From: Oryzicola mucosus
GTDB lineage: Bacteria > Pseudomonadota > Alphaproteobacteria > Rhizobiales > Rhizobiaceae
DNA length: 64,000 nucleotides
Assembly (NCBI RefSeq): GCF_014534685.1
Contig: NZ_JACVVX010000004.1
Location: 372,001 to 436,000 of the forward strand
Direction: 5' to 3'
Positions 1-64,000 of this stretch are shown here, piece after piece. A program made the position numbers and the translations under genes. A model generated the notes under the pieces. It searched no databases, was not told where the DNA came from, and saw only the letters and a list, made by a program, of their open reading frames with translations. The first letter of the stretch is position 1. Every line of letters starts with the position of its first letter.

Positions 1-1028
1 CGCTCGATGGTGAATTCGAGATCCTGCATGTCGCGGTAGTGTTTTTCGAGCTGGTTCGAAATCTCGACGAAAGACTGGAACGCCTCCGGCATCAGCTTCT
101 GCAGCGACGGCTTGTCGGAGCCAGCCGCGATGCGGGCGGCTTCGGTGATGTTTTGCGGGGTGCGGATGCCGGCCACGACATCCTCGCCCTGGGCGTTCAC
201 GAGGAATTCGCCATAGAGCAGTTTTTCGCCGGTCGACGGGTTGCGCGTGAAGGCAACGCCGGTGGCCGAGGTCTCGCCCATATTGCCGAACACCATTGCC
301 TGGACATTGACCGCCGTGCCCCAGCTTTCGGGGATGTCGTGCAGGCGGCGATAGGTGATGGCGCGGTGGTTCATCCAGCTGGAGAAGACAGCGCCGATGG
401 CGCCCCAGAGCTGTTCCTGCGGGTCCTGCGGGAACGGCTTGCCAAGCTCCTCCTCGATCTTCTGCTTGTAGAGCGCGATGACGCCTTGCCACTGCGAAGC
501 CGTGAACTCGGTGTCGAGTTCGTAGCCCTGACGGGCCTTTTCCTCTTCGAGAATCTCCTCGAAAACATCATGATCGAGATCGAGCACGACGTTGGAATAC
601 ATCTGGATGAAGCGGCGATAGCTGTCATAGGCAAAACGCGCATCGCCCGAGGCATCCGCCAAGGCCTTCACGGTCACGTCGTTGAGGCCGAGATTGAGCA
701 CCGTGTCCATCATGCCGGGCATGGAAGCGCGGGCACCGGAGCGAACGGAGACGAGCAGCAGCCTGGACGGGTCGCCGAAGCGGCCGCCGGTGATCGCGCC
801 GATATGATCGAGCGCTGACTTGACGTCGTTTTCGAGCCCGTCCGGATAGGTCTGGCCGTTGGCGTAGTACCAGTTGCAGGCAGCGGTGGTGATGGTGAAG
901 CCGGGCGGGACCGGCAGCCCTAGGCTGCACATCTCAGCAAGGTTGGCCCCCTTGCCACCGAGAAGATTGCGATCGCCCGCGCGCCCTTCGGCAGCGCCGT
1001 CACCGAAGGTGTACACCCACTTGGTCAT
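1..1028 (-). CDS. ppdK: Pyruvate, phosphate dikinase, N-terminal part (cut by window edge)
   Basis: The reverse strand encodes about 342 N-terminal residues of pyruvate phosphate dikinase, which interconverts pyruvate, ATP and Pi with phosphoenolpyruvate, AMP and PPi in the cytoplasm. It begins MTKWVYTFGDG and carries the family signatures GGKGANLAEM, the PPGFTI segment, and RSGARASMPGMMDTVLNLG, all in the ATP-grasp nucleotide-binding domain. The phosphohistidine swivel and PEP/pyruvate domains lie beyond position 1. The start at 1028 gives the usual N-terminus of the family, immediately before the TFGDG segment. The gene reads away from the polysaccharide locus and shares the 1029-1385 spacer with a divergent gene. 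The family assignment is secure; only completeness is unknown. Confidence 0.95.
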   Translation of the reverse strand, partial: MTKWVYTFGDGAAEGRAGDRNLLGGKGANLAEMCSLGLPVPPGFTITTAACNWYYANGQTYPDGLENDVKSALDHIGAITGGRFGDPSRLLLVSVRSGARASMPGMMDTVLNLGLNDVTVKALADASGDARFAYDSYRRFIQMYSNVVLDLDHDVFEEILEEEKARQGYELDTEFTASQWQGVIALYKQKIEEELGKPFPQDPQEQLWGAIGAVFSSWMNHRAITYRRLHDIPESWGTAVNVQAMVFGNMGETSATGVAFTRNPSTGEKLLYGEFLVNAQGEDVVAGIRTPQNITEAARIAAGSDKPSLQKLMPEAFQSFVEISNQLEKHYRDMQDLEFTIE

Positions 1029-1385
1029 TCCCGCTCCTCGCCAATCGAGTTCCCAATCGTGCTTCCTGAACGGAAGCTTAGAAACGCGATATGATGCTGC
1101 GCTGCGAAAGGCAATATGCCGAGACCGACCGGTCAAAACTACAATCGATTAAGCTGGATTCGGGGCGCATCGTGGCGTCGGAGACGCTGCGGCAAGGCTG
1201 CGCACTCGTTGGCAAAACTGGACGGGCAGCGGTCGCCAAGCGAGCGTACGCCTGAAGAAAACACTTTTTATTTCAAAATGATAGCTATTGCCAGGAGCGC
1301 TGCCCGGACATTTTGTCGGTGCGGTTTCCCAACACCTTCGGTCACGCCCGTATCATCGGATCGAGCGCGACCCAAGGAGACCGAG
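1029..1385. other. Intergenic spacer between divergent ppdK and DUF2793 gene
   Basis: These 357 bases contain no convincing gene. An open frame on the plus strand runs in from 1116, but its residues before 1386 resemble no protein family and lack a ribosome-binding site. The spacer must hold the leftward ppdK promoter and probably a rightward one. The AT-rich run around 1260-1290 is the most promoter-like part, but no consensus pair stands out. A good Shine-Dalgarno sequence (AAGGAGA, about 1374-1380) ends the spacer. Confidence 0.5.
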
Positions 1386-2753
1386 ATGGCTGCCACCCCG
1401 AACCTGAAAATGCCCTATATCCTGCCTTCGCAGGCGCAGAAACACGTTACCCATAACGAAGCGCTGCAGGCCCTCGATGCGGTGGTGCAGCTGACCGTCA
1501 CCGCCAAAACAGCGACGCCGCCCGGCGCGCCGGAGCATGGCGAGCGTCATCTGGTCGACACCGGGGCGACCGGGCCGTTCGCCGGCAGGGACGGTCAGAT
1601 CGCGGCGTGGCAGGATGGCGTCTGGGTCTTCTACCAGCCCCTGCAAGGCTGGCTGGCCTTCGTCATCGAGACGTTGACCCTGCTGTTTTTCGACGGCTCA
1701 GCCTGGCAGCCTTTGGCCCAGACGCTGAATGCGCTGCAGAATCTCACCTTTTTCGGCGTGGGGACGGCAGCAGATACGGCAAATCCTTTCTCGGCCAAGC
1801 TCAATAAGGCGCTGTGGACGGCAAAGACAACAGCCGAAGGCGGCGACGGCGACCTGCGCTATACGCTGAACAAGGAAAATGCGGCGCGGACGCTGTCGCT
1901 TCTGATGCAGTCGAACTGGTCGGGCCGGGCCGAAGTCGGGCTGAGTGGCAGCGACGATCTGTCGGTGAAAGTGTCGCCCAACGGCAGCACCTGGAACACC
2001 GCTCTGCAGATCGACCGGACGAATGCCACGATCAAACTCGTCCAGGGTTCGGCAGCCGCACCCGCCATAAAGCTCGGCGACGACGACACGGGGCTTTTTT
2101 CCAACGGCGCCGACAGCATCGGGTTTTCCACAGGTGGGACGGCGCAGGCCTATTTCGATGCGGCGGGGCGCTATCTCATCGGCCATTCGGCAGCGCAGTC
2201 CACCATGGCGGGCGGCGGCGACAACACCACCGTGACGCCGAAAAGCCAGGTGATTTCTACCGGATCTGACGCGTCGTTTTTGATGGCACGCGTGGACAGC
2301 GGCACCAATGGCGCGCGCATCTTTTTCACGAAATCCCGCGGCAGCTATGGCGCTCCGGCTTCGGTGGGAGCGAGCGACGAGCTTGGTACCTTCCATTTCG
2401 CCGGCCATACCGGCACGCGCATGGGGGCGGCGGCCTATATCTCCGCTTACGCGGCCGGCGCGCCCGGAACCAACTACACGCCCGGGCGGCTGCGGTTTTT
2501 CACCTCGGATGGGACGGCCTCGCCGGCCGAAAGGCTGCGGATAGAGTCCGACGGCTCGCTAGCCATGGGCGGCGGGAACACCGTCATCAATGCCGCGCGG
2601 CATCCCGTACTGCGGTCCTACACCATCGCAACATTACCCGCAGCTTCGCCCGCGGCTCAATTGATTTATGTATCCGATGGCAGCGCCAACCGACGCATCG
2701 CCGTGTCCGACGGCACGAATTGGCGCTTTGCCGATGGCAACATCGCGACATAG
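1386..2753 (+). CDS. DUF2793 family protein, tail-fibre-like
   Basis: A 455-residue protein. Residues 1-110 match the DUF2793 pattern: LKMPYILPSQAQKHVTHNEAL, then HLVDTGATGPFAGRDGQIAAWQDG and FYQPLQGW. This domain is known from phage-like tail and gene-transfer-agent-associated proteins of alphaproteobacteria. The rest is rich in Gly, Ser, Thr and Asn, with short beta-like repeats such as KLGDDDTGLFSNGADSIGF, and ends in a compact IYVSDGSANRRIAVSDG unit typical of fibre tips. The ATG at 1386 is chosen because AAGGAGA sits six bases upstream and the DUF2793 homology starts there. No other phage gene is adjacent, so it is an orphan. Its function is not known. A secreted or virion-associated adhesin is one possibility, but no signal peptide is visible. 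Confidence 0.75.
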   Translation: MAATPNLKMPYILPSQAQKHVTHNEALQALDAVVQLTVTAKTATPPGAPEHGERHLVDTGATGPFAGRDGQIAAWQDGVWVFYQPLQGWLAFVIETLTLLFFDGSAWQPLAQTLNALQNLTFFGVGTAADTANPFSAKLNKALWTAKTTAEGGDGDLRYTLNKENAARTLSLLMQSNWSGRAEVGLSGSDDLSVKVSPNGSTWNTALQIDRTNATIKLVQGSAAAPAIKLGDDDTGLFSNGADSIGFSTGGTAQAYFDAAGRYLIGHSAAQSTMAGGGDNTTVTPKSQVISTGSDASFLMARVDSGTNGARIFFTKSRGSYGAPASVGASDELGTFHFAGHTGTRMGAAAYISAYAAGAPGTNYTPGRLRFFTSDGTASPAERLRIESDGSLAMGGGNTVINAARHPVLRSYTIATLPAASPAAQLIYVSDGSANRRIAVSDGTNWRFADGNIAT

Positions 2754-2836
2754 AGCGTGAACAACAACAGTATCGGCGATAGCTTGCTTTCTGCGAGGTC
2801 TATGATACGAGCCGCTTTCGATAGCAAAGGACTGAA

Positions 2837-3628
2837 ATGATCAAGGCCATCGGAGACGCATTTTCCGATATCCGTTCGGGCTTTCGGTTGCGAAGAGTGT
2901 GGCTTGCACTCGCGCGCGAGGATATTGACGACCAGCACCGGCGTACCCGGCTCGGCCCGCTATGGCTGCTGGTCAACTATCTCGCATTCGCCTCCATCTT
3001 CATCTTCCTGTTTCACCGTGGGGACAGCAGCCAGGAAAGCTACGCCGCTTATGCTGCAACGGGGCTGCTCGTCTGGCTGTTCATCAGCGAAATCCTGACC
3101 CAGGCGAATACGCTTTTCCTTCGGGAAGAGAACTTCATCAAGGGCACCACGCTGCCGATTTCCGTCTATGTGTTGCGCCTGACCATGCAGTCCGTGATCC
3201 GCGCCGCCTATGCGGTGGCTGGATGCGCGGTAATCCTGCTTCTTAGCGGTGCCGTACCCACCCCCGTCTGGCTGTTTTCAGCACTTGCCCTTTTGCTGAT
3301 CCTGGTGGCCGCGCCAGCGACCATCATCATCTTCGCGTTCCTGGGGGCTTATTTTCCCGACAGCCAATTCATCGTCACCAATGTGATGCGGCTGGGCATG
3401 TTCCTGACGCCAGTGTTCTGGGTGTATAGCGGACAGGGCGGCTTCCGCATGGCTTTTTACCACTGGAATCCCTTCACCTATTTCCTGGAGATCTTCAGGA
3501 TTCCCATCACAGACAATACGGTTCCAACGCAGTCGTTCCTGATCTGCGGCACCGTGGTCCTGACGCTTTGGCTTCTGGCTCTGGTGCTTTTGGGCCGCTA
3601 TCGCAAGCAAGTGGTGTTCGTGCTCTGA
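2837..3628 (+). CDS. wzm: Polysaccharide ABC transporter, permease (Wzm/KpsM type)
   Basis: A 263-residue ABC-2 family inner-membrane permease. It has about six hydrophobic segments, an N-terminal amphipathic stretch with RTRLGPLWLLVNYLAF (the usual interfacial motif of O-antigen and capsule exporters), and a C-terminal RYRKQVVFVL tail. With the next gene it should form a Wzm2-Wzt2 exporter that moves an undecaprenyl-linked or lipid-linked glycan across the inner membrane. The start is supported by AAAGGA at 2826-2831, five bases upstream. Its TGA overlaps the ATG of the ATPase gene by one base, so the two are translationally coupled. Family assignment is confident; the exported glycan is inferred from the neighbours. 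Confidence 0.9.
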   Translation: MIKAIGDAFSDIRSGFRLRRVWLALAREDIDDQHRRTRLGPLWLLVNYLAFASIFIFLFHRGDSSQESYAAYAATGLLVWLFISEILTQANTLFLREENFIKGTTLPISVYVLRLTMQSVIRAAYAVAGCAVILLLSGAVPTPVWLFSALALLLILVAAPATIIIFAFLGAYFPDSQFIVTNVMRLGMFLTPVFWVYSGQGGFRMAFYHWNPFTYFLEIFRIPITDNTVPTQSFLICGTVVLTLWLLALVLLGRYRKQVVFVL

Positions 3629-4356
3629 TGGTCAGCATCAACGTTGAAAACGTCGGACTGGTCTACAGGCTTCGCCAGAAAATCTCGCTGGCGCGCAAGA
3701 CGCCCGCCGTGCAGCATACCGGCGGCCGCGTTTCGGAGGCAGGCGGGCGGAAAACGGTGATCGCGCTGGAAGACCTCAGCTTCTCGCTCGAAGCCGGCGA
3801 CCGACTCGGACTGGTCGGCTCGAACGGCGCCGGCAAGACGACGCTGCTGAAAGTGCTCTACGGCATCTATGAGCCGACCATGGGCAAGGTGGAAATGAAG
3901 GGACGCGTCGACGCCCTGTTCAACATCAGCCTGGGTTTCCGCAAAGAAGCGACGGGCCGCCGCAACATCGTGCTGCGCGGGCTGATCAACGGCTGGAGCC
4001 TCGATCAGATCAACGACCGGATGGACGCGATCATCGAGTTCAGCGAACTCGGCGATTTCATAGACCTGCCATTCAAGACCTATAGTCAGGGCATGGCGGC
4101 GCGTCTGGCTTTTTCCGTCGCCACCAGCCTGGAGCCGGAAATCCTGCTGATGGACGAATGGATCGGGGCGGGGGATGCCCGGTTTCAAGAAAAAGCCAAG
4201 AGGCGGATGGAGGAAATTGCGGAGAAGGCCGGTATCATTGTATTGGCAAGCCACAATCATGGACTTCTAAAGCGGACCTGCAATAAAATACTGGAGCTGG
4301 ACAAGGGTAGACTTAAGGCATTCCTGCCCGTGGACAGCTGGGAGGAAACAGGTTGA
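3628..4356 (+). CDS. wzt: Polysaccharide ABC transporter, ATP-binding protein (short Wzt)
   Basis: A 242-residue ATPase. Visible motifs are Walker A GSNGAGKT (64-71), the ABC signature YSQGM, Walker B ILLMDEW and the H-loop in ASHNH, as in capsule and O-antigen exporters (KpsT/Wzt). It stops soon after the nucleotide-binding domain. The C-terminal carbohydrate-binding domain that longer Wzt proteins (about 400 residues) use to recognise a capped chain is absent. The ATG at 3628 overlaps the permease stop codon; an upstream in-frame start at 3568 would lie inside the permease gene and is not used. It partners the permease in export and energises it in the cytoplasm. Confidence 0.92.
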   Translation: MVSINVENVGLVYRLRQKISLARKTPAVQHTGGRVSEAGGRKTVIALEDLSFSLEAGDRLGLVGSNGAGKTTLLKVLYGIYEPTMGKVEMKGRVDALFNISLGFRKEATGRRNIVLRGLINGWSLDQINDRMDAIIEFSELGDFIDLPFKTYSQGMAARLAFSVATSLEPEILLMDEWIGAGDARFQEKAKRRMEEIAEKAGIIVLASHNHGLLKRTCNKILELDKGRLKAFLPVDSWEETG

Positions 4357-4455
4357 AAGCGTAGGGTCATTAAAAAAACCCTCAGGCGGCACAGAGCCGT
4401 TTCACTGAATCACTATGCAATCACGCTGACTTGTTTTCAAAGAAGGGACTAATAG

Positions 4456-5790
4456 GTGCGAGTTACGATTTTCGGAACAGGCTATGTAGGGCTTGTGCAG
4501 GCAGCCGTGCTTGCGGATGTCGGCTATGACGTCGTTTGTGTCGATGTCGACCCGACGAAAGTGGAACGCCTGAAGCGCGGCGAAGTACCGATCTATGAGC
4601 CCGGCCTGGAACGCCTGGTTCAGGAAAACTACGCCGCCAAGCGCCTGCATTTCACCACCGACGCCAAGCATGGCGTCGACCATGGCGACGTCCAGTTCAT
4701 CGCGGTCGGCACACCGCCGGATGAAGACGGCTCGGCCGATCTCAAATATGTTCTGGCTGTTGCCGATACCATTGCCGAACATATGGAAGAACACCGCGTC
4801 GTCATCGTGAAGTCGACCGTTCCGGTCGGCACGAGCGACAAGGTCCGCGCGCAGCTGGAAAAACGGCTGAAGACGCGCGAGCGGAAGGACCTCACCTTCG
4901 ACGTCGCGTCCAACCCGGAATTCCTCAAGGAAGGATCGGCGGTCGCCGACTGCACCAAGCCGGACCGCATCATCATCGGCGTCGCATCGCCGGAGACCGA
5001 ACAGGTGCTGCGCGAGCTTTATGCGCCGTTCAACCGCAACCACGAAAAAATCATCGCGATGGACATCCGCAGCGCCGAGCTGACCAAATATGCGGCGAAC
5101 TGCATGCTGGCGACCAAGATCAGCTTCATGAACGAGATCGCCAACCTGGCCGACATTCTGGGCGCCGACATCGAGCGCGTCCGCCACGGCATCGGCTCGG
5201 ACCCGCGCATCGGCTACCAGTTCATCTATCCCGGCGTCGGCTATGGCGGTTCGTGCTTCCCCAAGGACGTGCAGGCGCTGATCCGTACCGCCGACGAGAT
5301 CAAGTTCGACGCCACGGTCCTGAAGTCGGTGGAAAAGCGCAACAACGAGCAGAAGCGCTTCCTCGTCGACAAGGTGATGAAGCACTTCAACGGCGACATC
5401 TCGGGCAAGACCTTCGCCGTCTGGGGCCTGGCATTCAAGCCGAACACCGACGACATGCGCGAAGCCCCTGCCCGCGTGGTGATGGAAGCGCTGTGGAAAG
5501 CGGGCGCCAAGGTGCGCGCCTTCGATCCGAAGGCGATGGAAGAATGCCACCGCATCTATGGCGACCGCGACGACCTGGTCTTGTGCGAAGAGCAGGATGA
5601 CACGCTGGAAGGCGCCGACGCGCTGATCGTCATCACCGAGTGGAAGAACTTCCAGGCGCCGGATTATCGGGACCTGAAGGCAAAGCTGAAAGAGCCGGTG
5701 ATCTTCGACGGCCGCAACATCTACGACCCCAAGGTCGTACAGCGCTACGGCATGACGGTGTATGGCGTCGGCCGCCGCTCCGCAGCCTGA
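4456..5790 (+). CDS. ugd: UDP-glucose 6-dehydrogenase
   Basis: A 444-residue cytoplasmic enzyme that oxidises UDP-glucose to UDP-glucuronate with two NAD+. The N-terminal Rossmann motif GTGYVGL begins at residue 7. The middle domain holds NPEFLKEG at about 153-160, and the catalytic cysteine is C267 in GGSCFPKD. The C-terminal domain has FKPNTDD. Length matches the family. The start is GTG at 4456, with GAAGGGA about eight bases upstream; no ATG fits the homology. It stands about 100 bases after the ABC transporter on the same strand and before a strong terminator, so it could be co-transcribed. It supplies glucuronic acid for the glycan built by the nearby glycosyltransferases. Confidence 0.95.
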
Positions 5791-5803
5791 TCGCCCCGCA
5801 TAG

Positions 5804-5838
5804 AAAACGCCGCGCCGAACGATCGGCGCGGCGTTTTT
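5804..5838 (+). terminator. Rho-independent terminator after ugd
   Basis: A GC-rich hairpin with arms CGCCGCGCCGA and TCGGCGCGGCG around an ACGA loop, followed by TTTTT on the plus strand. An A-run on the other side could also serve the leftward lipoprotein gene that ends at 5854, so it may act in both directions. Confidence 0.85.
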
Positions 5839-5853
5839 GCTGGGATAGACGGT

Positions 5854-6276
5854 TTAGCTCGCGGCCTTGACCTTCTTTTCAAGGTCCTTCCACTGCTTGG
5901 AAATCTTGTTCCAGGAGCCCCGCGCTGCGATGTATGCCGGCTTAAGCTGGCTGAGCTCCTTGCTCAAAGTGTCGGCCTTGAGCGTATCGTTAGCCGCCTT
6001 GGCAGCATCGCGCTCCTTGACCTTGGCGCGGTAGGGATCGCGGACCGCAATCCAGGCGGCGCGCTGCCGGTCGTATTCCGGCTTCAACTCGGTCTGCTGT
6101 TTTTTCAGATCGCCCAACTGGTTCGCCGGAATCGATGCGACCTGATCCGGTGCGGAGGCTGGCGTTTCGACGGAAGGCGTTGCCTTGGATTCCGTAACCT
6201 GCTTGGGTGATTCCTCGCTGCAGGCCGCGACGAGCACGCTCAACGACAGAGCCAGAATGGATGGCAAAAGCTTCAT
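5854..6276 (-). CDS. Small lipoprotein of unknown function
   Basis: A 140-residue protein with a lipoprotein signal: basic start MKLLPS, a hydrophobic stretch, then VAAC with the lipidated cysteine at residue 19. A Pro/Thr/Ser/Ala linker (about 25-50) leads to a highly charged Lys/Glu/Ala/Asp helical region (about 55-140), predicted to form helical hairpins outside the cytoplasmic membrane. The start at 6276 is preferred over longer frames because it creates the signal peptide and has GAAAGGGG seven bases upstream. I do not recognise the family. It is convergent with ugd and divergent from the nitroreductase-like gene. A role in the envelope is likely only from its location signal. Confidence 0.75.
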   Translation of the reverse strand: MKLLPSILALSLSVLVAACSEESPKQVTESKATPSVETPASAPDQVASIPANQLGDLKKQQTELKPEYDRQRAAWIAVRDPYRAKVKERDAAKAANDTLKADTLSKELSQLKPAYIAARGSWNKISKQWKDLEKKVKAAS

Positions 6277-6597
6277 ATGAACCCCTTTCACGATTTCGGA
6301 TTTCCGTGTTGTCGGCGACGAGCGTGACGAAACTGTGAAGTCTATCGGGCGCAAACAGAAAGTTTATCGCACTGCACACAAAATAAGCATGTTCGCCTTC
6401 CTTACAGCCTATAAAAGGAACGCGAATTTTCTTCTTATGGTCCGCCCGGCAAAATTTTGTTACAATCGGGCTGTAGAAGTGACCGCTCGCAGCGATCGAA
6501 GATGGCCTTGCAAATGGCATGAGCCTTGCAACGTAGGCCTTAGCTAAGGTATGGGACGGGCCGGCACTGCCGCTCTCCCAATATCCGGAAGGAAAAT
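6277..6597. promoter_or_regulatory. Divergent promoter region, lipoprotein / nitroreductase-like gene
   Basis: A 321-base spacer, AT-rich in the middle, between divergent genes. TACAAT at 6461-6466 is a plausible -10 for the rightward gene, but its -35 is poor. A perfect 12-base palindrome (CCTTAGCTAAGG, 6538-6549) lies about 50 bases before the rightward start codon. No gene is seen inside. Confidence 0.4.
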
Positions 6598-7746
6598 ATG
6601 CTTAACAAGCTCAAGACTTTCGTCAAGCAGCTGCTTGCCATCGTTTGGGTGCGACGCCTCTATGAAGGCGTGGTCCGTTTTCTCCTGGAGATTCTGGCGG
6701 CCAATCGCATCACGTCGCTGGTCTACAGCATTCTCAGCATTCCGACCTTCAATCGGGAACAGTTCGCCGTCTTGCGCGGTCGCCGCGATTACTATCGAAA
6801 TCTTTCGAAGGAGCGAGCGACACGCACCGAGTTGCGCCGCAACATCCACCGGCTCGAAAAGGGCATCATCATGCAGCCGCGCCGCAAGGTGTTTGCGCTG
6901 GATTACCTGATCGAGACGATCGAATATTACGAGAAGGCGATCAAGGACTATGCCGCAGGTTGCGCAGCCGACGAAGGCGAGCTGATCTGGGCGCATGGCG
7001 TGCTGAACGACTACTTCTCCATCGTCGACCCGGAAAACGTCGTCGTTGCCGGCGCGCGCAACCGCTTTTCGGCCACGACGTCCTCGTTCAATCCCGAAGA
7101 CATCCGCCGCATTCCCTACAAGCGCTCCGACACCAAGATGAGCAACGTCGCCTATGAAGACCTGCTCGCCCTGTCGCAGCAGCGCCGTTCGGTTCGCTGG
7201 TTCCAGCAGAAGCCGGTGCCGCGCGACCTCATCGACAAGGCCTTGCTGGTCGGGCGTCAATCGCCCACCGCCTGCAACCGCATGCCGTATGAATTCCGCA
7301 TCTTCGACGATCCGATGATGGTCAAGAAGGTCGCCGGCATTCCGTTCGGCGCGGGCGGCTATGGCCACCAGATCCCAACGGTCGCCGTGGTCATCGGCCG
7401 GCTCAACCACTATTTCAGCCCGCGCGACCGCCATGTCATCTATGTCGACGCGTCGCTGGCGGCGATGCCGTTCATGCTGGGCCTGGAGACGCTGGGGCTG
7501 TCTTCGAGCGTCATCAACTGGCCGGACTTCGAGCCGCTGGAAGGCAAGATGCAGAAGGCGCTGAACCTCGACTATGACGAGCGCGTCATCATGCTGATCG
7601 CCATCGGCTATGCCGATCCGGACGGGCTGATCCCGTTCTCGGAGAAGAAGTCGCTCGACGTCATCCGCCGCTACAACGATCTGGGCGTGAGGGCAGCAGC
7701 CCCCGCCGAGGTTCCGGCGGCGCAAGGGGAACCGAAGCTGGCGTAA
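6598..7746 (+). CDS. Nitroreductase-family protein with long N-terminal extension
   Basis: A 382-residue protein. The C-terminal part, from about residue 180, is a nitroreductase-fold FMN enzyme: RRSVRWFQQKPV (the usual N-terminal arginine-rich FMN phosphate loop), SPTACNRMPYEF, a Gly-rich GIPFGAGGYG, and AIGYADPDG near the end. Residues 1-175 are an added region with an amphipathic start and basic helices (RNIHRLEKG). Such extended nitroreductase-like proteins are often found in polysaccharide loci, where their substrate is unknown. The start has GGAAGG six bases upstream. The gene ends in a strong terminator and appears monocistronic. Redox tailoring of a sugar or lipid intermediate is only a guess. 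Confidence 0.8.
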   Translation: MLNKLKTFVKQLLAIVWVRRLYEGVVRFLLEILAANRITSLVYSILSIPTFNREQFAVLRGRRDYYRNLSKERATRTELRRNIHRLEKGIIMQPRRKVFALDYLIETIEYYEKAIKDYAAGCAADEGELIWAHGVLNDYFSIVDPENVVVAGARNRFSATTSSFNPEDIRRIPYKRSDTKMSNVAYEDLLALSQQRRSVRWFQQKPVPRDLIDKALLVGRQSPTACNRMPYEFRIFDDPMMVKKVAGIPFGAGGYGHQIPTVAVVIGRLNHYFSPRDRHVIYVDASLAAMPFMLGLETLGLSSSVINWPDFEPLEGKMQKALNLDYDERVIMLIAIGYADPDGLIPFSEKKSLDVIRRYNDLGVRAAAPAEVPAAQGEPKLA

Positions 7747-7777
7747 CGCCGACGGCATTGAGCCGACGAGATGGAAG

Positions 7778-7804
7778 AGCCCTCCCCGCGCGGAGGGCTT
7801 TTTT
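7778..7804 (+). terminator. Rho-independent terminator after the nitroreductase-like gene
   Basis: Perfect 8-base arms AGCCCTCC and GGAGGGCT around a six-base loop, followed by a run of T, lie 31 bases after the stop codon. Confidence 0.9.
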
Positions 7805-8026
7805 GTGGGCGGCAAGTGGGCTTGCCTGATGTTCGAGAAAACAAACGCCCAGTACCGCCGCCCTGGAGGGTGCAGAGAACAAGCGCAACGCCACCGGTTC
7901 GTCTTGCGGGCTGGAGTGCCGGCCGCATCTGTCGATCGAGGCCAGCCATGAGCAGTGCAACTAACGAAGCCCTGTAGAACGCGTCAGCGGTCGCGCTTGC
8001 AACCGTACGTGTCGGGACAACAGCAA
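7805..8026. other. Convergent intergenic spacer
   Basis: The spacer between the two convergent genes spans 7747-8085, with a terminator at each end. Inside it I see no coding region that looks like a protein: one 68-codon frame from 7771 overlaps the terminator and has no ribosome-binding site. No repeat or RNA gene is evident. Confidence 0.5.
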
Positions 8027-8055
8027 ACAAAAACGGCGGCCCGTAAGGCCGCCGT
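8027..8055 (-). terminator. Rho-independent terminator after the UPF0104 gene
   Basis: Nine-base arms ACGGCGGCC and GGCCGCCGT enclose a five-base loop. Read leftward, the hairpin is followed by TTTTTGTT. It closes the operon formed by the UPF0104 and pyruvyl transferase genes. Confidence 0.88.
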
Positions 8056-8085
8056 CTGGTCGAAGTAGGTGCTGCAAGTGAAACG

Positions 8086-9030
8086 TCAGATGACTTCGCT
8101 GGCTTCCGCTTCCTGAACCACCTGCGCGGCCTGTGCATCGGGCCGCTCCCAGAACAGGCAAGGGGCGACGAGGATCAGTTCCGCGACGAAGTAGAGGACG
8201 CGGTTGATCGAAGCGAGCAGGATCGCGACCTCGCTGGGAATGAACGGCACCAGCGCGAAGGTGAGGATGACCTCACGCACGCCAAGGCCGGCCGGCGCGA
8301 AGGGCACCAGAAAACCCGCGACATATGCCAGGCAGTAGACCCCCACGGCATAATACCAGGGGATGGGCGCCGACGAGAACGGCGCCAGGGTGACCCAATA
8401 GGACATGCCCATCAGCACCCAGGTCAGAGCGAGCACCACAAGAGCGGGACCGGACGGCTTGAGCTTCCACAGCCAAGGCAGGAGCCGATTGCGGAAGACG
8501 GCCGCGACGCCGAGGATGACGACGGCGACAAGACCGAGCAAGGCCCAGAGCCAATGCGCTTCGGAGAAGCCGACATTGTTGCTGAGTTCGAGGAAGAACA
8601 TCGGCTTGGCGATGAAGATCAACGCCACCGCCATGATGCTCGCGGTAGAGACCACCCAGGCATGCTCGGACAGGATCGCGTCGCGAATGGCGGAAACGGC
8701 AGCGCCCCGCCTTTTGAGAATGACCACGCGCCCGACGAGCTGCCAGATCGAACCCGGCACATATTTCGCCAGCTGGGTCATGTTGTAGATCCAGTAAGCT
8801 TCCTTGAATGTCAGCGGCACCCCTGCCCCAACGGCTGCGGTGCGCATAGTCATGGTCAGGCCGAGCTTTGCCAGAATGATGCAGATCGTCGCCAAAACCA
8901 GCATCTCGATGCTGAGCAACGACATCGTCTTGACGATCATCTCCCATCGCGTGACGCAGAACCAGACGACGATCGCCAGGATGGCAAGGGTCCATCCCCA
9001 TTTGGCGATGGTCTTGAGACGGTCGATCAT
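8086..9030 (-). CDS. UPF0104/LPG-synthase-type integral membrane protein
   Basis: A 314-residue inner-membrane protein with about eight hydrophobic helices. It carries the family signature PFAPAGLGVREVILTF near residue 240, and the upstream segment YVPGSIWQLVGR. The fold is the membrane half of lysylphosphatidylglycerol synthase and AglD-like proteins. Free-standing members next to glycosyltransferases are suspected to flip lipid-linked sugars, which is not proven here. Its ATG overlaps the stop of the upstream pyruvyl transferase gene (ATGA), so the two are coupled. In this locus it could translocate a lipid-linked sugar made by the Dpm1-like glycosyltransferase at 10341-11318. Confidence 0.85.
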   Translation of the reverse strand: MIDRLKTIAKWGWTLAILAIVVWFCVTRWEMIVKTMSLLSIEMLVLATICIILAKLGLTMTMRTAAVGAGVPLTFKEAYWIYNMTQLAKYVPGSIWQLVGRVVILKRRGAAVSAIRDAILSEHAWVVSTASIMAVALIFIAKPMFFLELSNNVGFSEAHWLWALLGLVAVVILGVAAVFRNRLLPWLWKLKPSGPALVVLALTWVLMGMSYWVTLAPFSSAPIPWYYAVGVYCLAYVAGFLVPFAPAGLGVREVILTFALVPFIPSEVAILLASINRVLYFVAELILVAPCLFWERPDAQAAQVVQEAEASEVI

Positions 9031-10298
9031 GCGCGGCGTCCCTTGACCAGCTTCGCGGAATATTCGATCTGGCGCATGGACAGCGCCTGCACGGCGGGGA
9101 ACGACGCCGTGATGGTCGCCTTGCGGCTGGCCTTTTCGGCAACGAGCTGCTCGATGCGGCCGACGACGACACCGATCTCGCCACGCTTATAGTCGAGCAC
9201 CATGTCCTCCTGCTGGAAGCGCTGCATGACTTCGAGATATTTGTGGCTCCAGCCGATAACCATCACCGGAGTGCCTGCCGCCAGCGCACCGACCATGGCA
9301 TGGAAACGCGACACAGCCACGACATCCGACGCCTCGATGATCTGGTGGATCTGGGCGATGTTCAGCGAGCCGGAGAAGGAGACGCAGTATTTCCTGGTCT
9401 CCGCGTCGAGGCCTTCATAGATCTCCAGCAACAGCGGCAGGTCGTTGTTGTGGGTCTTGTCCATATCCTCGCCGCGCGTGGCGTTGGGGAACAGGGCGAC
9501 CGCATAGCCCTTGGCAACCAGACCGGACAGCAGATCGCGCATCAGCGCGGCATAATCCCAGCCAGAAGCCTTGGCGCGCAGCGCGACCACGATGCTGGGG
9601 CACACGCCGACGATGGTGCGGCCCGCAGCCCGATGCTGATCGAGCGTCGCAAGACCATCGAGGCCACCCGGCGCAGGCGCGCTGATGCAGAAGCTCTTTT
9701 CGAACAGGAAGGCGCAATCGTCCGCCCGCTCGTAGAAGGTCTTGTTCGGGAAAACCTCCTTCATGTGCGCTTGCGTCTTCTCGCCGCGCGTGAAGACATG
9801 GTTGCACCACGGCAGGAAAATCTTGGCAGCGAGACGGTTGAGCGGCTCGTTGAACGGCCCCAACGCCTGGGCGAACTTCACCACCGGCACGCCCAGCACC
9901 ATCGCCGGTAGGATGGTGGCGATGTTGAAGGGGATGAACTTGGTACGTCCGCCGACGAAGGACACGCCGGCAAGGCAGACAAGCATGCTGGAGGCGGCAA
10001 GAGCCTGAACCGATTTAGGCAGCATGCGCTGCAGCGGCCGCAGGCGGAAGAAGCCGAGAAAGCGGTAAAGCAGCGCAAAAGGGAACAGGACAGCAACCAG
10101 ATAGGCCGGCGTCGAAGAGTACATCGACACGCGCTGATCGGCGACCAGTTCGCGGTCACGCTCGGGATAATAAGTGAAGACGTTGAAGGTTAGGTCCTCG
10201 CCGGCGTGGCGGCGCAACATGCCTATGGTGGTGCTCAACATCCCTTCGGCGCCGCGATTGCCATAAAAGGTCGCGGCGATGATCGACACTGACGTCAT
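9027..10298 (-). CDS. Polysaccharide pyruvyl transferase family protein
   Basis: A 423-residue protein of the polysaccharide pyruvyl transferase family (CsaB/WcaK type), which transfers a ketal pyruvate from phosphoenolpyruvate to sugars. The N-terminal half begins TSVSIIAATFYGNRGAEGML, with the usual N-x-G-A/D-E glycine loop. Around residue 140 comes KFAQALGPFNEPLNR, and the second Rossmann-like half has SDVVAVSRFHAMVGALAAGTP, where R-F-H-A matches the conserved active-site R-x-H of the family. A hydrophobic stretch near 65-85 may tether it to the membrane. It heads a two-gene unit with the UPF0104 gene and lies downstream of a terminator. It would decorate the glycan of this locus with acidic pyruvate. 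Confidence 0.85.
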   Translation of the reverse strand: MTSVSIIAATFYGNRGAEGMLSTTIGMLRRHAGEDLTFNVFTYYPERDRELVADQRVSMYSSTPAYLVAVLFPFALLYRFLGFFRLRPLQRMLPKSVQALAASSMLVCLAGVSFVGGRTKFIPFNIATILPAMVLGVPVVKFAQALGPFNEPLNRLAAKIFLPWCNHVFTRGEKTQAHMKEVFPNKTFYERADDCAFLFEKSFCISAPAPGGLDGLATLDQHRAAGRTIVGVCPSIVVALRAKASGWDYAALMRDLLSGLVAKGYAVALFPNATRGEDMDKTHNNDLPLLLEIYEGLDAETRKYCVSFSGSLNIAQIHQIIEASDVVAVSRFHAMVGALAAGTPVMVIGWSHKYLEVMQRFQQEDMVLDYKRGEIGVVVGRIEQLVAEKASRKATITASFPAVQALSMRQIEYSAKLVKGRRA

Positions 10299-10321
10299 GA
10301 GGAAACGGTTCCTGAATTGAG

Positions 10322-10353
10322 GCGTAAAGAAAACGGCTGCCTATTCGGCAGCC
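10322..10353 (-). terminator. Rho-independent terminator overlapping the 3' end of the GT2 gene
   Basis: Arms GGCTGCC (10335-10341) and GGCAGCC (10347-10353) span the stop codon of the leftward GT2 gene. Read leftward, the hairpin is followed by GTTTTCTTT. It separates the glycosyltransferase unit from the pyruvyl transferase/UPF0104 pair. Confidence 0.8.
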
Positions 10354-11318
10354 AGTGTCTCAGCGGTTGTCGACGGAGGCGCAGCCGATATGTCCTTGCG
10401 GGTGCTGTAACGGATTTCCTCGAGCAGTTTGCGGTTCGCCGCCAGAAGGTCGGCCACGAAAGCGATGAGGAAGGTCTGGAAGCCCATGGTCAGGAGCAGG
10501 CTGGCCAGGATGAGCGACTGGATGCGGCCCGCGCCCTCGCCCATGAAGTAATATACCAGGAACCGCAGGCCGACGAGCAGGCCGAGAACGAACAGCGTCA
10601 AGCCGATCGATGCGAAGAAACGGAACGGCCGGTAGATGATGAAGATGCGGATGATCGTGATGACCGACCGCTGGATGTAGGACGGGATGCTCTTGAAAAG
10701 ACGCGACGGACGCAGGTCGCCGTTGACGCGGATCGGCACCGAGGTCATGGCCATGTTCTTCTGGCCAGCCTGGATGATGGTTTCCAGCGTATAGGTGTAG
10801 TCGCTGAAGACCATCATGTGCTGGGCAGCGTTGCGCGACCAGGCGCGGAAGCCGCTCGGCGCATCGGGAATGTCGGACTTCGAGGCGACGCGCACGACCC
10901 AGCTGCCGAGTTTCTGCAGCGCCTTCTTGAGCGGCGAGAAATGCTCGATGGTGGCAATCGGCCGCGCGCCGATGACGATATCGGCCTCGCCCTTGACGAT
11001 TGGGTTCGTCAGGGCCGGGATATCGCCGGCGTTGTACTGGTTGTCAGCGTCGGTGTTGACAATGACGTCGGCGCCAGCCGCCAAGCTGGCTTCGAGACCG
11101 GTCATGAAGGCCTTTGCAAGGCCCTGGTTGCGCGTGTGACGGACGATATGGTCGACGCCATTGGCCTTGGCCACGCCGACGGTATCGTCCACGCTGCCAT
11201 CGTCGATGATCAGCCATTCGACGGTATCGAAGCCCGGCACCTGACGTGGCAACTCGGCCAAGGTGATGGCAAGCGTACCCGCCTCGTTGTAGCAGGGAAT
11301 TTGGATTATCAACTTCAT
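10341..11318 (-). CDS. GT2 glycosyltransferase, Dpm1/GtrB-like with two C-terminal TM helices
   Basis: A 325-residue GT-A fold enzyme. It begins MKLIIQIPCYNEAGTL, followed by IIDDGSVDDT and the DXD-like NTDADNQY at about residue 90. The middle has the acceptor segment SGFRAWSRNAA. Two hydrophobic helices lie between about 235 and 295. This matches polyprenyl-phosphate sugar synthases (dolichol-phosphate-mannose synthase and GtrB types), which charge a lipid carrier on the inner face of the membrane. The gene is on the same strand as, and 44 bases from, the giant glycosyltransferase gene, so they may be one transcript, and it ends in a terminator. The sugar is unknown. Confidence 0.88.
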   Translation of the reverse strand: MKLIIQIPCYNEAGTLAITLAELPRQVPGFDTVEWLIIDDGSVDDTVGVAKANGVDHIVRHTRNQGLAKAFMTGLEASLAAGADVIVNTDADNQYNAGDIPALTNPIVKGEADIVIGARPIATIEHFSPLKKALQKLGSWVVRVASKSDIPDAPSGFRAWSRNAAQHMMVFSDYTYTLETIIQAGQKNMAMTSVPIRVNGDLRPSRLFKSIPSYIQRSVITIIRIFIIYRPFRFFASIGLTLFVLGLLVGLRFLVYYFMGEGAGRIQSLILASLLLTMGFQTFLIAFVADLLAANRKLLEEIRYSTRKDISAAPPSTTAETLAAE

Positions 11319-11362
11319 GAGATCAGCGTCTTTCGAATTTAAATCGTTTCAATGGGTCACAA

Positions 11363-14300
11363 TCAGCCAGCACGTTCAAGCACATCGATGTAGGTATCCA
11401 CGTGATGCCGTACGCTGTATTTCTCACGAACCATCTCGAAAGCATTTTGCCTCAGCTTTTCGCGAAGCTCAGAATTCTCGATCAGTTCCGTCAATGCGGC
11501 AGTCCATTCCGCAGTCGAATTGTTGACCACCAAGGAGTTGACGCCATTTCTCGCAACATCGCGGTAGGTGTAGACATTCGAAACGATGTTCGGCAAACGA
11601 AGCGCTGCATACTCCAGAAATTTGAGATTGCTTTTGCATCGATTGAAATCATCGTCAACGAGCGGAGTGATACCGATATCCCAATCCACCACTTTGAACA
11701 ACCAGTCCACAAACGGTGCATAATTGTTATTTCTCGGCAAGCCGATGCGTTTCCCAAAAAATGGAGTCTGAGTCTGGAAGGCACCGACCACCTCGACCTC
11801 AACGCGCTTCCCGTACTTTGCCTGTATTTTCGAGATCGCGTCACTGACAACGTGCATGTCCACGCTATGTGACGGCGTGCCGATGTAGCCGATTTTGATT
11901 ACATCGCTCGTCTTCGGCTTAGTCGGCGATGTATCTTCGCCCAGCTTCCACATCTGGTAGTTGAGATAGTTCGGAATAACCCGCACATTTTTGTTCAAAA
12001 GGTCGAACCGCTCTTTCAACGGTTGGGTCGATACGGTGATAAGATCAGCGCTCTTGGCGAGGCTCGTCACCCTCTCCTTCAATTTGCCGATGTCCTTGTT
12101 ATAGCCTCTGGATTTCAGCCCTTCGGCATTCAACAGGTCATCATCGATCTCATAGACAATGCGCTTAGCTTGAGAACGCATCCTGTCAGCCCACGCAGAG
12201 ATCTCGTCTGCCGTCAAAGTTGGGAGATCTCGCTCCACGATGATGGTCGAGGCCTCAGTTTCATGTGGAAGAGTCTGACTGTCACCGACACTGACGTCCC
12301 ACTGTTTTCTCACCCCGGCCTGCATATACGGATGGATCAACCGTACGTAGGCGCTACCGGTGGGCGAACCATCCTTCTGACCGGACGGAATGATGAGCGC
12401 CTTTGGCCTGACGCCCTTTCGAACGCTTTTAGCGCGTAAACGCAGCGCTTCATGAAACACCGTCAATTCGCTGACTGACGCCAGATGAACGCTGTAGCGA
12501 GCCGCGGTCCTGATCGCCGCCTGCTTGCATTCGATCAGAGCGTCCGGATCATCAAGAAGTTTACAGACGCGATCAAAAACAGCATCTTCGTCCTTGGTGT
12601 CGACGACGATGGAATTGTAACCGTCGACAGCATACTCGTCCGCTCCGCCGACGACCGGCAGTACTGGCACGCAGCCGCAAGCCATTCCCTCCAGTCCGGT
12701 CCTGCCAAACGCCTGATAATCGGAAAGGTCAAGAAACACGTCCGAGGTACCAAGAATCTCGGCCACCTGCTGCCGCTTTATGATGTCGTGGTTTATGTAC
12801 GGGAACCCACGCTCAAGTTCCTCGAAGATCGGATCGAACTCCTCGCAGCCAAAGATATGAATCTTGATCTTCTCGCCAAATCTCTGATGCAGGCGTGAGA
12901 GAACCCGCATGGTTCTGGCAGCGCCGCGTCGCGGCGTACGCGGACGGATCATTGCCGAGACGATCAACTCATCGCCACGAGGTTCGGTCGACGGCTTATA
13001 AACCTCATGGTCGATGCTAGGTTCTACCTTACGCACTTCCACATTGTGCTCGGCAAACACCTTTTCCGTAAGCCACCGGGTCTTGGCGAAGCAGAGTGCC
13101 TGAGGCACGAGTTCGTAAGATTCCTTTGCTTGTATCCATTGAGGTTTTGTCGGCTTCCAGAAAAGCGGCTCATAATCCTGAATATAATAGGCTGGAAGAA
13201 CCTCTGGATTTTTATCGCTGATCTTCTTGAGGAGAACAACAGAGGTGAAGATCGTTGATACAACCACGTCATACGACGCCGCTATATCAGCGAGATCGTC
13301 ACCGTCGAACCCCAAGAACAACTGCCGGACGTCGGCTATGTCGTTGTATTGCGACCAATAATACTCGATATCCTCGTTTCTGACAGCGACAGCTGCATTG
13401 GCGCCAATACGGCGCATGCCCATGACTTCCTGCACGACGGAATGAACACCACCGCCGCCGCCGCGAACCGGAAGCAGAAACAGCACGGACAGATCATTGG
13501 CATTTCGGAGCCGCTGACGCTGCTGTTTCCGAACCGCCAATGCATCCACAACGCGCTTTCGGATCGAATCCATAAGGTCGGTGACTTTGACCGATTCGAT
13601 CAAGGCTTCGACGCGTTCGACACCGTGTTTGGCGCGCAAGGCAGCGGCGCCGTCCCGCCCGAGTTTTTTGCGTTTGCCGTGGCCGAAGCTTTTCGATTTG
13701 GCATGGAAAACATAGGCGTCATCGGCGTAGGCAAGTTGGAAGCCCGCATCCGCAGCGCGTATACAATAGTCGTTTTCTTCGCCGTAACCGATGGGAAAGC
13801 TGATTGGGTCCATGAAACCCACCGCATCCACCACCGAACGCCTGATCATGTAGCAAAAACCGTTGACGAATGGCGTTCGCGGATAGATGCGAGCGCTCGC
13901 CTGCGCGACCAACGCAGCCATCTCGTCCGCATTCAGACCATCAGGGATGTCGTTGATGGCGAAACTTCCGTCGTCGGCGTAGAGATGCGGCACGTTTTGC
14001 CACGTCGCAGCATTGGAAAGCGGCCCACATATGCCGATACGTTCATCTGAAAGCATGCAGCGGATCATGCCGGCAAGCCATCCATTGGTGACGACCGTGT
14101 CGCTGTTGAGTGTGATGACGTACTCTGCAGTCGAAGCCATCAAGCCTGTATTGACGGCATTCGTATAACCCTTGTTGACTTCATGCTCTTTCAGCACGAA
14201 GTCGGGTTTGTCGGCACAGAATTCGCGCAGCCACTGTGTGGTTTCGGCATCCGACCCGTCATTGACCACGAAGCTTCGAACCCGCAGGCCATCGTTATGG

Positions 14301-17300
14301 CGCTGGATGGATGCCAGGCAATCCTTGGTGAAATCCAAGGCGTTGTAGACTGGAATGACGACATCGACGTCGTACTGGACGATATCCACGTTACGCCCGT
14401 CGAGCGAAATATTACCTGCTGAGGCGCCCGCCACACCTGGAATGTGCGCATGGTTGCGAGCCTCGATATCGGCATATGCAGCGGCATAATCCTCTGCCAT
14501 GGCGGCACAGTCGCGAGAAGCGCCGAGGCCTTTCTGCCAGCGGTCCACAGCACCAATGGCCTCGATCAGCATCGTCGGCGTGCTGCGAATCGCATCGAGC
14601 GTCTTAAGCACCGCGTCAGCCGTCATCTCTGGAATCGCCCAGCCTGCTTGGCTGTCCTTGATGCGTTGGCCGACAGCCCCAATATCGAAGCCGATGACCG
14701 GCAGGCCGCACGACCACAATTCGGTCAGCGTATGGCAGAAAGTTTCCGGCCAGATCGACAAAACCGCGCCGATATGCGGCTTGATGCGGGCGACCAGCAT
14801 TCCGAACGCATCGCGCTCGTAAGGTCCGTGCAGCACAACGCCTTCAAGGGTTTCTCCACCAGGTCCGGCCTGAACGAGGCTGCCTTGCGCCGAGCCAATG
14901 ATGTGAAACTCGAAGCCGTGTTGGCGGGCGAATGCCGACAGCGCAAAGACAATCTCAGAGCCCTTGGGGGCATCGATGTTACCCGGGAGGAGAATGCGTA
15001 GTTTCTCGCCAGGCTCCAGAGGCGCAGCGAGAAGGCTGAATTTGTCAAAGTCGCGCCCATGCGGGATGATTTCAAACGGCTTGTCGGCAAGATTGGGGTA
15101 ATTTTCGAGGACGATCTCCCTCGCGGAGCTGTCAGTGGTGATGAAGCCGTCGCATTGTGACAGCATCTCGCCAAACATCGCCTTCCAATGGTCAATGCCG
15201 TCTTCGGGAAGCGCGAGGAAATCCCTGACGTCCCAAAGCTCCTTCTTGCATTCGGCATGCGAGGGACTGCACTTGCCCGCATTGTACCGGTTATCGTTTT
15301 CGAGCAGCTTTACACTTGGGCAGACCGAGTAAAAATCATGGAAGGAGAAAATGACCGGGATGTTCAGCGTCTTGGCCTCTTTTACGAGTCCGAGTCCGTG
15401 CCAGGCAATATGGCGGATGTGGACCAGATCGATGGCATAGCGCGTCATCCATAGTGAGACGATGTCGTCATATTCTCTGCTGGTGTGAGGAAACGCATGG
15501 ATACTCGCGCCAAGCATCGCGCGCTCGATCTCGGTGTATACGCCATTCTGGAACAGGAAGAGTTTGATCGTGCTTGAGTTACAGCGCAGGACAAACGTCT
15601 CATACCGCCCATCTATCGCGCCCATGAGGTCCTGGTTTGTTTGGGGGGTACCGCCGGTTTTCGTCGACAGCACATACATGATACGCGGCTTAACCGCGGC
15701 CTGACGGCTTTCCAGCGCCTTCAGCGTCTCGGACACTCTTTCACGAACGAGCTTCAGCGGTTCTGCGCGGACGAACTCGCGCACCTGGCTCGTGTATTCG
15801 GGATAGCGCGCATCGACGACGCTGCGCCCCTGCTGCATCAGTCCGTCCTTTTCAGAGCCGAAACTCGCGGAACGAACGTGATAGATGAACGTCGCGTCAT
15901 CGATGATATGGCGCCAGCCCTTGCGGCCGGCGCGCATGCAGAAATCGTTTTCCTCGCCATAGCCGCGCGGGAAGGCCGCGGCATCGAGCGTGCCGACCTC
16001 ATCGATGCAATCTCGCCGGACATAGAGGCAAAAACCGTTGCCGGTGGGTGCTGTCGGATAAAGCCTCAGCGAGGTCTGTGCGATGGCGCGCGCATAGTCA
16101 TCCAGCGACAAATGAGCCGGCATCTCGTTGGTGCCGCTTTGCGGGACGGAAAACGCGCCCGCATTGTTGGAAACGGCCGTGACGGTTCCCGTCTTCTCCG
16201 TGGAGTAGGCTGCGAACCGCAGCTTGTCCAACCAGTTGGGCGTTACGAGCGTATCGGAATTCAGGAAGACGACATCGGAACGGCCGGCCAGTTCGATGCC
16301 GCGATTGATGGTGCCGGAGAAGCCGAGATTCTTCTCGTTGCGATGAATCTCGACCTGGTCGATGCCACGATATTTTGCCAGCGTGGTCTGAACGCTCGCA
16401 TCGGGGCTGCAGTCGTCGACGACGATCAAACGATAGTTAAGCCTCGTATTGCGAAGAATGGATTGAATACAGGCGTCGGTTTCCTCCGCAGCGTTGTAGA
16501 CCGGGACGATGATGGCCGGCATTTCCGTAGCTTGGCGGAGACGCTCATTGACCCCGGAGAGATTGGCATAACCATCAGCTTGCAAACGGCTTCCCGACAG
16601 CGCTCTGTCGCGCAAGGGCTGCCGAAAAGCGCGCCACCACACGTCGAAGTCGACGCTAGGATAAGGATCATGTCCATTCTGATAGCCATGGCGAAGATAG
16701 TTGATCAGCGGATTATCGTGGATCATCTCGTCGCGATAGCGGGAGAGATACCATTTGGTGTTGAAGGCGGGACCTGGATCCCGGCCTTCGCGAGCGCCAT
16801 GTCGCAGGAAATGCCGCACGGGATCGCCACCGCCACGGGCAACATCAGGGTATTCCGACCGGTACCATTCCGGATCGAACAACCCCGCCCTCACGATCAA
16901 TTTGTGATCGTCCAAGTTGGACAGTTTCGAAAAGGAAGCTGCGATGGCCCCTTCCGCCACACCATTCGCGACATGGCTTTTGTGCTGAGACGCGATATCT
17001 TTTTTCGGCTCCTGAAAGGCAACGATGATGGGTTTTTCCGCAGGCGCCGATCCATTGACGGCGACCGGCTTTTGTCCTGCTTTTTCTCCCAGCGAAAGGA
17101 AATGAAAAAGCGGATTGATCCCGGTACGTGCGATATCGGGATTGGTTTCGAGGTACTGCCTGGTATTGAACCCTGGGTTGGGATTTCGTCGCAGAAGCGC
17201 GCCAAACGTCAGGAAATGCTCCAAAGGGTCCATGCCCAATGCGGCAACGTCCGGATATTGCGCCAAGTACCAGTTGCGGTCGAAGAGGCCCGATGCCTCG

Positions 17301-17332
17301 ATAACGCCGCGTTCGCGATCCACATTCTTCAT
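11363..17332 (-). CDS. Giant five-domain glycosyltransferase (GT2-GT4-GT2-GT4-GT4) with N-terminal repeat module
   Basis: A 1,989-residue protein without a signal peptide. Residues 14-86 and 149-223 hold four copies of a short module (WYLxxYPDV ... DPLxHFL). GT2 domain 1 spans about 272-480 (DDCSPD at 306-311, LNSDT at 357-361, GYGEENDF at 457-464). A GT4-like domain follows at about 548-955 (SFHDFYSVCPS, ETFCHTLTELWSCGLPVIGF). GT2 domain 2 is at about 989-1240 (NDGSD at 1024-1028, LNSDT at 1075-1079, GYGEENDY at 1182-1189). A second GT4 domain is at about 1280-1630 (EGMACGCVPVLP), and a third GT4-like domain at about 1640-1989 (NLKFLEYAALRLPNIVSN). The start at 17332 is chosen for AAAGG upstream; 17350 or 17395 are possible. 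It looks like a processive polymerase adding several linkages. The DNA is less GC-rich than its neighbours. Confidence 0.9.
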   Translation of the reverse strand: MKNVDRERGVIEASGLFDRNWYLAQYPDVAALGMDPLEHFLTFGALLRRNPNPGFNTRQYLETNPDIARTGINPLFHFLSLGEKAGQKPVAVNGSAPAEKPIIVAFQEPKKDIASQHKSHVANGVAEGAIAASFSKLSNLDDHKLIVRAGLFDPEWYRSEYPDVARGGGDPVRHFLRHGAREGRDPGPAFNTKWYLSRYRDEMIHDNPLINYLRHGYQNGHDPYPSVDFDVWWRAFRQPLRDRALSGSRLQADGYANLSGVNERLRQATEMPAIIVPVYNAAEETDACIQSILRNTRLNYRLIVVDDCSPDASVQTTLAKYRGIDQVEIHRNEKNLGFSGTINRGIELAGRSDVVFLNSDTLVTPNWLDKLRFAAYSTEKTGTVTAVSNNAGAFSVPQSGTNEMPAHLSLDDYARAIAQTSLRLYPTAPTGNGFCLYVRRDCIDEVGTLDAAAFPRGYGEENDFCMRAGRKGWRHIIDDATFIYHVRSASFGSEKDGLMQQGRSVVDARYPEYTSQVREFVRAEPLKLVRERVSETLKALESRQAAVKPRIMYVLSTKTGGTPQTNQDLMGAIDGRYETFVLRCNSSTIKLFLFQNGVYTEIERAMLGASIHAFPHTSREYDDIVSLWMTRYAIDLVHIRHIAWHGLGLVKEAKTLNIPVIFSFHDFYSVCPSVKLLENDNRYNAGKCSPSHAECKKELWDVRDFLALPEDGIDHWKAMFGEMLSQCDGFITTDSSAREIVLENYPNLADKPFEIIPHGRDFDKFSLLAAPLEPGEKLRILLPGNIDAPKGSEIVFALSAFARQHGFEFHIIGSAQGSLVQAGPGGETLEGVVLHGPYERDAFGMLVARIKPHIGAVLSIWPETFCHTLTELWSCGLPVIGFDIGAVGQRIKDSQAGWAIPEMTADAVLKTLDAIRSTPTMLIEAIGAVDRWQKGLGASRDCAAMAEDYAAAYADIEARNHAHIPGVAGASAGNISLDGRNVDIVQYDVDVVIPVYNALDFTKDCLASIQRHNDGLRVRSFVVNDGSDAETTQWLREFCADKPDFVLKEHEVNKGYTNAVNTGLMASTAEYVITLNSDTVVTNGWLAGMIRCMLSDERIGICGPLSNAATWQNVPHLYADDGSFAINDIPDGLNADEMAALVAQASARIYPRTPFVNGFCYMIRRSVVDAVGFMDPISFPIGYGEENDYCIRAADAGFQLAYADDAYVFHAKSKSFGHGKRKKLGRDGAAALRAKHGVERVEALIESVKVTDLMDSIRKRVVDALAVRKQQRQRLRNANDLSVLFLLPVRGGGGGVHSVVQEVMGMRRIGANAAVAVRNEDIEYYWSQYNDIADVRQLFLGFDGDDLADIAASYDVVVSTIFTSVVLLKKISDKNPEVLPAYYIQDYEPLFWKPTKPQWIQAKESYELVPQALCFAKTRWLTEKVFAEHNVEVRKVEPSIDHEVYKPSTEPRGDELIVSAMIRPRTPRRGAARTMRVLSRLHQRFGEKIKIHIFGCEEFDPIFEELERGFPYINHDIIKRQQVAEILGTSDVFLDLSDYQAFGRTGLEGMACGCVPVLPVVGGADEYAVDGYNSIVVDTKDEDAVFDRVCKLLDDPDALIECKQAAIRTAARYSVHLASVSELTVFHEALRLRAKSVRKGVRPKALIIPSGQKDGSPTGSAYVRLIHPYMQAGVRKQWDVSVGDSQTLPHETEASTIIVERDLPTLTADEISAWADRMRSQAKRIVYEIDDDLLNAEGLKSRGYNKDIGKLKERVTSLAKSADLITVSTQPLKERFDLLNKNVRVIPNYLNYQMWKLGEDTSPTKPKTSDVIKIGYIGTPSHSVDMHVVSDAISKIQAKYGKRVEVEVVGAFQTQTPFFGKRIGLPRNNNYAPFVDWLFKVVDWDIGITPLVDDDFNRCKSNLKFLEYAALRLPNIVSNVYTYRDVARNGVNSLVVNNSTAEWTAALTELIENSELREKLRQNAFEMVREKYSVRHHVDTYIDVLERAG

Positions 17333-17633
17333 GACACGCCTTTGTCCCATCACCGCGAGTATCGGTGGTAGCCGCGGCCCCTCCGCACGCGCCACCGTTA
17401 CCGGTCAAGATTTTCAAGTCTACATCAGAGTTCGGTCGCCTCATCCGCCTTGCGAATTCAGATGCCTAGACAATTACTCCGGATCCAGGTCCCCGCTTCG
17501 GGAGCAGCTTACAGGAACCGGTAAAAGTCCGACGCCGCATACTCTAAGACCGCACTATACTATACCTCAGCTTCGGCAGAGCGTTATCCGCCCGCTTCTT
17601 CATTTGCGTATACCTTGCGGCATTTCTTCCCGA
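17333..17633. promoter_or_regulatory. Intergenic spacer upstream of the giant glycosyltransferase gene
   Basis: About 300 bases separate this gene from the methyltransferase/coiled-coil gene, which reads the same way. The spacer is more AT-rich than the rest of the window and includes CTATACTATACCTCAG-like sequence around 17556-17573. No gene or hairpin terminator is evident. It may hold a separate promoter, so the two long genes need not share one transcript. Confidence 0.35.
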
Positions 17634-20600
17634 TTATTGGTCGCCTCTGGCTTTTGCCAGTATCGAGTTGGGCTCTCGCCCTTCCTTGGCGCCGAATACC
17701 ACATAATGCAGCAGTGGATCTATCCCCGCCCGCGCCACGTCTTCATAGTGACTGAGATACCACTCCGCATCAAACAACCCGGATTTTCGGACCAGTTCCA
17801 TTTGCCGCTTGAGGCGCATTCTACCTGGCATGAAACGCCACTGTCCGCCATTGAGAAGTGACGCGACAGCATTTCCCATCTCTTTTGCTGCAACGACCTG
17901 CAAATGTTTCAGCTTTGCTGCGCTCTGGCGGGTTTGGGCCTCCAGCCGCGCGACCGTACGGCGGCTCTCGGACTGGTTGTCCGAAATCATTCGTGTCAGC
18001 GTCGCAATCTCTTCGAAACGTTCCTTGAGCTTGGCCTCCAGCCGATCATTCTCGGCTGCCGCCTTTTCCTTCGCCTCGCGAAGTCCCGAAGCAACCGACC
18101 GCGTTTCCTCAATCTCGCCCTTCAACGCATCTATCTGATCGAGTTGCGCCTGGAGTTTCATCGCCATGTCTTTGTGGGCTGCTTCGTCAGCCGCAGTTTT
18201 TGCCTGCTTGCTTTTCAGATCGGCAAAGAGGACCTCGACATGTTCTTTCAAACCGTCGGCCACTTTCCTGCTCTCGTCCTGCAGGGCAGTCATCCGCTTG
18301 ATTTCATTCCGCGCTTCCGATAACTCGGCCGCGGTCTGTTCGGTCTCGAGCTGGCGTTGGGCGAGAGCACTTTCGGTGTGCGACAGCTTATCCCGCAAGA
18401 GGACAAGTTCCCTCGAGCTGACGCCGAGACGCTGATTTTCCTCTTCCAGCCGGGCAATGTCCTGCCGTAACGCCTGCGCCTCATCCTGCAACTTGCGGAA
18501 CGCCTGCTCGTGGTCGGCAAGTTTGACTTCGATTGCCTGTCGCTCATCGCGCGCCGCTTCGAGCTCGTTGGACAGCCGCTCGACGCTGATCTGCTCATGA
18601 TGCAGCAGCGTTTCCAGTTCGCCGCGTCGCCATTCCGCATTCGAACGTTCCTGACGGGCCATCATCAGCTCTTGCCGGATGGATTCGACATACTCCCGTT
18701 CTTGTCCGAGAAGCGATTCCAGTTCTCCCCGGCGCCACTCGGTATCGGCATATGTTTTATGAAGCTTGCCGAGCTCTTCCTGCTTTCGGGCGATTTTTTC
18801 CTGGTGCTCCGCCGAGACGGCTTCGAGCTCTGCCTGAACCTTCGTCAGCTTGTCTTGAATCGCCTTCCTCTGACGTTGAACCTCGGTAAGCTCGTGGGTC
18901 AGCCTGGAGAGATCGGCTTCTCTCTCGCCGAGCTGAAACTTGGTCTGTTCTAGTTCAAGCGTGCGCTTTTCCAACGCGTCCGAACGCTCCATCAGTTCAG
19001 CAGATCGGGCCGTATTGTCGCTGAGCGATTGCTGAAGTTCGCCCTCAACCTTGGTCAGCTTGTCCTGGATCGCCTTCCTCAAGCGACGAACCTCTTGATG
19101 TTCCTCGCTCAGCCTGGAGAGGCTGGCATCTCTTTCTTCAAGCGCCGATTTGGTCTTCTGGAGCTCGGCATTTCGCTCGTCCAGTTCGCGCAGACGTTCG
19201 GCAAGCTCGGCTGACTGGCTTGTGACGTTGTTCTGCGCCGCCAGCAACTCGCCCTCGACCTTGGTCAGCTTGTCCTGGATCGCCGTCTTGCGGCGCCGAA
19301 CCTCGTTATATTCGCCGTTCAGTTTGGAGAAGGCGGCGTCTTTCTCTGTCAGAGAGGATTTGGCCTGCGCGAGTTCGGCAGACTGGGCCGCAAAATTGCT
19401 CTGTAACGACAACAGGTCGGTTTCGACCTCTTTCAGCTTTTCCCTGATTTCCGTCTTCTGCCGGGAGACCTCTTTGTACTCCTCGTTCAGCTTGGACAGA
19501 CGTTCGTCACGCTCCAAGACCTCGTCGCGGGCGCTTTGCAGCTCGGCTTCGCGCAGGCGCCCCTCATTCAGCCGCTCCAGGCGTTCAGCCTTATACTGAA
19601 CTTCGCCGGCCGCTGCCTTGCGCAATTCAGCCTCGGCCTTGGTCAACTGCTCCTGAAGGGAAGCATTCTGCCTGCGGTTTTCGTCATATTCTTCGCTCAA
19701 TTTTGCCAGTTGGGCATCGCGTTGATCGAGCTTGAGCTTGACGTCTTCAAGCTCCACGGAGCCAGCGGACCGCACGGCTTCAAGTTCAGCCTCTAGCGTC
19801 GCAAGGCGATCCTGAATGGCCGCTTTCTTCTGCAGAGTGGCCTGATGTTCGGCGTTCAGCAGTTGAAACGATGACTCTTTTTCTTGAAGCGAGAAGTTCA
19901 AATCGTTGATTTGGTGCGTCCGCTCGTCAATGAGAGCCTGAAGGTCAGCGGCCTCGTCGCGGATAACGGCTTTGTCTTTCCGCTCAGCCGCTAAGTCGTC
20001 ATCCAAATTTTTCAAAGCTTCATCGCGTTGCGCGATCTCTTTTTTCAGCTCATCCAGTCTTTTTTCTGAATTTTCCGCTTCAAAAGCATCGGCGCAGGAT
20101 CGGCCCAGACGCACAAAAATATCGCGGACCATTCGCCGGTCGGCATCGTTGGCCCCGATGGTGAAGAGTTCTCTCAAACGAGCCGTCTGGTTTGTGCCGA
20201 CACCGAGCACCCCCAGCCCATGACCGTGGACGAATTCGAAATTCGGATATTTGGTCCGCAACTGCTCGAAAAGACGGAAAACGCCAAAATCCTTCTCGCG
20301 AACATTCGTGTCATGCATCATCACGACGGCGCGTTTGGAGAGTTTCGGAAGCCAGGCTTCAAAGTCGTGCTCCACCGCCTCGAAGGTGTGCAGCCCGTCA
20401 ATATGGAGAAGATCAATCATTCCATCAGAAAAGTGCTTGAGCGCGTCGTCGAATGTGCTTTTCACCAGCCGCGAGAATCCGGAATAATATTTGTCGTTGT
20501 GGCTTCGAACCTGCTCAAAGACATCTTCGTCATAGAAGCCCGCGTGGACGTCACCCTTCCAGGTATCGACGCCAAAGCAGCGCGCATCGATTTCGAGACG

Positions 20601-20858
20601 CTCAACCGCCTGGCACATGGAAAAATAGGACACGCCTGTGTGGACGCCCAATTCCACGACGACATCGGGCTGAAGGGCCTCAATCATCCAAAATGCAAAT
20701 GGTACATGCTCTTGCCAGGCCGAGCGAGCCATATAGCGCGGCCGCATGAAGGCGATACGCGACATCACATTTGCAAGGACTGCATCATGGGCGGCGCGGG
20801 AAGCAGCCATCCCATCCTGGTCTGCTGGGGGTGTATTCAGTGAGGATCTCGTTGCCAT
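17634..20858 (-). CDS. SAM methyltransferase fused to a very long coiled coil and a C-terminal repeat module
   Basis: A 1,074-residue protein. Residues about 25-225 form a class I methyltransferase of the Methyltransf_24/CmcI-like type found in glycan loci: VVELGVHTGVSY (67-78, SAM-binding glycine motif), HIDGLHTFEAVEHDF (152-166) and HDTNVREKDFGVFRL (182-196). Residues about 262-990 are almost pure heptad coiled coil rich in Glu, Lys, Leu, Arg and Gln, with internal repeats. Residues 995-1025 are basic and hydrophobic, a possible membrane or protein contact. Residues 1026-1064 are one copy of the module carried by the giant glycosyltransferase (FDAEWYLSHYEDV). The order capping enzyme plus coiled coil resembles the chain-length ruler WbdD, but no kinase domain is present. 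The start at 20858 lacks a good ribosome-binding site; 20810 is an alternative. Confidence 0.85.
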   Translation of the reverse strand: MATRSSLNTPPADQDGMAASRAAHDAVLANVMSRIAFMRPRYMARSAWQEHVPFAFWMIEALQPDVVVELGVHTGVSYFSMCQAVERLEIDARCFGVDTWKGDVHAGFYDEDVFEQVRSHNDKYYSGFSRLVKSTFDDALKHFSDGMIDLLHIDGLHTFEAVEHDFEAWLPKLSKRAVVMMHDTNVREKDFGVFRLFEQLRTKYPNFEFVHGHGLGVLGVGTNQTARLRELFTIGANDADRRMVRDIFVRLGRSCADAFEAENSEKRLDELKKEIAQRDEALKNLDDDLAAERKDKAVIRDEAADLQALIDERTHQINDLNFSLQEKESSFQLLNAEHQATLQKKAAIQDRLATLEAELEAVRSAGSVELEDVKLKLDQRDAQLAKLSEEYDENRRQNASLQEQLTKAEAELRKAAAGEVQYKAERLERLNEGRLREAELQSARDEVLERDERLSKLNEEYKEVSRQKTEIREKLKEVETDLLSLQSNFAAQSAELAQAKSSLTEKDAAFSKLNGEYNEVRRRKTAIQDKLTKVEGELLAAQNNVTSQSAELAERLRELDERNAELQKTKSALEERDASLSRLSEEHQEVRRLRKAIQDKLTKVEGELQQSLSDNTARSAELMERSDALEKRTLELEQTKFQLGEREADLSRLTHELTEVQRQRKAIQDKLTKVQAELEAVSAEHQEKIARKQEELGKLHKTYADTEWRRGELESLLGQEREYVESIRQELMMARQERSNAEWRRGELETLLHHEQISVERLSNELEAARDERQAIEVKLADHEQAFRKLQDEAQALRQDIARLEEENQRLGVSSRELVLLRDKLSHTESALAQRQLETEQTAAELSEARNEIKRMTALQDESRKVADGLKEHVEVLFADLKSKQAKTAADEAAHKDMAMKLQAQLDQIDALKGEIEETRSVASGLREAKEKAAAENDRLEAKLKERFEEIATLTRMISDNQSESRRTVARLEAQTRQSAAKLKHLQVVAAKEMGNAVASLLNGGQWRFMPGRMRLKRQMELVRKSGLFDAEWYLSHYEDVARAGIDPLLHYVVFGAKEGREPNSILAKARGDQ
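18830..19499 (-). repeat. Tandem coding repeats of 56, 70 and 70 codons within the coiled coil
   Basis: Unit boundaries at the L/F-S-K/R-L motif fall at 19499, 19331, 19121 and 18911, giving unit lengths of 168, 210 and 210 bases, followed by a partial fourth unit. All lengths are whole multiples of seven codons, so the heptad register is kept. Stretches of identical DNA remain: 27 bases match between 19048-19074 and 19258-19284, exactly 210 bases apart, and a diverged copy lies at 18838-18864, again 210 bases away. Each unit contains the K/R-x-A-I-Q-D-K-L-T-K-V core. The pattern shows internal duplication. Confidence 0.85.
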
Positions 20859-21135
20859 CAGTTTGCTACCATCGCCACAGGCCCACCAACTCTTATACGG
20901 CCCAGCGATACATCAAAGCAAAATTTGCTGCACTGCGGCAAGACCCTCAACCCTTTTAAAACCGCGGAAATGTTTTTAATCCACCCCGGGCGGCCAGTTC
21001 GCCAAAGCTCTGGCGCAAAATTCTTCAATACCGGCGTCAGCGTGGCGCTTTTCCGACAAAAATTAGCTAGTCGATACAGGAAACCGAATTGTGTCATCTC
21101 AATAAATCTTTGTAACTTTGGAGAAACAATTAATA
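20859..21135. promoter_or_regulatory. Spacer upstream of the methyltransferase/coiled-coil gene
   Basis: A 277-base AT-rich spacer between two leftward genes, with no protein-like frame. It probably contains the promoter for the gene that starts at 20858. No confident -35/-10 pair or terminator is seen. Confidence 0.35.
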
Positions 21136-22413
21136 TCAGGGAAGCAATTGCGGCGGCAAAACAGCGGTCGCCGCGTTGACCAGTGTAAATCCTCCATCTG
21201 GCGAACTCACCGTGAGTTGCGGGTTGGATTGCACGTCATAGGAGAGTCTATCCAATGGGATCGAAATCAAAAGGCCGCTGTCATTTTCAACGCTGGGAAA
21301 TTGTCTGGAGACGTCACCGCGTGAAAAACGTTCTACGAGAAAGCCCTCGATCGAGTTCCCGCCAAGAGCTACGGCAAAGGACTGCGGGGCTTCGCCACGC
21401 GGCTTGAGCGCCCATCCTCTCAACTTCAACATGCCGTCCTCGATCGCGATGCTCTCCAGCCGCCCCTGCCCCTCTCCCTTCTTTAAGACAGGACGTAGAG
21501 GGGCAAGAGGTTCCAAGTTCTCATCGAGATGGACCAGCCGCTTAGGACAGCCGGCTTCCAGCAGCCTGCTGCGTAGGCCGCTCATCTCCTGTCGTGTCGC
21601 TTTAACCAGCCACGAAGGCGCAGGATCGTAGACATCGTTGAGGTCGTGTGCTGAATAAAAACGATCATCGCGCACGGCTTTGGACGTCGTGGCCCGTCCC
21701 CTCGGTTGTTTTTTGTGGTCGAACTCCGCCTTGGATTTCACCACATAATGATTCAGCCGCAACTGGGACCAGTGAACGGTCTGGCTAAGCCCGGCGCCGT
21801 GGCGGGGATGGCTGAGAACCGGTGCGCCATTCCCATGACGCATGTCGAAGTCCTGCTTCAATCTAAAGACGTGCGGATTGTCTCCGGTGTCCAACACTGC
21901 CGTTGTCCTGACGATACTCTTATAGTGATGATTGATCGCGTGGCGTTCTTTCGCACGACGAACAAACCGCTCAATAACCATTCCCGTTCCGGGGACATCT
22001 CGAAATGAGGAGCCATAGGTAGCCCAGTTGAGTGCGATCGCACCAATATGCTCATCGACGATGCCGAGAAAATCCGGAATAGAATTGCAATCCGCAGATG
22101 GAAAGATAAACTCATCCGCGTCGATGAAGGCCAGCCAATCCGCCGACTCTTTGTATCGTCCAAGTATCTCGGAATAGGCGGAAAGTTGGGGCGGGCTCCC
22201 CGCTGTTCCTTGATAAGGCATAAACGTCACGATGCCCAGATTTTGCAACGCCGAAAGAAGTTCCAGCGACCCGTCGGAACTTCCATTTTCTGCGATAATG
22301 AAATTCTCGACACCCATCGCCCGATGGAAGGCCAGCCATTCGAGAATGTATGGACCTTCATTCTTGAAGATGGCGGCAATGGCAATTTTCGATTTCTTCG
22401 GTGAACCGATCAT
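21136..22413 (-). CDS. GT2-like glycosyltransferase (Glyco_tranf_2_4 / GT92-like) with C-terminal beta domain
   Basis: A 425-residue protein. The N-terminal part has AIFKNEGPYILEWLAFHRAMG and IIAENGSSDGS, which is the pattern of the GT2_4/GT92 group, then FIDADEF as the metal-binding D-x-D (about residue 100) and a His-rich region (HWSQLRLNHYVVKS). Residues from about 315 onward look like a separate beta-rich domain (LKLRGWALKPRGEAPQSF) that could bind glycan. The enzyme should act in the cytoplasm on a nucleotide-sugar. It is followed 277 bases later by the coiled-coil gene and preceded by the two-domain glycosyltransferase gene on the same strand, which suggests a shared transcript with the rfb genes. 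Donor and acceptor are unknown. Confidence 0.82.
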   Translation of the reverse strand: MIGSPKKSKIAIAAIFKNEGPYILEWLAFHRAMGVENFIIAENGSSDGSLELLSALQNLGIVTFMPYQGTAGSPPQLSAYSEILGRYKESADWLAFIDADEFIFPSADCNSIPDFLGIVDEHIGAIALNWATYGSSFRDVPGTGMVIERFVRRAKERHAINHHYKSIVRTTAVLDTGDNPHVFRLKQDFDMRHGNGAPVLSHPRHGAGLSQTVHWSQLRLNHYVVKSKAEFDHKKQPRGRATTSKAVRDDRFYSAHDLNDVYDPAPSWLVKATRQEMSGLRSRLLEAGCPKRLVHLDENLEPLAPLRPVLKKGEGQGRLESIAIEDGMLKLRGWALKPRGEAPQSFAVALGGNSIEGFLVERFSRGDVSRQFPSVENDSGLLISIPLDRLSYDVQSNPQLTVSSPDGGFTLVNAATAVLPPQLLP

Positions 22414-22516
22414 GAAAGCGACCTGTTCTTTCGTATGCGGAAAAACGCGCCTTGTTCACCACAAGACGTTGATCGAGAACATCTTTCAGGCAGTACTCGG
22501 ACCGATGCCATATCGA

Positions 22517-24922
22517 TCATCGACCAGCGTCCATAGTCGTGGGCCAGACCCGCTTTCTCACTGCTGACAATGAAAAATCCTCGCGGTCCAGCGTCAAGCT
22601 TGGGGAGTAGTACGGATCGTTGGCCAGAGACCATCGGCCAAGCATAAAGTCGGCTTCGGCGTTGAACCGGTCTTGCTTCTCGAAATTGTCTTCCGCGCCG
22701 CGACTTTCGCTTTCCAGATGATAAAGCTCGGCAAAAGGCGTCCAGACGTTGAGATATCCCGCTTCCCTCACCTTCAGGCAGAAATCGACATCGTTGAAGG
22801 CAATGGCGAGCCTGGCTTCCTCCAGCCCGCCGACCTGCTCATAAATCGCCTTGCGGACGACAAGGCAGGCGCCGGTTACCGCAGACAGGTTCTGCACCAT
22901 ACGAAGGCGGGAAAAATAGCCTTCGTGGTAGCGCGGGAAGGATTTGTGCGAATGGCCTGCGACACCGCCGATGCCAAGGATCACCCCCGCATGCTGGATG
23001 GTATCATTGGCGTAATAGAGCTTCGCACCCACACAACCGATATCGGGTTGTTGCGCCCACGACACCATTTCGGTGAGCCAATCCGGCGAAATGACCTCGA
23101 TGTCGTTATTGACAAGCGCCACGATGGAGCCGTTCGCCTGTGACACGGCGGAGTTGTTGATCGCCGAAAAGTTGAACGCACCGCGATAGGGAAGCACACG
23201 CACTTTGGGATCAGTGACGACCGCGCCCAAATAGGCCTTCGTCTCCGGCTCCACGGAATCATTATCGACGATCAGAATTTCATAGCGGGAGTAGCTCGTC
23301 TTCTGCTGGATCGAGTCCACGCAGTTCCGCAAGAGCTCCCACCGGTCCCGCGTCGGGATGATGATGCTGACCAGCGGCGGCGGTTCTGAAACGGCATGCA
23401 GGGTCCGGTAGACGGCCGCGCCCGGAACGGCTTCGACCTTTGCATCGATCTTCAATCGGGCGAGATGTTCTTCCAAAGCCCGCTTGCCCGCTTCACGCGC
23501 ATAGCTTTTCTCCGCCCCATCCAGCGCCGTCGACCCGTCAAGGGCGCGCCAATGGTAGAGGATTTTCGGGATGTGATGGATGTTTGCGGGATCGACGCGC
23601 TCGAAGATGCGGAGGTTTAAGTCGAAATCCTGGCTGCCTTCGAACCCTGGGCGCCACGCACCAACGGCCCGCAGCGTTTCTGTGCGATAGACAGTGAGAT
23701 GGTTGAAATAATTCTGCGACCGCAGCATTTCGCGGGAGAATTCCGGCTTGAAATAGGGCTCGTAGCGCACGCCGTTGCCGGCGATCTTGTCCTCGTCGGA
23801 ATAAATGATCTCGGCATCCGGATGCTGCCCGACGAGCAAGGCCACCTCGGCAAGCGCGGTGGGCGCCAACAGATCGTCATGGTCAAACAGTGCCGTCCAT
23901 TCGCCCGAGACGAGTTCCAGTGCGGAGTTGCTGGCCTTGGCAATACGACCGTTTTCAGCCCGAAGAGCCAGCTTGATGCGCGGTTCGCCGCCCGCCAGTT
24001 CCGCCAGAAGCGGCCGCACATGCGGCATGCTGGAGCAGTCGTCGGCGATGCAGAGTTCCCAGTTTTCGTAAGCCTGGGCGACCACGCTGTCCACGGCGGC
24101 GCGCAACACGTCCTCCGGCGTGTTGTAGACCGGCATGACGATGGAGATCAGCGGCTTGCTTGCCAGTCCCGCGAGACGGCGCTTCATCAATTCCTGCTCG
24201 GCCGGCCCGAAGGTGTCGTTGCGCTCGATCCAACGCTGATAGTCGACGGCAGCGAATTGCCCTCCCTGATCTATCCGGCGCAGATCGGCGGCGAGTTTGC
24301 GCAATCCACCATGTCGCAAGGTTCTCACTACCAGCGAAAGGCTGCTCGCGATCGGCTGATTGCCGGTTTGGCGTGCAACCAACGCGCCGAGCGCCAGCCG
24401 CATGTAATATTCCGGCCGCGTCAACCTGCGCAGAGCAGCGGAGCGGTAGGAGAAAACCGCATCCTTGCTACCGGGATCGAGCAGAACACGTCGCGCGCCG
24501 GAAGTCAGCAGCAGGTTCACAGCGGCGGTCGTTGTGCTGAAAGCGGACCGGCGCAGGGCTGAAACGCCGGAACTGCGCACTCCGGTATCGACCCAGGCGG
24601 AAGGTGCGGTGCTGTCGCGCAGCCCTTTGAGCCCGCGTAGCTTAAGGCGGTAATGGCCAGACCGCAGCCAGGACTGCGCCGTCCACGACACTTCGAAATA
24701 GGCGTCTTCATCGACCACGCGCCAGGAGCGCGCTTCCTGGCCGACCTGTTCAAGCCCGGCCATCGGCTTGAGCACACAGGTGTAGCCGACATAACTCCGC
24801 AGCCGCGATGCAAAGCGCGCCATACCCGACCGCTGCGGTGTTGCAGCGGATGTCGCTCGGTCACGCGGCTGCGCCCTGTTCGGTTCAAGAGGTTTAATCT
24901 GCGCATCCGGTGGGAAGGACAT
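22517..24922 (-). CDS. Two-domain GT2 glycosyltransferase (rhamnosyltransferase-like)
   Basis: An 801-residue protein. Residues 1-250 are a region without clear family features. GT2 domain 1 begins near 257 (ISIVMPVYNTPEDV, ADDCSS, then FDHDD at 346-350 as the D-x-D site, SDEDK). GT2 domain 2 begins near 517 (VSIIIPTRDRWELL, VDNDS, VNNDIEV, FNDVDFCLKVREAGY). This tandem layout is common in O-antigen and rhamnan synthases. The ATG at 24922 is chosen because AGAGGGGAAG lies a few bases upstream; ATG 24949 and TTG 24964 in frame are alternatives. It starts 60 bases after rfbD on the same strand, so dTDP-rhamnose supply and use are linked. It is probably a rhamnosyltransferase, inferred from context only. 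Confidence 0.85.
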   Translation of the reverse strand: MSFPPDAQIKPLEPNRAQPRDRATSAATPQRSGMARFASRLRSYVGYTCVLKPMAGLEQVGQEARSWRVVDEDAYFEVSWTAQSWLRSGHYRLKLRGLKGLRDSTAPSAWVDTGVRSSGVSALRRSAFSTTTAAVNLLLTSGARRVLLDPGSKDAVFSYRSAALRRLTRPEYYMRLALGALVARQTGNQPIASSLSLVVRTLRHGGLRKLAADLRRIDQGGQFAAVDYQRWIERNDTFGPAEQELMKRRLAGLASKPLISIVMPVYNTPEDVLRAAVDSVVAQAYENWELCIADDCSSMPHVRPLLAELAGGEPRIKLALRAENGRIAKASNSALELVSGEWTALFDHDDLLAPTALAEVALLVGQHPDAEIIYSDEDKIAGNGVRYEPYFKPEFSREMLRSQNYFNHLTVYRTETLRAVGAWRPGFEGSQDFDLNLRIFERVDPANIHHIPKILYHWRALDGSTALDGAEKSYAREAGKRALEEHLARLKIDAKVEAVPGAAVYRTLHAVSEPPPLVSIIIPTRDRWELLRNCVDSIQQKTSYSRYEILIVDNDSVEPETKAYLGAVVTDPKVRVLPYRGAFNFSAINNSAVSQANGSIVALVNNDIEVISPDWLTEMVSWAQQPDIGCVGAKLYYANDTIQHAGVILGIGGVAGHSHKSFPRYHEGYFSRLRMVQNLSAVTGACLVVRKAIYEQVGGLEEARLAIAFNDVDFCLKVREAGYLNVWTPFAELYHLESESRGAEDNFEKQDRFNAEADFMLGRWSLANDPYYSPSLTLDREDFSLSAVRKRVWPTTMDAGR

Positions 24923-24982
24923 TATCTTCCCCTCTGAAGTTTCTAACATCACCTGCCTCGACAAGTGCAGGCAGTTTCAAGC

Positions 24983-25867
24983 TCAGACCCTCACCAAGCG
25001 CTCGACAACATAGTCCGCAGATATCCGCCAGTCGGGAGCGCGCCAGCCATAGGTGTCGAACAATTTGTCGGTCGAAAGGCAGGAATTGGCCGGCCGCTGC
25101 GCCTTGGTCGGGTAATCCGACGTCGCAATGTCGCGAACATCGGCCGTCGGGCCGCCCAACCGGCCGCTGGTTTCCAGAACGTGGCGGGCAAATCCGCTCC
25201 AGTTGGTCTTTCCGGTTCCAACGAGATGGAACACGCCAAAACCGTCCGTTCCTTTGGTCAAGCGATCTGATCTGGCAATGTGAAGGACGGCATCGGCGAT
25301 GTCCAAGGCAGAGGTCGGGTTGCCCCACTGGTCGCCGACGACCGTCAGTTCGTCGCGATCCGCCGCAAGACGCAGCATGGTCTTGACGAAGTTCTTGCCA
25401 AACGGGCTGTAGACCCAGGCCGTGCGCAGGATGACATGGCGCGCATTGGCTTCAGCAACGGCTCTCTCACCTTCAAGCTTGGTGCGCCCATAGACGCCGA
25501 TCGGGCCTGTCGGGTCGCTTTCGAGATACTCACCGTCCTTGTTGCCGGCAAAGACATAATCGGTGGACAGATGGATGATGGGGATATCCGCTTTTGCTGC
25601 CGCGCGCGCAACGGCGCCTGCCCCTTCGGCATTCACCGCATGGGCGAGATCGCGCTCATCCTCCGCAAGGTCGACGGCGGTGTAAGCCGCAGCCGACACG
25701 ACGATGTCGGGACTGATGTCAGCGATAACCCGTTCGACGCTCGCCGGATCGGCAAGGTCGAACTCTGGACGGCCGACGGTGACCACCTCGACGCCGTCGA
25801 GTGTTCCTGCACGCTCGATCAGGCTGGTGACGACCTGTCCTTCACGGCCGGTGACCAGGATTTTCAT
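24983..25867 (-). CDS. rfbD: dTDP-4-dehydrorhamnose reductase
   Basis: A 294-residue short-chain-type reductase that makes the last step of dTDP-L-rhamnose synthesis using NAD(P)H. Motifs include the N-terminal VTGREGQV glycine loop, STDYVFAG, the catalytic YGRTK (Y-x-x-x-K) near residue 128 and [14 protein letters not shown]. Length is typical. Its start overlaps the rfbB stop by four bases (ATGA). It is the last of the four consecutive rfb genes before the two-domain glycosyltransferase gene. Confidence 0.95.
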
Positions 25868-26931
25868 GCGACGTCCTTCGTCACGGTGCCAAGGCGCTCG
25901 CCGGAATATTTTTCACGGCGCAGCGGACCCCACCACCATTCGTTGGCGAGATACCAGTCGATGGTCCGTTCCAGGCCGGTCTCGAATGTCTCCTGCGGCT
26001 TCCAGCCGAGTTCGCGCTCGATCTTGGAGGCGTCGATGGCATAACGCCGGTCATGGCCTGGACGATCGTTCACATAGGTGATGAGATCAGCGTAGCTGCC
26101 GGTTCGAAGAGGACGCTTCTTGTCGAGAATGGCGCAGATGCTGCGCACCACATCGAGATTGGTACGCTCGGAACGGCCGCCGACATTGTAGCTCTCGCCG
26201 TTCTTGCCGGTGGTAGCGATGAGGGCAAGCGCGCGGGCGTGATCTTCGACAAACAGCCAGTCGCGCACATTCGCCCCCTTGCCGTAGATCGGCAGCGATT
26301 TGCCATCCAGGGCATTGAGGATGACCAACGGGATGAGCTTTTCGGGGAAATGGAACGGCCCGTAATTGTTCGAGCAATTCGAAATCACGACGGGCAGTCC
26401 ATAAGTCTCGTGCCAGGCGCGAACGAGATGGTCGGATGCCGCCTTCGACGCCGAATAGGGCGAGGACGGCGCGTAAGGCGTCTCCTCGGTGAAGATGCCG
26501 CTGTCGAAGGGCAGGTCGCCAAAAACCTCGTCGGTTGAGATGTGATGAAAGCGGAAGCGCGATTTCGCGGGCTCAGCCAGAGCGCGCCAATAGGTCAGCG
26601 CTGCATCGAGCAGGCGGAAGGTTCCCACCACATTGGTCTCGATGAATTCGCCCGGGCCGTCGATGGAACGGTCGACATGGCTTTCGGCGGCCAGGTGCAT
26701 GACCACGTCGATCTCGTTGTTCCGCAGCGTCTCGAGAATCGTCGGGGTGTCGCCGATATCCGCCTGGACGAACCGGTAGTTCGGATAATTCTCGATCTGG
26801 CGCAGCGAAGCCGGGTTGCCGGCATAGGTCAGCTTGTCGACATTGACGACGGTGTTTGCGGGATCGGAACAAAGATGGCGGCATACTGCCGATCCGATAA
26901 ATCCTGCACCGCCGGTAACAAGAAAATTCAT
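25864..26931 (-). CDS. rfbB: dTDP-glucose 4,6-dehydratase
   Basis: A 355-residue extended short-chain dehydrogenase. The NAD-binding motif is [10 protein letters not shown] at residues 5-14. The catalytic set STDEVFGDL and YSASK (Y-x-x-x-K) and the dTDP-sugar loop [14 protein letters not shown] are all present. It converts dTDP-glucose to dTDP-4-keto-6-deoxyglucose. The start at 26931 is preferred over the ATG two codons earlier at 26937, because AAGGA then sits nine bases upstream rather than three. It lies between rfbC and rfbD on one strand with tight spacing. Confidence 0.95.
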
Positions 26932-26949
26932 GTGCATCCGTCCTTGCGA

Positions 26950-27504
26950 TCACTCAAAGGTTTCGGCGGCGGCAAGGAACGGCGCGGCGCTGTCCTTTGC
27001 CGACAATTGCAGTTCCGAAGCAGGCAGCGGCCATTCGATGCCGATCTGAGGATCGTCGAACCTAATCGACCTGTCATGCGCAGGCGAATAAAGTTCTGTT
27101 ACCTTGTAGATCACTTCGGTATCCGGCACGAGCGTGACGAAGCCATGGGCAAAGCCCTTGGGGACCAGAATCTGGTTCCATTTCTCCGCCGAGACCTCAA
27201 GCGAAATCCATTGTCCATAGGTCGGCGAACTCTTGCGGATGTCGACCGCGACATCGAGGATCGCACCCTTAATGACGCGAACGAGCTTGTCCTGCGCCAT
27301 ATCCGGCAATTGATAGTGCAGACCGCGCAACACGCCCTTAGCGGCTGAATAAGAGTGGTTGTCCTGCACGAAGGTCAGGTCGATACCGGCTTCCTTCAGG
27401 ATCTTGCTGTTGTAGGTCTCGGAAAAGAACCCGCGATCGTCGCCGAACTTCTTGGGGACGATCTCGAAGACGCCATTCAGGCCCAGGCTTCTGATTTCGG
27501 TCAT
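26950..27504 (-). CDS. rfbC: dTDP-4-dehydrorhamnose 3,5-epimerase
   Basis: A 184-residue cupin-fold enzyme. It has the family segments FSETYN, FVQDNHSYS, GVLRGLHYQ and VPKGFAHGFVTL, with the His-Asp catalytic environment expected for RmlC. It epimerises C3 and C5 of dTDP-4-keto-6-deoxyglucose. The start at 27504 has AGGA seven bases upstream and gives the usual N-terminus; longer in-frame starts run into rfbA. It lies 18 bases before rfbB. Confidence 0.95.
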   Translation of the reverse strand: MTEIRSLGLNGVFEIVPKKFGDDRGFFSETYNSKILKEAGIDLTFVQDNHSYSAAKGVLRGLHYQLPDMAQDKLVRVIKGAILDVAVDIRKSSPTYGQWISLEVSAEKWNQILVPKGFAHGFVTLVPDTEVIYKVTELYSPAHDRSIRFDDPQIGIEWPLPASELQLSAKDSAAPFLAAAETFE

Positions 27505-27512
27505 GAAAATTC

Positions 27513-28388
27513 CTATGCCAGTTCGCGAACGCGGCGGCGCAGATACATCGCGTACTCGTTCTTGCCCAATTGCTGGGCTCTCGCCAGCACCTGATCGCCG
27601 CTCAACCAACCCAGTTCAAGTCCGATCTCCTCGGGACAGGCGATCTTGACGCCCTGACGATGCTCGATCGTGCGCACGAAGGACGATGCCTCGTGCAGGC
27701 TGTCGACCGTACCGGTATCGAGCCAGGCATACCCGCGCCCAAGCTGATGGACATGCAGGGCGCCGCGTTCGAGATAGACATTGTTGATAGCGGTGATTTC
27801 AAGCTCGCCACGCTCGGACGGCTCGATCGATGCTGCGATATCGACGACCTCGTTGTCGTAAAAATACAGGCCGGTCACCGCCCAGTTGGACTTGGGCTCG
27901 GTCGGCTTTTCCTCGATGCTCAAGGCCTTGCCGGTATCCTTCTCGAAGCTGACCACGCCGTAACGTTGCGGATCCTCGACGTGGTAGGCAAACACCGACG
28001 CCCCCGATGTGCGGGCGGCCGCAGACTTGCAGATGGTGGAAAGCCCTTCGCCGAAATAGATGTTGTCGCCCAGAATCATCGCGACATTGCCGTCGCCAAT
28101 GAACTCGCGCCCGATGATGAACGCTTCGGCCAAGCCGTTCGGCTTGGGCTGTTCGGCATAGGTCAGAGAAATGCCGAAGTCGCTGCCGTCGCCGAGAAGT
28201 CCTTTGAAGACGGGCAGATCGCGTGGCGTTGAGATGATGAGGATCTCGCGAATGCCGGTCAGCATCAGCACGCTGAGCGGATAGTAGATCATCGGCTTGT
28301 CGTAAACGGGGAGCGCCTGCTTCGAAACCGCAATGGTGAGGGGGTAAAGCCGGGTGCCGCTACCACCCGCCAGGATAATGCCTTTCAT
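27513..28388 (-). CDS. rfbA: Glucose-1-phosphate thymidylyltransferase
   Basis: A 291-residue nucleotidyltransferase that makes dTDP-glucose from dTTP and glucose 1-phosphate. It begins [18 protein letters not shown], with the G-x-G-T-R-L nucleotide-binding loop, then [30 protein letters not shown] and YAWLDTGT. The start at 28388 matches the family; the seven codons before it are not conserved. It is the first gene of rfbA-rfbC-rfbB-rfbD, and the 143-base spacer upstream should contain the operon promoter. Confidence 0.95.
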
Positions 28389-28531
28389 TCGCAACCTCGC
28401 ATTGCGCATCTGAGCCTCGGGAGCAAAGATGCGGATTTTGTCTCGATCATTATGCCGACTATCGGCCTGGTGACGGCAGTTCAGTCACCACATTTATGTA
28501 ACCCACTGATGTCATTGCAGGCGAAAGCGTT

Positions 28532-29416
28532 TCAGAACTTGGCGCCACCAGCATTCCACATGCCAAAATGCGTACAGCCCAATCCAACGCGTTTCCTGAC
28601 GGGATCGACAAGGGCGATATCCGCCAATTCGACTGTGGAACAGAGCGGTGAATCGAGCAGTATCTTATAGCCTTTGTCGTTGGCCCTGACCGACACCTGC
28701 GTTCCGGTCGGCAGGCTCTTCGGCAACTGCGAGGCCAACTTGCGGTCCAGCGCCTTCAGGGGAACAAGCTTGCTACCGGCAACTTTCGTCACCGCCGCAG
28801 CGTCTTTCTTTTGCATGGCGATAACGGCATCGCGCACCTTAACGAGATAATCGCGCGCCACCTGCACTTGGGGTTCCTGTTCGGCGTAAGCCGTCGTGAC
28901 ATAGCTGTTGCGCGCGATCTGCTGCCCGTTAAACGATACGGATGCAATACCCGAAGCGGTGAGGCCGTAGAGAATCACGATCGTCGCGAGCGCGCCCAAA
29001 GCCAACCCGATCAAAACAGACTGGTTGAAGCGCGGCTTGGAGGCCGCTGGCGTGCCGGACAGTTGAGGGGTGGCATACGTGACCGGTTCGGTCTCGTTGT
29101 ATTCGCCTGCATCGTGGGCCAGTGCTTCATCGGCGACCGTGGACTGATGGAGTTCGTCTATCGGATCGGGTTCGGCTGTCGAATTGGTGCCGGTGTCGTA
29201 TCGAGCTTCATTTTCCGCAATGGTTTCCGATAAAGCCCGGCGGAGGAGTTCAACGTAATCGTCTCCGAAAGAATCCCTGTTCTTGGAGATCATATCCTCA
29301 TTGGCTTTTTGAAGCTTCGCGTAGATGACCTGACGGACATCGCCAGCGGAAACGTCGGCATCCTGTGATAGCCTCTGGATATAGTTACGGTACTTCTCTT
29401 TTTGTTTTTCGAGCAT
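28532..29416 (-). CDS. Single-span membrane protein of unknown function
   Basis: A 294-residue protein that I do not recognise. Residues 1-125 are charged and helical (MLEKQKEKYRNYIQRL..., then an acidic stretch). One hydrophobic helix at about 132-155 (SVLIGLALGALATIVILYG) is followed by a roughly 140-residue domain, probably periplasmic, that has a cysteine near residue 261 (SPLCSTVELADI) and one near 281 (GLGCTHFG), which could form a disulfide. The topology is therefore N-in, C-out. The ATG at 29416 is used; TTG at 29419 is equally possible. It lies just upstream of the rfb operon and may share its direction of transcription. It could be a chain-length or envelope accessory protein, but nothing in the sequence proves this. 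Confidence 0.65.
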   Translation of the reverse strand: MLEKQKEKYRNYIQRLSQDADVSAGDVRQVIYAKLQKANEDMISKNRDSFGDDYVELLRRALSETIAENEARYDTGTNSTAEPDPIDELHQSTVADEALAHDAGEYNETEPVTYATPQLSGTPAASKPRFNQSVLIGLALGALATIVILYGLTASGIASVSFNGQQIARNSYVTTAYAEQEPQVQVARDYLVKVRDAVIAMQKKDAAAVTKVAGSKLVPLKALDRKLASQLPKSLPTGTQVSVRANDKGYKILLDSPLCSTVELADIALVDPVRKRVGLGCTHFGMWNAGGAKF

Positions 29417-29657
29417 CAATCAGTAAAACCCCTAAACCCACCCTAGTTGGCGTTCCCCCTCCTCCCAACAGGACTGCTCTTAAAAAATGCAGCTTCTTCG
29501 AGAGCCTTAAGAATGCTCATAAGGCGAAAAGGCCGAACAGCCAAGGGGAGAAAATGCACCCAAGCGCGCTCAGGGGTAAAACATCTAAACGTTTCAATTA
29601 AATGTCGGTGGGCAAAGTTTGTTTGAGATCGACCGATTTGCTCATCCGTGACAGCGT
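29417..29657. other. Intergenic spacer left of tRNA-Gln
   Basis: A noncoding stretch between the membrane-protein gene and the tRNA promoter. A 75-codon frame on the reverse strand (29443-29670) has no ribosome-binding site or family similarity and is not called. No clear repeat or terminator is present. Confidence 0.4.
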
Positions 29658-29686
29658 TTTCCACAGGCACAAAGCGCGCCTATAAT
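29658..29686 (+). promoter_or_regulatory. Promoter of tRNA-Gln
   Basis: A perfect -10 hexamer TATAAT lies at 29681-29686, with TTTCCA at 29658-29663 as a weaker -35, separated by 17 bases. Transcription should start near 29693, about 40 bases before the mature tRNA. Confidence 0.7.
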
Positions 29687-29733
29687 ATTGTGCTTTGGGT
29701 GCAAGCTGCCTATAAGGGCCGCGGTCGACTCAA

Positions 29734-29808
29734 TGGGGCGTCGCCAAGCGGTAAGGCACCGGTTTTTGGTACCGGCATTCCCAGGTTCGAATCCTGGCGC
29801 CCCAGCCA
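29734..29808 (+). tRNA. tRNA-Gln (anticodon UUG)
   Basis: The 75-base sequence folds as a cloverleaf with acceptor arms TGGGGCG and CGCCCCA, anticodon stem CCGGT/ACCGG, anticodon TTG at 29766-29768, T-loop GGTTCGAATCC and an encoded CCA end. It closely follows the bacterial tRNA-Gln pattern. It stands alone, behind its own strong promoter, with no other tRNA close by. Confidence 0.97.
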
Positions 29809-29886
29809 ATCTCAATTACTGAATCAAATCCGTCATACCAGCGTGAACAAGGCGTAACGCCGGCGCATTCTCGGCGAATCAAACGA

Positions 29887-29912
29887 AAACCGCCACCTTT
29901 GGGCAGCGGTTT
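29887..29912. terminator. Bidirectional terminator between tRNA-Gln and the RND pump gene
   Basis: Arms AAACCGC (29887-29893) and GCGGTTT (29906-29912) with an inner CC/GG pair. Read leftward, the T-rich sequence GTTTTCGTTTG follows, ending the efflux operon. Read rightward, TTTCAGTTTGTT follows and could end the tRNA transcript. Confidence 0.75.
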
Positions 29913-29935
29913 CAGTTTGTTCGGTGCGTCGTGCG

Positions 29936-32900
29936 TTAGCTATGGCTGCCGTGCGGCGTGGCTTGCGCCATCAGGTCAGCATTCGGCGCCTCGGCATGAA
30001 CCTTCAGTTCCTTGCGCGAAATCAGGCTGTAGAACATCGGCACGACCAAAAGCGTGAACATCGTTCCGATGAGGATGCCCGAGAAGATGACCAGACCCAT
30101 CGAATAGCGTGCCGCAGCACCCGCGCCCGCTGCCGTGATAAGCGGCACCACGCCCAGCGCCATGGCGGCGGTGGTCATCAGGATCGGGCGCAGCCGAACC
30201 TTTGCCGAGGCGACGATGGCTTCCATGCGGCCGAGCCCTTGCTCCTCGCGGAGCTGGTTGGCGAACTCGACCAATAGAATGCCGTGCTTGGTGATCAGTC
30301 CTATCAGTGTGATCAACCCCACCTGGGTGTAGATATTCAACGTTCCCAAGCCGAGATTGAGCGGCACAATCGCGCCGAAGATCGACAGCGGCACCGACAT
30401 CATGATGATGAGCGGATCGCGGAAGCTTTCGAACTGTGCCGCCAGGACCAGGTAAATCACAACCACGGCAGCGGCAAACGCGATGATGATCGTGCTGCCC
30501 TGCTCCTTTTCAAGACGGGACTGGCCGGAATAGTCGACGAAGAAGCCGGTCGGCAGCAAAGGTGCCGCAACCTCTTCAAGGGCCGCCAGACCGTCGCCGG
30601 TCGTAACGCCCGGCAAGGGAAGCGCCGAGACGGTTGCGGAATTAAGCTGGTTGAACTGCTCGATCGCAGCCGGCGAAGCGTTGGTGGAGACCGAAACGAC
30701 CGCCGACAGCGGCACCATTTCGTTGTTGATGCTGCGGATATAGAACTGGCCGAGCTTTTCGGGATTGTTCCGGAACTCCTGCGGCACCTGCATGATGATG
30801 TCGTAGCTGTTGGAGTCGCGGTCGAACTGCGCGATCTGGTTGCCGCCGACCAGCAGGCTCAGCGTAGCCCCGATCTCCGAAACAGGCAGGTTCAGAGCGG
30901 CGGCGCGGTCGCGGTCGATGCTGACCGTCACCTGCGGAGCGTCGAAGGCCAGCGAGTTCTGCACCACGATGAAGCGGCCGGAGGCCTGGGCCTTCTGCCT
31001 GATTTCCTCCGCGACTTCGTAGACTTGGCTGGCTTCGCCGGTCGACTGGATCACCATCGAGATCGGCAGGCCGCCGCCGGCACCCGGCAGCGAAGGCGGT
31101 GCGAAGACAAGCGCCTGCACGCCGGCAACAGGGGCAAGCCGCGCCTGAATGTCGGTCTGCAACTGCTTTTGCGAGCGCGTACGATCCGCCCAATCCTTGA
31201 AGGCGAAGACGGAAAACCCGCTATTGGTGCCGCCGTCGGCCCCGACAATCGAGAAATTGGCCTTCATCTCGGGCAGATCCTTGGTCAGTTCATAGATCTG
31301 GTCCGTGTAGAGCGAGGTGTAGTCGGAGGTCGCATAGCGCGGTCCGGTAACCAGCGAGAACAACGCACCCTGGTCTTCCTCGGGGGCAAGCTCGCTCGAG
31401 GTGTTGAGGAACATGAAGCCGGTTACCCCGACCAGCGCGATGACGACCATTAGCGTGACTGGCCGATATTTCAAGGTGCCTGTCAATGTCCGCTCATAGC
31501 GATTGGCAAGGCGGTCGAAGGTGCGGTCGACGAAAGCCGCAAATCGGCTTGGATTGCCCGATTTGAGCAAACGCGCGGACATCATCGGCGTGATGGTGAT
31601 AGCAATGAAGCCCGAGAGTACCACAGCACCTGCCAGAGTGAGCGCGAACTCCCTGAACAGCGAACCGGTCAGTCCGCCCGTGAACGCCAAAGGCGCGAAG
31701 ACGGCGGCAAGGGTGATCGTCATAGCAACGATCGGCCCGAAGATTTCGCGCATCCCTTTGAACGCCGCCTGCATCGGGGAGAGCCCCTCCTCGATGTGGC
31801 GATGGATGTTTTCGACCACCACGATGGCGTCGTCGACCACAAGGCCGATGGCGAGGACCATCGCCAACAGGGACAGAAGATTGATCGAATAGCCCAGCAA
31901 CCACAGCATGAAGCACACGCCGATGAGCGACAGCGGGATGGTGACGATCGGCATCAGGACGGATCGGAACGAACCGAGGAAGAGCAGGATGACGACCACG
32001 ACGATGGCGACGGCTTCGGCAATCGTCTTGAACACCTCCTCGATTGAGGCGCTGATCGTCTCGGTGGAGTCGTAGACCATGGTTACGGTCATGCCTTCCG
32101 GCAGACTGGACTGAAGCGCCGGCAGTTCTGCGATGACGGCCGCTGCGGTTGTCAGCGGGTTGGCCGACGGCGTTGGGAAAATGCCGATGAACGTACCCGG
32201 CTCGCCGTTGAAATTGACCCGCGTGTCGGTGCTTTCCGCAGCCAATTCGACGTGAGCGATATCGCGCAGTCTGACGACGTTGCCGTCATTGGACTTTAGA
32301 GGCAACTCGGCAAACGCTTCCGGCGTCTGCAGCGTCGACTGCATGGTGATCGACTGAGCGACATATTCGTTTTGTGTCTTGCCGGGGGCGGCCAGGAAAT
32401 TCGATGACCTGATGGCCGTCAGAACCTCGGAGGCGGTGATATTGCGGGAGGCAAGCTTGATCGGATCGATCCAGACGCGCATCGAATAGTTGGCGGCACC
32501 GAGCACCTGAACCTCGGCAACGCCTTCGATGGTCGACATGCGCGGGCGGATAACGCGTTCGATATATTCGGTCAGCTCTTCCGACGACATGTTCGGATTC
32601 TGCATCGCCAGATACATGATGGCGAATTGCTGGCCCGTTCCCTTGACGATGGTCGGGTCCTCGGCGTCGCTCGGCAATTGGCTGCGAACCTGCTGCACCT
32701 TGGCGAGAACCTCGGTCAGTGCCACGTCCGGATTCGAGCCAAGCTTCATCTGGACGGTCACGATGCTGGCCGACGGTCGGCTTTGCGAGCTGACGTAGTC
32801 GATATTCTCCGTCGTCGCGACGGCGCGCGTGATCTGCGAGGTGATGAAGCCCTGGATGAGATCAGCGCTGGCGCCGGGATAGGTGGTGGTGACGGTGATG

Positions 32901-33031
32901 ACCGTCTCGTCGACCTTGGGATACTGGCGTACGGCCAGATTGAACATGCCCTGGAAGCCCAGGAGCAGGATCATCAGGCCGAGCACGACCGACAGGACCG
33001 GCCGGCGAATGAAGATGTCGGAGAAATTCAT
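29936..33031 (-). CDS. RND efflux pump inner-membrane transporter (HAE1 family)
   Basis: A 1,031-residue proton-driven transporter of the AcrB/MexF type. It begins MNFSDIFIRRPVLSVVLG, has the first periplasmic porter loop (residues about 35-335), and the transmembrane motif GLVVDDAIVVVENIHRHIEE with the two adjacent aspartates of the proton relay near residues 400-410. A second periplasmic loop follows, and the C-terminal half repeats the fold with KHGILLVEFAN. The length is standard for the family. Its start overlaps the stop of the membrane-fusion gene by four bases. Together with that protein and an outer-membrane channel encoded elsewhere, it should expel drugs or other amphipathic compounds. 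The substrate cannot be read from the sequence. Confidence 0.95.
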   Translation of the reverse strand: MNFSDIFIRRPVLSVVLGLMILLLGFQGMFNLAVRQYPKVDETVITVTTTYPGASADLIQGFITSQITRAVATTENIDYVSSQSRPSASIVTVQMKLGSNPDVALTEVLAKVQQVRSQLPSDAEDPTIVKGTGQQFAIMYLAMQNPNMSSEELTEYIERVIRPRMSTIEGVAEVQVLGAANYSMRVWIDPIKLASRNITASEVLTAIRSSNFLAAPGKTQNEYVAQSITMQSTLQTPEAFAELPLKSNDGNVVRLRDIAHVELAAESTDTRVNFNGEPGTFIGIFPTPSANPLTTAAAVIAELPALQSSLPEGMTVTMVYDSTETISASIEEVFKTIAEAVAIVVVVILLFLGSFRSVLMPIVTIPLSLIGVCFMLWLLGYSINLLSLLAMVLAIGLVVDDAIVVVENIHRHIEEGLSPMQAAFKGMREIFGPIVAMTITLAAVFAPLAFTGGLTGSLFREFALTLAGAVVLSGFIAITITPMMSARLLKSGNPSRFAAFVDRTFDRLANRYERTLTGTLKYRPVTLMVVIALVGVTGFMFLNTSSELAPEEDQGALFSLVTGPRYATSDYTSLYTDQIYELTKDLPEMKANFSIVGADGGTNSGFSVFAFKDWADRTRSQKQLQTDIQARLAPVAGVQALVFAPPSLPGAGGGLPISMVIQSTGEASQVYEVAEEIRQKAQASGRFIVVQNSLAFDAPQVTVSIDRDRAAALNLPVSEIGATLSLLVGGNQIAQFDRDSNSYDIIMQVPQEFRNNPEKLGQFYIRSINNEMVPLSAVVSVSTNASPAAIEQFNQLNSATVSALPLPGVTTGDGLAALEEVAAPLLPTGFFVDYSGQSRLEKEQGSTIIIAFAAAVVVIYLVLAAQFESFRDPLIIMMSVPLSIFGAIVPLNLGLGTLNIYTQVGLITLIGLITKHGILLVEFANQLREEQGLGRMEAIVASAKVRLRPILMTTAAMALGVVPLITAAGAGAAARYSMGLVIFSGILIGTMFTLLVVPMFYSLISRKELKVHAEAPNADLMAQATPHGSHS

Positions 33032-34245
33032 TTGGATGCTTCTCCCGACTGCGACAGCTTGGACGGATCGATGGTGTTGTCGATCTTCACCGGACCGCCG
33101 TTGGACAGGCGGTTTTGACCGGCGGTCACGACATCGTCGCCCGCTTTCACACCTTCAAGGATTTCCACCAGGCCCAATGAGCGGCGGCCGGTCTTGACGA
33201 ATACCTGCACGCCCTCGAGCGCGGGCGTGGCATCCGGCTGGGATGACGCCGCCTGTGCCGGTTCAGCTTTGTCGGCAGGAGTTGCCGCATCCGAGGTCGC
33301 GGGCTGCGCAGGCGTTTGAGCCGCGGGCTTCTGGCCTGCGGGACGAACGGCATAGATATAGTCGCCGTAAAGGCTGCTGATGATCGCCGTCTGCGGCAAG
33401 GCGATGACATCCTGCTCTTCCGGCAGTTCGACGCGCACCTGAACGAACTGGCCGGGGCTGAGTTGGCCGTCGGGATTGGAAATCTCGGCGCGCACGGATA
33501 CGAGCCGGCTCGACGGATCGACCTTGGGGTCGATACCGGTGATCTTGCCGGTGTAGCGCAGGTCGCCGACCGTCGTGCCGAACTGGACGGACTGACCGAT
33601 CTTCAGTTCCGACAGGCGTTGTTCGGGAACGGTGAAGTCCGCGCGCATCGTCTCGAGATTTTGAAGCGTCGCCACGATCGTTCCAGGCTGGAGATACTGA
33701 CCGTTGTCGATTTGGGGGATGCCGATGGTGCCCGAGAACGGCGCACGCAACTGCTTCTGGTCGAGCACCGCCTTTAGGCTCTCGACCTGCGAAGCGGACG
33801 CCGACGCCGTCGCGCGAGCCTGGTCGAGGGTCGATTCAGAACCAACACCGCGCCGCTGAAGCTCGACCGCCCGATCAAGCGAAACCTTGTCGAGCGACGC
33901 CTGGGTCTGCTGGGCAGCCAGATTGGCCTTTTGCACGGCATCGTCCATTTGGACCAGGACGTCGCCCTGCTGGACATTCTGGTTCGCGGTGAACAGGATT
34001 TCCTTGGCGATGCCCGTCGTTTCGACCGTGAGGTCGACACCGCGCGACGCTGCGACCGTGCCGATGGTCTCAATACCGGGCTTCCAGTCCTGCGGGGCGA
34101 CCTTGATGGTCGAAACCGTCACCGCCGGCGGCTTCATGGTGGCAAAGAACTGGTTGATCGCCTGGCTCCTGAACATGTTGAAACCAACGATGCCGCCGCA
34201 GACGATGACGAGAAGAATGAAAGCGATGATAAAGCGCTTAATCAC
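33028..34245 (-). CDS. RND efflux membrane-fusion (periplasmic adaptor) protein
   Basis: A 405-residue adaptor of the HlyD/AcrA group. It has an N-terminal membrane anchor (FIIAFILLVIVCGGIVGF), a lipoyl-like half (GIAKEILFTANQNVQQGDVLVQMDD), an alpha-hairpin (residues about 100-160), a second lipoyl half (LRAPFSGTIGIPQIDNGQYL) and a beta-barrel. A Pro/Ala-rich insert lies near residues 310-345. GTG at 34245, with GGGGG five bases upstream, is chosen as start; an ATG further upstream in frame (34284) would add 13 non-conserved residues. It is the first gene of the operon with the RND pump. Confidence 0.88.
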   Translation of the reverse strand: MIKRFIIAFILLVIVCGGIVGFNMFRSQAINQFFATMKPPAVTVSTIKVAPQDWKPGIETIGTVAASRGVDLTVETTGIAKEILFTANQNVQQGDVLVQMDDAVQKANLAAQQTQASLDKVSLDRAVELQRRGVGSESTLDQARATASASASQVESLKAVLDQKQLRAPFSGTIGIPQIDNGQYLQPGTIVATLQNLETMRADFTVPEQRLSELKIGQSVQFGTTVGDLRYTGKITGIDPKVDPSSRLVSVRAEISNPDGQLSPGQFVQVRVELPEEQDVIALPQTAIISSLYGDYIYAVRPAGQKPAAQTPAQPATSDAATPADKAEPAQAASSQPDATPALEGVQVFVKTGRRSLGLVEILEGVKAGDDVVTAGQNRLSNGGPVKIDNTIDPSKLSQSGEASK

Positions 34246-34335
34246 ATGGACCCCCAGGAAACCGATGTCCAATTGTAGGCACATCGGCCGGATAATAGCT
34301 TAAAATTGGCAATGAGCGAGATACCAGCTTTACTG

Positions 34336-34358
34336 TACCGTCTGGACGGTATTGTCAA
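34336..34358 (-). promoter_or_regulatory. Efflux operon promoter with TetR-type operator
   Basis: A perfect inverted repeat with arms TACCGTC and GACGGTA and a two-base centre occupies 34336-34351. On the reverse strand a consensus -35 TTGACA (34353-34358) lies directly beside it, so the palindrome fills the -35/-10 spacer. TACAGT (34332-34337) is a possible -10. The position and symmetry fit repression by the adjacent TetR protein. Confidence 0.75.
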
Positions 34359-34394
34359 TCAGCCTTAGGTGCTGTAATTACCGGTCGATTGCCA

Positions 34395-34988
34395 ATGTTG
34401 GCGCAGATCGGTAGGAATGTGACAGCCCGGCGAACAAATTCGCGTGAGAAAATTCTGGCGGCTGCCGCGGAGGTCTCCAGGGAGTCTGGGGCCGGAAATC
34501 TCTCTCTCGACGCTGTCGCCCAGCGAGCTGGCGTCTCCAAAGGCGGACTGCTCTACAATTTTCCCACCAAGGCCAAATTGATGCAGGCGCTCGTCCAGTA
34601 CTATCTGGACGACTATGAAGTCTCCATGGCGCGCGAGACCGACCCTAACAGCGCCATGCCCAAAACGGCGCTTCAGGCACATATCGAATTTTCGCGGGAA
34701 TTCTGTGAAAAACCGCCAGGCGCTGCCTCCGGCATATTGGCGGCGATGGCCGACGATCCGCACTTCCTCGATCCGCTGTGCCAGTTCAAGCGTCGGCTTC
34801 TCGATCGCCTGAAATCCGAAGCTCGCGACCCGCTTCGCGCCCTGATGTGCTTTCTGGTGCTGGAGGGCATGACCAGCCTCGACCTGTTCGAGATGGATGT
34901 TCTTTCCAACGAGGAGCGCGAGCTCGTGCTTGTGCGGCTCGCGGAAGAAGCCGAGGCGGACAAGAACCACGCTGCCGCTTCAGCCTGA
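34395..34988 (+). CDS. TetR/AcrR family transcriptional regulator
   Basis: A 197-residue regulator. The N-terminal helix-turn-helix is evident in REKILAAAAEVSRESG (about 18-33) and LDAVAQRAGVSKGGLLYNFPTKAKLM (about 38-63, the canonical recognition helix followed by Y-x-F/H-F). The C-terminal region, about residues 70-190, is helical and variable, as expected for a ligand-binding dimer domain. It is divergent from the efflux operon and most likely represses it through the palindrome at 34336-34351. The ATG at 34395 lacks a good ribosome-binding site; GTG at 34419 is a weaker alternative. Its stop lies four bases from the end of convergent smc. Confidence 0.9.
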   Translation: MLAQIGRNVTARRTNSREKILAAAAEVSRESGAGNLSLDAVAQRAGVSKGGLLYNFPTKAKLMQALVQYYLDDYEVSMARETDPNSAMPKTALQAHIEFSREFCEKPPGAASGILAAMADDPHFLDPLCQFKRRLLDRLKSEARDPLRALMCFLVLEGMTSLDLFEMDVLSNEERELVLVRLAEEAEADKNHAAASA

Positions 34989-34992
34989 AGCC

Positions 34993-37900
34993 TCAACTCG
35001 CTTCGCGAATACTTTCGGCCGTCTGCAAATCCACCGAGACCAGTTGGCTGACCCCCTGCTCGGCCATGGTGACGCCGAACAACCTGTTCATGCGCGCCAT
35101 GGTGATCGGGTTGTGGGTGATGATGACGAAGCGCGTTTCCGTGCTTAACGCCATCTCATCCATCAGATTGCAGAAGCGCTCGACATTATGATCGTCGAGC
35201 GGCGCATCGACCTCATCGAGCACGCAGATCGGCGCAGGATTGGTCAGGAACACCGCAAAGATAAGCGCCATGGCCGTCAGCGCCTGCTCGCCACCTGACA
35301 ATAACGTCATCGTCTGCGGCTTCTTGCCGGGCGGGCGCGCGAGAATTTCAAGCCCGGCTTCCAGCGGGTCGTCGGACTCGATCAATTGCAGTTCGGCCGT
35401 GCCGCCACCGAACAGATGCGCAAACAACCGCTGAAAGTGGACGTTGACGGCATCGAAGGCTGCAAGCAGACGCTCCCGCCCTTCCTTGTTCAGGCCCTGG
35501 ATCGCGTGGCGCAGTTTTCGGATCGCTTCGACCACATCGTCGCGCTCGGACACCAGCGTGTTCAACCGCTCCGTCAATTCCCGCTGCTCATCCTCGGCCC
35601 GAAGGTTCACCGCACCCAACCGCTCGCGCTCGATCTTGAGCCGTTCGAGGTGTTTTTCGATCTCGGCTGGGTCAGGCATGCCATCGTCGAGATTGAGCCC
35701 GGCATTCCGCGCGACCATATGGGGCGGCGTGTTGAGAGCCTCCTGAATGCGCGTCTCGGCCTCGCGTCGGCGGTCGTCGGCAGCGGTCAGCCGCTCTTCG
35801 GCGCGAGCCCGCAACTCGCGCGCCTCGGCCAGCGCCTGGATGGTCGATGTCGCCGCTTTGTCGAGAGCCTGCTGGCGGGTCTCCGCTTCCTGCAGCCGGT
35901 CGGCGACATCCTTCCGTGCCGCGTCCGCCTTGGAAAGTTTCGACAGCAGGTCCCGCCGCCGCAGGTCGATTTCGTCCGGGGCGTCGGCCAATTCCTCGCG
36001 CTCGGCCAAGGCCTCCGACCGCCGATCCCGCAGCGCTTCGACATGCTGCGCGGCACTTTCGGCACGCTGCAGCCAATTCGCCCGCTCAGTTGCAATGGCT
36101 GCGAGTCGACGACGCCGCGCTTCCGCCTCGCGGCTGAGACCCTCGAAGGCCGCGCGTGCATCGGCAAGCGCGCCGCGCTCGCGCGACACCCTGACCGTCA
36201 GCGCATCCAGCCGATACTGAATATCGCCGATATCGGGTGCGGACGCCAATTGCTCTTCCGCCTCGACCAGCCGGGCGGAAGCTTCCTCGTGATCCCCGGC
36301 GATGCGAGACAAAGACTCTTCAATCGCGTCGCGGCGGCTGATCAATTCGCCGGCCGCCTTTTCAGCCTGGGCAAGGGCCGAGCGCGCGGCATCGAGGCGA
36401 TGCTGCGCATCGCGCCAATTCTGGCGCGCCTGCCGCTCGGTTTCGATGCCGAGACGGACAGAAGATTCAGCTTCGGCCAGAGTTGCCTCGGCATCCGACA
36501 GACGCGACCGTGCTTCCACCGCTTCGTCGTCCAACTCGGCAAGCCGGTTCTTCTGGGCAAGCCGCATGGCCGCCGCCGTGGGTGCTTCCGCGCTCGCCGT
36601 CAGCCCATCCCAGCGCCAAAGGTCACCCTCGCGGCTGACCAGCCGCTGACCGGTGGCAAGCAGGGGCTGCAGTTTTGCGCCCTCGTCTTGCGCGACGATG
36701 CCGATCTGCGACAGGCGCCGCGACAGCTGCGCCGGCGCCTTGACCACCTGCGACAACGCTTTCGCACCAGCAGGAAGGGCAGCATCGGACCCTTCGGCGT
36801 CGATCGTCCGCCAGTGGACGGGCGCAGACATATCCAGCGGCACCTCCAGATCGTCGCCAAGCGCGGCACCCAATGCCGTCTCATAGCCGCGCTCGACGCT
36901 GATCTGTTCGAGCACGGCAGGAAAACCATCGCTGCTGCCGGCACTCAGGATTTTGGCAAGCGTGCGCGCCTCGGTCTCGATTCCGGCCAAGGCAGCGCGC
37001 GCCTCCTGCAGCGGCAGACGGGCTGCCGCTTCCGCCTGCCGTGCGTTGGCCACGGCGGCATCGGCATCGAACGCGGCCGTTTCGGCCTCGTCGAGAAACA
37101 TCTGCGCTTCTTCTGCCAAAGCGCGTTTTTCCGAGGGGTCGGCAAGGGCTGCGATCCGGCTTCTGATCTCACCGGCTTCGCGATCCACCTCAGCCAATTG
37201 TCGGGCAAAACGGTCGCGCCGCTCCGCAGCCTCGCGCAAAGCCCGTTCGCCCTGGGTGCGGGCAGCGGCCACCTCGGCGCGTTCGGCGGTCAGCGCGGCA
37301 AGCGCTTTCTCGCTTTCGGCGAGTATGGCGGCGGCATCGTCCATCGCCTCGCGGGTGGCCGTTTCACGCTCGTCGCCGCTTGCATCGACCTCGAAGAGCT
37401 CGGCCTCTTCTTCGGCCAGTCGTTCGAGGATACCGGCATTCTCACCGACCAGCCGCTCCTCGCGCGCAATATCGGCGTCGAACTGTTCGAGCCGGCGGTC
37501 GAGTTCGCGCTGGCGCGCAGCGATGCGGTTGGCTTCTTCCTCGATCTGCGCCTTGGCAATGGACAGCCGCTGGAACGCCGCGGCGGCGGCGGCTTCCGCC
37601 TCGCGCAGTTCGGGCAGCTTGTGGGCGGCGATTGCCTGTTCCTTGGCAGCGTTCATCTGGCTGGCGGCCCGTTCGCCGACAAGGGATGTCGCCACGGCCA
37701 GCGCGGATTTCGCCTCGGCTTCCTGAGCTGTGGCGAGCGTCCAGCGCAGGTGCAAAAGCGTGGCTTCCGCCTTGCGGATATCGGCCGACAGGTTCTTGAA
37801 CCGCGATGCCTGGCGTGCCTGGCGCTTCAGGCTCTCTATCTGGCCTTCAAGCTCCCTGACGACATCATCGAGACGTTCGAGATTTTGTTCGGTGGCGCGC

Positions 37901-38451
37901 AGCCTCAGTTCCGCCTCGTGGCGGCGGCTGTGCAAGCCGGAAATGCCGGCGGCTTCCTCCAGAAGCGCGCGCCGCGCCTGCGGCTTGGCCTGGATCAACT
38001 CGCCGATCCGGCCCTGCCCCACCATGGACGGCGAGCGGGCGCCGGTGGACTGGTCGGCGAACAGGAGCTGCACATCCTTGGCGCGCGCTTCCTTGCCGTT
38101 GATGCGGTAGACCGACCCCGCCTCGCGCTCGATGCGGCGCGAAACCTGCAATTCGTCGGCGTCGTTGAACGAGGCCGGCGCGGTGCGGTCCGAATTGTCG
38201 AGGAACAACGTGACTTCGGCGGTGTTGCGCGCCGGCCTGTTGCCGGAGCCCGAGAAGATCACGTCGTCCATGCCGGACGCACGCATGTTCTTGTAGGAAT
38301 TCTCGCCCATCACCCAGCGCAGGGCTTCGACGAGGTTGGACTTGCCGCACCCATTCGGCCCGACGATGCCCGTCAGGCCGCGCTCGATGACGAATTCGCC
38401 GGGTTCGACGAAGGACTTGAAGCCGAGGAGGCGGAGCCGCGAGAACTTCAT
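34993..38451 (-). CDS. smc: Chromosome segregation protein SMC
   Basis: A 1,152-residue condensin ATPase. The N-terminal head has Walker A GPNGCGKS at residues 31-38. Two long coiled-coil arms flank a hinge at about 500-580. The C-terminal head has the ABC signature LSGGEQ (1051-1056) and Walker B with VLDEVDAPLDD (Asp-Glu at about 1079-1080). The protein folds back on itself, dimerises at the hinge and compacts newly replicated chromosome with ScpA/ScpB. Length and layout are typical. It is convergent with the TetR gene with only four bases between the stops. Confidence 0.95.
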   Translation of the reverse strand: MKFSRLRLLGFKSFVEPGEFVIERGLTGIVGPNGCGKSNLVEALRWVMGENSYKNMRASGMDDVIFSGSGNRPARNTAEVTLFLDNSDRTAPASFNDADELQVSRRIEREAGSVYRINGKEARAKDVQLLFADQSTGARSPSMVGQGRIGELIQAKPQARRALLEEAAGISGLHSRRHEAELRLRATEQNLERLDDVVRELEGQIESLKRQARQASRFKNLSADIRKAEATLLHLRWTLATAQEAEAKSALAVATSLVGERAASQMNAAKEQAIAAHKLPELREAEAAAAAAFQRLSIAKAQIEEEANRIAARQRELDRRLEQFDADIAREERLVGENAGILERLAEEEAELFEVDASGDERETATREAMDDAAAILAESEKALAALTAERAEVAAARTQGERALREAAERRDRFARQLAEVDREAGEIRSRIAALADPSEKRALAEEAQMFLDEAETAAFDADAAVANARQAEAAARLPLQEARAALAGIETEARTLAKILSAGSSDGFPAVLEQISVERGYETALGAALGDDLEVPLDMSAPVHWRTIDAEGSDAALPAGAKALSQVVKAPAQLSRRLSQIGIVAQDEGAKLQPLLATGQRLVSREGDLWRWDGLTASAEAPTAAAMRLAQKNRLAELDDEAVEARSRLSDAEATLAEAESSVRLGIETERQARQNWRDAQHRLDAARSALAQAEKAAGELISRRDAIEESLSRIAGDHEEASARLVEAEEQLASAPDIGDIQYRLDALTVRVSRERGALADARAAFEGLSREAEARRRRLAAIATERANWLQRAESAAQHVEALRDRRSEALAEREELADAPDEIDLRRRDLLSKLSKADAARKDVADRLQEAETRQQALDKAATSTIQALAEARELRARAEERLTAADDRRREAETRIQEALNTPPHMVARNAGLNLDDGMPDPAEIEKHLERLKIERERLGAVNLRAEDEQRELTERLNTLVSERDDVVEAIRKLRHAIQGLNKEGRERLLAAFDAVNVHFQRLFAHLFGGGTAELQLIESDDPLEAGLEILARPPGKKPQTMTLLSGGEQALTAMALIFAVFLTNPAPICVLDEVDAPLDDHNVERFCNLMDEMALSTETRFVIITHNPITMARMNRLFGVTMAEQGVSQLVSVDLQTAESIREAS

Positions 38452-38511
38452 TCCGCACCGCCCGCACGGAAGGGCGCGCCGAAGCCGGATCGCTTCAGCG
38501 CCGAGTGACTA

Positions 38512-39231
38512 TCAGAGCATGCCGTCGATGATCGCCGACATTTCGTCAACCGTCAGTGCCCCTTTGTAAACATTGCCATTGATGAAGAAGGTCGGCGTGG
38601 AATCCACCTTGAATTCCTTGGCGCCGCGATCGCGCACTGCCCTCACATCATCCAGAAGCTTCTGGTTCGTCAAGCAAGCCTCGAAGGTCTGCTGTGAAAA
38701 ACCGGCCATCTTGGAAAGCTGGAACAGCGCATCCTGCGCGTTCTGGGCGGCTGCCCAGTTCTGCTGCTGCTTGAACAGCACATCGATCATCGGGAAATAG
38801 TTGTCCTCGGCGCAGCGCGCCAGCATGAAGCCAGCTTCGGCGCGCGGGTCGAACGGAAATTCGCGCATGATCAGCCGCGCCTTGCCCGTATCGATGTATT
38901 TGGTCTTGATCGTCGGCAGCGTGGTCTCGTGGAAATGCGCGCAGTGCGGGCAAGTCATCGAGGCGTATTCGACGATTGTGACCGGCGCATCGTCCTTGCC
39001 GAGGACTTTTTCCGGCAGCGAGCCGGGCTGCAGAACCTTGGCCATATCGACGGTGCCTGCCGCGTCCGGAGCGGCGGCCGCAGAAGCGGCGGGGGTTGCC
39101 GGCGTGGAGGGAGCAGGCGTCTGGGCATTGGCGGTGTCGCCGCTGGAGTCGCTGCACGCGGAAAGCATGACCGCTGCCGGAAGAGCAGCGAGCCCGTAAA
39201 GTGCGGTCCGGCGCGAGATGGAACGAAGCAT
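38512..39231 (-). CDS. DsbA-family thiol:disulfide oxidoreductase, lipoprotein
   Basis: A 239-residue secreted protein. The signal contains SRRTALYG (a twin-arginine-like pair) and a lipobox LSAC with the cysteine at residue 26, followed by a Pro/Ala/Thr-rich linker to about 65. The thioredoxin-fold domain has the active-site CPHC (in ASMTCPHCAHFHE), the KQQQNWAA region and the cis-proline segment STPTFFINGN. It should oxidise or isomerise disulfides of exported proteins in the periplasm. The ATG at 39231 has GGGTGA about six bases upstream; GTG at 39240 is an alternative. It lies 60 bases upstream of smc on the same strand. Confidence 0.9.
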   Translation of the reverse strand: MLRSISRRTALYGLAALPAAVMLSACSDSSGDTANAQTPAPSTPATPAASAAAAPDAAGTVDMAKVLQPGSLPEKVLGKDDAPVTIVEYASMTCPHCAHFHETTLPTIKTKYIDTGKARLIMREFPFDPRAEAGFMLARCAEDNYFPMIDVLFKQQQNWAAAQNAQDALFQLSKMAGFSQQTFEACLTNQKLLDDVRAVRDRGAKEFKVDSTPTFFINGNVYKGALTVDEMSAIIDGML

Positions 39232-39367
39232 GCGAATCACCCGAATAGTGTTGAATAGTGCCTTGGGATATAGCTGGAATGCGAGAGTTGCCGCGAATTA
39301 AGGCATCTCTATCCCCAAACCAATCCCGTTTTTCTTCCCAACGATCACGAATCCGCGATAGTTAGCG

Positions 39368-39853
39368 TCATTTCTGTTTCTTCTCGCCCAAAACGGCGGT
39401 TCCGAGTTTCTCCAAGGCGGCTTTGAGGCCTTCGTCCTCAATGCCGCTGACCACACCCGACAGTCTGGATTTCTCCGCTTCCGTGAGCACGCGCAGCCTC
39501 GGCTTGACCTGCTCGCCGTGCCTGACCACCGGCTTCTGCACGATTTTTATGCGGCCGATGGCATTGAAGCCGAGAAAGGCGTTGACGCGGGAAATCACCT
39601 CACCTGTCTCGTGCTGCAAATGAAGTGCGGCCGAGCCCTCGCAGGCGATGATGAGCGTGGCGGGCTCGAACGGGTCGTTCTCGCGCAGGCGGCGGGGCCA
39701 GACGATCTTTTCCGGCCGTGTGCGTTCCGCCAGACGGGCGCCGGCTATCTCTTCCCAGGACTGCACCAGCCCGAGCGAGATTCCTGCCCGCTTGCGCAGC
39801 AGCGGGTCGAGGATCGACTCCGAGATTTCGGATATCTGCCGGGGGTACTTCAT
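39368..39853 (-). CDS. DUF721 / DciA-like protein
   Basis: A 161-residue basic protein of the DUF721 family. It has an N-terminal helical part (ISESILDPLLRKRAG), VQSWEEIAGARLAERTRPEKI, and the beta segment ATLIIACEGSAALHLQHETGEVISRVNAFLG. Members of this family include DciA, which helps load the replicative helicase in bacteria lacking DnaC, so a role in replication initiation is likely but not proven for this subgroup. The start at 39853 gives the family N-terminus. It is divergent from mutY with a 105-base shared spacer. Confidence 0.8.
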   Translation of the reverse strand: MKYPRQISEISESILDPLLRKRAGISLGLVQSWEEIAGARLAERTRPEKIVWPRRLRENDPFEPATLIIACEGSAALHLQHETGEVISRVNAFLGFNAIGRIKIVQKPVVRHGEQVKPRLRVLTEAEKSRLSGVVSGIEDEGLKAALEKLGTAVLGEKKQK

Positions 39854-39958
39854 GATTTCTTTTTGGCACCTGCCTGCCGGAACATGCCTGTTGGTTTTTG
39901 GCGCCGGTGCGCTTACTTGCACCGGGACCATTTCAAAGCCAAGGCACAAACCGATCAC

Positions 39959-41035
39959 ATGAGCCTAGCAACCATCGCCACGTCGGAAAAGCTGCTTGCG
40001 TGGTACGACGTTCATCACCGCGAATTGCCCTGGCGGATGCCGCCTCGCGACATCGCCAAGGGCATGCTGCCCGACCCCTATCATGTCTGGCTGTCTGAGG
40101 TGATGCTGCAGCAGACCACAGTGGAGGCGGTGAAGCCCTACTTCCGCAAGTTCCTCGACACCTGGCCCACCGTGACAGCCCTTGCCGCCGCCGACCGGGA
40201 AGACGTCATGAAGGCATGGGCGGGTCTCGGCTACTACTCCCGCGCGCGCAATCTCAAGGCCTGTGCCGATACGGTCGCGGCCCTGCCGGAAGCACGCTTT
40301 CCGGCGTCGGAAGCGGGACTGCGCGCCCTGCCCGGCATCGGCGCCTATACGTCTGCGGCGATTGCCGCCATTGCCTTCAACGAGCCCGCCGCGGTGGTGG
40401 ACGGCAATATCGAGCGCGTGATCTCGCGCCTCTTCCGCATCGACACGCCGCTGCCCGAAGCCAAGCCCGAAATCAAGCTGCGCGTCGAGGAGATCATGCC
40501 GCGCAGCCGCCCGGGCGACTTCGCCCAGGCGATGATGGACCTGGGCGCAACGATCTGTACGCCGCGCCGGCCGCGCTGCATGCTCTGCCCGTTGCGGGAC
40601 GACTGTGAGGCGCTTTCCAAGGGCGATCCCGAGTTCTATCCGGTCAAACCCACCAAGAGCGACAAGCCGACACGGAGCGGAGCGGCCTTCGTGGCGGTGC
40701 GGCCGGACGGCGCGATCCTGCTGCGCAAGCGTGTGGACAAGGGCCTCTTGGGCGGCATGACCGAGGTGCCGACGTCGGCCTGGACGGCGCGCATAGACGG
40801 CATCGATACGGTCGAGGCCGCACCCTTCCCCGCCGCCTGGCAAAAGGCAGGCGTGATCGAGCATGTCTTTACCCATTTTCGCCTGCAGCTCACCGTCTTC
40901 CGTGCCGAAGTGCCCGACCGTGCGCCCGAGCCGGGCAGTTTCTGGTCGCGCGAAATCCTGACGGAGGCCTTGCCGACGGTGATGAAAAAGGTCATCGAAT
41001 CCGCATTGCCAGGTTCGACCAAACGCCTGAAGTGA
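39959..41035 (+). CDS. mutY: A/G-specific adenine DNA glycosylase
   Basis: A 358-residue repair enzyme that removes adenine mispaired with 8-oxoguanine. The catalytic Glu is at residue 47 in SEVMLQQTTV, and the Asp at 148 in VDGNIERV after the helix-hairpin-helix LPGIGAYTSAA. The 4Fe-4S cluster cysteines are at 200, 207, 210 and 216, in the C-x6-C-x2-C-x5-C spacing. The C-terminal NUDIX-like 8-oxoG recognition domain runs from about 235 to the end. The ATG at 39959 starts at the homology; upstream in-frame codons overlap the divergent DUF721 gene. It is followed by an HAD gene 16 bases later. Confidence 0.95.
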   Translation: MSLATIATSEKLLAWYDVHHRELPWRMPPRDIAKGMLPDPYHVWLSEVMLQQTTVEAVKPYFRKFLDTWPTVTALAAADREDVMKAWAGLGYYSRARNLKACADTVAALPEARFPASEAGLRALPGIGAYTSAAIAAIAFNEPAAVVDGNIERVISRLFRIDTPLPEAKPEIKLRVEEIMPRSRPGDFAQAMMDLGATICTPRRPRCMLCPLRDDCEALSKGDPEFYPVKPTKSDKPTRSGAAFVAVRPDGAILLRKRVDKGLLGGMTEVPTSAWTARIDGIDTVEAAPFPAAWQKAGVIEHVFTHFRLQLTVFRAEVPDRAPEPGSFWSREILTEALPTVMKKVIESALPGSTKRLK

Positions 41036-41051
41036 AGGAGAAGCCAGCGCC

Positions 41052-41669
41052 ATGACCGAAATCCGTCACATCGTCTTCGACATCGGCAAGGTGCTGATCC
41101 ATTACGATCCCGAACTGCCTTATCGCCGGCTCATCCCCGACGAGATCGAACGCCGCTTGTTTCTCGACACCGTCTGCACCGGCGACTGGAACGTCGAGCA
41201 GGATCGCGGCCGGACGTGGGAGGAAGCCGAGGCGCTTCTCATTGCCGATCATTCCTCGCATGAAGCCAATATTCGCGGCTTCCGGCAGAATTGGCACGAA
41301 ATGGTGCCGCATCACTACGAGGGGTCTGTGGCTATCCTCAACGGTCTCATCGACGCCGGCCACGACGTCACCATGCTGACCAACTTCGCCTCAGACACGT
41401 TTCGCGAGGCGCAGCAGCGGTTCGATTTCCTCAATCGGCCGCGCGGCGTCACGGTCTCGGGCGACATCGGCCTGATCAAACCCGACCCGGCGATCTACGA
41501 CCATCATGTCGCGAGCTTCGGCCTTGAGCCGTCGGCTACGCTGTTCATCGACGACAGTCCTAAGAACGTCGAAGGCGCCAAGGCAGCCGGCTGGCAGGCC
41601 GTACTGTTCACGGATGCGAAAACGCTCGAGGCAGACCTCGAGCGTTTCGGGATCGGACGCGGCTGGTAA
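41052..41669 (+). CDS. HAD-family hydrolase (YihX-like)
   Basis: A 205-residue HAD-like hydrolase. The nucleophile motif is VFDIGKVLIHYD, where the second aspartate of D-x-D is replaced by Gly, as in YihX-type members. Motif II is TMLTNFAS, motif III has the lysine of GLIKPDPAIY, and motif IV is LFIDDSPKNVEGAKAAG. The small helical cap sits between residues about 20 and 90. It is probably a phosphatase acting on a sugar phosphate or similar metabolite. AAGGAGAAG lies before the start and the gene follows mutY by 16 bases, suggesting co-transcription. Confidence 0.88.
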   Translation: MTEIRHIVFDIGKVLIHYDPELPYRRLIPDEIERRLFLDTVCTGDWNVEQDRGRTWEEAEALLIADHSSHEANIRGFRQNWHEMVPHHYEGSVAILNGLIDAGHDVTMLTNFASDTFREAQQRFDFLNRPRGVTVSGDIGLIKPDPAIYDHHVASFGLEPSATLFIDDSPKNVEGAKAAGWQAVLFTDAKTLEADLERFGIGRGW

Positions 41670-41693
41670 TCGCCCGATCAGCTTTGACTAAGA

Positions 41694-42854
<1,161 letters not shown>

Positions 42855-43002
42855 TTAACTGCCTGTTATGGTTACCGATCAGCGTAAATATTTGGTGAAG
42901 CGCGAGGCGCTGTTTGCGGTTCGGGCGGCAATGGTGTACTCGCGGCGGCTTGAACTTCGGGCCGCAAGGGCGGCTCACTCCATCCAGCCAAAGCGGATTG
43001 CC

Positions 43003-43692
43003 ATGGACCAGCTTGATCTTGTCATCTTCGATTGCGACGGCGTGCTCGTCGATTCCGAAATCATCGCAGCGCGCATCGAAGCCGATCTGCTGACAGAAGC
43101 GGGCTTTCCGATTACCGCCGGAGAAATTGCCGAAACCTATGCCGGCTTAACCTTCAAGGACATCATGCTGCGCATCGAGGAACTGTCCTCCATCCCGTTC
43201 CAGGCGTCGCTGATCGAGCAGGCTGAGACGCAGGTCGACCGCAAGCTGCGCAACGAAGTGCGGGCCATTGACGGCGTGCATCAGGCGGTGGCGTCGGTGA
43301 AGGTGCCCTATTGCATCTGCTCGAATTCGCGCGTCGACCGCATCGAACTCATGCTCGACCGCAACAATCTGCTGCCGCTGTTCAAAGGGCGTATCAACTC
43401 GGCGCTCGAAGTCGGCTCGCGCAAGCCCAAGCCCGCGCCGGATGTCTTTCTCCACGCCGCTGAGGTGATGAAGGCCGACCCGAGACGCACCTTCGTCATC
43501 GAGGATTCCATCCACGGCGTTGCCGGCGCCAAGGCAGCAGGCATGCGCGTCATCGGCTTCACAGGCGGTTCGCACACCTATCCCGGCCATGCCGACGCGC
43601 TCACCGAAGCGGGCGCGGAAACGGTCATCCATCGCTGGGTGGATTTCAAGGCAACGATCGACGCGCTGTCGGCCTGGTCGGAAGACGCCTGA
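43003..43692 (+). CDS. HAD-IA hydrolase, phosphoglycolate-phosphatase/beta-PGM-like
   Basis: A 229-residue hydrolase. The nucleophile loop is FDCDGVLVDSE (residues about 8-18), motif II is CICSNSRVDR, motif III has SRKPKPAPDVFLHAAE, and motif IV is VIEDSIHGVAGAKAAGM. The helical cap lies between about residues 20 and 85. The pattern is of a small-molecule phosphatase or phosphomutase; the substrate is not known. Longer starts exist in frame from 42868, but the ATG at 43003 begins exactly at the family N-terminus. It is divergent from ccrM. Confidence 0.88.
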   Translation: MDQLDLVIFDCDGVLVDSEIIAARIEADLLTEAGFPITAGEIAETYAGLTFKDIMLRIEELSSIPFQASLIEQAETQVDRKLRNEVRAIDGVHQAVASVKVPYCICSNSRVDRIELMLDRNNLLPLFKGRINSALEVGSRKPKPAPDVFLHAAEVMKADPRRTFVIEDSIHGVAGAKAAGMRVIGFTGGSHTYPGHADALTEAGAETVIHRWVDFKATIDALSAWSEDA

Positions 43693-43734
43693 GACGCGCC
43701 TTAACGGCGTCGCCTAAACCGATGAAGCCCGGCG

Positions 43735-44319
43735 CTATTTCTTCGCCGGACCTTCGTCATAGCCGACAAAAATCTGGATATCGCGCGCCGTCGGCGTCGG
43801 TATGTTGATGTTGTTGACGGTGAATACAAACTGCGTCGCGCCGACCGTGTTGGTGACCTGAACCTGATGACGGTGAAGCTGGGAGTAGAGAACCTCTGTC
43901 CCGCGAACCACGACGACACGGATGGGCATGTTGATATTGCCCGGTGCGCCGAGCGGACCGGTGACGATCTTGCCGGCGGCGCCGACCGTAATCGTCATTG
44001 TGCCTTCGGAACGGGTGCAGCTGCGCGTCGTGTCGGTGATCGCTGCCTGATAGATCAGCTTGCTCGGATCGCCATCGCCGCCGCGTGCATAGGTGTTGAA
44101 GAACGCCGTGCCGTCGCGCAGCGTGATGCCGGGGCAATAGGCCAACAATTCGCTGGCAAGGATTTTTCCCTCGGCTTCGGCCACGGCGGCGGGATCCGAA
44201 GGCTTGGGAGCACCGATCCCGAAGGCACCGCCACCTGATTGGCATCCCGCCAGCGCAAGCATCGAGCCGGACACAGCAAAAGCCGCCAGAAAGCGGCGGT
44301 CAATCAAACGAAACACCAT
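43735..44319 (-). CDS. Lipoprotein of unknown function
   Basis: A 194-residue exported lipoprotein. The signal has RRFLAAFAVSGSML and the lipobox LAGC with the cysteine at residue 26. The mature part has two cysteines (AYCPGITL and RSCTRSE, roughly 45 residues apart) that may form a disulfide, and a beta-rich C-terminal half. The start at 44319 has GAGAGGGAAG nine bases upstream, which settles the choice over a longer frame. I do not recognise a named family. It is divergent from thrC and convergent with the HAD gene. Confidence 0.8.
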   Translation of the reverse strand: MVFRLIDRRFLAAFAVSGSMLALAGCQSGGGAFGIGAPKPSDPAAVAEAEGKILASELLAYCPGITLRDGTAFFNTYARGGDGDPSKLIYQAAITDTTRSCTRSEGTMTITVGAAGKIVTGPLGAPGNINMPIRVVVVRGTEVLYSQLHRHQVQVTNTVGATQFVFTVNNINIPTPTARDIQIFVGYDEGPAKK

Positions 44320-44450
44320 AGACAGCACTTCCCTCTCGCAAAGCAGATGCTCTATAGCAACCGCGCGGCAAAAATGCGACTGACGACATGCAGTTTTCCC
44401 AAGGCAACCGCAACGACGCCTCGGGTCAGGGCTCGAACGGACGGATTGAC

Positions 44451-45848
44451 ATGCACTACATAAGCACACGCGGGGAAGCGCCCGGCCTCGGCTTCTCGGA
44501 TGCTGTTCTTGCCGGCCTGGCGCGCGATGGCGGTCTCTACCTCCCCGTGGAGTGGCCGCATTTCAGCGCAGCCGAGATTCGCGCCATGCGCGGCCTGTCT
44601 TATCCCGATCTTGCCGTGCGGCTGCTGACCCCGTTTCTCGGCGACGAAATATCGCCACCCGTCTTCGAGCGCATCGTCAGGGAAGCCTATGCGACCTTCC
44701 GGCACGAGGCCATCTGCCCGCTGGTGCAAACCGGCCAGAACAGCTTCGTGCTCGAACTTTTCCACGGTCCGACGCTGGCCTTCAAGGATGTCGCCATGCA
44801 GTTGCTGGCGCGGCTGATGGATCACGTTCTGGCCGAACGCGGTCAGCGCGCGACCATCGTCGGGGCCACCTCAGGCGACACGGGCGGGGCGGCGATCGAT
44901 GCCTTTGCCGGCCGCGACCGCACCGACATCTTCATCCTGTTTCCGCATGGCCGCGTCTCGCCCGTGCAGCAGCGCCAGATGACGTCGTCGCTTGCCGCCA
45001 ATGTCCATGCGCTGGCGGTCGAAGGCAATTTCGACGATTGCCAGGGCCTGGTAAAGGACATGTTCAACGACCACGCCTTCCGCGACCGGGTCGGCCTATC
45101 GGGTGTCAACTCGATCAACTGGGCGCGCATCATGGCGCAGATCGTCTATTATTTCTCGTCGGCGCTTTCGCTCGGCGCGCCTGACCGGGCGGTTTCCTTC
45201 ACCGTGCCGACCGGCAATTTCGGCGACATCTTCGCCGGCTATGCCGCCAAGAAAATGGGACTGCCGATCAATCGGCTGGTGATTGCCACCAACGACAACG
45301 ACATCCTCGCGCGCACGCTCTCGACCGGCGAATACCGGACGCTGGGCGTGGTGCCCACCACATCGCCGTCGATGGATATCCAGGTCTCATCCAATTTCGA
45401 ACGCCTGCTGTTCGAGGCTGCCGGGCGCGACGCCGGAACGGTGCGGCGCTATATGGCGGGTCTCAAGCAATCCGGCTCCTTCACGATTGAGGCAGCGCAG
45501 CTTGAACGAATCCGCTCGGAGTTCGATTCCGGCCGCTCGAGCGCGACAGAAACGGCGGAGACCATTCGCAACACGCTGGAGAAGAGCGGCTACCTGCTCG
45601 ATCCGCACACTGCAACCGCGGTCCGCGTCGCATCCAAACGTGCTGCCTCGGAGACGCCGATGGTGATCCTCGGCACCGCGCATCCGGCGAAATTTCCCGA
45701 TGCTGTCCGCGATGCCTGCGGTGTTACACCGGGCCTTCCGGCCTGGCTGGCGGGAATGATGGACCTTGAGGAAAAATATACGGTACTTCCCTCGGACCTA
45801 AAAATGGTGGAAGATTACGTAAGCAGCCGGTCACGGGCAGCGGGTTAG
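44451..45848 (+). CDS. thrC: Threonine synthase
   Basis: A 465-residue pyridoxal-phosphate enzyme that converts O-phosphohomoserine to threonine. The PLP lysine is K112 in GPTLAFKDVAM, and the phosphate-binding segment is ATSGDTGGAAI. Further matches are NSINWARIMAQ and PTGNFGDIFAGY. Length fits the longer bacterial/fungal-type threonine synthases. The ATG at 44451 is preferred over the upstream frame start at 44388, because the family begins with H/K-Y-x-S-T-R-G. Homoserine kinase (thrB) lies in the same window at 53279-54241 but in another operon. Confidence 0.95.
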   Translation: MHYISTRGEAPGLGFSDAVLAGLARDGGLYLPVEWPHFSAAEIRAMRGLSYPDLAVRLLTPFLGDEISPPVFERIVREAYATFRHEAICPLVQTGQNSFVLELFHGPTLAFKDVAMQLLARLMDHVLAERGQRATIVGATSGDTGGAAIDAFAGRDRTDIFILFPHGRVSPVQQRQMTSSLAANVHALAVEGNFDDCQGLVKDMFNDHAFRDRVGLSGVNSINWARIMAQIVYYFSSALSLGAPDRAVSFTVPTGNFGDIFAGYAAKKMGLPINRLVIATNDNDILARTLSTGEYRTLGVVPTTSPSMDIQVSSNFERLLFEAAGRDAGTVRRYMAGLKQSGSFTIEAAQLERIRSEFDSGRSSATETAETIRNTLEKSGYLLDPHTATAVRVASKRAASETPMVILGTAHPAKFPDAVRDACGVTPGLPAWLAGMMDLEEKYTVLPSDLKMVEDYVSSRSRAAG

Positions 45849-45861
45849 GGAGTAGCGCTAC

Positions 45862-47154
45862 ATGGGTGTTGAGGTAAGCCGTCTGTCGAACGGCCTGACA
45901 GTGGCAACCGAAAACATGCCGAGCGTCGAGACCGTTGCACTTGGTGTATGGGTCAAGTCGGGTGCTCGCAACGAGCGCGACGACGAGCATGGCATGGCCC
46001 ATCTGCTCGAACACATGGCCTTCAAAGGCACAAAGCGTCGCAGCGCGTTCGAGATCGCGTCGGAGATCGAGAATGTCGGTGGCGAGATCAATGCCGCGAC
46101 CAGCGTCGAAACCACCTCGTTCTATGCCCGCGTGCTGCGCGACGACGTTCCGCTCGCCGTGGATATCCTGGCCGACATTCTGCAAAATTCGGAGTTTGAT
46201 CCCCAAGAGCTTGAACGCGAGCAGCATGTGATCCTGCAGGAAATCGGCGCCGCACACGACACGCCCGATGACATCGTCTTCGACCGTTTCACCGAAACCG
46301 CCTTTCGCAACCAGACACTCGGCCGCTCGATCCTCGGCACGCCGGAGACTGTGAAATCCTTCACCTCCAAGCAGGTCCACGATTTCATCACCCGCCAATA
46401 TGGGGCGGATCGCATGGTGGTGGTGGCCGCCGGCGACGTAAGGCACGACGAGTTCGTGCGTGAAGTCGAAAGACGCCTCGGTAGCTTCCGGCCCAATGCC
46501 GACAGCGCCCTGCCCCAGCATGCGCAATATATCGGCGGCGATTTCCGCGAAAACCGCGACCTGATGGATGCGCAAATTCTGCTGGGCTTCGAGGGCCGCG
46601 CTTATCATGTGCGTGACTTCTACGCGTCGCAGGTGCTGTCGATGATCCTAGGCGGTGGCATGTCATCGCGACTGTTCCAGGAGGTGCGCGAAAAACGCGG
46701 TCTCTGTTATTCGGTCTATGCCTTCCACTGGGGCTTTTCGGACACCGGCGTTTTCGGCGTTCATGCCGCGACCGGCCAGAGCGACATCGCAGAGCTGGTT
46801 CCGGTGATCATCGACGAACTGTCGAAGGCCGGCGACAAGATCAACCAGGACGAGCTCGACCGCGCCCGTGCGCAGTATCGTGCCGGCCTCATCATGTCGG
46901 CTGAAAGCTCGTCCAGCCGGGCATCGCAGATCGCGCGGCAGCTCCTGCTATTCGGCCGTCCCATCGCCAAGGAAGAGCTGATGGAGCGCCTGGGCGCACT
47001 GACCATCGTGCGCCTTACCGACCTCTCCGCACGTTTGTTTTCCGGCAAGCCGACCTTGACGGCCATTGGGCCTGTCAGCACCCTCGCCCCCTATGAAGGC
47101 GTCCTAAACCTGCTTCCCGGCGATCGCATGGCGCCCCGGAAGCTCGCCGTTTAA
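45862..47154 (+). CDS. M16-family zinc metallopeptidase
   Basis: A 430-residue peptidase of the mitochondrial-processing-peptidase-like group. The inverted zinc motif H-x-x-E-H is in AHLLEHMAFKGT (about residues 46-57), with a distal glutamate expected in the ELEREQHVILQEI segment. The second domain contains GGGMSSRLFQEVREKRGLCYS, the substrate-binding glycine-rich loop. It acts as a cytoplasmic or periplasmic peptidase; no signal peptide is visible. GGGAG lies upstream of the ATG. It follows thrC by 13 bases and precedes the GNAT gene by 11, so they probably form one operon. Confidence 0.92.
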   Translation: MGVEVSRLSNGLTVATENMPSVETVALGVWVKSGARNERDDEHGMAHLLEHMAFKGTKRRSAFEIASEIENVGGEINAATSVETTSFYARVLRDDVPLAVDILADILQNSEFDPQELEREQHVILQEIGAAHDTPDDIVFDRFTETAFRNQTLGRSILGTPETVKSFTSKQVHDFITRQYGADRMVVVAAGDVRHDEFVREVERRLGSFRPNADSALPQHAQYIGGDFRENRDLMDAQILLGFEGRAYHVRDFYASQVLSMILGGGMSSRLFQEVREKRGLCYSVYAFHWGFSDTGVFGVHAATGQSDIAELVPVIIDELSKAGDKINQDELDRARAQYRAGLIMSAESSSSRASQIARQLLLFGRPIAKEELMERLGALTIVRLTDLSARLFSGKPTLTAIGPVSTLAPYEGVLNLLPGDRMAPRKLAV

Positions 47155-47165
47155 TAGCGGGCATT

Positions 47166-47762
47166 GTGTTCGCGCTTCCCTTCATCCGCCGTGACGCGCC
47201 GGAACTGAGGGGCGAACGCATCAATCTGCGCATGCCTGAACCCGGCGATTATCGCGAATGGTCGCTTCTGCGCCAGGAAAGCCGCGCCTTTCTCGAACCA
47301 TGGGAGCCGCGCTGGGCAAACGACGAGCTTTCACGCGCTTCCTGGCGTGCCCGCATGGGGCGCTACCGCGAGGATTATGCACAAGGCAGCGCGGTCGCCT
47401 TTTTCATCTTCGACGGAAAGTCCGGCCGGCTTCTCGGCGGTATCACGCTCGGCAATATCCGCTATGGCGTCTCGCAAACCGGTCATATCGGCTACTGGAT
47501 GGGCTCGCGCCACGCCGGCAAGGGGCATATGACCGAAGCCGTCGGGCTGGTTACGCAGTTCTCCTTCGAAAGGCTAAGGTTGCACCGTATCGAGGCAGCC
47601 TGTATCCCCGACAACGCGCGGTCCATTCGTGTGCTTGAAAAAGCCGGATTTCGGCGCGAAGGGCTGCTTCGATCCTATCTCAAGATCAACGGCGCATGGC
47701 AGGATCACTATCTCTACGCCCTGATAGCCGGCGAAACGCAGTGCGTGACCGAAAAGGTTTGA
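47166..47762 (+). CDS. GNAT acetyltransferase (RimJ/RimL type)
   Basis: A 198-residue acetyl-CoA-dependent N-acetyltransferase. Motifs are the N-terminal LRGERINLRMP, GHIGYWMGSRHAGKGHMTEAV (the R/Q-x-x-G-x-G/A pyrophosphate-binding loop) and the C-terminal HRIEAACIPDNARSIRVLEKAGF. This is the pattern of ribosomal-protein alanine acetyltransferases and close homologues. The start is GTG at 47166, since no ATG lies at the family N-terminus. The gene sits between the M16 peptidase and the GGDEF/EAL gene, with which it almost overlaps. Confidence 0.88.
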   Translation: MFALPFIRRDAPELRGERINLRMPEPGDYREWSLLRQESRAFLEPWEPRWANDELSRASWRARMGRYREDYAQGSAVAFFIFDGKSGRLLGGITLGNIRYGVSQTGHIGYWMGSRHAGKGHMTEAVGLVTQFSFERLRLHRIEAACIPDNARSIRVLEKAGFRREGLLRSYLKINGAWQDHYLYALIAGETQCVTEKV

Positions 47763-47764
47763 AC

Positions 47765-50653
47765 TTGGCGAAACACTTCACGCTGGCAAAACTGCTCGCT
47801 TTGCTTTTCTTGGCAGTTGCCAGTCTGGCAGGAACCGCTCCGGCGCGCGCCATCGAGCCCATCGCGATTTCGCGCGACGATGTCGCGCTCGACCTCTCCG
47901 GGGCCGTCGAAATCTACCGGAACCAGGGCGAGAACTTCCAGGTTTCGACTGCTCCCGGTCCGGACGGCATCGTGCGTCGCATCGAGGTCGAATCGAAGGA
48001 CAAGAAGTCGGCGGGCGACTGGGCGGTGTTCGCATTGGCCAACACCACAGACCAACAGCTCGACAGGCTGATCGTCGTACCGCATTTCCGCCTCGTCGAT
48101 TCCGGCTTTTTCTGGCCGGATCTGGGCTCGAGCCGCATGGCTGCGATCACCCCCAGCGAAGGGTTCGCGCTCGACAGGCAGGCGAACCAGGACGCCGACG
48201 TTTTCCTCGTGACGCTGAACCCCGGGACGGTGGTCACCTTCATCGCCGAACTGTCGTCGCCCAAATTGCCCCAGGTCTATCTGTGGGAACCGGAGGCCTA
48301 CAAGGACTCGGTCAACTCCTACACACTGTTCCGCGGCATCGTCATCGGCATTGCCGGCCTGCTGGCGCTGTTCCTGACCGTGCTGTTCGTCGTCAAGGGA
48401 ACCTCGATGTTCCCGGCCACCGCAGCGCTCGCCTGGGCTGTCCTGGCCTATATCAGCGTCGATTTCGGCTTCCTCAACAAGGTCATCCAGATCTCGCCGG
48501 GCAACGAGCAGATATGGCGCGCGGGGACGGAGGTGGGGCTTGCTGCGACCTTCGTGGTTTTCCTCTTCGCCTATCTCAACCTCAATCGTTGGCACGGCCA
48601 TTTCAGCTATGGCGCGTTTGCGTGGATTCTGGGCCTCATCGCCATTGCCGGCGTGGCTATCATCGATCCGGCGGTGGCGGCGGGCATTGCCCGCGTATCC
48701 TTCGCCGCGACCGCCGTCACCGGCATTGGCCTGATCGTCTATCTCGGCTTCCGTGGCTATGACCGCGCCATCATGCTCGTGCCGAGCTGGGTGATGGTGC
48801 TGATCTGGATGACGGGCTCGTGGATGGCGATTACCGGCCTCCTGGACAACGATATCGTCCAGCCGGCGCTTGGCGCGGGCCTCATCCTCATCATCCTGCT
48901 GATCGGCTTTACGGTGATGCAGCACGCCTTCGCCGGCGGCGCCATCCACCAGGGCTTGTTCAGCGACATGGAGCGCCAGGCGCTCGCCGTTGCCGGCTCC
49001 GGCGATATCGTCTGGGACTGGGACGTGTTGCGCGACCGCGTTACCACCCGGCCCGACATTTCCCTGCAGCTCGGCATGGCGCCCAACAGCCTCGGCGGCC
49101 CTGCGCGAAACTGGCTGCCGGTGTTGCACAGCGACGACCGCGACATGTTCCGCACCACGCTCGACGTGGTGCTGGAGCACCGGCGCGGCCGGGTCATGCA
49201 GAACTTCCGCCTGCGTGGCGCCGACGGCCACTACCACTGGTTCCTGCTCAAGGCGCGACCGGTGATCGGCTCCGACGGAGAGGTGCTGCGCTGCGTCGGC
49301 ACGCTGGTGGAAATCACCGAGCAGAAAAAGGCCGAGGAACGGCTGCTGCACGATGCCGTGCACGACAATCTGACCGGCCTTCCCAACCGCGAATTGTTCA
49401 TGAACCGGCTCGAGGCGATCATTTCCATCGCCAAGACCGAGGACAACATCCGCCCCACCGTCTTCGTTGTCGACATCGACCGTTTCAAGCAGGTCAATGA
49501 CGGGCTCGGCATCTCCGCCGGCGACACCATCCTTTTGAACATTGCACGCCGGCTGCACCGGCTTTTGAGGCAAAACGATTCGCTTTGCCGTCTCGCCGGC
49601 GACCAGTTCGGGTTGATGCTGCTATCCGAACAGGATCCCGCACGTATCGCCGGCGTGGCGGAAGCCATCAAGAACGCGATCAAGTCGCCTATCACCTTCG
49701 CCAAGCGCGAGATCATCCTGACCGGCTCGGTCGGCTTGATCACCTGGACGACGGCGCAAGTATCGGCAGAAGACATGGTCAAAGACGCCGAGCTTGCGAT
49801 GCATCAGGCCAAGCGCTTCGGCGGCGACAGGATCGAGCCGTTCCGCCCGGCTTTCCGCACCGTGGGCACCGACCGGCTGCAGCTCGAATCCGACCTGCGC
49901 CGCGCCGTCGAGCGGCAGGAATTCACCCTGGCCTACCAACCCATCGTGCGGCTGGAAGACGGGTCCGTCGCGGGCTTCGAAGCGCTGCTGCGCTGGGAGC
50001 ATCCGCGCCGGGGCACCATTCCGCCGGGCGACTTCATCCCTGTCGCGGAAAGCTGCGGCCTGATCGTACAGCTCGGCCTGTTTGCCATGCAGCGCGCCGC
50101 CGAGGATCTCGTTTCATGGCAGAAGCAGGTTGGAGACATGCCGTTATCGGTGTCGGTCAACCTGTCGAGCCGGCAGCTCATCCGCCGCGATCTCGTCGGC
50201 GACGTCCGCTCGACGCTGCTGCGCGCCGGGCTCAAACCGCGCTGCTTCCGTCTGGAACTGACCGAATCGCTGGTGATGGACAATCCCGAGCAGACCAACC
50301 ATGTGCTGAACAAGCTCAAGCAGCTCGGCATCGGCCTGTCGCTGGACGATTTCGGCACCGGCTACTCGTCGCTGTCCTACCTTACGCGCTTCCCGTTCGA
50401 CACGATCAAGATCGACAAGAGCTTCGTCGATGACCACACGCCGAAGCGCACCGTGCTGATCCGATCCATGGTCAACATGGCGCACGAGCTTGGCCTGTCG
50501 GTCGTGGCGGAAGGCATTTCGGATGAAAGCGATGCGCTCGAACTGCGTCAGATGGGTTGCGAATATGTGCAGAGCTTCATGTTCGGACCGCCAGTGGCAA
50601 ACGATTCCGTCATCAAGCTGCTGAAGGAGCAGTACCCGCTCGCTCAGGCGTGA
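47765..50653 (+). CDS. Seven-TM PAS-GGDEF-EAL signalling protein, GGDEF degenerate
   Basis: A 962-residue membrane protein. A signal peptide (1-29) is followed by a periplasmic domain (about 30-180), about seven hydrophobic helices (185-390, a 7TMR-DISM-like layout), a PAS/PAC domain (about 400-525), GGDEF (530-695) and EAL (705-955). The GGDEF signature is AGDQF (611-615), so cyclase activity is unlikely. EAL (739-741), NLSSRQL, LELTES and [10 protein letters not shown] (861-) are intact, consistent with an active c-di-GMP phosphodiesterase. The start is TTG at 47765, with GAAAAGG seven bases upstream; the preceding gene ends two bases earlier. It probably links an external or membrane signal to c-di-GMP turnover, and so to motility or exopolysaccharide. 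Confidence 0.9.
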
Positions 50654-51252
50654 CCCGAGGCGGTGCTCAGATGCGCCAGGTCAATGCCGAGCGAGGCCAT
50701 GACCCGGTCGTATTTGCGGTCGATGTCGGTGTCGAACAAAAGCTCTTTCGTCGCCCGGCAGGTCAACCAGCCATTTTCGGCGATTTCGCTCTCCAGCTGG
50801 CCGGCACCCCAGCCGGCATAGCCAAGCGCCATCAGCGCATGGCGCGGTCCCTTGCCCGCTGAAATCGCGCGCAGAATATCCACGGTGGCCGTGAGGCAGA
50901 CCTGATCCGACACCGGCAGCGAGGATTCGACCTTGTAGTCGTCGGAATGCAGGACGAAGCCACGGCTGCGGTCGACCGGGCCGCCGTTGCGGACCGGGAA
51001 CCCCTTTGCCTTGTCCGGCAAACGTATGGCTTCCTGTTCCTTGAGGATTCCCAATTGTACCAGCAGATCGGGAAACAGCATCGATTGGGTCTGGTTGATG
51101 ATAAGACCCATGGCGCCTTCATCGCTGTGCGCACAGATGTAGATCACAGCGCGTGCGAACCGATCGTCCTTCATGCCTGGCATGGCGATGAGGAACTGGT
51201 CGTCGAGAAATCCAGGCTTTTCAGCCGGTCGTTTGCGCTTGAGTAGGTCCAT
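50644..51252 (-). CDS. AlgH/YqgE (UPF0301) family protein
   Basis: A 202-residue protein of the UPF0301 group. It has [23 protein letters not shown] near the start, GAMGLIINQ, and [21 protein letters not shown], which are the family's signature segments. The exact biochemical role is not settled; in Pseudomonas AlgH is a regulator of alginate genes. It is convergent with the EAL gene, and the two coding regions overlap by about ten bases. The start at 51252 is followed by the basic [13 protein letters not shown] stretch. Confidence 0.92.
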
Positions 51253-51399
51253 TCCACGAATCTAACGCGTTTGCCCAAGCGTTTAAAGGGAGTACGCCCC
51301 CTGCTTTGGGCCACAATTTATGTCGTCCTCACACGAAAATGATCTTTTCTCCTGGGCTGCTAACTTGCAGGCAACACATTCAGGCATCAAATCGGCGCC

Positions 51400-52200
51400 A
51401 TGAACCGCTTGCTCTCCCTTTTCGCGATCTTGCTTCTCGCCAGTGCACCGTCGGTCGCGCACTCTGCATCGTCGGCATGGGCCGATGCGCAAGGCACCCG
51501 CATAAGGATCGTTACGGCCGGAGCGCCGAACGCGGAAGGCGTTGTGCGCGGCGCGCTTGAAATCGATCTCAGGCCGGGTTGGAAAACCTACTGGCGCGAT
51601 CCTGGCGCCTCGGGCGTGCCACCCCAGATCGATATTGCCGGCAGCGTTAATGTCTCGGCTGTCGAGATGGATTTCCCCGCCCCCGCCTGGCACGATGACG
51701 GCTTCTCCAAATGGGCTGGATACGACAAGCCAGTCGCTTTCCCCGTGACATTCAGGCTTGCCGACGCCAAGGCTCCGGCGCGGATCGATGCATCGGTCTT
51801 CCTCGGCGTCTGCGAGACCATCTGCATTCCCGTTCAGGCCAAGCTGGAACTGGTTCCCGAGGCCGGCAGGGATAGCTCGGAAGACAGCCGGATCGTAGCA
51901 CTTGCCTGGGAGAAACTGCCGGCCAAGGCAACGCCGGACTTCGGGCTGAAATGGGGACGCTCACAGGATGCGGCCAAATTGCAGCTGGAAGCCGTAACGC
52001 CTTCACCCGGCAAGGCGAGCATCTTCGTCGCCAGCACGGAGGGCTATGAGTTGGGCTTGCCGAAACGCCAAGGCGCCGACAGCAACGTCTTTTCGATCAA
52101 GCTGGTAGCCCGCCCCAAGGACAAACCGGCCGGCGCCGGATTGCCCTATACGATGGTGACCGATCGGGGCGTCGTCAGCGGCTATCTGCCTTACCCTTGA
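51400..52200 (+). CDS. Free-standing DsbD N-terminal-domain protein
   Basis: A 266-residue exported protein with a signal peptide (residues 1-23, ending near VAHSASS). The mature part matches the periplasmic N-terminal domain of DsbD (the thiol:disulfide interchange protein): RPGWKTYWRDPGASGVPP, and the cysteine pair in GVCETICIP (C-x3-C), the usual redox centre. It lacks the eight-helix membrane and thioredoxin domains of full DsbD. Such single-domain proteins may accept electrons from another membrane reductase such as CcdA, or bind cytochrome c assembly components; this is inference. It lies across a 147-base spacer from divergent algH. Confidence 0.8.
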   Translation: MNRLLSLFAILLLASAPSVAHSASSAWADAQGTRIRIVTAGAPNAEGVVRGALEIDLRPGWKTYWRDPGASGVPPQIDIAGSVNVSAVEMDFPAPAWHDDGFSKWAGYDKPVAFPVTFRLADAKAPARIDASVFLGVCETICIPVQAKLELVPEAGRDSSEDSRIVALAWEKLPAKATPDFGLKWGRSQDAAKLQLEAVTPSPGKASIFVASTEGYELGLPKRQGADSNVFSIKLVARPKDKPAGAGLPYTMVTDRGVVSGYLPYP

Positions 52201-52253
52201 CGCTTGAGAAACGCGCCGAGAACCCGCTATGGTGATCGCGGTCCGCCGCGTAT

Positions 52254-52270
52254 CGTCACCGCCGGTGACG
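52254..52270. repeat. Inverted repeat in the prx leader
   Basis: Seven-base arms CGTCACC and GGTGACG around GCC form a perfect inverted repeat about 40 bases before the peroxiredoxin start. It could be a regulator site or an RNA hairpin. No T-run follows, so it is not a terminator. Confidence 0.45.
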
Positions 52271-52310
52271 GCCAGGCCGACACGAAATCCACAACCTAAC
52301 GAGGCATTTC

Positions 52311-52796
52311 ATGACCATTGAGATCGGCGACACCCTTCCGTCCGTAAGCTTCAAGACGATGACGCCGGATGGCTCGAAGGTGCTGTCCACGGCCGACATC
52401 TTCTCCGGAAAGAAGGTTGTGCTGTTCGGCGTTCCCGGCGCCTTCACACCGACCTGCAGCAACAACCACCTGCCGGGCTATCTGGAAAACCACGACGCCT
52501 TTCTGGCGCGCGGCGTCGACACCATCGCAGTCGTTGCCGTCAACGACCAGTTCGTCATGCAGGCCTGGGCACGCTTCACCGGCGGCGAAGGCAAGATTCT
52601 GTTCCTCGCGGATGGCAGCGCTGAATTCGCAAAGGCGACCGGGCTGGATTTGGATGCCACTGCCGGCGGCATGGGCATCCGCTCCAAGCGCTTTTCGATG
52701 ATCGTCGACGACGGCAAGGTTACCGCATTGAACATCGAAGAGGCGCCCGGCCAGGCAGTCACTTCCGGTGCGGCAACGCTTCTCGAGCAGCTTTAG
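52311..52796 (+). CDS. Peroxiredoxin, Prx5 type
   Basis: A 161-residue thiol peroxidase that reduces peroxides. The peroxidatic cysteine is C49 in PGAFTPTCSNNHLPGY, the canonical Prx5 motif, and the sequence has the ADGSAEFAKATGLDLD region expected of this group. No GrxA fusion is present, and only the single cysteine is visible, so it is likely a 1-Cys enzyme depending on glutaredoxin or another thiol. The inverted repeat at 52254 sits in its leader. It is convergent with rnhA. Confidence 0.93.
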   Translation: MTIEIGDTLPSVSFKTMTPDGSKVLSTADIFSGKKVVLFGVPGAFTPTCSNNHLPGYLENHDAFLARGVDTIAVVAVNDQFVMQAWARFTGGEGKILFLADGSAEFAKATGLDLDATAGGMGIRSKRFSMIVDDGKVTALNIEEAPGQAVTSGAATLLEQL

Positions 52797-52850
52797 GAAG
52801 AAGCCCGCGCGTTTTCACACCTGCTCGGGGCGCGCGGGCGTCTTCGTTTT
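52797..52850. terminator. Long hairpin terminator between prx and rnhA
   Basis: Arms GAAGA-GCCCGCGC (52797-52810) and GCGCGGGC-TCTTC (52832-52845), with one unpaired position, form a long stem around a 21-base loop. The rightward reading continues with GTTTTCTT. The structure overlaps the 3' end of rnhA and would stop transcripts from prx. Confidence 0.65.
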
Positions 52851-53282
52851 CTTGAAGGGAGCCATGCCTTCACGCGCGAGTTCGTCTGCGCGTTCGTTCT
52901 CAGGGTGGCCGGCATGGCCCTTGACCCAGTTCCAGGTGACCTTGTGACGGCGGCGCGCTTCGTCCAGCGCCTGCCACAGCTCGGCGTTCTTCACCGGCTT
53001 CTTGGCCGCTGTTTTCCAACCATTGCGCTTCCAGCCCTCGATCCAGCCGCCGATGCCGTCCTTGACGTAATTGCTGTCGGTATAGAGATCGACCTCGCAC
53101 GGCTCCTTGAGCGCGTTCAGGGCCGAGATGGCGCCCAGAAGCTCCATCCGATTGTTGGTGGTGTCGGCCTCGCCGCCCGAAAGCTCCTTGGTCTTGCCGT
53201 TGAAGCGCAAAATGGCGCCCCAACCGCCCGGCCCCGGATTGCCCGAGCAGGCTCCGTCGGTGAAGATTTCGATGCGTTTCAT
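52815..53282 (-). CDS. rnhA: Ribonuclease HI
   Basis: A 155-residue enzyme that cuts RNA in RNA-DNA hybrids. The four catalytic acids are D9 ([11 protein letters not shown]), E47 (NNRMELLG), D69 (YTDSNYV) and D133 (NERADELA), with the loop histidine H123 in KGHAGHPEN. These match the E. coli positions with an offset of one. The start overlaps the thrB stop by four bases (ATGA), so it is the last gene of ispH-thrB-rnhA. Confidence 0.97.
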
Positions 53283-54241
53283 TGCAGTCCGTATTCCCTG
53301 GGGGAGGTGATCGCGCGGTGGAAGCGGATGCGGCGAATATACTCCGTCGGATCGCGTTTGATAACGAGGCCACCGTCGGGAATGGTCAGCCAGTCATAAA
53401 GGCGCGTCAGCATGAAACGAAGCGCCGAACCATGCGCCAGAACCGGCAGCGCCGCCTTTTCCTCGTCGGTCAGTGGCCGCACACTCTGATAACCCGCCAG
53501 AAGCGCTGTGCCCTTGGTCAAGTTGAAGGCGAAATCCTTCTCGAAGCACCAGGCGTTGAGGCAGGTCGCCAGATCGTAGGCGAACATGTCGTTGCAGGCG
53601 AAATAGAAATCGATCAGCCCCGATAGCTTGTTGCCGAGAAAGAAAACATTGTCGGGAAACAGATCGGCATGGATGATGCCGGAAGGCAGGTCGGTGGGCC
53701 AGTTCTTCTGCAGCAGGACGAAGTCGGCATCGACCTCAGCGGCCAACCCCTTCTCGACCTCGTCGGCGCGGGCGCGGGCTCCTTCCCAGAGCTCGCGCCA
53801 GCCGGCGATGGCGAGCGCATTGGGCCGCGTCATCTTGAAATCCATGCCCGCCAGATGCAGTTCGGCAAGGGCCTTGCCGACTTCGCGGCAATGCGCAGCC
53901 TGCGGCCTGCGCAGCCACATCCCTTCCAGGAAGGTGATCAACACGGCGGGACGGCCTGCCAAGGTGCCGATGATGGTGCCGTCCCTGCCGTCCACCGGCA
54001 GCGGACAGGAGATGCCCTTCCGCGCCAGATGCTGCATCAGGCCGAGAAAGAACGGCAGGTCCGACTTGTCCACGCGCTTTTCATAAAGCGTCAGAATGAA
54101 CGACCCTTCGGTCGTGTGCAGCAGGAAATTGGAGTTTTCCGTGCCTTCCGCAATGCCCTTGTAGGACAGGAGATCGCCCACGGGATAATTGCGGAGGAAG
54201 GCTTCCAACTCCGCCTCATTGACATCGGTGTAGACGGCCAT
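53279..54241 (-). CDS. thrB: Homoserine kinase, APH-fold type
   Basis: A 320-residue kinase that phosphorylates L-homoserine with ATP, feeding threonine synthase (thrC at 44451). The fold is aminoglycoside-phosphotransferase-like: the N-terminal lobe has [15 protein letters not shown] and ILTLYEKR, the catalytic loop is [14 protein letters not shown] and the metal aspartate is in [10 protein letters not shown]. This is the alphaproteobacterial homoserine kinase type rather than the GHMP type. The start at 54241 overlaps the ispH stop by one base (TGATG). It is coupled to both neighbours. Confidence 0.93.
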
Positions 54242-55281
54242 CAGGCAGGTCCGTTGACGAAGGCCATGTCCGCGGCGGTCAGCTCGACATCGCGCAGGAC
54301 ACGCATGACCGGGAAATTCTCGGTCTCGGTGGCGGTGACGGCGATGTCGATCTTGACGTCGAAGCGCGCGCGGAACGCGTCGATGATCTCGTCGACGATG
54401 ATCTCCGGTGCGGATGCGCCCGCCGACAGGCCCAGCGTCTCGATCTCGCCGATATCGTCCCACGGTATTTCGGACGCCCTCTGCACCAGCAGCGACATCT
54501 TTGAGCCTGCGCGCTCGGCCACCTCGACGAGGCGGCGCGAATTGGACGAGTTCGGCGCGCCCACGATCAGATAAAGGTCGGTGCCGAGGGCCGTATCCTT
54601 CACCGCTTCCTGGCGGTTGGTGGTGGCGTAGCAGATCGATTCGGCCGCCGGCGCCTGAAGCTCGGGAAACTTTCTCTGCAGCGCTTTCAGGATACCGGCC
54701 GTGTCTTCGACCGACAGCGTGGTCTGCGTGACGAAGCCGAGTTGCGAAGCGTCTTGGGGCGTAAAATTCGCCACATCGGCCTCAGTCTCGATCAGCGTCA
54801 CCGCGCCGTCCGGCAATTGCCCCATGGTGCCGATCACCTCGGGATGGCCGGCATGGCCAATGAGCAAGACGTGGCGCCCCTGGCGCTGATGGCGCATCGC
54901 TTGCTTATGAACTTTGGACACCAGGGGGCATGTCGCATCGAGATAGAACAAATTGCGTGCAACCGCATCCGCCGGCACGGACTTCGGCACGCCATGCGCT
55001 GAAAACACCACCGGGCTTTCGCGATGCTCGGCGGGTATCTCGCTGAGTTCTTCGATGAAAACAGCACCGAGATTTTGAAGCCCCTCGACGACATAGCGGT
55101 TGTGGACGATCTCGTGCCGGACGTAGACCGGTGCGCCATACTTCTTCAGCGCCAGCACCACGATCTGGATAGCGCGGTCCACGCCGGCGCAGAAGCCGCG
55201 CGGCTGGCAAAGCCTGATGGTCAGCGGGGGCTTGGTGGTGGTCTGAAGCATAATGAAGGGCTCTTCGTTCAGTGCCGACAT
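54241..55281 (-). CDS. ispH: 4-hydroxy-3-methylbut-2-enyl diphosphate reductase
   Basis: A 346-residue iron-sulfur enzyme that makes the final step of the MEP isoprenoid pathway, yielding IPP and DMAPP. The three cluster cysteines are C31 ([12 protein letters not shown]), C118 ([11 protein letters not shown]) and C217 ([11 protein letters not shown]), and the active-site segments [10 protein letters not shown] and [11 protein letters not shown] are intact. The ATG at 55281 follows AGGGGAGAG by about ten bases; ATG 55251 is another possible start. It heads the ispH-thrB-rnhA group, 37 bases after surf1. Confidence 0.96.
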
Positions 55282-55318
55282 GAGGTCTAGGCTCTCCCCT
55301 GTCAAGGGCGAAGGCCGG

Positions 55319-56077
55319 TCAATTGCTCCCGCGTCGGCCCCGCCACAGCCACACCGCCATGACGCCGACAAGCGCCAAGGCCAGACCGTACCAGGTGCCG
55401 GCATATTGAAGGTGGCTGTTGGGCAGATCGATGATGGTCACGCCGCCAACCGGCAGTCCTCCGGGATTTGGCGTGGCGTCGGCATCGAGAAAGAAAGGCA
55501 GAACCCGGGTTCCCCCCGGCAGCGATGCGGTCGCGGCCATTGCGGCGCGGTCCTTCCAGTAGAAGACGTTCTTCGCCGGGTCGTTTTCGGGCACCAGGAA
55601 TGACGGCTTTTGCGCTAGTGGATTGCGCGCCAGTCCGACGACCGTCACATCGCCGACAACCTGTCCCGCCTGGCGCTTTGCGGCATCCTTGAGGTCGTAG
55701 GGCACGAAGCCCCGATTGACGAGCAAAGCCCGGCCGTCAGAGAGCATCAGGGGCGTGTAGACGAAAAAGCCAGACTGTCCGTTGAAAGTGGCGAAGAAGT
55801 GCCGTTCGCCCTGATGTAGAAACCGACCGCTGGCCGTCATCCGCTGATAGTCGACATCTCCGCTACGGCCGAAGGTGGCCTCCACCTCGGACAGGGACAC
55901 CGGGCGGGATGTGCTGCGCTGCTCGATGGAGGCCAGCAGTGCCTCTTTCCAATGGAGACGCTGCACCTGCCAGGTGCCGAGTGCGATCAGAATGGCGAAG
56001 GCGATGGTGCCCGCCACCAAAGCCGCCCAGCGGCCGTAAGCGGACCGCGATTTCTGCTTGCTCGACACGCTGTCCAT
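55319..56077 (-). CDS. SURF1 family cytochrome c oxidase assembly protein
   Basis: A 252-residue inner-membrane protein with one helix near each end. The N-terminal motif [20 protein letters not shown] and the C-terminal [22 protein letters not shown] match SURF1/Shy1, and [13 protein letters not shown] sits in the periplasmic loop. SURF1 helps place heme a into CtaD. Its ATG overlaps the DUF983 stop by one base. The position just after the oxidase genes supports the role. Confidence 0.92.
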
Positions 56078-56460
56078 CACGGACGATCCAGACGCCCTTC
56101 GGCTGCCTTGTTGCGATACTGCAAGGTGATCAGAACCCCCTTGATCAGCCTCAGCGCGGTGAGGCTCAGCGTGACGGTCAACGGTATCCACAACAGAAAA
56201 TGGACCCAGAGCGGCGGACTGATCGTCGTTTCCATCCAAAGCGCAAGGCCGACGACGATGAACCCGATGATGAGAATGACGAAGACCGAGGGTCCATCGC
56301 CCGCATCTGCAAAGGAATAGTCCAGCCCGCAGACACCGCAGCCCTTGCCGACCGTCAGGAATCCCGAGAACAGCCGTCCCTCGCCGCAGCGCGGGCAATG
56401 GCCTTTCAGCCCTGCCTGGACCGGATCCACCGGGGGCCACATCGCCTGATCTTCGTTCAT
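56077..56460 (-). CDS. DUF983 membrane protein with zinc ribbon
   Basis: A 127-residue protein. An N-terminal four-cysteine ribbon (CPRCGEGRLFSGF, then CGVCGLDYSFADAGDG) is followed by two hydrophobic helices (VILIIGFIVVGLALW and VHFLLWIPLTVTLSL). DUF983 genes regularly accompany cox genes in alphaproteobacteria, but the function is not established. The start at 56460 places the ribbon close to the N-terminus. It is coupled to surf1 by a TGATG overlap. Confidence 0.88.
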   Translation of the reverse strand: MNEDQAMWPPVDPVQAGLKGHCPRCGEGRLFSGFLTVGKGCGVCGLDYSFADAGDGPSVFVILIIGFIVVGLALWMETTISPPLWVHFLLWIPLTVTLSLTALRLIKGVLITLQYRNKAAEGRLDRP

Positions 56461-56561
56461 GGCATGTCCTCCGGACCGCGCTGCTTGCCGCACTCCCTGC
56501 CACGATCCCCGCTTGCATTGCAAGCCAGCCAATCGTCACGTTCGATTTGGCGTCATCGCCC

Positions 56562-56595
56562 AAAAGAAAAAGGCGACTGCGTTGCCGCAGCCGCC
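56562..56595 (-). terminator. Rho-independent terminator after ctaE
   Basis: Read leftward, arms GGCGGCTGCG and CGCAGTCGCC (one mismatch) are followed by TTTTTCTTTT. The hairpin lies 23 bases after the ctaE stop and would end or reduce transcription into DUF983-surf1. Confidence 0.82.
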
Positions 56596-56617
56596 TCTCT
56601 CAAACCGGGATTTGGTC

Positions 56618-57508
56618 TCAGTGGCCTTCGGCGATGGTGGCGCCGAACGAGGCCCAGACATAGATCGAGGCGAAGAGGAACAGCCAGACCACGTCGACGA
56701 AGTGCCAGTACCAGGCGGCCGCTTCGAAGCCGAAGTGATGCCTGGGGCTGAAATCTCCGCCCATCGCACGGAACAGGCAGACCAGCAGGAAGATGGTGCC
56801 GACGATGACGTGGAAGCCGTGGAAGCCGGTCGACATGAAGAAGGTCGCGCCATAGATCGAGTCGTGGAAGGTGAACGGCGCGTGCATGTACTCATAGGCC
56901 TGCACGAAGCTGAACAGCACGCCGAGACCGACGGTGAGCGCCAGGCCGTTGATCAGGCCCTTGCGGTCGCCATGCAGCAGCGCATGGTGTGCCCAGGTCA
57001 CGGTCGTGCCCGAGAGCAACAGGATGACTGTGTTGTAGAGCGGCAGATGCCAGGGATCGAGAACCTCGATGCCCTTGGGCGGCCAAACGCCGCCGGTGAA
57101 CTCGGCGCGGGCGACCTGTTGTACTTCGCCGGGGAACAGGCTGGCATCGAAGAAAGCCCAGAACCAGGCCACGAAGAACATCACCTCGGAGGCGATGAAC
57201 ATGATCATGCCGTAGCGCAGGTGCAGCGACACCACCGGGGTGTGGTGGCCTTCCTTGCCCTCCTTGATGGTGTCCGACCACCACGCGTACATGACATAGA
57301 GGATGATCACCATGCCGATGGCGAAGATCCAGAAATTCGCGCTGGCGAAATCCAGTCCGAACAGGTTCAGCGAACCGCCCTTGAGCGCCTGCATCCAGGC
57401 GACACCGCCAATGGCCAGTATCAGCGCGCCCAGCGAGGCCAGCGCCGGCCACGGGCTCGGGGCGATGATGTGGTAGTCATGTTGTGGTTTAGCGTGTGCG
57501 TCTGCCAT
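56618..57508 (-). CDS. ctaE: Cytochrome c oxidase subunit III
   Basis: A 296-residue integral membrane subunit with seven helices. Family segments are [41 protein letters not shown] (helix III with the acidic residue of the subunit), and [16 protein letters not shown], and the C-terminus has [16 protein letters not shown]. It stabilises the aa3 oxidase core. The ATG at 57508 gives the usual N-terminus [13 protein letters not shown] and follows the ctaG stop at 57510 closely. Confidence 0.96.
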
Positions 57509-57509
57509 A

Positions 57510-58136
57510 TCAGCCCCCGATGTTTCCCTCGGAATTACCATTTGTTGTGCTGCCGTCAACCTTCGGCGCGGCCGCGAGCGGCTTGTCGCCTTCGAGCGGG
57601 AAGAAGGTATAGGACAAGGTGATCGTCTTGATGTTCTTCAGTTCCGGAACATCGACGATATCCGGATCGACGAAGAAGACCACCGGCATGTCGAGCGTCT
57701 CGCCCGGCTTCAGGGTGGTGTCGGTAAAGCAGAAGCACTCGACCTTGTTGAAATAGGCGCCGGCCAGTTCGGGCGTGACGTTGAATGTCGCGCGGCCCGC
57801 GGTCGGCGTGGAGAACATGTTCTGCGCCTTGTACTGCGCCTGAACCGTCTCGCCGATCTTGATCGTCATCTCGCGCGCTTCGGGCTGGAAATCCCAGGGC
57901 AGCGCGCCGGACGTGTTGGCGTCGAAACGGATGGTGATGTCGCGGTCCAGCATGCGGTCGGAATATTGCTCGACGCGCTGCGTCGTGCCTCCATAACCGG
58001 TGATCTGACAGAACATGGCGTAGAGCGGCACCGCCGCATAGGCCATGCCCAGCATACTGCCAAAAAACGCCACGCAGGATGCCGCGACGATGCGGTTTCT
58101 GCGGTTGTTGTCCCGGCTGAGCCTGTCCTCCGTCAT
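57510..58136 (-). CDS. ctaG: Cytochrome c oxidase assembly protein CtaG/Cox11
   Basis: A 208-residue protein with one N-terminal membrane helix and a periplasmic beta domain. It has the signature [42 protein letters not shown] (with the copper-binding C-F-C) and YTFFPLE. It delivers copper to the CuB site of CtaD. It lies between the CoxF-like gene and ctaE with ten and two bases of spacing, so it is within one operon. Confidence 0.95.
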
Positions 58137-58146
58137 CGCATCCTCC

Positions 58147-58305
58147 TCACATCGGCCGGTTCAGGATCGCAGGCCCGAACTTGACGATGGTGGCGACGTA
58201 GAAGATCACCACGAGGGCCGCGAGCGCAAAACCTATCGCCTTGGAACGGCTGCGGCGCGCCTTCTTCTGCGTTTCAGTCAGGCTGACCATGTCCTGGTCC
58301 TTCAT
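58147..58305 (-). CDS. Small CoxF-like membrane protein
   Basis: A 52-residue protein with a basic N-terminal half ([15 protein letters not shown]) and one transmembrane helix ([18 protein letters not shown]). It lies in the position where alphaproteobacterial cox operons carry a small CoxF/CtaF-like gene. Its ATG overlaps the ctaB stop by one base. It is probably a minor subunit or assembly factor of the oxidase; this rests on position and topology only. Confidence 0.8.
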
Positions 58306-59249
58306 CAAATGCCCCCTGCCGTCAGGAAGCGTTCGACCACGGCGTCGACAAGGTACAGCGAGAAAATGGTGGCGAGATAGACGAGCGAATAGCCGAACAG
58401 CGCCTTGGCCGGTTTCATGACCCGGTCGCTGTCGGGCATACGGTAGACCTTCCAGGCATACCAGACGAAGCCCGCGCCCAGCAAAAGGGCGGCAATGCCG
58501 TAAAAGGCGCTGGTGTAGCCGAGAACCCAGGGCAGAACGCCGACAGGCGCGACGATCAGCGAGTAGACGAAAATCTGCAGCCGCGTGGACGCTTCCCCCG
58601 CGACATTCGGCATCATCGGGATGCCCGCGCGCTGGTAGTCGTCGGACTTGAACAGAGCCAGCGCCCAGAAATGCGGCGGCGTCCACAGGAAGATGATGGC
58701 AAACAGGATGACGCTTTCCAGGCTGATCGATCCGGTGGCCGCGGCCCAGCCGATCATCGGAGGGAACGAGCCAGCAGCACCGCCGATGACGATATTCTGC
58801 GGCGTCCAGCGCTTCAGCCACATCGTGTAGATGACGGCATAAAAGAAGATGGTGAAGGCCAGCAGCGCAGCCGACAGCCAGTTGACCAGCACGCCGAGCG
58901 TCATCACCGAAAGTACGGATAGGACCAGGCCGAAGCTCAGGGCTTCGCCCGGCTGTACGCGGCCCGAAGGCACCGGCCGCTTGGCGGTCCGCTTCATGAT
59001 GGCGTCGATGTCGGCATCGTACCACATGTTGAGCGCGCCCGAGGCGCCGGCACCGATGGCGATGCATAGGATGGCGATGGCGCCAATCAGCGGATTCATG
59101 CTGCCGGGCGCAGCCGCAAGACCGACGATGGCCGTGAACACGACCAGCGACATGACGCGCGGCTTCAGCAGGGCGAAGAAATCGCCCGCTGTCGCTTCCG
59201 ACATGCGGAAGGCCTGATCGTCAAGCCTGTTTTCGTCGACAAGGGCCAT
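58305..59249 (-). CDS. ctaB: Protoheme IX farnesyltransferase (heme O synthase)
   Basis: A 314-residue prenyltransferase with about nine helices. The first aspartate-rich motif is [15 protein letters not shown] (D-x-x-x-D), with [13 protein letters not shown] at the start and the second motif [26 protein letters not shown]. It makes heme O, precursor of heme A for CtaD. A terminator hairpin at 59279-59305 separates it from ctaD, so it may be expressed partly through read-through. Confidence 0.95.
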
Positions 59250-59278
59250 GCGTACTTACGTCCACGTTCCGTTTGGCC

Positions 59279-59305
59279 AAAACCGCCGGCCAGGCCGGCG
59301 GTTTT
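59279..59305 (-). terminator. Terminator/attenuator between ctaD and ctaB
   Basis: A near-perfect palindrome (arms AAAACCGCCGGCC and GGCCGGCGGTTTT) lies 16 bases after the ctaD stop. Read leftward it ends in TTTT. The downstream assembly genes are on the same strand, so it could reduce their expression relative to ctaC-ctaD. Confidence 0.75.
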
Positions 59306-59320
59306 GTTGGGTTGGTATGC

Positions 59321-60985
<1,665 letters not shown>

Positions 60986-61005
60986 CTAATTCTCGTGGCC
61001 GCGGC

Positions 61006-61875
61006 TCAGTTGCCGGCGACCGCAACCTTCGTGTTGTTGTCGATCGCGGCCATGAGGGCCCTGTTGGCACCCGGCAGGTCGGTCTTGGCGGCAGCAAGCC
61101 ACGTCGTGTACTGGCCCTCGTTCACCACGCGGATCGCGATGGGCATGTAGGCGTGATCCTTGCCGCACAGTTCGGAACACTGGCCATAGTAAAGGCCTTC
61201 CTTCTCAGCCTTGAACCAGGTTTCGTTGATGCGGCCGGGCACGGCATCGACCTTCACGCCGAAGGCCGGCATCGCGAAGGCGTGGATGACGTCGCTGGCG
61301 GTAACCAGCACGCGGACCGTCTCGCCGACGGGAACAACCACCTCGTTGTCCACGGCGAGAAGACGCGGATAGACTGCGCGATCTTCCTTGCCGGCGCCGG
61401 CGCGGTCAGCATCCGTCAGCATCGCAGCGTTGAAGGATAGCGGATCCTCGATCTGGTATTCGTAATCCCAGTTCCACTGGTTTCCGGTCGCCTTGATCGT
61501 CAGGCCCGGCTCATCGACCGGCGTGTATTGAGCGGTCAGCAGTTGGAAGGACGGAACGGCCAGGAACAGCAGGATGACGACCGGACCGATAGTCCAGATC
61601 ACCTCGATGATGGTGTTGTGGCTGGTGCGCGACGGCGTCGGGTTGGCGCTCTCGCGGAAGCGGAAGATGCAATAGGCGAGCAGCACCAGCACCAGCAGCG
61701 TGATGGGGACGATGAACCACAGCGTATAGTGCTCGAACCAGGTGATCATTTCCATGATGCCGGTAGCGGCCGGCTGGAATGTCATCTGCCAAGGCTCCGG
61801 CTGAGCCGCCTGGGCTGCCGATAGTCCGGCAAAAGAAGCTGTCGCCGCAATGGCGCCCGCAAAGAATTTTCTCAT
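61006..61875 (-). CDS. ctaC: Cytochrome c oxidase subunit II
   Basis: A 289-residue subunit with a signal peptide (to about residue 23), two transmembrane helices and a periplasmic cupredoxin domain. The CuA ligands are H198, C233, E235, C237, H241 and M244, in SDVIHAFAMP and QCSELCGKDHAYM. It receives electrons from cytochrome c. It is the first gene of the oxidase operon, and its promoter should lie in the 61876-62242 spacer. Confidence 0.97.
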   Translation of the reverse strand: MRKFFAGAIAATASFAGLSAAQAAQPEPWQMTFQPAATGIMEMITWFEHYTLWFIVPITLLVLVLLAYCIFRFRESANPTPSRTSHNTIIEVIWTIGPVVILLFLAVPSFQLLTAQYTPVDEPGLTIKATGNQWNWDYEYQIEDPLSFNAAMLTDADRAGAGKEDRAVYPRLLAVDNEVVVPVGETVRVLVTASDVIHAFAMPAFGVKVDAVPGRINETWFKAEKEGLYYGQCSELCGKDHAYMPIAIRVVNEGQYTTWLAAAKTDLPGANRALMAAIDNNTKVAVAGN

Positions 61876-62242
61876 CGCCCTCTTTGTCTCCCAGTCCTCC
61901 GGACAATGCCGCGAGGATATCCGTCCCGCTCCGGAAGGGGAATCCCGGAGATGTCCGCTGGTTCAAACCATACTCTCATTCCAACCGCAAGAAAGCAGAG
62001 CCGTGAGCCATGCGGCATTTTTGCGCGCAGGTAGCCCCGCCCAGCTATCGTCGCAATCGTGCTGTGGAGATGGATGCTACGGTCCCGGAGGCTTGTCAGA
62101 GACCTCGAAAGGCCGCAATTCGGGCAAAATTGCCGCCGAAGTTCGGGAAAACTCGCCGAAGACAGGGTGGCAAAAGCGAATTCCTGTTATTTAAGATGTA
62201 TCGAGTACGCTTTCGCGCGTCATGATTCGCAATGGAGTCACC
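61876..62242. promoter_or_regulatory. Divergent spacer between ctaC and ialB
   Basis: A 367-base region without a protein-like frame. It should hold the leftward ctaC promoter and the rightward ialB promoter. The stretch 62165-62200 is AT-rich, but no convincing -35/-10 pair was found. Confidence 0.4.
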
Positions 62243-62761
62243 ATGAAGACCGGGCTTGCAAAGACCCTGGCGACGGCCGCCATCCTCGCAGCGACCTGCC
62301 TCACGGCGCCGCTTTCCGCCGTAGCCCAGCAGAGCGGAACGGTGAAGTCCACGCATGGAGCATGGTCGGTCGTCTGCGACACCCCGGCAGGTGCCTCCAC
62401 TGAGCAATGCGTGCTGATGCAGAACGTCATTGCCGAGGACCGGCCCGAGATGGGCCTTTCGGTGGTCGTGCTGCGCACCGCCGACAACAAAGCGGAAATC
62501 CTGCGCGTTCTGGCGCCGCTCGGCGTGCTGCTGCCCAACGGGCTGGGCCTCAATGTCGACCAGAAGGACATCGGTCGCGCCTATTTCGTACGCTGCTTCC
62601 AGGACGGCTGTTACGCCGAGGTCATTCTCGAGAAGCCGCTGGTCGATACGCTGAGAACCGGCAAGGCAGCCACCTTCATCGTCTTCCAGACGCCTGAGGA
62701 AGGCATCGGCATTCCGGTCGACCTCAACGGCTTCGGCGAAGGTTTCGACGCGCTGCCCTGA
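62243..62761 (+). CDS. Invasion-associated locus B (IalB) family protein
   Basis: A 172-residue exported protein with a signal peptide (residues 1-28, cleavage near SAVAQ). It has the IalB pattern GAWSVVCDTPAGASTEQC, VDQKDIGRAYFVRCFQDGCYAEVI, with four paired cysteines. IalB proteins help Bartonella enter erythrocytes; in free-living relatives the role is unknown. The ATG at 62243 has GGAG five bases upstream, which is better than the ATG at 62222. It is divergent from ctaC and upstream of tldD. Confidence 0.9.
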   Translation: MKTGLAKTLATAAILAATCLTAPLSAVAQQSGTVKSTHGAWSVVCDTPAGASTEQCVLMQNVIAEDRPEMGLSVVVLRTADNKAEILRVLAPLGVLLPNGLGLNVDQKDIGRAYFVRCFQDGCYAEVILEKPLVDTLRTGKAATFIVFQTPEEGIGIPVDLNGFGEGFDALP

Positions 62762-62852
62762 GCGCTAATGCGCGTTCGCGCATTGCCGAACGGACGCGCA
62801 ATGCCTAAATCGGGACGGATCACATATCCTCCGTCACGAAAGCCCGCCAGTA

Positions 62853-64000
62853 ATGACCACCAGCCTGCTCAGCCAGTTCGACATTTCCGAAGAGCGGCTG
62901 CGCCGCATCGTGGCGGACACCATCGAAGGCGCGGACGACGGCGAACTCTTCCTGGAATACCGGGAAGGCGAAGCGCTGATGTTCGACAATGGCCGGCTGA
63001 AGACGGCCAATTTCAACACCGATCAGGGTTTTGGGCTGCGCGCGGTCGCCGGCGAGGCGAGCGGCTATGCGCATGCCAGCGAATTGTCGGAAGCGGCCCT
63101 GCTGCGCGCCGCAGATGCGGTGTCCGCCGTCAAGGGCGGCTATTCCGGCGTGATGGCGGCGGCCCCTGCCCGCACCAACCGCCACCTTTACAGCGACGAG
63201 AACCCGATCTCGTCACCCTCCTTCGAGGAAAAAGCCAAACTCCTGCAGGACATCGACGCATGGCTGCGCGCCAAGGACCCGCGCGTCCGCCAGGTGACCG
63301 CGTCCGTCGCCTCGTCCTGGCAGCATGTCGAAATCCTGCGCGCCGACGGCCATCTGGTTCGCGACATCCGCCCGCTGGTCCGCATGAACGTCTCCGTCGT
63401 CGTCGGTTCTGGCGACCGCCAGGAAAGCGGCTCCTACGGCATGGGCGGCCGCAAGGGTTTTGGCGAGTTCCTGGCCGAGGACAGTTGGCATTTCGCAGCT
63501 GAAGAGGCGCTGCGCCAGGCGCTGGTCAATCTCGAAGCCATCCCAGCTCCTGCCGGCACGTTCGACATCGTGCTGTCGTCGGGTTGGCCGGGCGTGATGC
63601 TGCACGAGGCGGTCGGGCACGGCCTCGAGGGCGATTTCAACCGCAAGAAGACCTCCGCCTTTGCCGGGCTTCTCGGCCAGCAGGTCGCAGCCAAGGGCGT
63701 GACCGTGGTCGATGACGGCACCATAGCCGAGCGGCGCGGCTCACTGACAGTTGACGACGAAGGCACGCCCTCGGCTCGCAATGTCCTGATCGACGACGGC
63801 AAGCTGGTGGGCTACATGCAGGACCGCCAGAATGCGCGGCTGATGGGCATGAACGCGACCGGTAATGGCCGCCGCGAATCCTATGCCCACCAGCCCATGC
63901 CGCGCATGACCAACACCTACATGACCGCCGGGGACAAGACGCCCGAGGAGATCATCGCCTCGGTCAAGAAGGGCATCTACGCCGTCTCGTTCGGCGGCGG
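62853..64000 (+). CDS. tldD: TldD metalloprotease, N-terminal part (cut by window edge)
   Basis: The first 382 codons of TldD, the catalytic partner of TldE/PmbA, are visible. The zinc motif H-E-x-x-x-H is at H251-E252-H256 in LHEAVGHGLEGDFNRKKTS, and the N-terminal DGELFLEYREGE, GYAHASELSE and SYAHQPMPRMTNTYM match the family. TldD/E cleaves peptides such as microcin precursors and CcdA antitoxin. The gene has an ATG at 62853 but only a poor Shine-Dalgarno sequence. It runs past position 64000. Confidence 0.93.
   Translation, partial: MTTSLLSQFDISEERLRRIVADTIEGADDGELFLEYREGEALMFDNGRLKTANFNTDQGFGLRAVAGEASGYAHASELSEAALLRAADAVSAVKGGYSGVMAAAPARTNRHLYSDENPISSPSFEEKAKLLQDIDAWLRAKDPRVRQVTASVASSWQHVEILRADGHLVRDIRPLVRMNVSVVVGSGDRQESGSYGMGGRKGFGEFLAEDSWHFAAEEALRQALVNLEAIPAPAGTFDIVLSSGWPGVMLHEAVGHGLEGDFNRKKTSAFAGLLGQQVAAKGVTVVDDGTIAERRGSLTVDDEGTPSARNVLIDDGKLVGYMQDRQNARLMGMNATGNGRRESYAHQPMPRMTNTYMTAGDKTPEEIIASVKKGIYAVSFGG

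What the first reader, a model, noticed from the sequence alone, without database searches (positions are those of the whole stretch)
17634..20858. Possible methyl-capping chain-length ruler: methyltransferase on a roughly 700-residue coiled coil
The protein has a glycan-type SAM methyltransferase at residues 25-225, an almost uninterrupted heptad coiled coil at about 262-990, a basic/hydrophobic segment, then a 39-residue module. The E. coli O8/O9a protein WbdD also joins a capping methyltransferase to a coiled coil that sets polymannan length. The present protein has no kinase domain and a much longer coil; at about 0.15 nm per residue the coil could reach roughly 100 nm if continuous. I infer that it caps and measures the polymer made by the adjacent giant glycosyltransferase.
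Basis: partly seen in the sequence, partly recalled or inferred. Interest (0 to 1): 0.85.

Follow-up and report, generated by a model that had tools for sequence, protein, structure and literature searches.

The report
Extra-long, repeat-built sugar-chain ruler enzyme
A bacterium carries a probable sugar-capping enzyme mounted on an unusually long rod-like coil built from repeated blocks, and a close relative differs by exactly one block, which suggests a ruler for surface-sugar chain length that evolution can lengthen or shorten in steps.

Summary
The protein is real: window 17634-20858, minus strand, 1074 aa. It has a Methyltransf_24 domain (E 3e-25), a heptad coil at 255-994 (740 residues; z 16.5 against shuffles), a basic/hydrophobic linker, and a 35-residue module that also occurs four times in the adjacent giant glycosyltransferase. 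The locus has rml genes and an ABC exporter. The architecture is that of coiled-coil chain terminators of ABC-exported O-polysaccharides (WbdD type).

New points. (1) The coil contains diverged 70-residue units; a congener's coil is longer by exactly one unit, and a further assembly holds two near-identical loci differing by one 28-residue unit. (2) This coil (740) and its congener's (810) are over twice the next longest (319) of 44 genes measured. (3) In 6 relatives methyltransferase and coil are fused to homologues of the window's GT2-GT2 protein, a likely partner. (4) Wzt lacks the cap-reading domain of known terminated systems; none was found in the assembly. (5) The methyltransferase shows no sequence match to WbdD.

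Capping and measuring remain inferred.

The parts
17634..20858 (-). methyltransferase-coil protein, 1074 aa (P0001)
   Evidence: ORF and translation; purifying selection against the congener, dN/dS 0.15
20079..20768 (-). class I SAM methyltransferase domain, about residues 31-260
   Evidence: PF13578 68-184, E 3.1e-25; 34-row family alignment A3; profile finds CmcI and MeT1 in the PDB at E about 1e-3
17877..20096 (-). heptad coiled coil, residues 255-994 (740 residues)
   Evidence: helices in a low-confidence model; coil dN/dS 0.18
18438..20021 (-). stretch with diverged 70-residue (10-heptad) repetition, residues 280-807
   Evidence: lag 70: 125 identical of 458, score 431; column-shuffled null maximum 180 in 60
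19175..19176 (-). junction of residues 561/562 where the congener L026 carries one further 70-residue unit
   Evidence: 210-bp tandem array in L026
17775..17876 (-). basic/hydrophobic linker, residues 995-1028, possible membrane-associated segment
   Evidence: sequence; role inferred
17670..17774 (-). C-terminal module, residues 1029-1063 (family consensus FDTAWYLSNYPDVARAGLNPLLHYLRFGAKEGRDP)
   Evidence: hmmsearch; no Pfam match up to E 10
11363..17395 (-). giant glycosyltransferase, 2010 aa (P0002)
   Evidence: Glycos_transf_2 in 2 stretches, Glycos_transf_1 in 3
16664..17284 (-). four copies of the same module at the N-terminus of the giant glycosyltransferase (residues 38-244)
21136..22413 (-). 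GT92-like glycosyltransferase (P0004)
22517..24964 (-). GT2-GT2 protein (P0003); homologues are fused to methyltransferase and coil in six relatives
24983..28409 (-). rmlD, rmlB, rmlC, rmlA: dTDP-L-rhamnose supply
   Evidence: rmlD and rmlB by NCBIfam and Pfam, rmlC by PF00908, rmlA by PF00483 and its place
2837..3628 (+). Wzm-type ABC exporter membrane subunit
   Evidence: PF01061 E 3.2e-12
3628..4356 (+). Wzt-type ATPase, 242 aa, no C-terminal cap-reading domain
   Evidence: PF00005, no PF14524; start set by the 242-aa congener protein

Best explanation
A chain-terminating ruler of an ABC-exported, probably rhamnose-containing polysaccharide. The C-terminal linker and module hold the protein at the membrane with the polymerising glycosyltransferases (GT2-GT2 protein and/or the giant enzyme). 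A parallel coil of about 110 nm holds the SAM methyltransferase away from them. When the growing end reaches the methyltransferase it is O-methylated and elongation stops. Coil length sets chain length, and it evolves by gain and loss of in-register tandem units. Shown: the parts, the coil, the repeats, the one-unit difference, fusion in relatives, purifying selection. Inferred: oligomer, membrane and partner binding, capping, measuring, the sugar.
For: Architecture. Locus with rml genes and Wzm/Wzt, same arrangement in the congener. In 6 of 44 distinct family genes (L057, L092, L093, L094, L095, L097) methyltransferase and coil are one chain with a homologue of the window's GT2-GT2 protein; others carry other glycosyltransferase or RgpF domains. 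Coil length by one scorer: 740 here, 810 in the congener, next longest 319. +70 residues in the congener is the only coil gap over 735 aligned coil residues; +28 between two near-identical loci. a, d and g positions are the most conserved between congeners (0.81, 0.81, 0.79 against 0.69-0.75); coil dN/dS 0.18. g-to-e' charge pairs fit a parallel in-register coil: 25 attractive, 8 repulsive; reached by 1 of 1000 shuffles of all g residues and 0 of 2000 shuffles of the paired ones; highest of seven i/i+5 classes. In WbdD, lengthening or shortening the coil changes chain length (PMC5082667 and PMC6286764, passages).
Against: PMC11231755 (passages) says all terminated examples have a cap-reading domain on Wzt; here Wzt has none and no match was found in the 98.46%-complete assembly. 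The CBM-less Klebsiella O1/O2 exporters set length by the exporter:synthesis ratio instead (same passages). No glycan structure is at hand, so a terminal methyl is unproven. The methyltransferase has no sequence match to WbdD. The g-e' signal is weak in 266-439 (480 of 2000 shuffles reach it), middling in 691-990 (101 of 2000), and one intrahelical class (c to g, +4) is as strong; repeats make pairs non-independent. The AlphaFold models are poor (pLDDT 49.6 and 55.3) and monomeric, so a folded-back coil is not excluded. Outside the window's clade coil gaps are often not multiples of 7 (36 and 18 in L095/L097; none of six in L065/L052).
Confidence: 0.58

Rival explanations
1. The methyltransferase decorates the polymer but does not set length; length is set by the ratio of synthesis to export, as in CBM-less Klebsiella O1/O2 systems. 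The coil is a tether that lets the enzyme reach residues along the chain.
For: No cap-reading domain on Wzt or found elsewhere in the assembly. The CBM-less state goes with the window's group: PF14524 in 0 of 5 Wzt scanned in that group against 11 of 12 outside it. A pyruvyltransferase-like gene (9027-10298) offers another possible end group.
Against: Does not explain why the heptad register is kept over 740 residues, or why both internal coil gaps found in the window's group are whole heptads. A mere tether needs no fixed length.
Confidence: 0.22
2. The coil is mainly a scaffold that gathers several glycosyltransferases at the membrane; its length reflects binding sites, not distance.
For: The C-terminal module is shared with the giant glycosyltransferase (4 copies) and with other proteins: 48 module copies in 23 ORFs of the set searched, two ORFs with five copies being counted twice through overlapping stretches. 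Coil units resemble one another, so each could bind one partner.
Against: In the six relatives fused to the GT2-GT2 homologue the coil segments are only 36-172 residues. Positions b, c, e and f are the least conserved between congeners, the opposite of what binding surfaces would show.
Confidence: 0.1
3. The coil folds back on itself (SMC-like hairpin), so methyltransferase and C-terminus are close and no long distance is measured.
For: Coil matches to SMC and Rad50 models, far below their cut-offs; possible helix breaks near 364-369, 496-507 and 812-815, and pLDDT under 50 at 615-619 near the middle.
Against: g-e' charge pattern of a parallel in-register coil; no SMC hinge match up to E 0.01; helix drawn through the middle (508-811) in the low-confidence model. 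Matches to SMC models are usual for long coils (recalled).
Confidence: 0.1

Closest known systems
WbdD of E. coli O9a/O8 and Klebsiella O3/O5
   Same: N-terminal methyltransferase, coil, C-terminal membrane and polymerase-recruiting part, ABC exporter locus (PMC3482155, PMC5082667, PMC11231755, passages). The O8 form also lacks a kinase.
   Different: No sequence match of the methyltransferases; coil about 5 times longer (WbdD about 20 nm); different C-terminal module; Wzt without cap-reading domain; coil with visible repeated units.
E. coli O101/O162 methyltransferase
   Same: One methyltransferase domain plus coil; prerequisite for O-methylation, read as terminal capping; ruler proposed (PMC13168486, passages).
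   Different: Sequence not compared here; other sugars; coil length not stated in the passages seen.
Klebsiella ORF6-O7 and WbbB-O12
   Same: Terminator and polymerising GTs in one chain with a coil between (PMC11231755, passages), as in the window's relatives L057, L092-L095, L097.
   Different: ORF6-O7 has a kinase domain and WbbB caps with Kdo; in the window the methyltransferase-coil and the GTs are separate proteins.
MeT1 (mycobacterial methylmannose polysaccharide 1-O-methyltransferase) and CmcI
   Same: Nearest solved methyltransferases: CmcI E 9e-4, MeT1 E 1.1e-3 by profile; MeT1 also tops a fold search with a low-confidence model, E 2e-3. MeT1 blocks the 1-OH of a sugar chain with methyl (PMC9883506, passages).
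   Different: Chains of 236 and 231 residues, too short for a long coil; MeT1 acts at C1, the reducing end.

Membership tests
Coiled-coil chain terminators of ABC-dependent polysaccharides (WbdD type) | transferase domain at one end of an extended coil | tested here: met
   PF13578 and coil 255-994; capping activity itself not testable
Coiled-coil chain terminators of ABC-dependent polysaccharides (WbdD type) | locus with Wzm/Wzt exporter | tested here: met
   2837-3628 and 3628-4356, same cluster in the congener
Coiled-coil chain terminators of ABC-dependent polysaccharides (WbdD type) | cap-reading domain (Wzt_C) on the exporter ATPase | tested here: not met
   no PF14524 in Wzt; 0 matches in the own assembly, the same search rings in 2 of 14 control genomes
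Coiled-coil chain terminators of ABC-dependent polysaccharides (WbdD type) | coil length determines glycan length | not testable with these tools
   needs glycan length measurements
Coiled-coil chain terminators of ABC-dependent polysaccharides (WbdD type) | C-terminal part recruits polymerase and membrane | not testable with these tools
   shared module in the GT and a basic linker are only suggestive
WbdD proper | methyltransferase homologous in sequence to WbdD | tested here: not met
   34-sequence profile against the PDB lists 9 sequences up to E 10; WbdD is not among them
WbdD proper | parallel trimer | tested here: inconclusive
   g-e' charges favour parallel; oligomer number not tested
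Methyltransf_24 (PF13578) | score above the curated cut-off | tested here: met
   89.5 bits against 26.3

The most novel reading that the evidence does not exclude
A repeat-coded, adjustable molecular ruler: the coil behaves like a minisatellite whose 28- or 70-codon units (whole numbers of heptads) are gained and lost without breaking the register, so a lineage, perhaps even one population, changes its surface-polysaccharide length in fixed steps; and it works without the exporter's cap-reading checkpoint.
Probability: 0.3. Interest if true: 0.8.

Novelty: new variant of a known kind. Interest (0 to 1): 0.6.

Why it matters
In the papers seen here the coil-ruler model rests on E. coli O9 WbdD, with engineered coil lengths, and on Klebsiella O12. 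Here nature offers steps of known size: same locus, one unit more or less. Measuring chain length in the two congeners and in the 28-residue pair would test whether polymer length scales with coil length, at coil lengths about five times that of WbdD. It would also show whether a terminator can set length when the exporter has no cap-reading domain; the passages seen of PMC11231755 give no such case.

Tried and rejected
WbdD membership by sequence: rejected. Kinase domain: no room between methyltransferase (to about 260) and coil (from 255), none found. Giant glycosyltransferase as the recurring partner: the whole enzyme was seen only in the congener among the loci fetched (single GT domains of it do match elsewhere). 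Heptad-multiple gaps as a rule for the whole family: rejected; both internal coil gaps in the window's group are multiples of 7 (3 pairs aligned, one without internal gap), but not those of L095/L097 or L065/L052. Shared module as a specific pairing code: not supported; module proteins also lie within the fetched stretch of methyltransferases that lack it (L007, L027, L052, L056, L068, L077), and none was found beside some that have it (L059, L060, L078). AlphaFold of the methyltransferase domain: pLDDT 49.6, too poor for fold claims; the fold search on it has no hit at E 0.001 or better. Full-length model: pLDDT 55.3. Hagelueken 2015 and Mann 2019 are not held: known only from what other papers say. 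Tandem-repeat variation of terminator coils: not seen in the listings (listings and abstract starts only; capped lists in 48 and 81); of the six papers opened I read passages only.

Rows dropped before counts: L081 (part of the L026 gene) from the 44; the G971 match, cut at a contig end, was not fetched as a stretch or measured, so 44 of 45 distinct genes found; L063 and L096 are cut at an end but counted. L081, L096, L063, L073 and L074 were left out of the tree. L100's Wzt (cut by my stretch) and weaker ABC hits in L055 and L068 were left out of the Wzt_C count.

Full report
OBSERVATION. The protein exists as described, on the minus strand. Residues 68-184 match Methyltransf_24 (E 3.1e-25). 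A home-made heptad scorer, whose threshold is reached by 0.47% of residues of globular proteins from these loci, marks one segment, 255-994. Heptad power is 16.5 standard deviations above shuffles. LIVMF make up 63% of a and 52% of d positions against 6-9% elsewhere (the register was fitted to the sequence, so this is partly by construction). The C-terminal module sits at 1029-1063.

HOST. G028 is in the same genus and its contig has the same length, 428,128 bases, as the record of Corticibacterium sp. UT-5YL-CI-8 that holds L026, so the window is probably from Corticibacterium (inferred).

COIL MADE OF UNITS. Self-comparison gives a best lag of 70 residues (125 of 458 identical, score 431). 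Of the 14 best lags listed, 11 are multiples of 7 (70, 126, 56, 196, 98, 140, 35, 14, 168, 266, 63); 249, 179 and 319 are not, and all three leave 4, as one register shift would give. Sixty nulls that shuffle residues within heptad columns reach at most 180. Lags divisible by 7 are expected of any coil, so the score, not the divisibility, is the evidence. The L026 protein is 1144 aa, 80% identical, and differs in the coil by one insertion of exactly 70 residues; its gene carries a 210-bp tandem array (TRF score 707), while the window gene shows only an unrelated 11-bp row. The extra unit is 90% identical in DNA to the next one. No other gap falls in the 735 coil residues aligned. For comparison the giant glycosyltransferase of the same pair has three gaps of 1-2 residues and the GT2-GT2 protein four of 1-5. 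dN/dS is 0.18 in the coil and 0.08 in the methyltransferase.

A SECOND CASE. Genome G993 (same family; completeness 100, contamination 9) holds the locus twice, on contigs C11 and C16. The methyltransferase-coil proteins are 509 and 537 aa; all 509 aligned residues are identical and the only difference is one 28-residue unit (84 bp). Base by base I found no difference in 9,000 + 7,900 bases on the two sides; the few mismatches BLAST reports lie between these, in the part that holds the repeat. 8-kb pieces about 19 and 87 kb beyond the gene were 100% identical. This may be two coil-length forms in one culture, a duplicated region, or an assembly error in a repeat; the reads would tell. Two further genomes of that genus had no match.

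HOW FAR THIS HOLDS. Other coils with clear repeats: L064 lag 56 (score 207), L068 lag 35 (132). L064's second lag is 55, L065's best is 32 and L027's 135, not multiples of 7. Of seven pairs aligned, gaps behind the methyltransferase were 70, 28 and 21 (multiples of 7), but 36 and 18 in L095/L097 and none of six in the poorly aligned L065/L052; two pairs had no internal gap.

FAMILY. Searches with the methyltransferase domain, own genome counted, matched 15 of 199 genomes of the family (E 1e-20), 16 of 397 of the order (E 1e-30), 8 of 385 of the class (E 1e-40) and 8 of 394 of the family at E 1e-70; with P0001, 2 of 2 of the genus. The search for related loci gave 3 named loci, one from an actinobacterium (Leifsonia, L028). 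Of 44 distinct genes measured the two of the window's genus (740, 810) are followed by L064 (319). The own genome has a paralogue, 471 aa, with a coil segment of 206 and no module. In a 40-row tree the window protein falls in a 9-row group (support 94/85, under the tool's star limit) whose coils are all 150 residues or more, if the two segments of L050 (55+96) and of L051 (142+56) are added; 2 of the 31 other rows reach 150 (L092, L068). Genus searches around L050 and L064 found no second member (1 of 26 and 1 of 8 genomes).

PARTNERS. Homologues of the window's GT2-GT2 protein (22517-24964) are fused behind methyltransferase and coil in L057, L092, L093, L094, L095 and L097 (E 1e-123 to 4e-190). 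Pfam shows methyltransferase plus two Glycos_transf_2 stretches in L057, methyltransferase plus glycosyltransferase domains in L055, L056 and L062, and plus RgpF in L066. Unfused homologues lie within the fetched stretch in L050, L052, L059, L060, L064, L078, L099 and L100 as well as in the window and its congener. Many other stretches show none. This is the strongest sequence evidence that the methyltransferase-coil works with polymerising enzymes.

EXPORTER. Of 12 Wzt proteins scanned outside the window's group 11 have the cap-reading domain PF14524 (E 1e-17 to 1e-39; L077 lacks it); of 5 inside (window, congener, L050, L027, L099) none has. Window and congener are not independent, and lineage is confounded. 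The window assembly has no PF14524 match; the same search rings in 2 of 14 control genomes. PMC11231755 (passages) states that all terminated examples have this domain and that CBM-less O1/O2 exporters couple length to export. So the ruler idea needs the coil to work without this checkpoint, or is wrong here.

METHYLTRANSFERASE. The 34-row profile finds CmcI (E 9e-4), MeT1 (1.1e-3) and an O-methyltransferase (3r3h, 2.1e-3) among 9 PDB sequences up to E 10; not WbdD. A single-sequence search also named MeT1, weakly (E 0.3). The fold search agrees on MeT1 (E 2e-3), from a model too poor to lean on.

ORIENTATION. g-to-e' charges: 25 attractive, 8 repulsive in 94 pairs; 1 of 1000 and 0 of 2000 shuffles as good. 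By part: 266-439 480 of 2000, 440-690 13 of 2000, 691-990 101 of 2000. Repeats make pairs non-independent, and an intrahelical class (c to g, +4) is as strong.

VERDICT. The known kind is the coiled-coil terminator of ABC-exported polysaccharides; this is a variant with another methyltransferase, no cap-reading exporter, the longest coils of the set (with its congener), and a coil that changes by whole units. Whether it caps and measures is for the bench.

Noticed in passing
window 16664-17284 and 17670-17774; L007:13105-16443 and others: A 35-residue module (consensus FDTAWYLSNYPDVARAGLNPLLHYLRFGAKEGRDP) occurs 48 times in 23 ORFs of the glycan loci searched (two ORFs with five copies counted twice) and three stretches holding it have no Pfam match up to E 10.
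   Followed up: partly
L007:9445-10860 (own genome, contig C1): Paralogue with a 206-residue coil and no C-terminal module, about 2.2 kb from a 1112-aa RgpF/GT61 protein with three modules.
   Followed up: partly
L099 and L100 (G993 contigs C11 and C16): Two copies of one region with no base difference outside the part holding the coil repeat in what was compared, and one 84-bp unit more in one copy; assembly listed with contamination 9.
   Followed up: partly
window 20859-21135 and 17396-17633: Both gaps flanking the gene are strongly conserved in the congener (215 of 278 and 205 of 245 columns), suggesting promoters or other signals.
   Followed up: no
window 9027-10298: Polysaccharide pyruvyltransferase-like gene in the cluster, a possible second end group or decoration.
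   Followed up: no
window 6598-7746 +: Nitroreductase-family ORF, matched in two stretches, inside the polysaccharide cluster.
   Followed up: no
window 21136-22413: GT92-like protein is much less conserved between congeners (55%) than the six neighbours compared (77-98%).
   Followed up: no
L075:7580-10444: Relative with the order changed: modules at the N-terminus, methyltransferase at 676-880, coil segment at the C-terminus.
   Followed up: no
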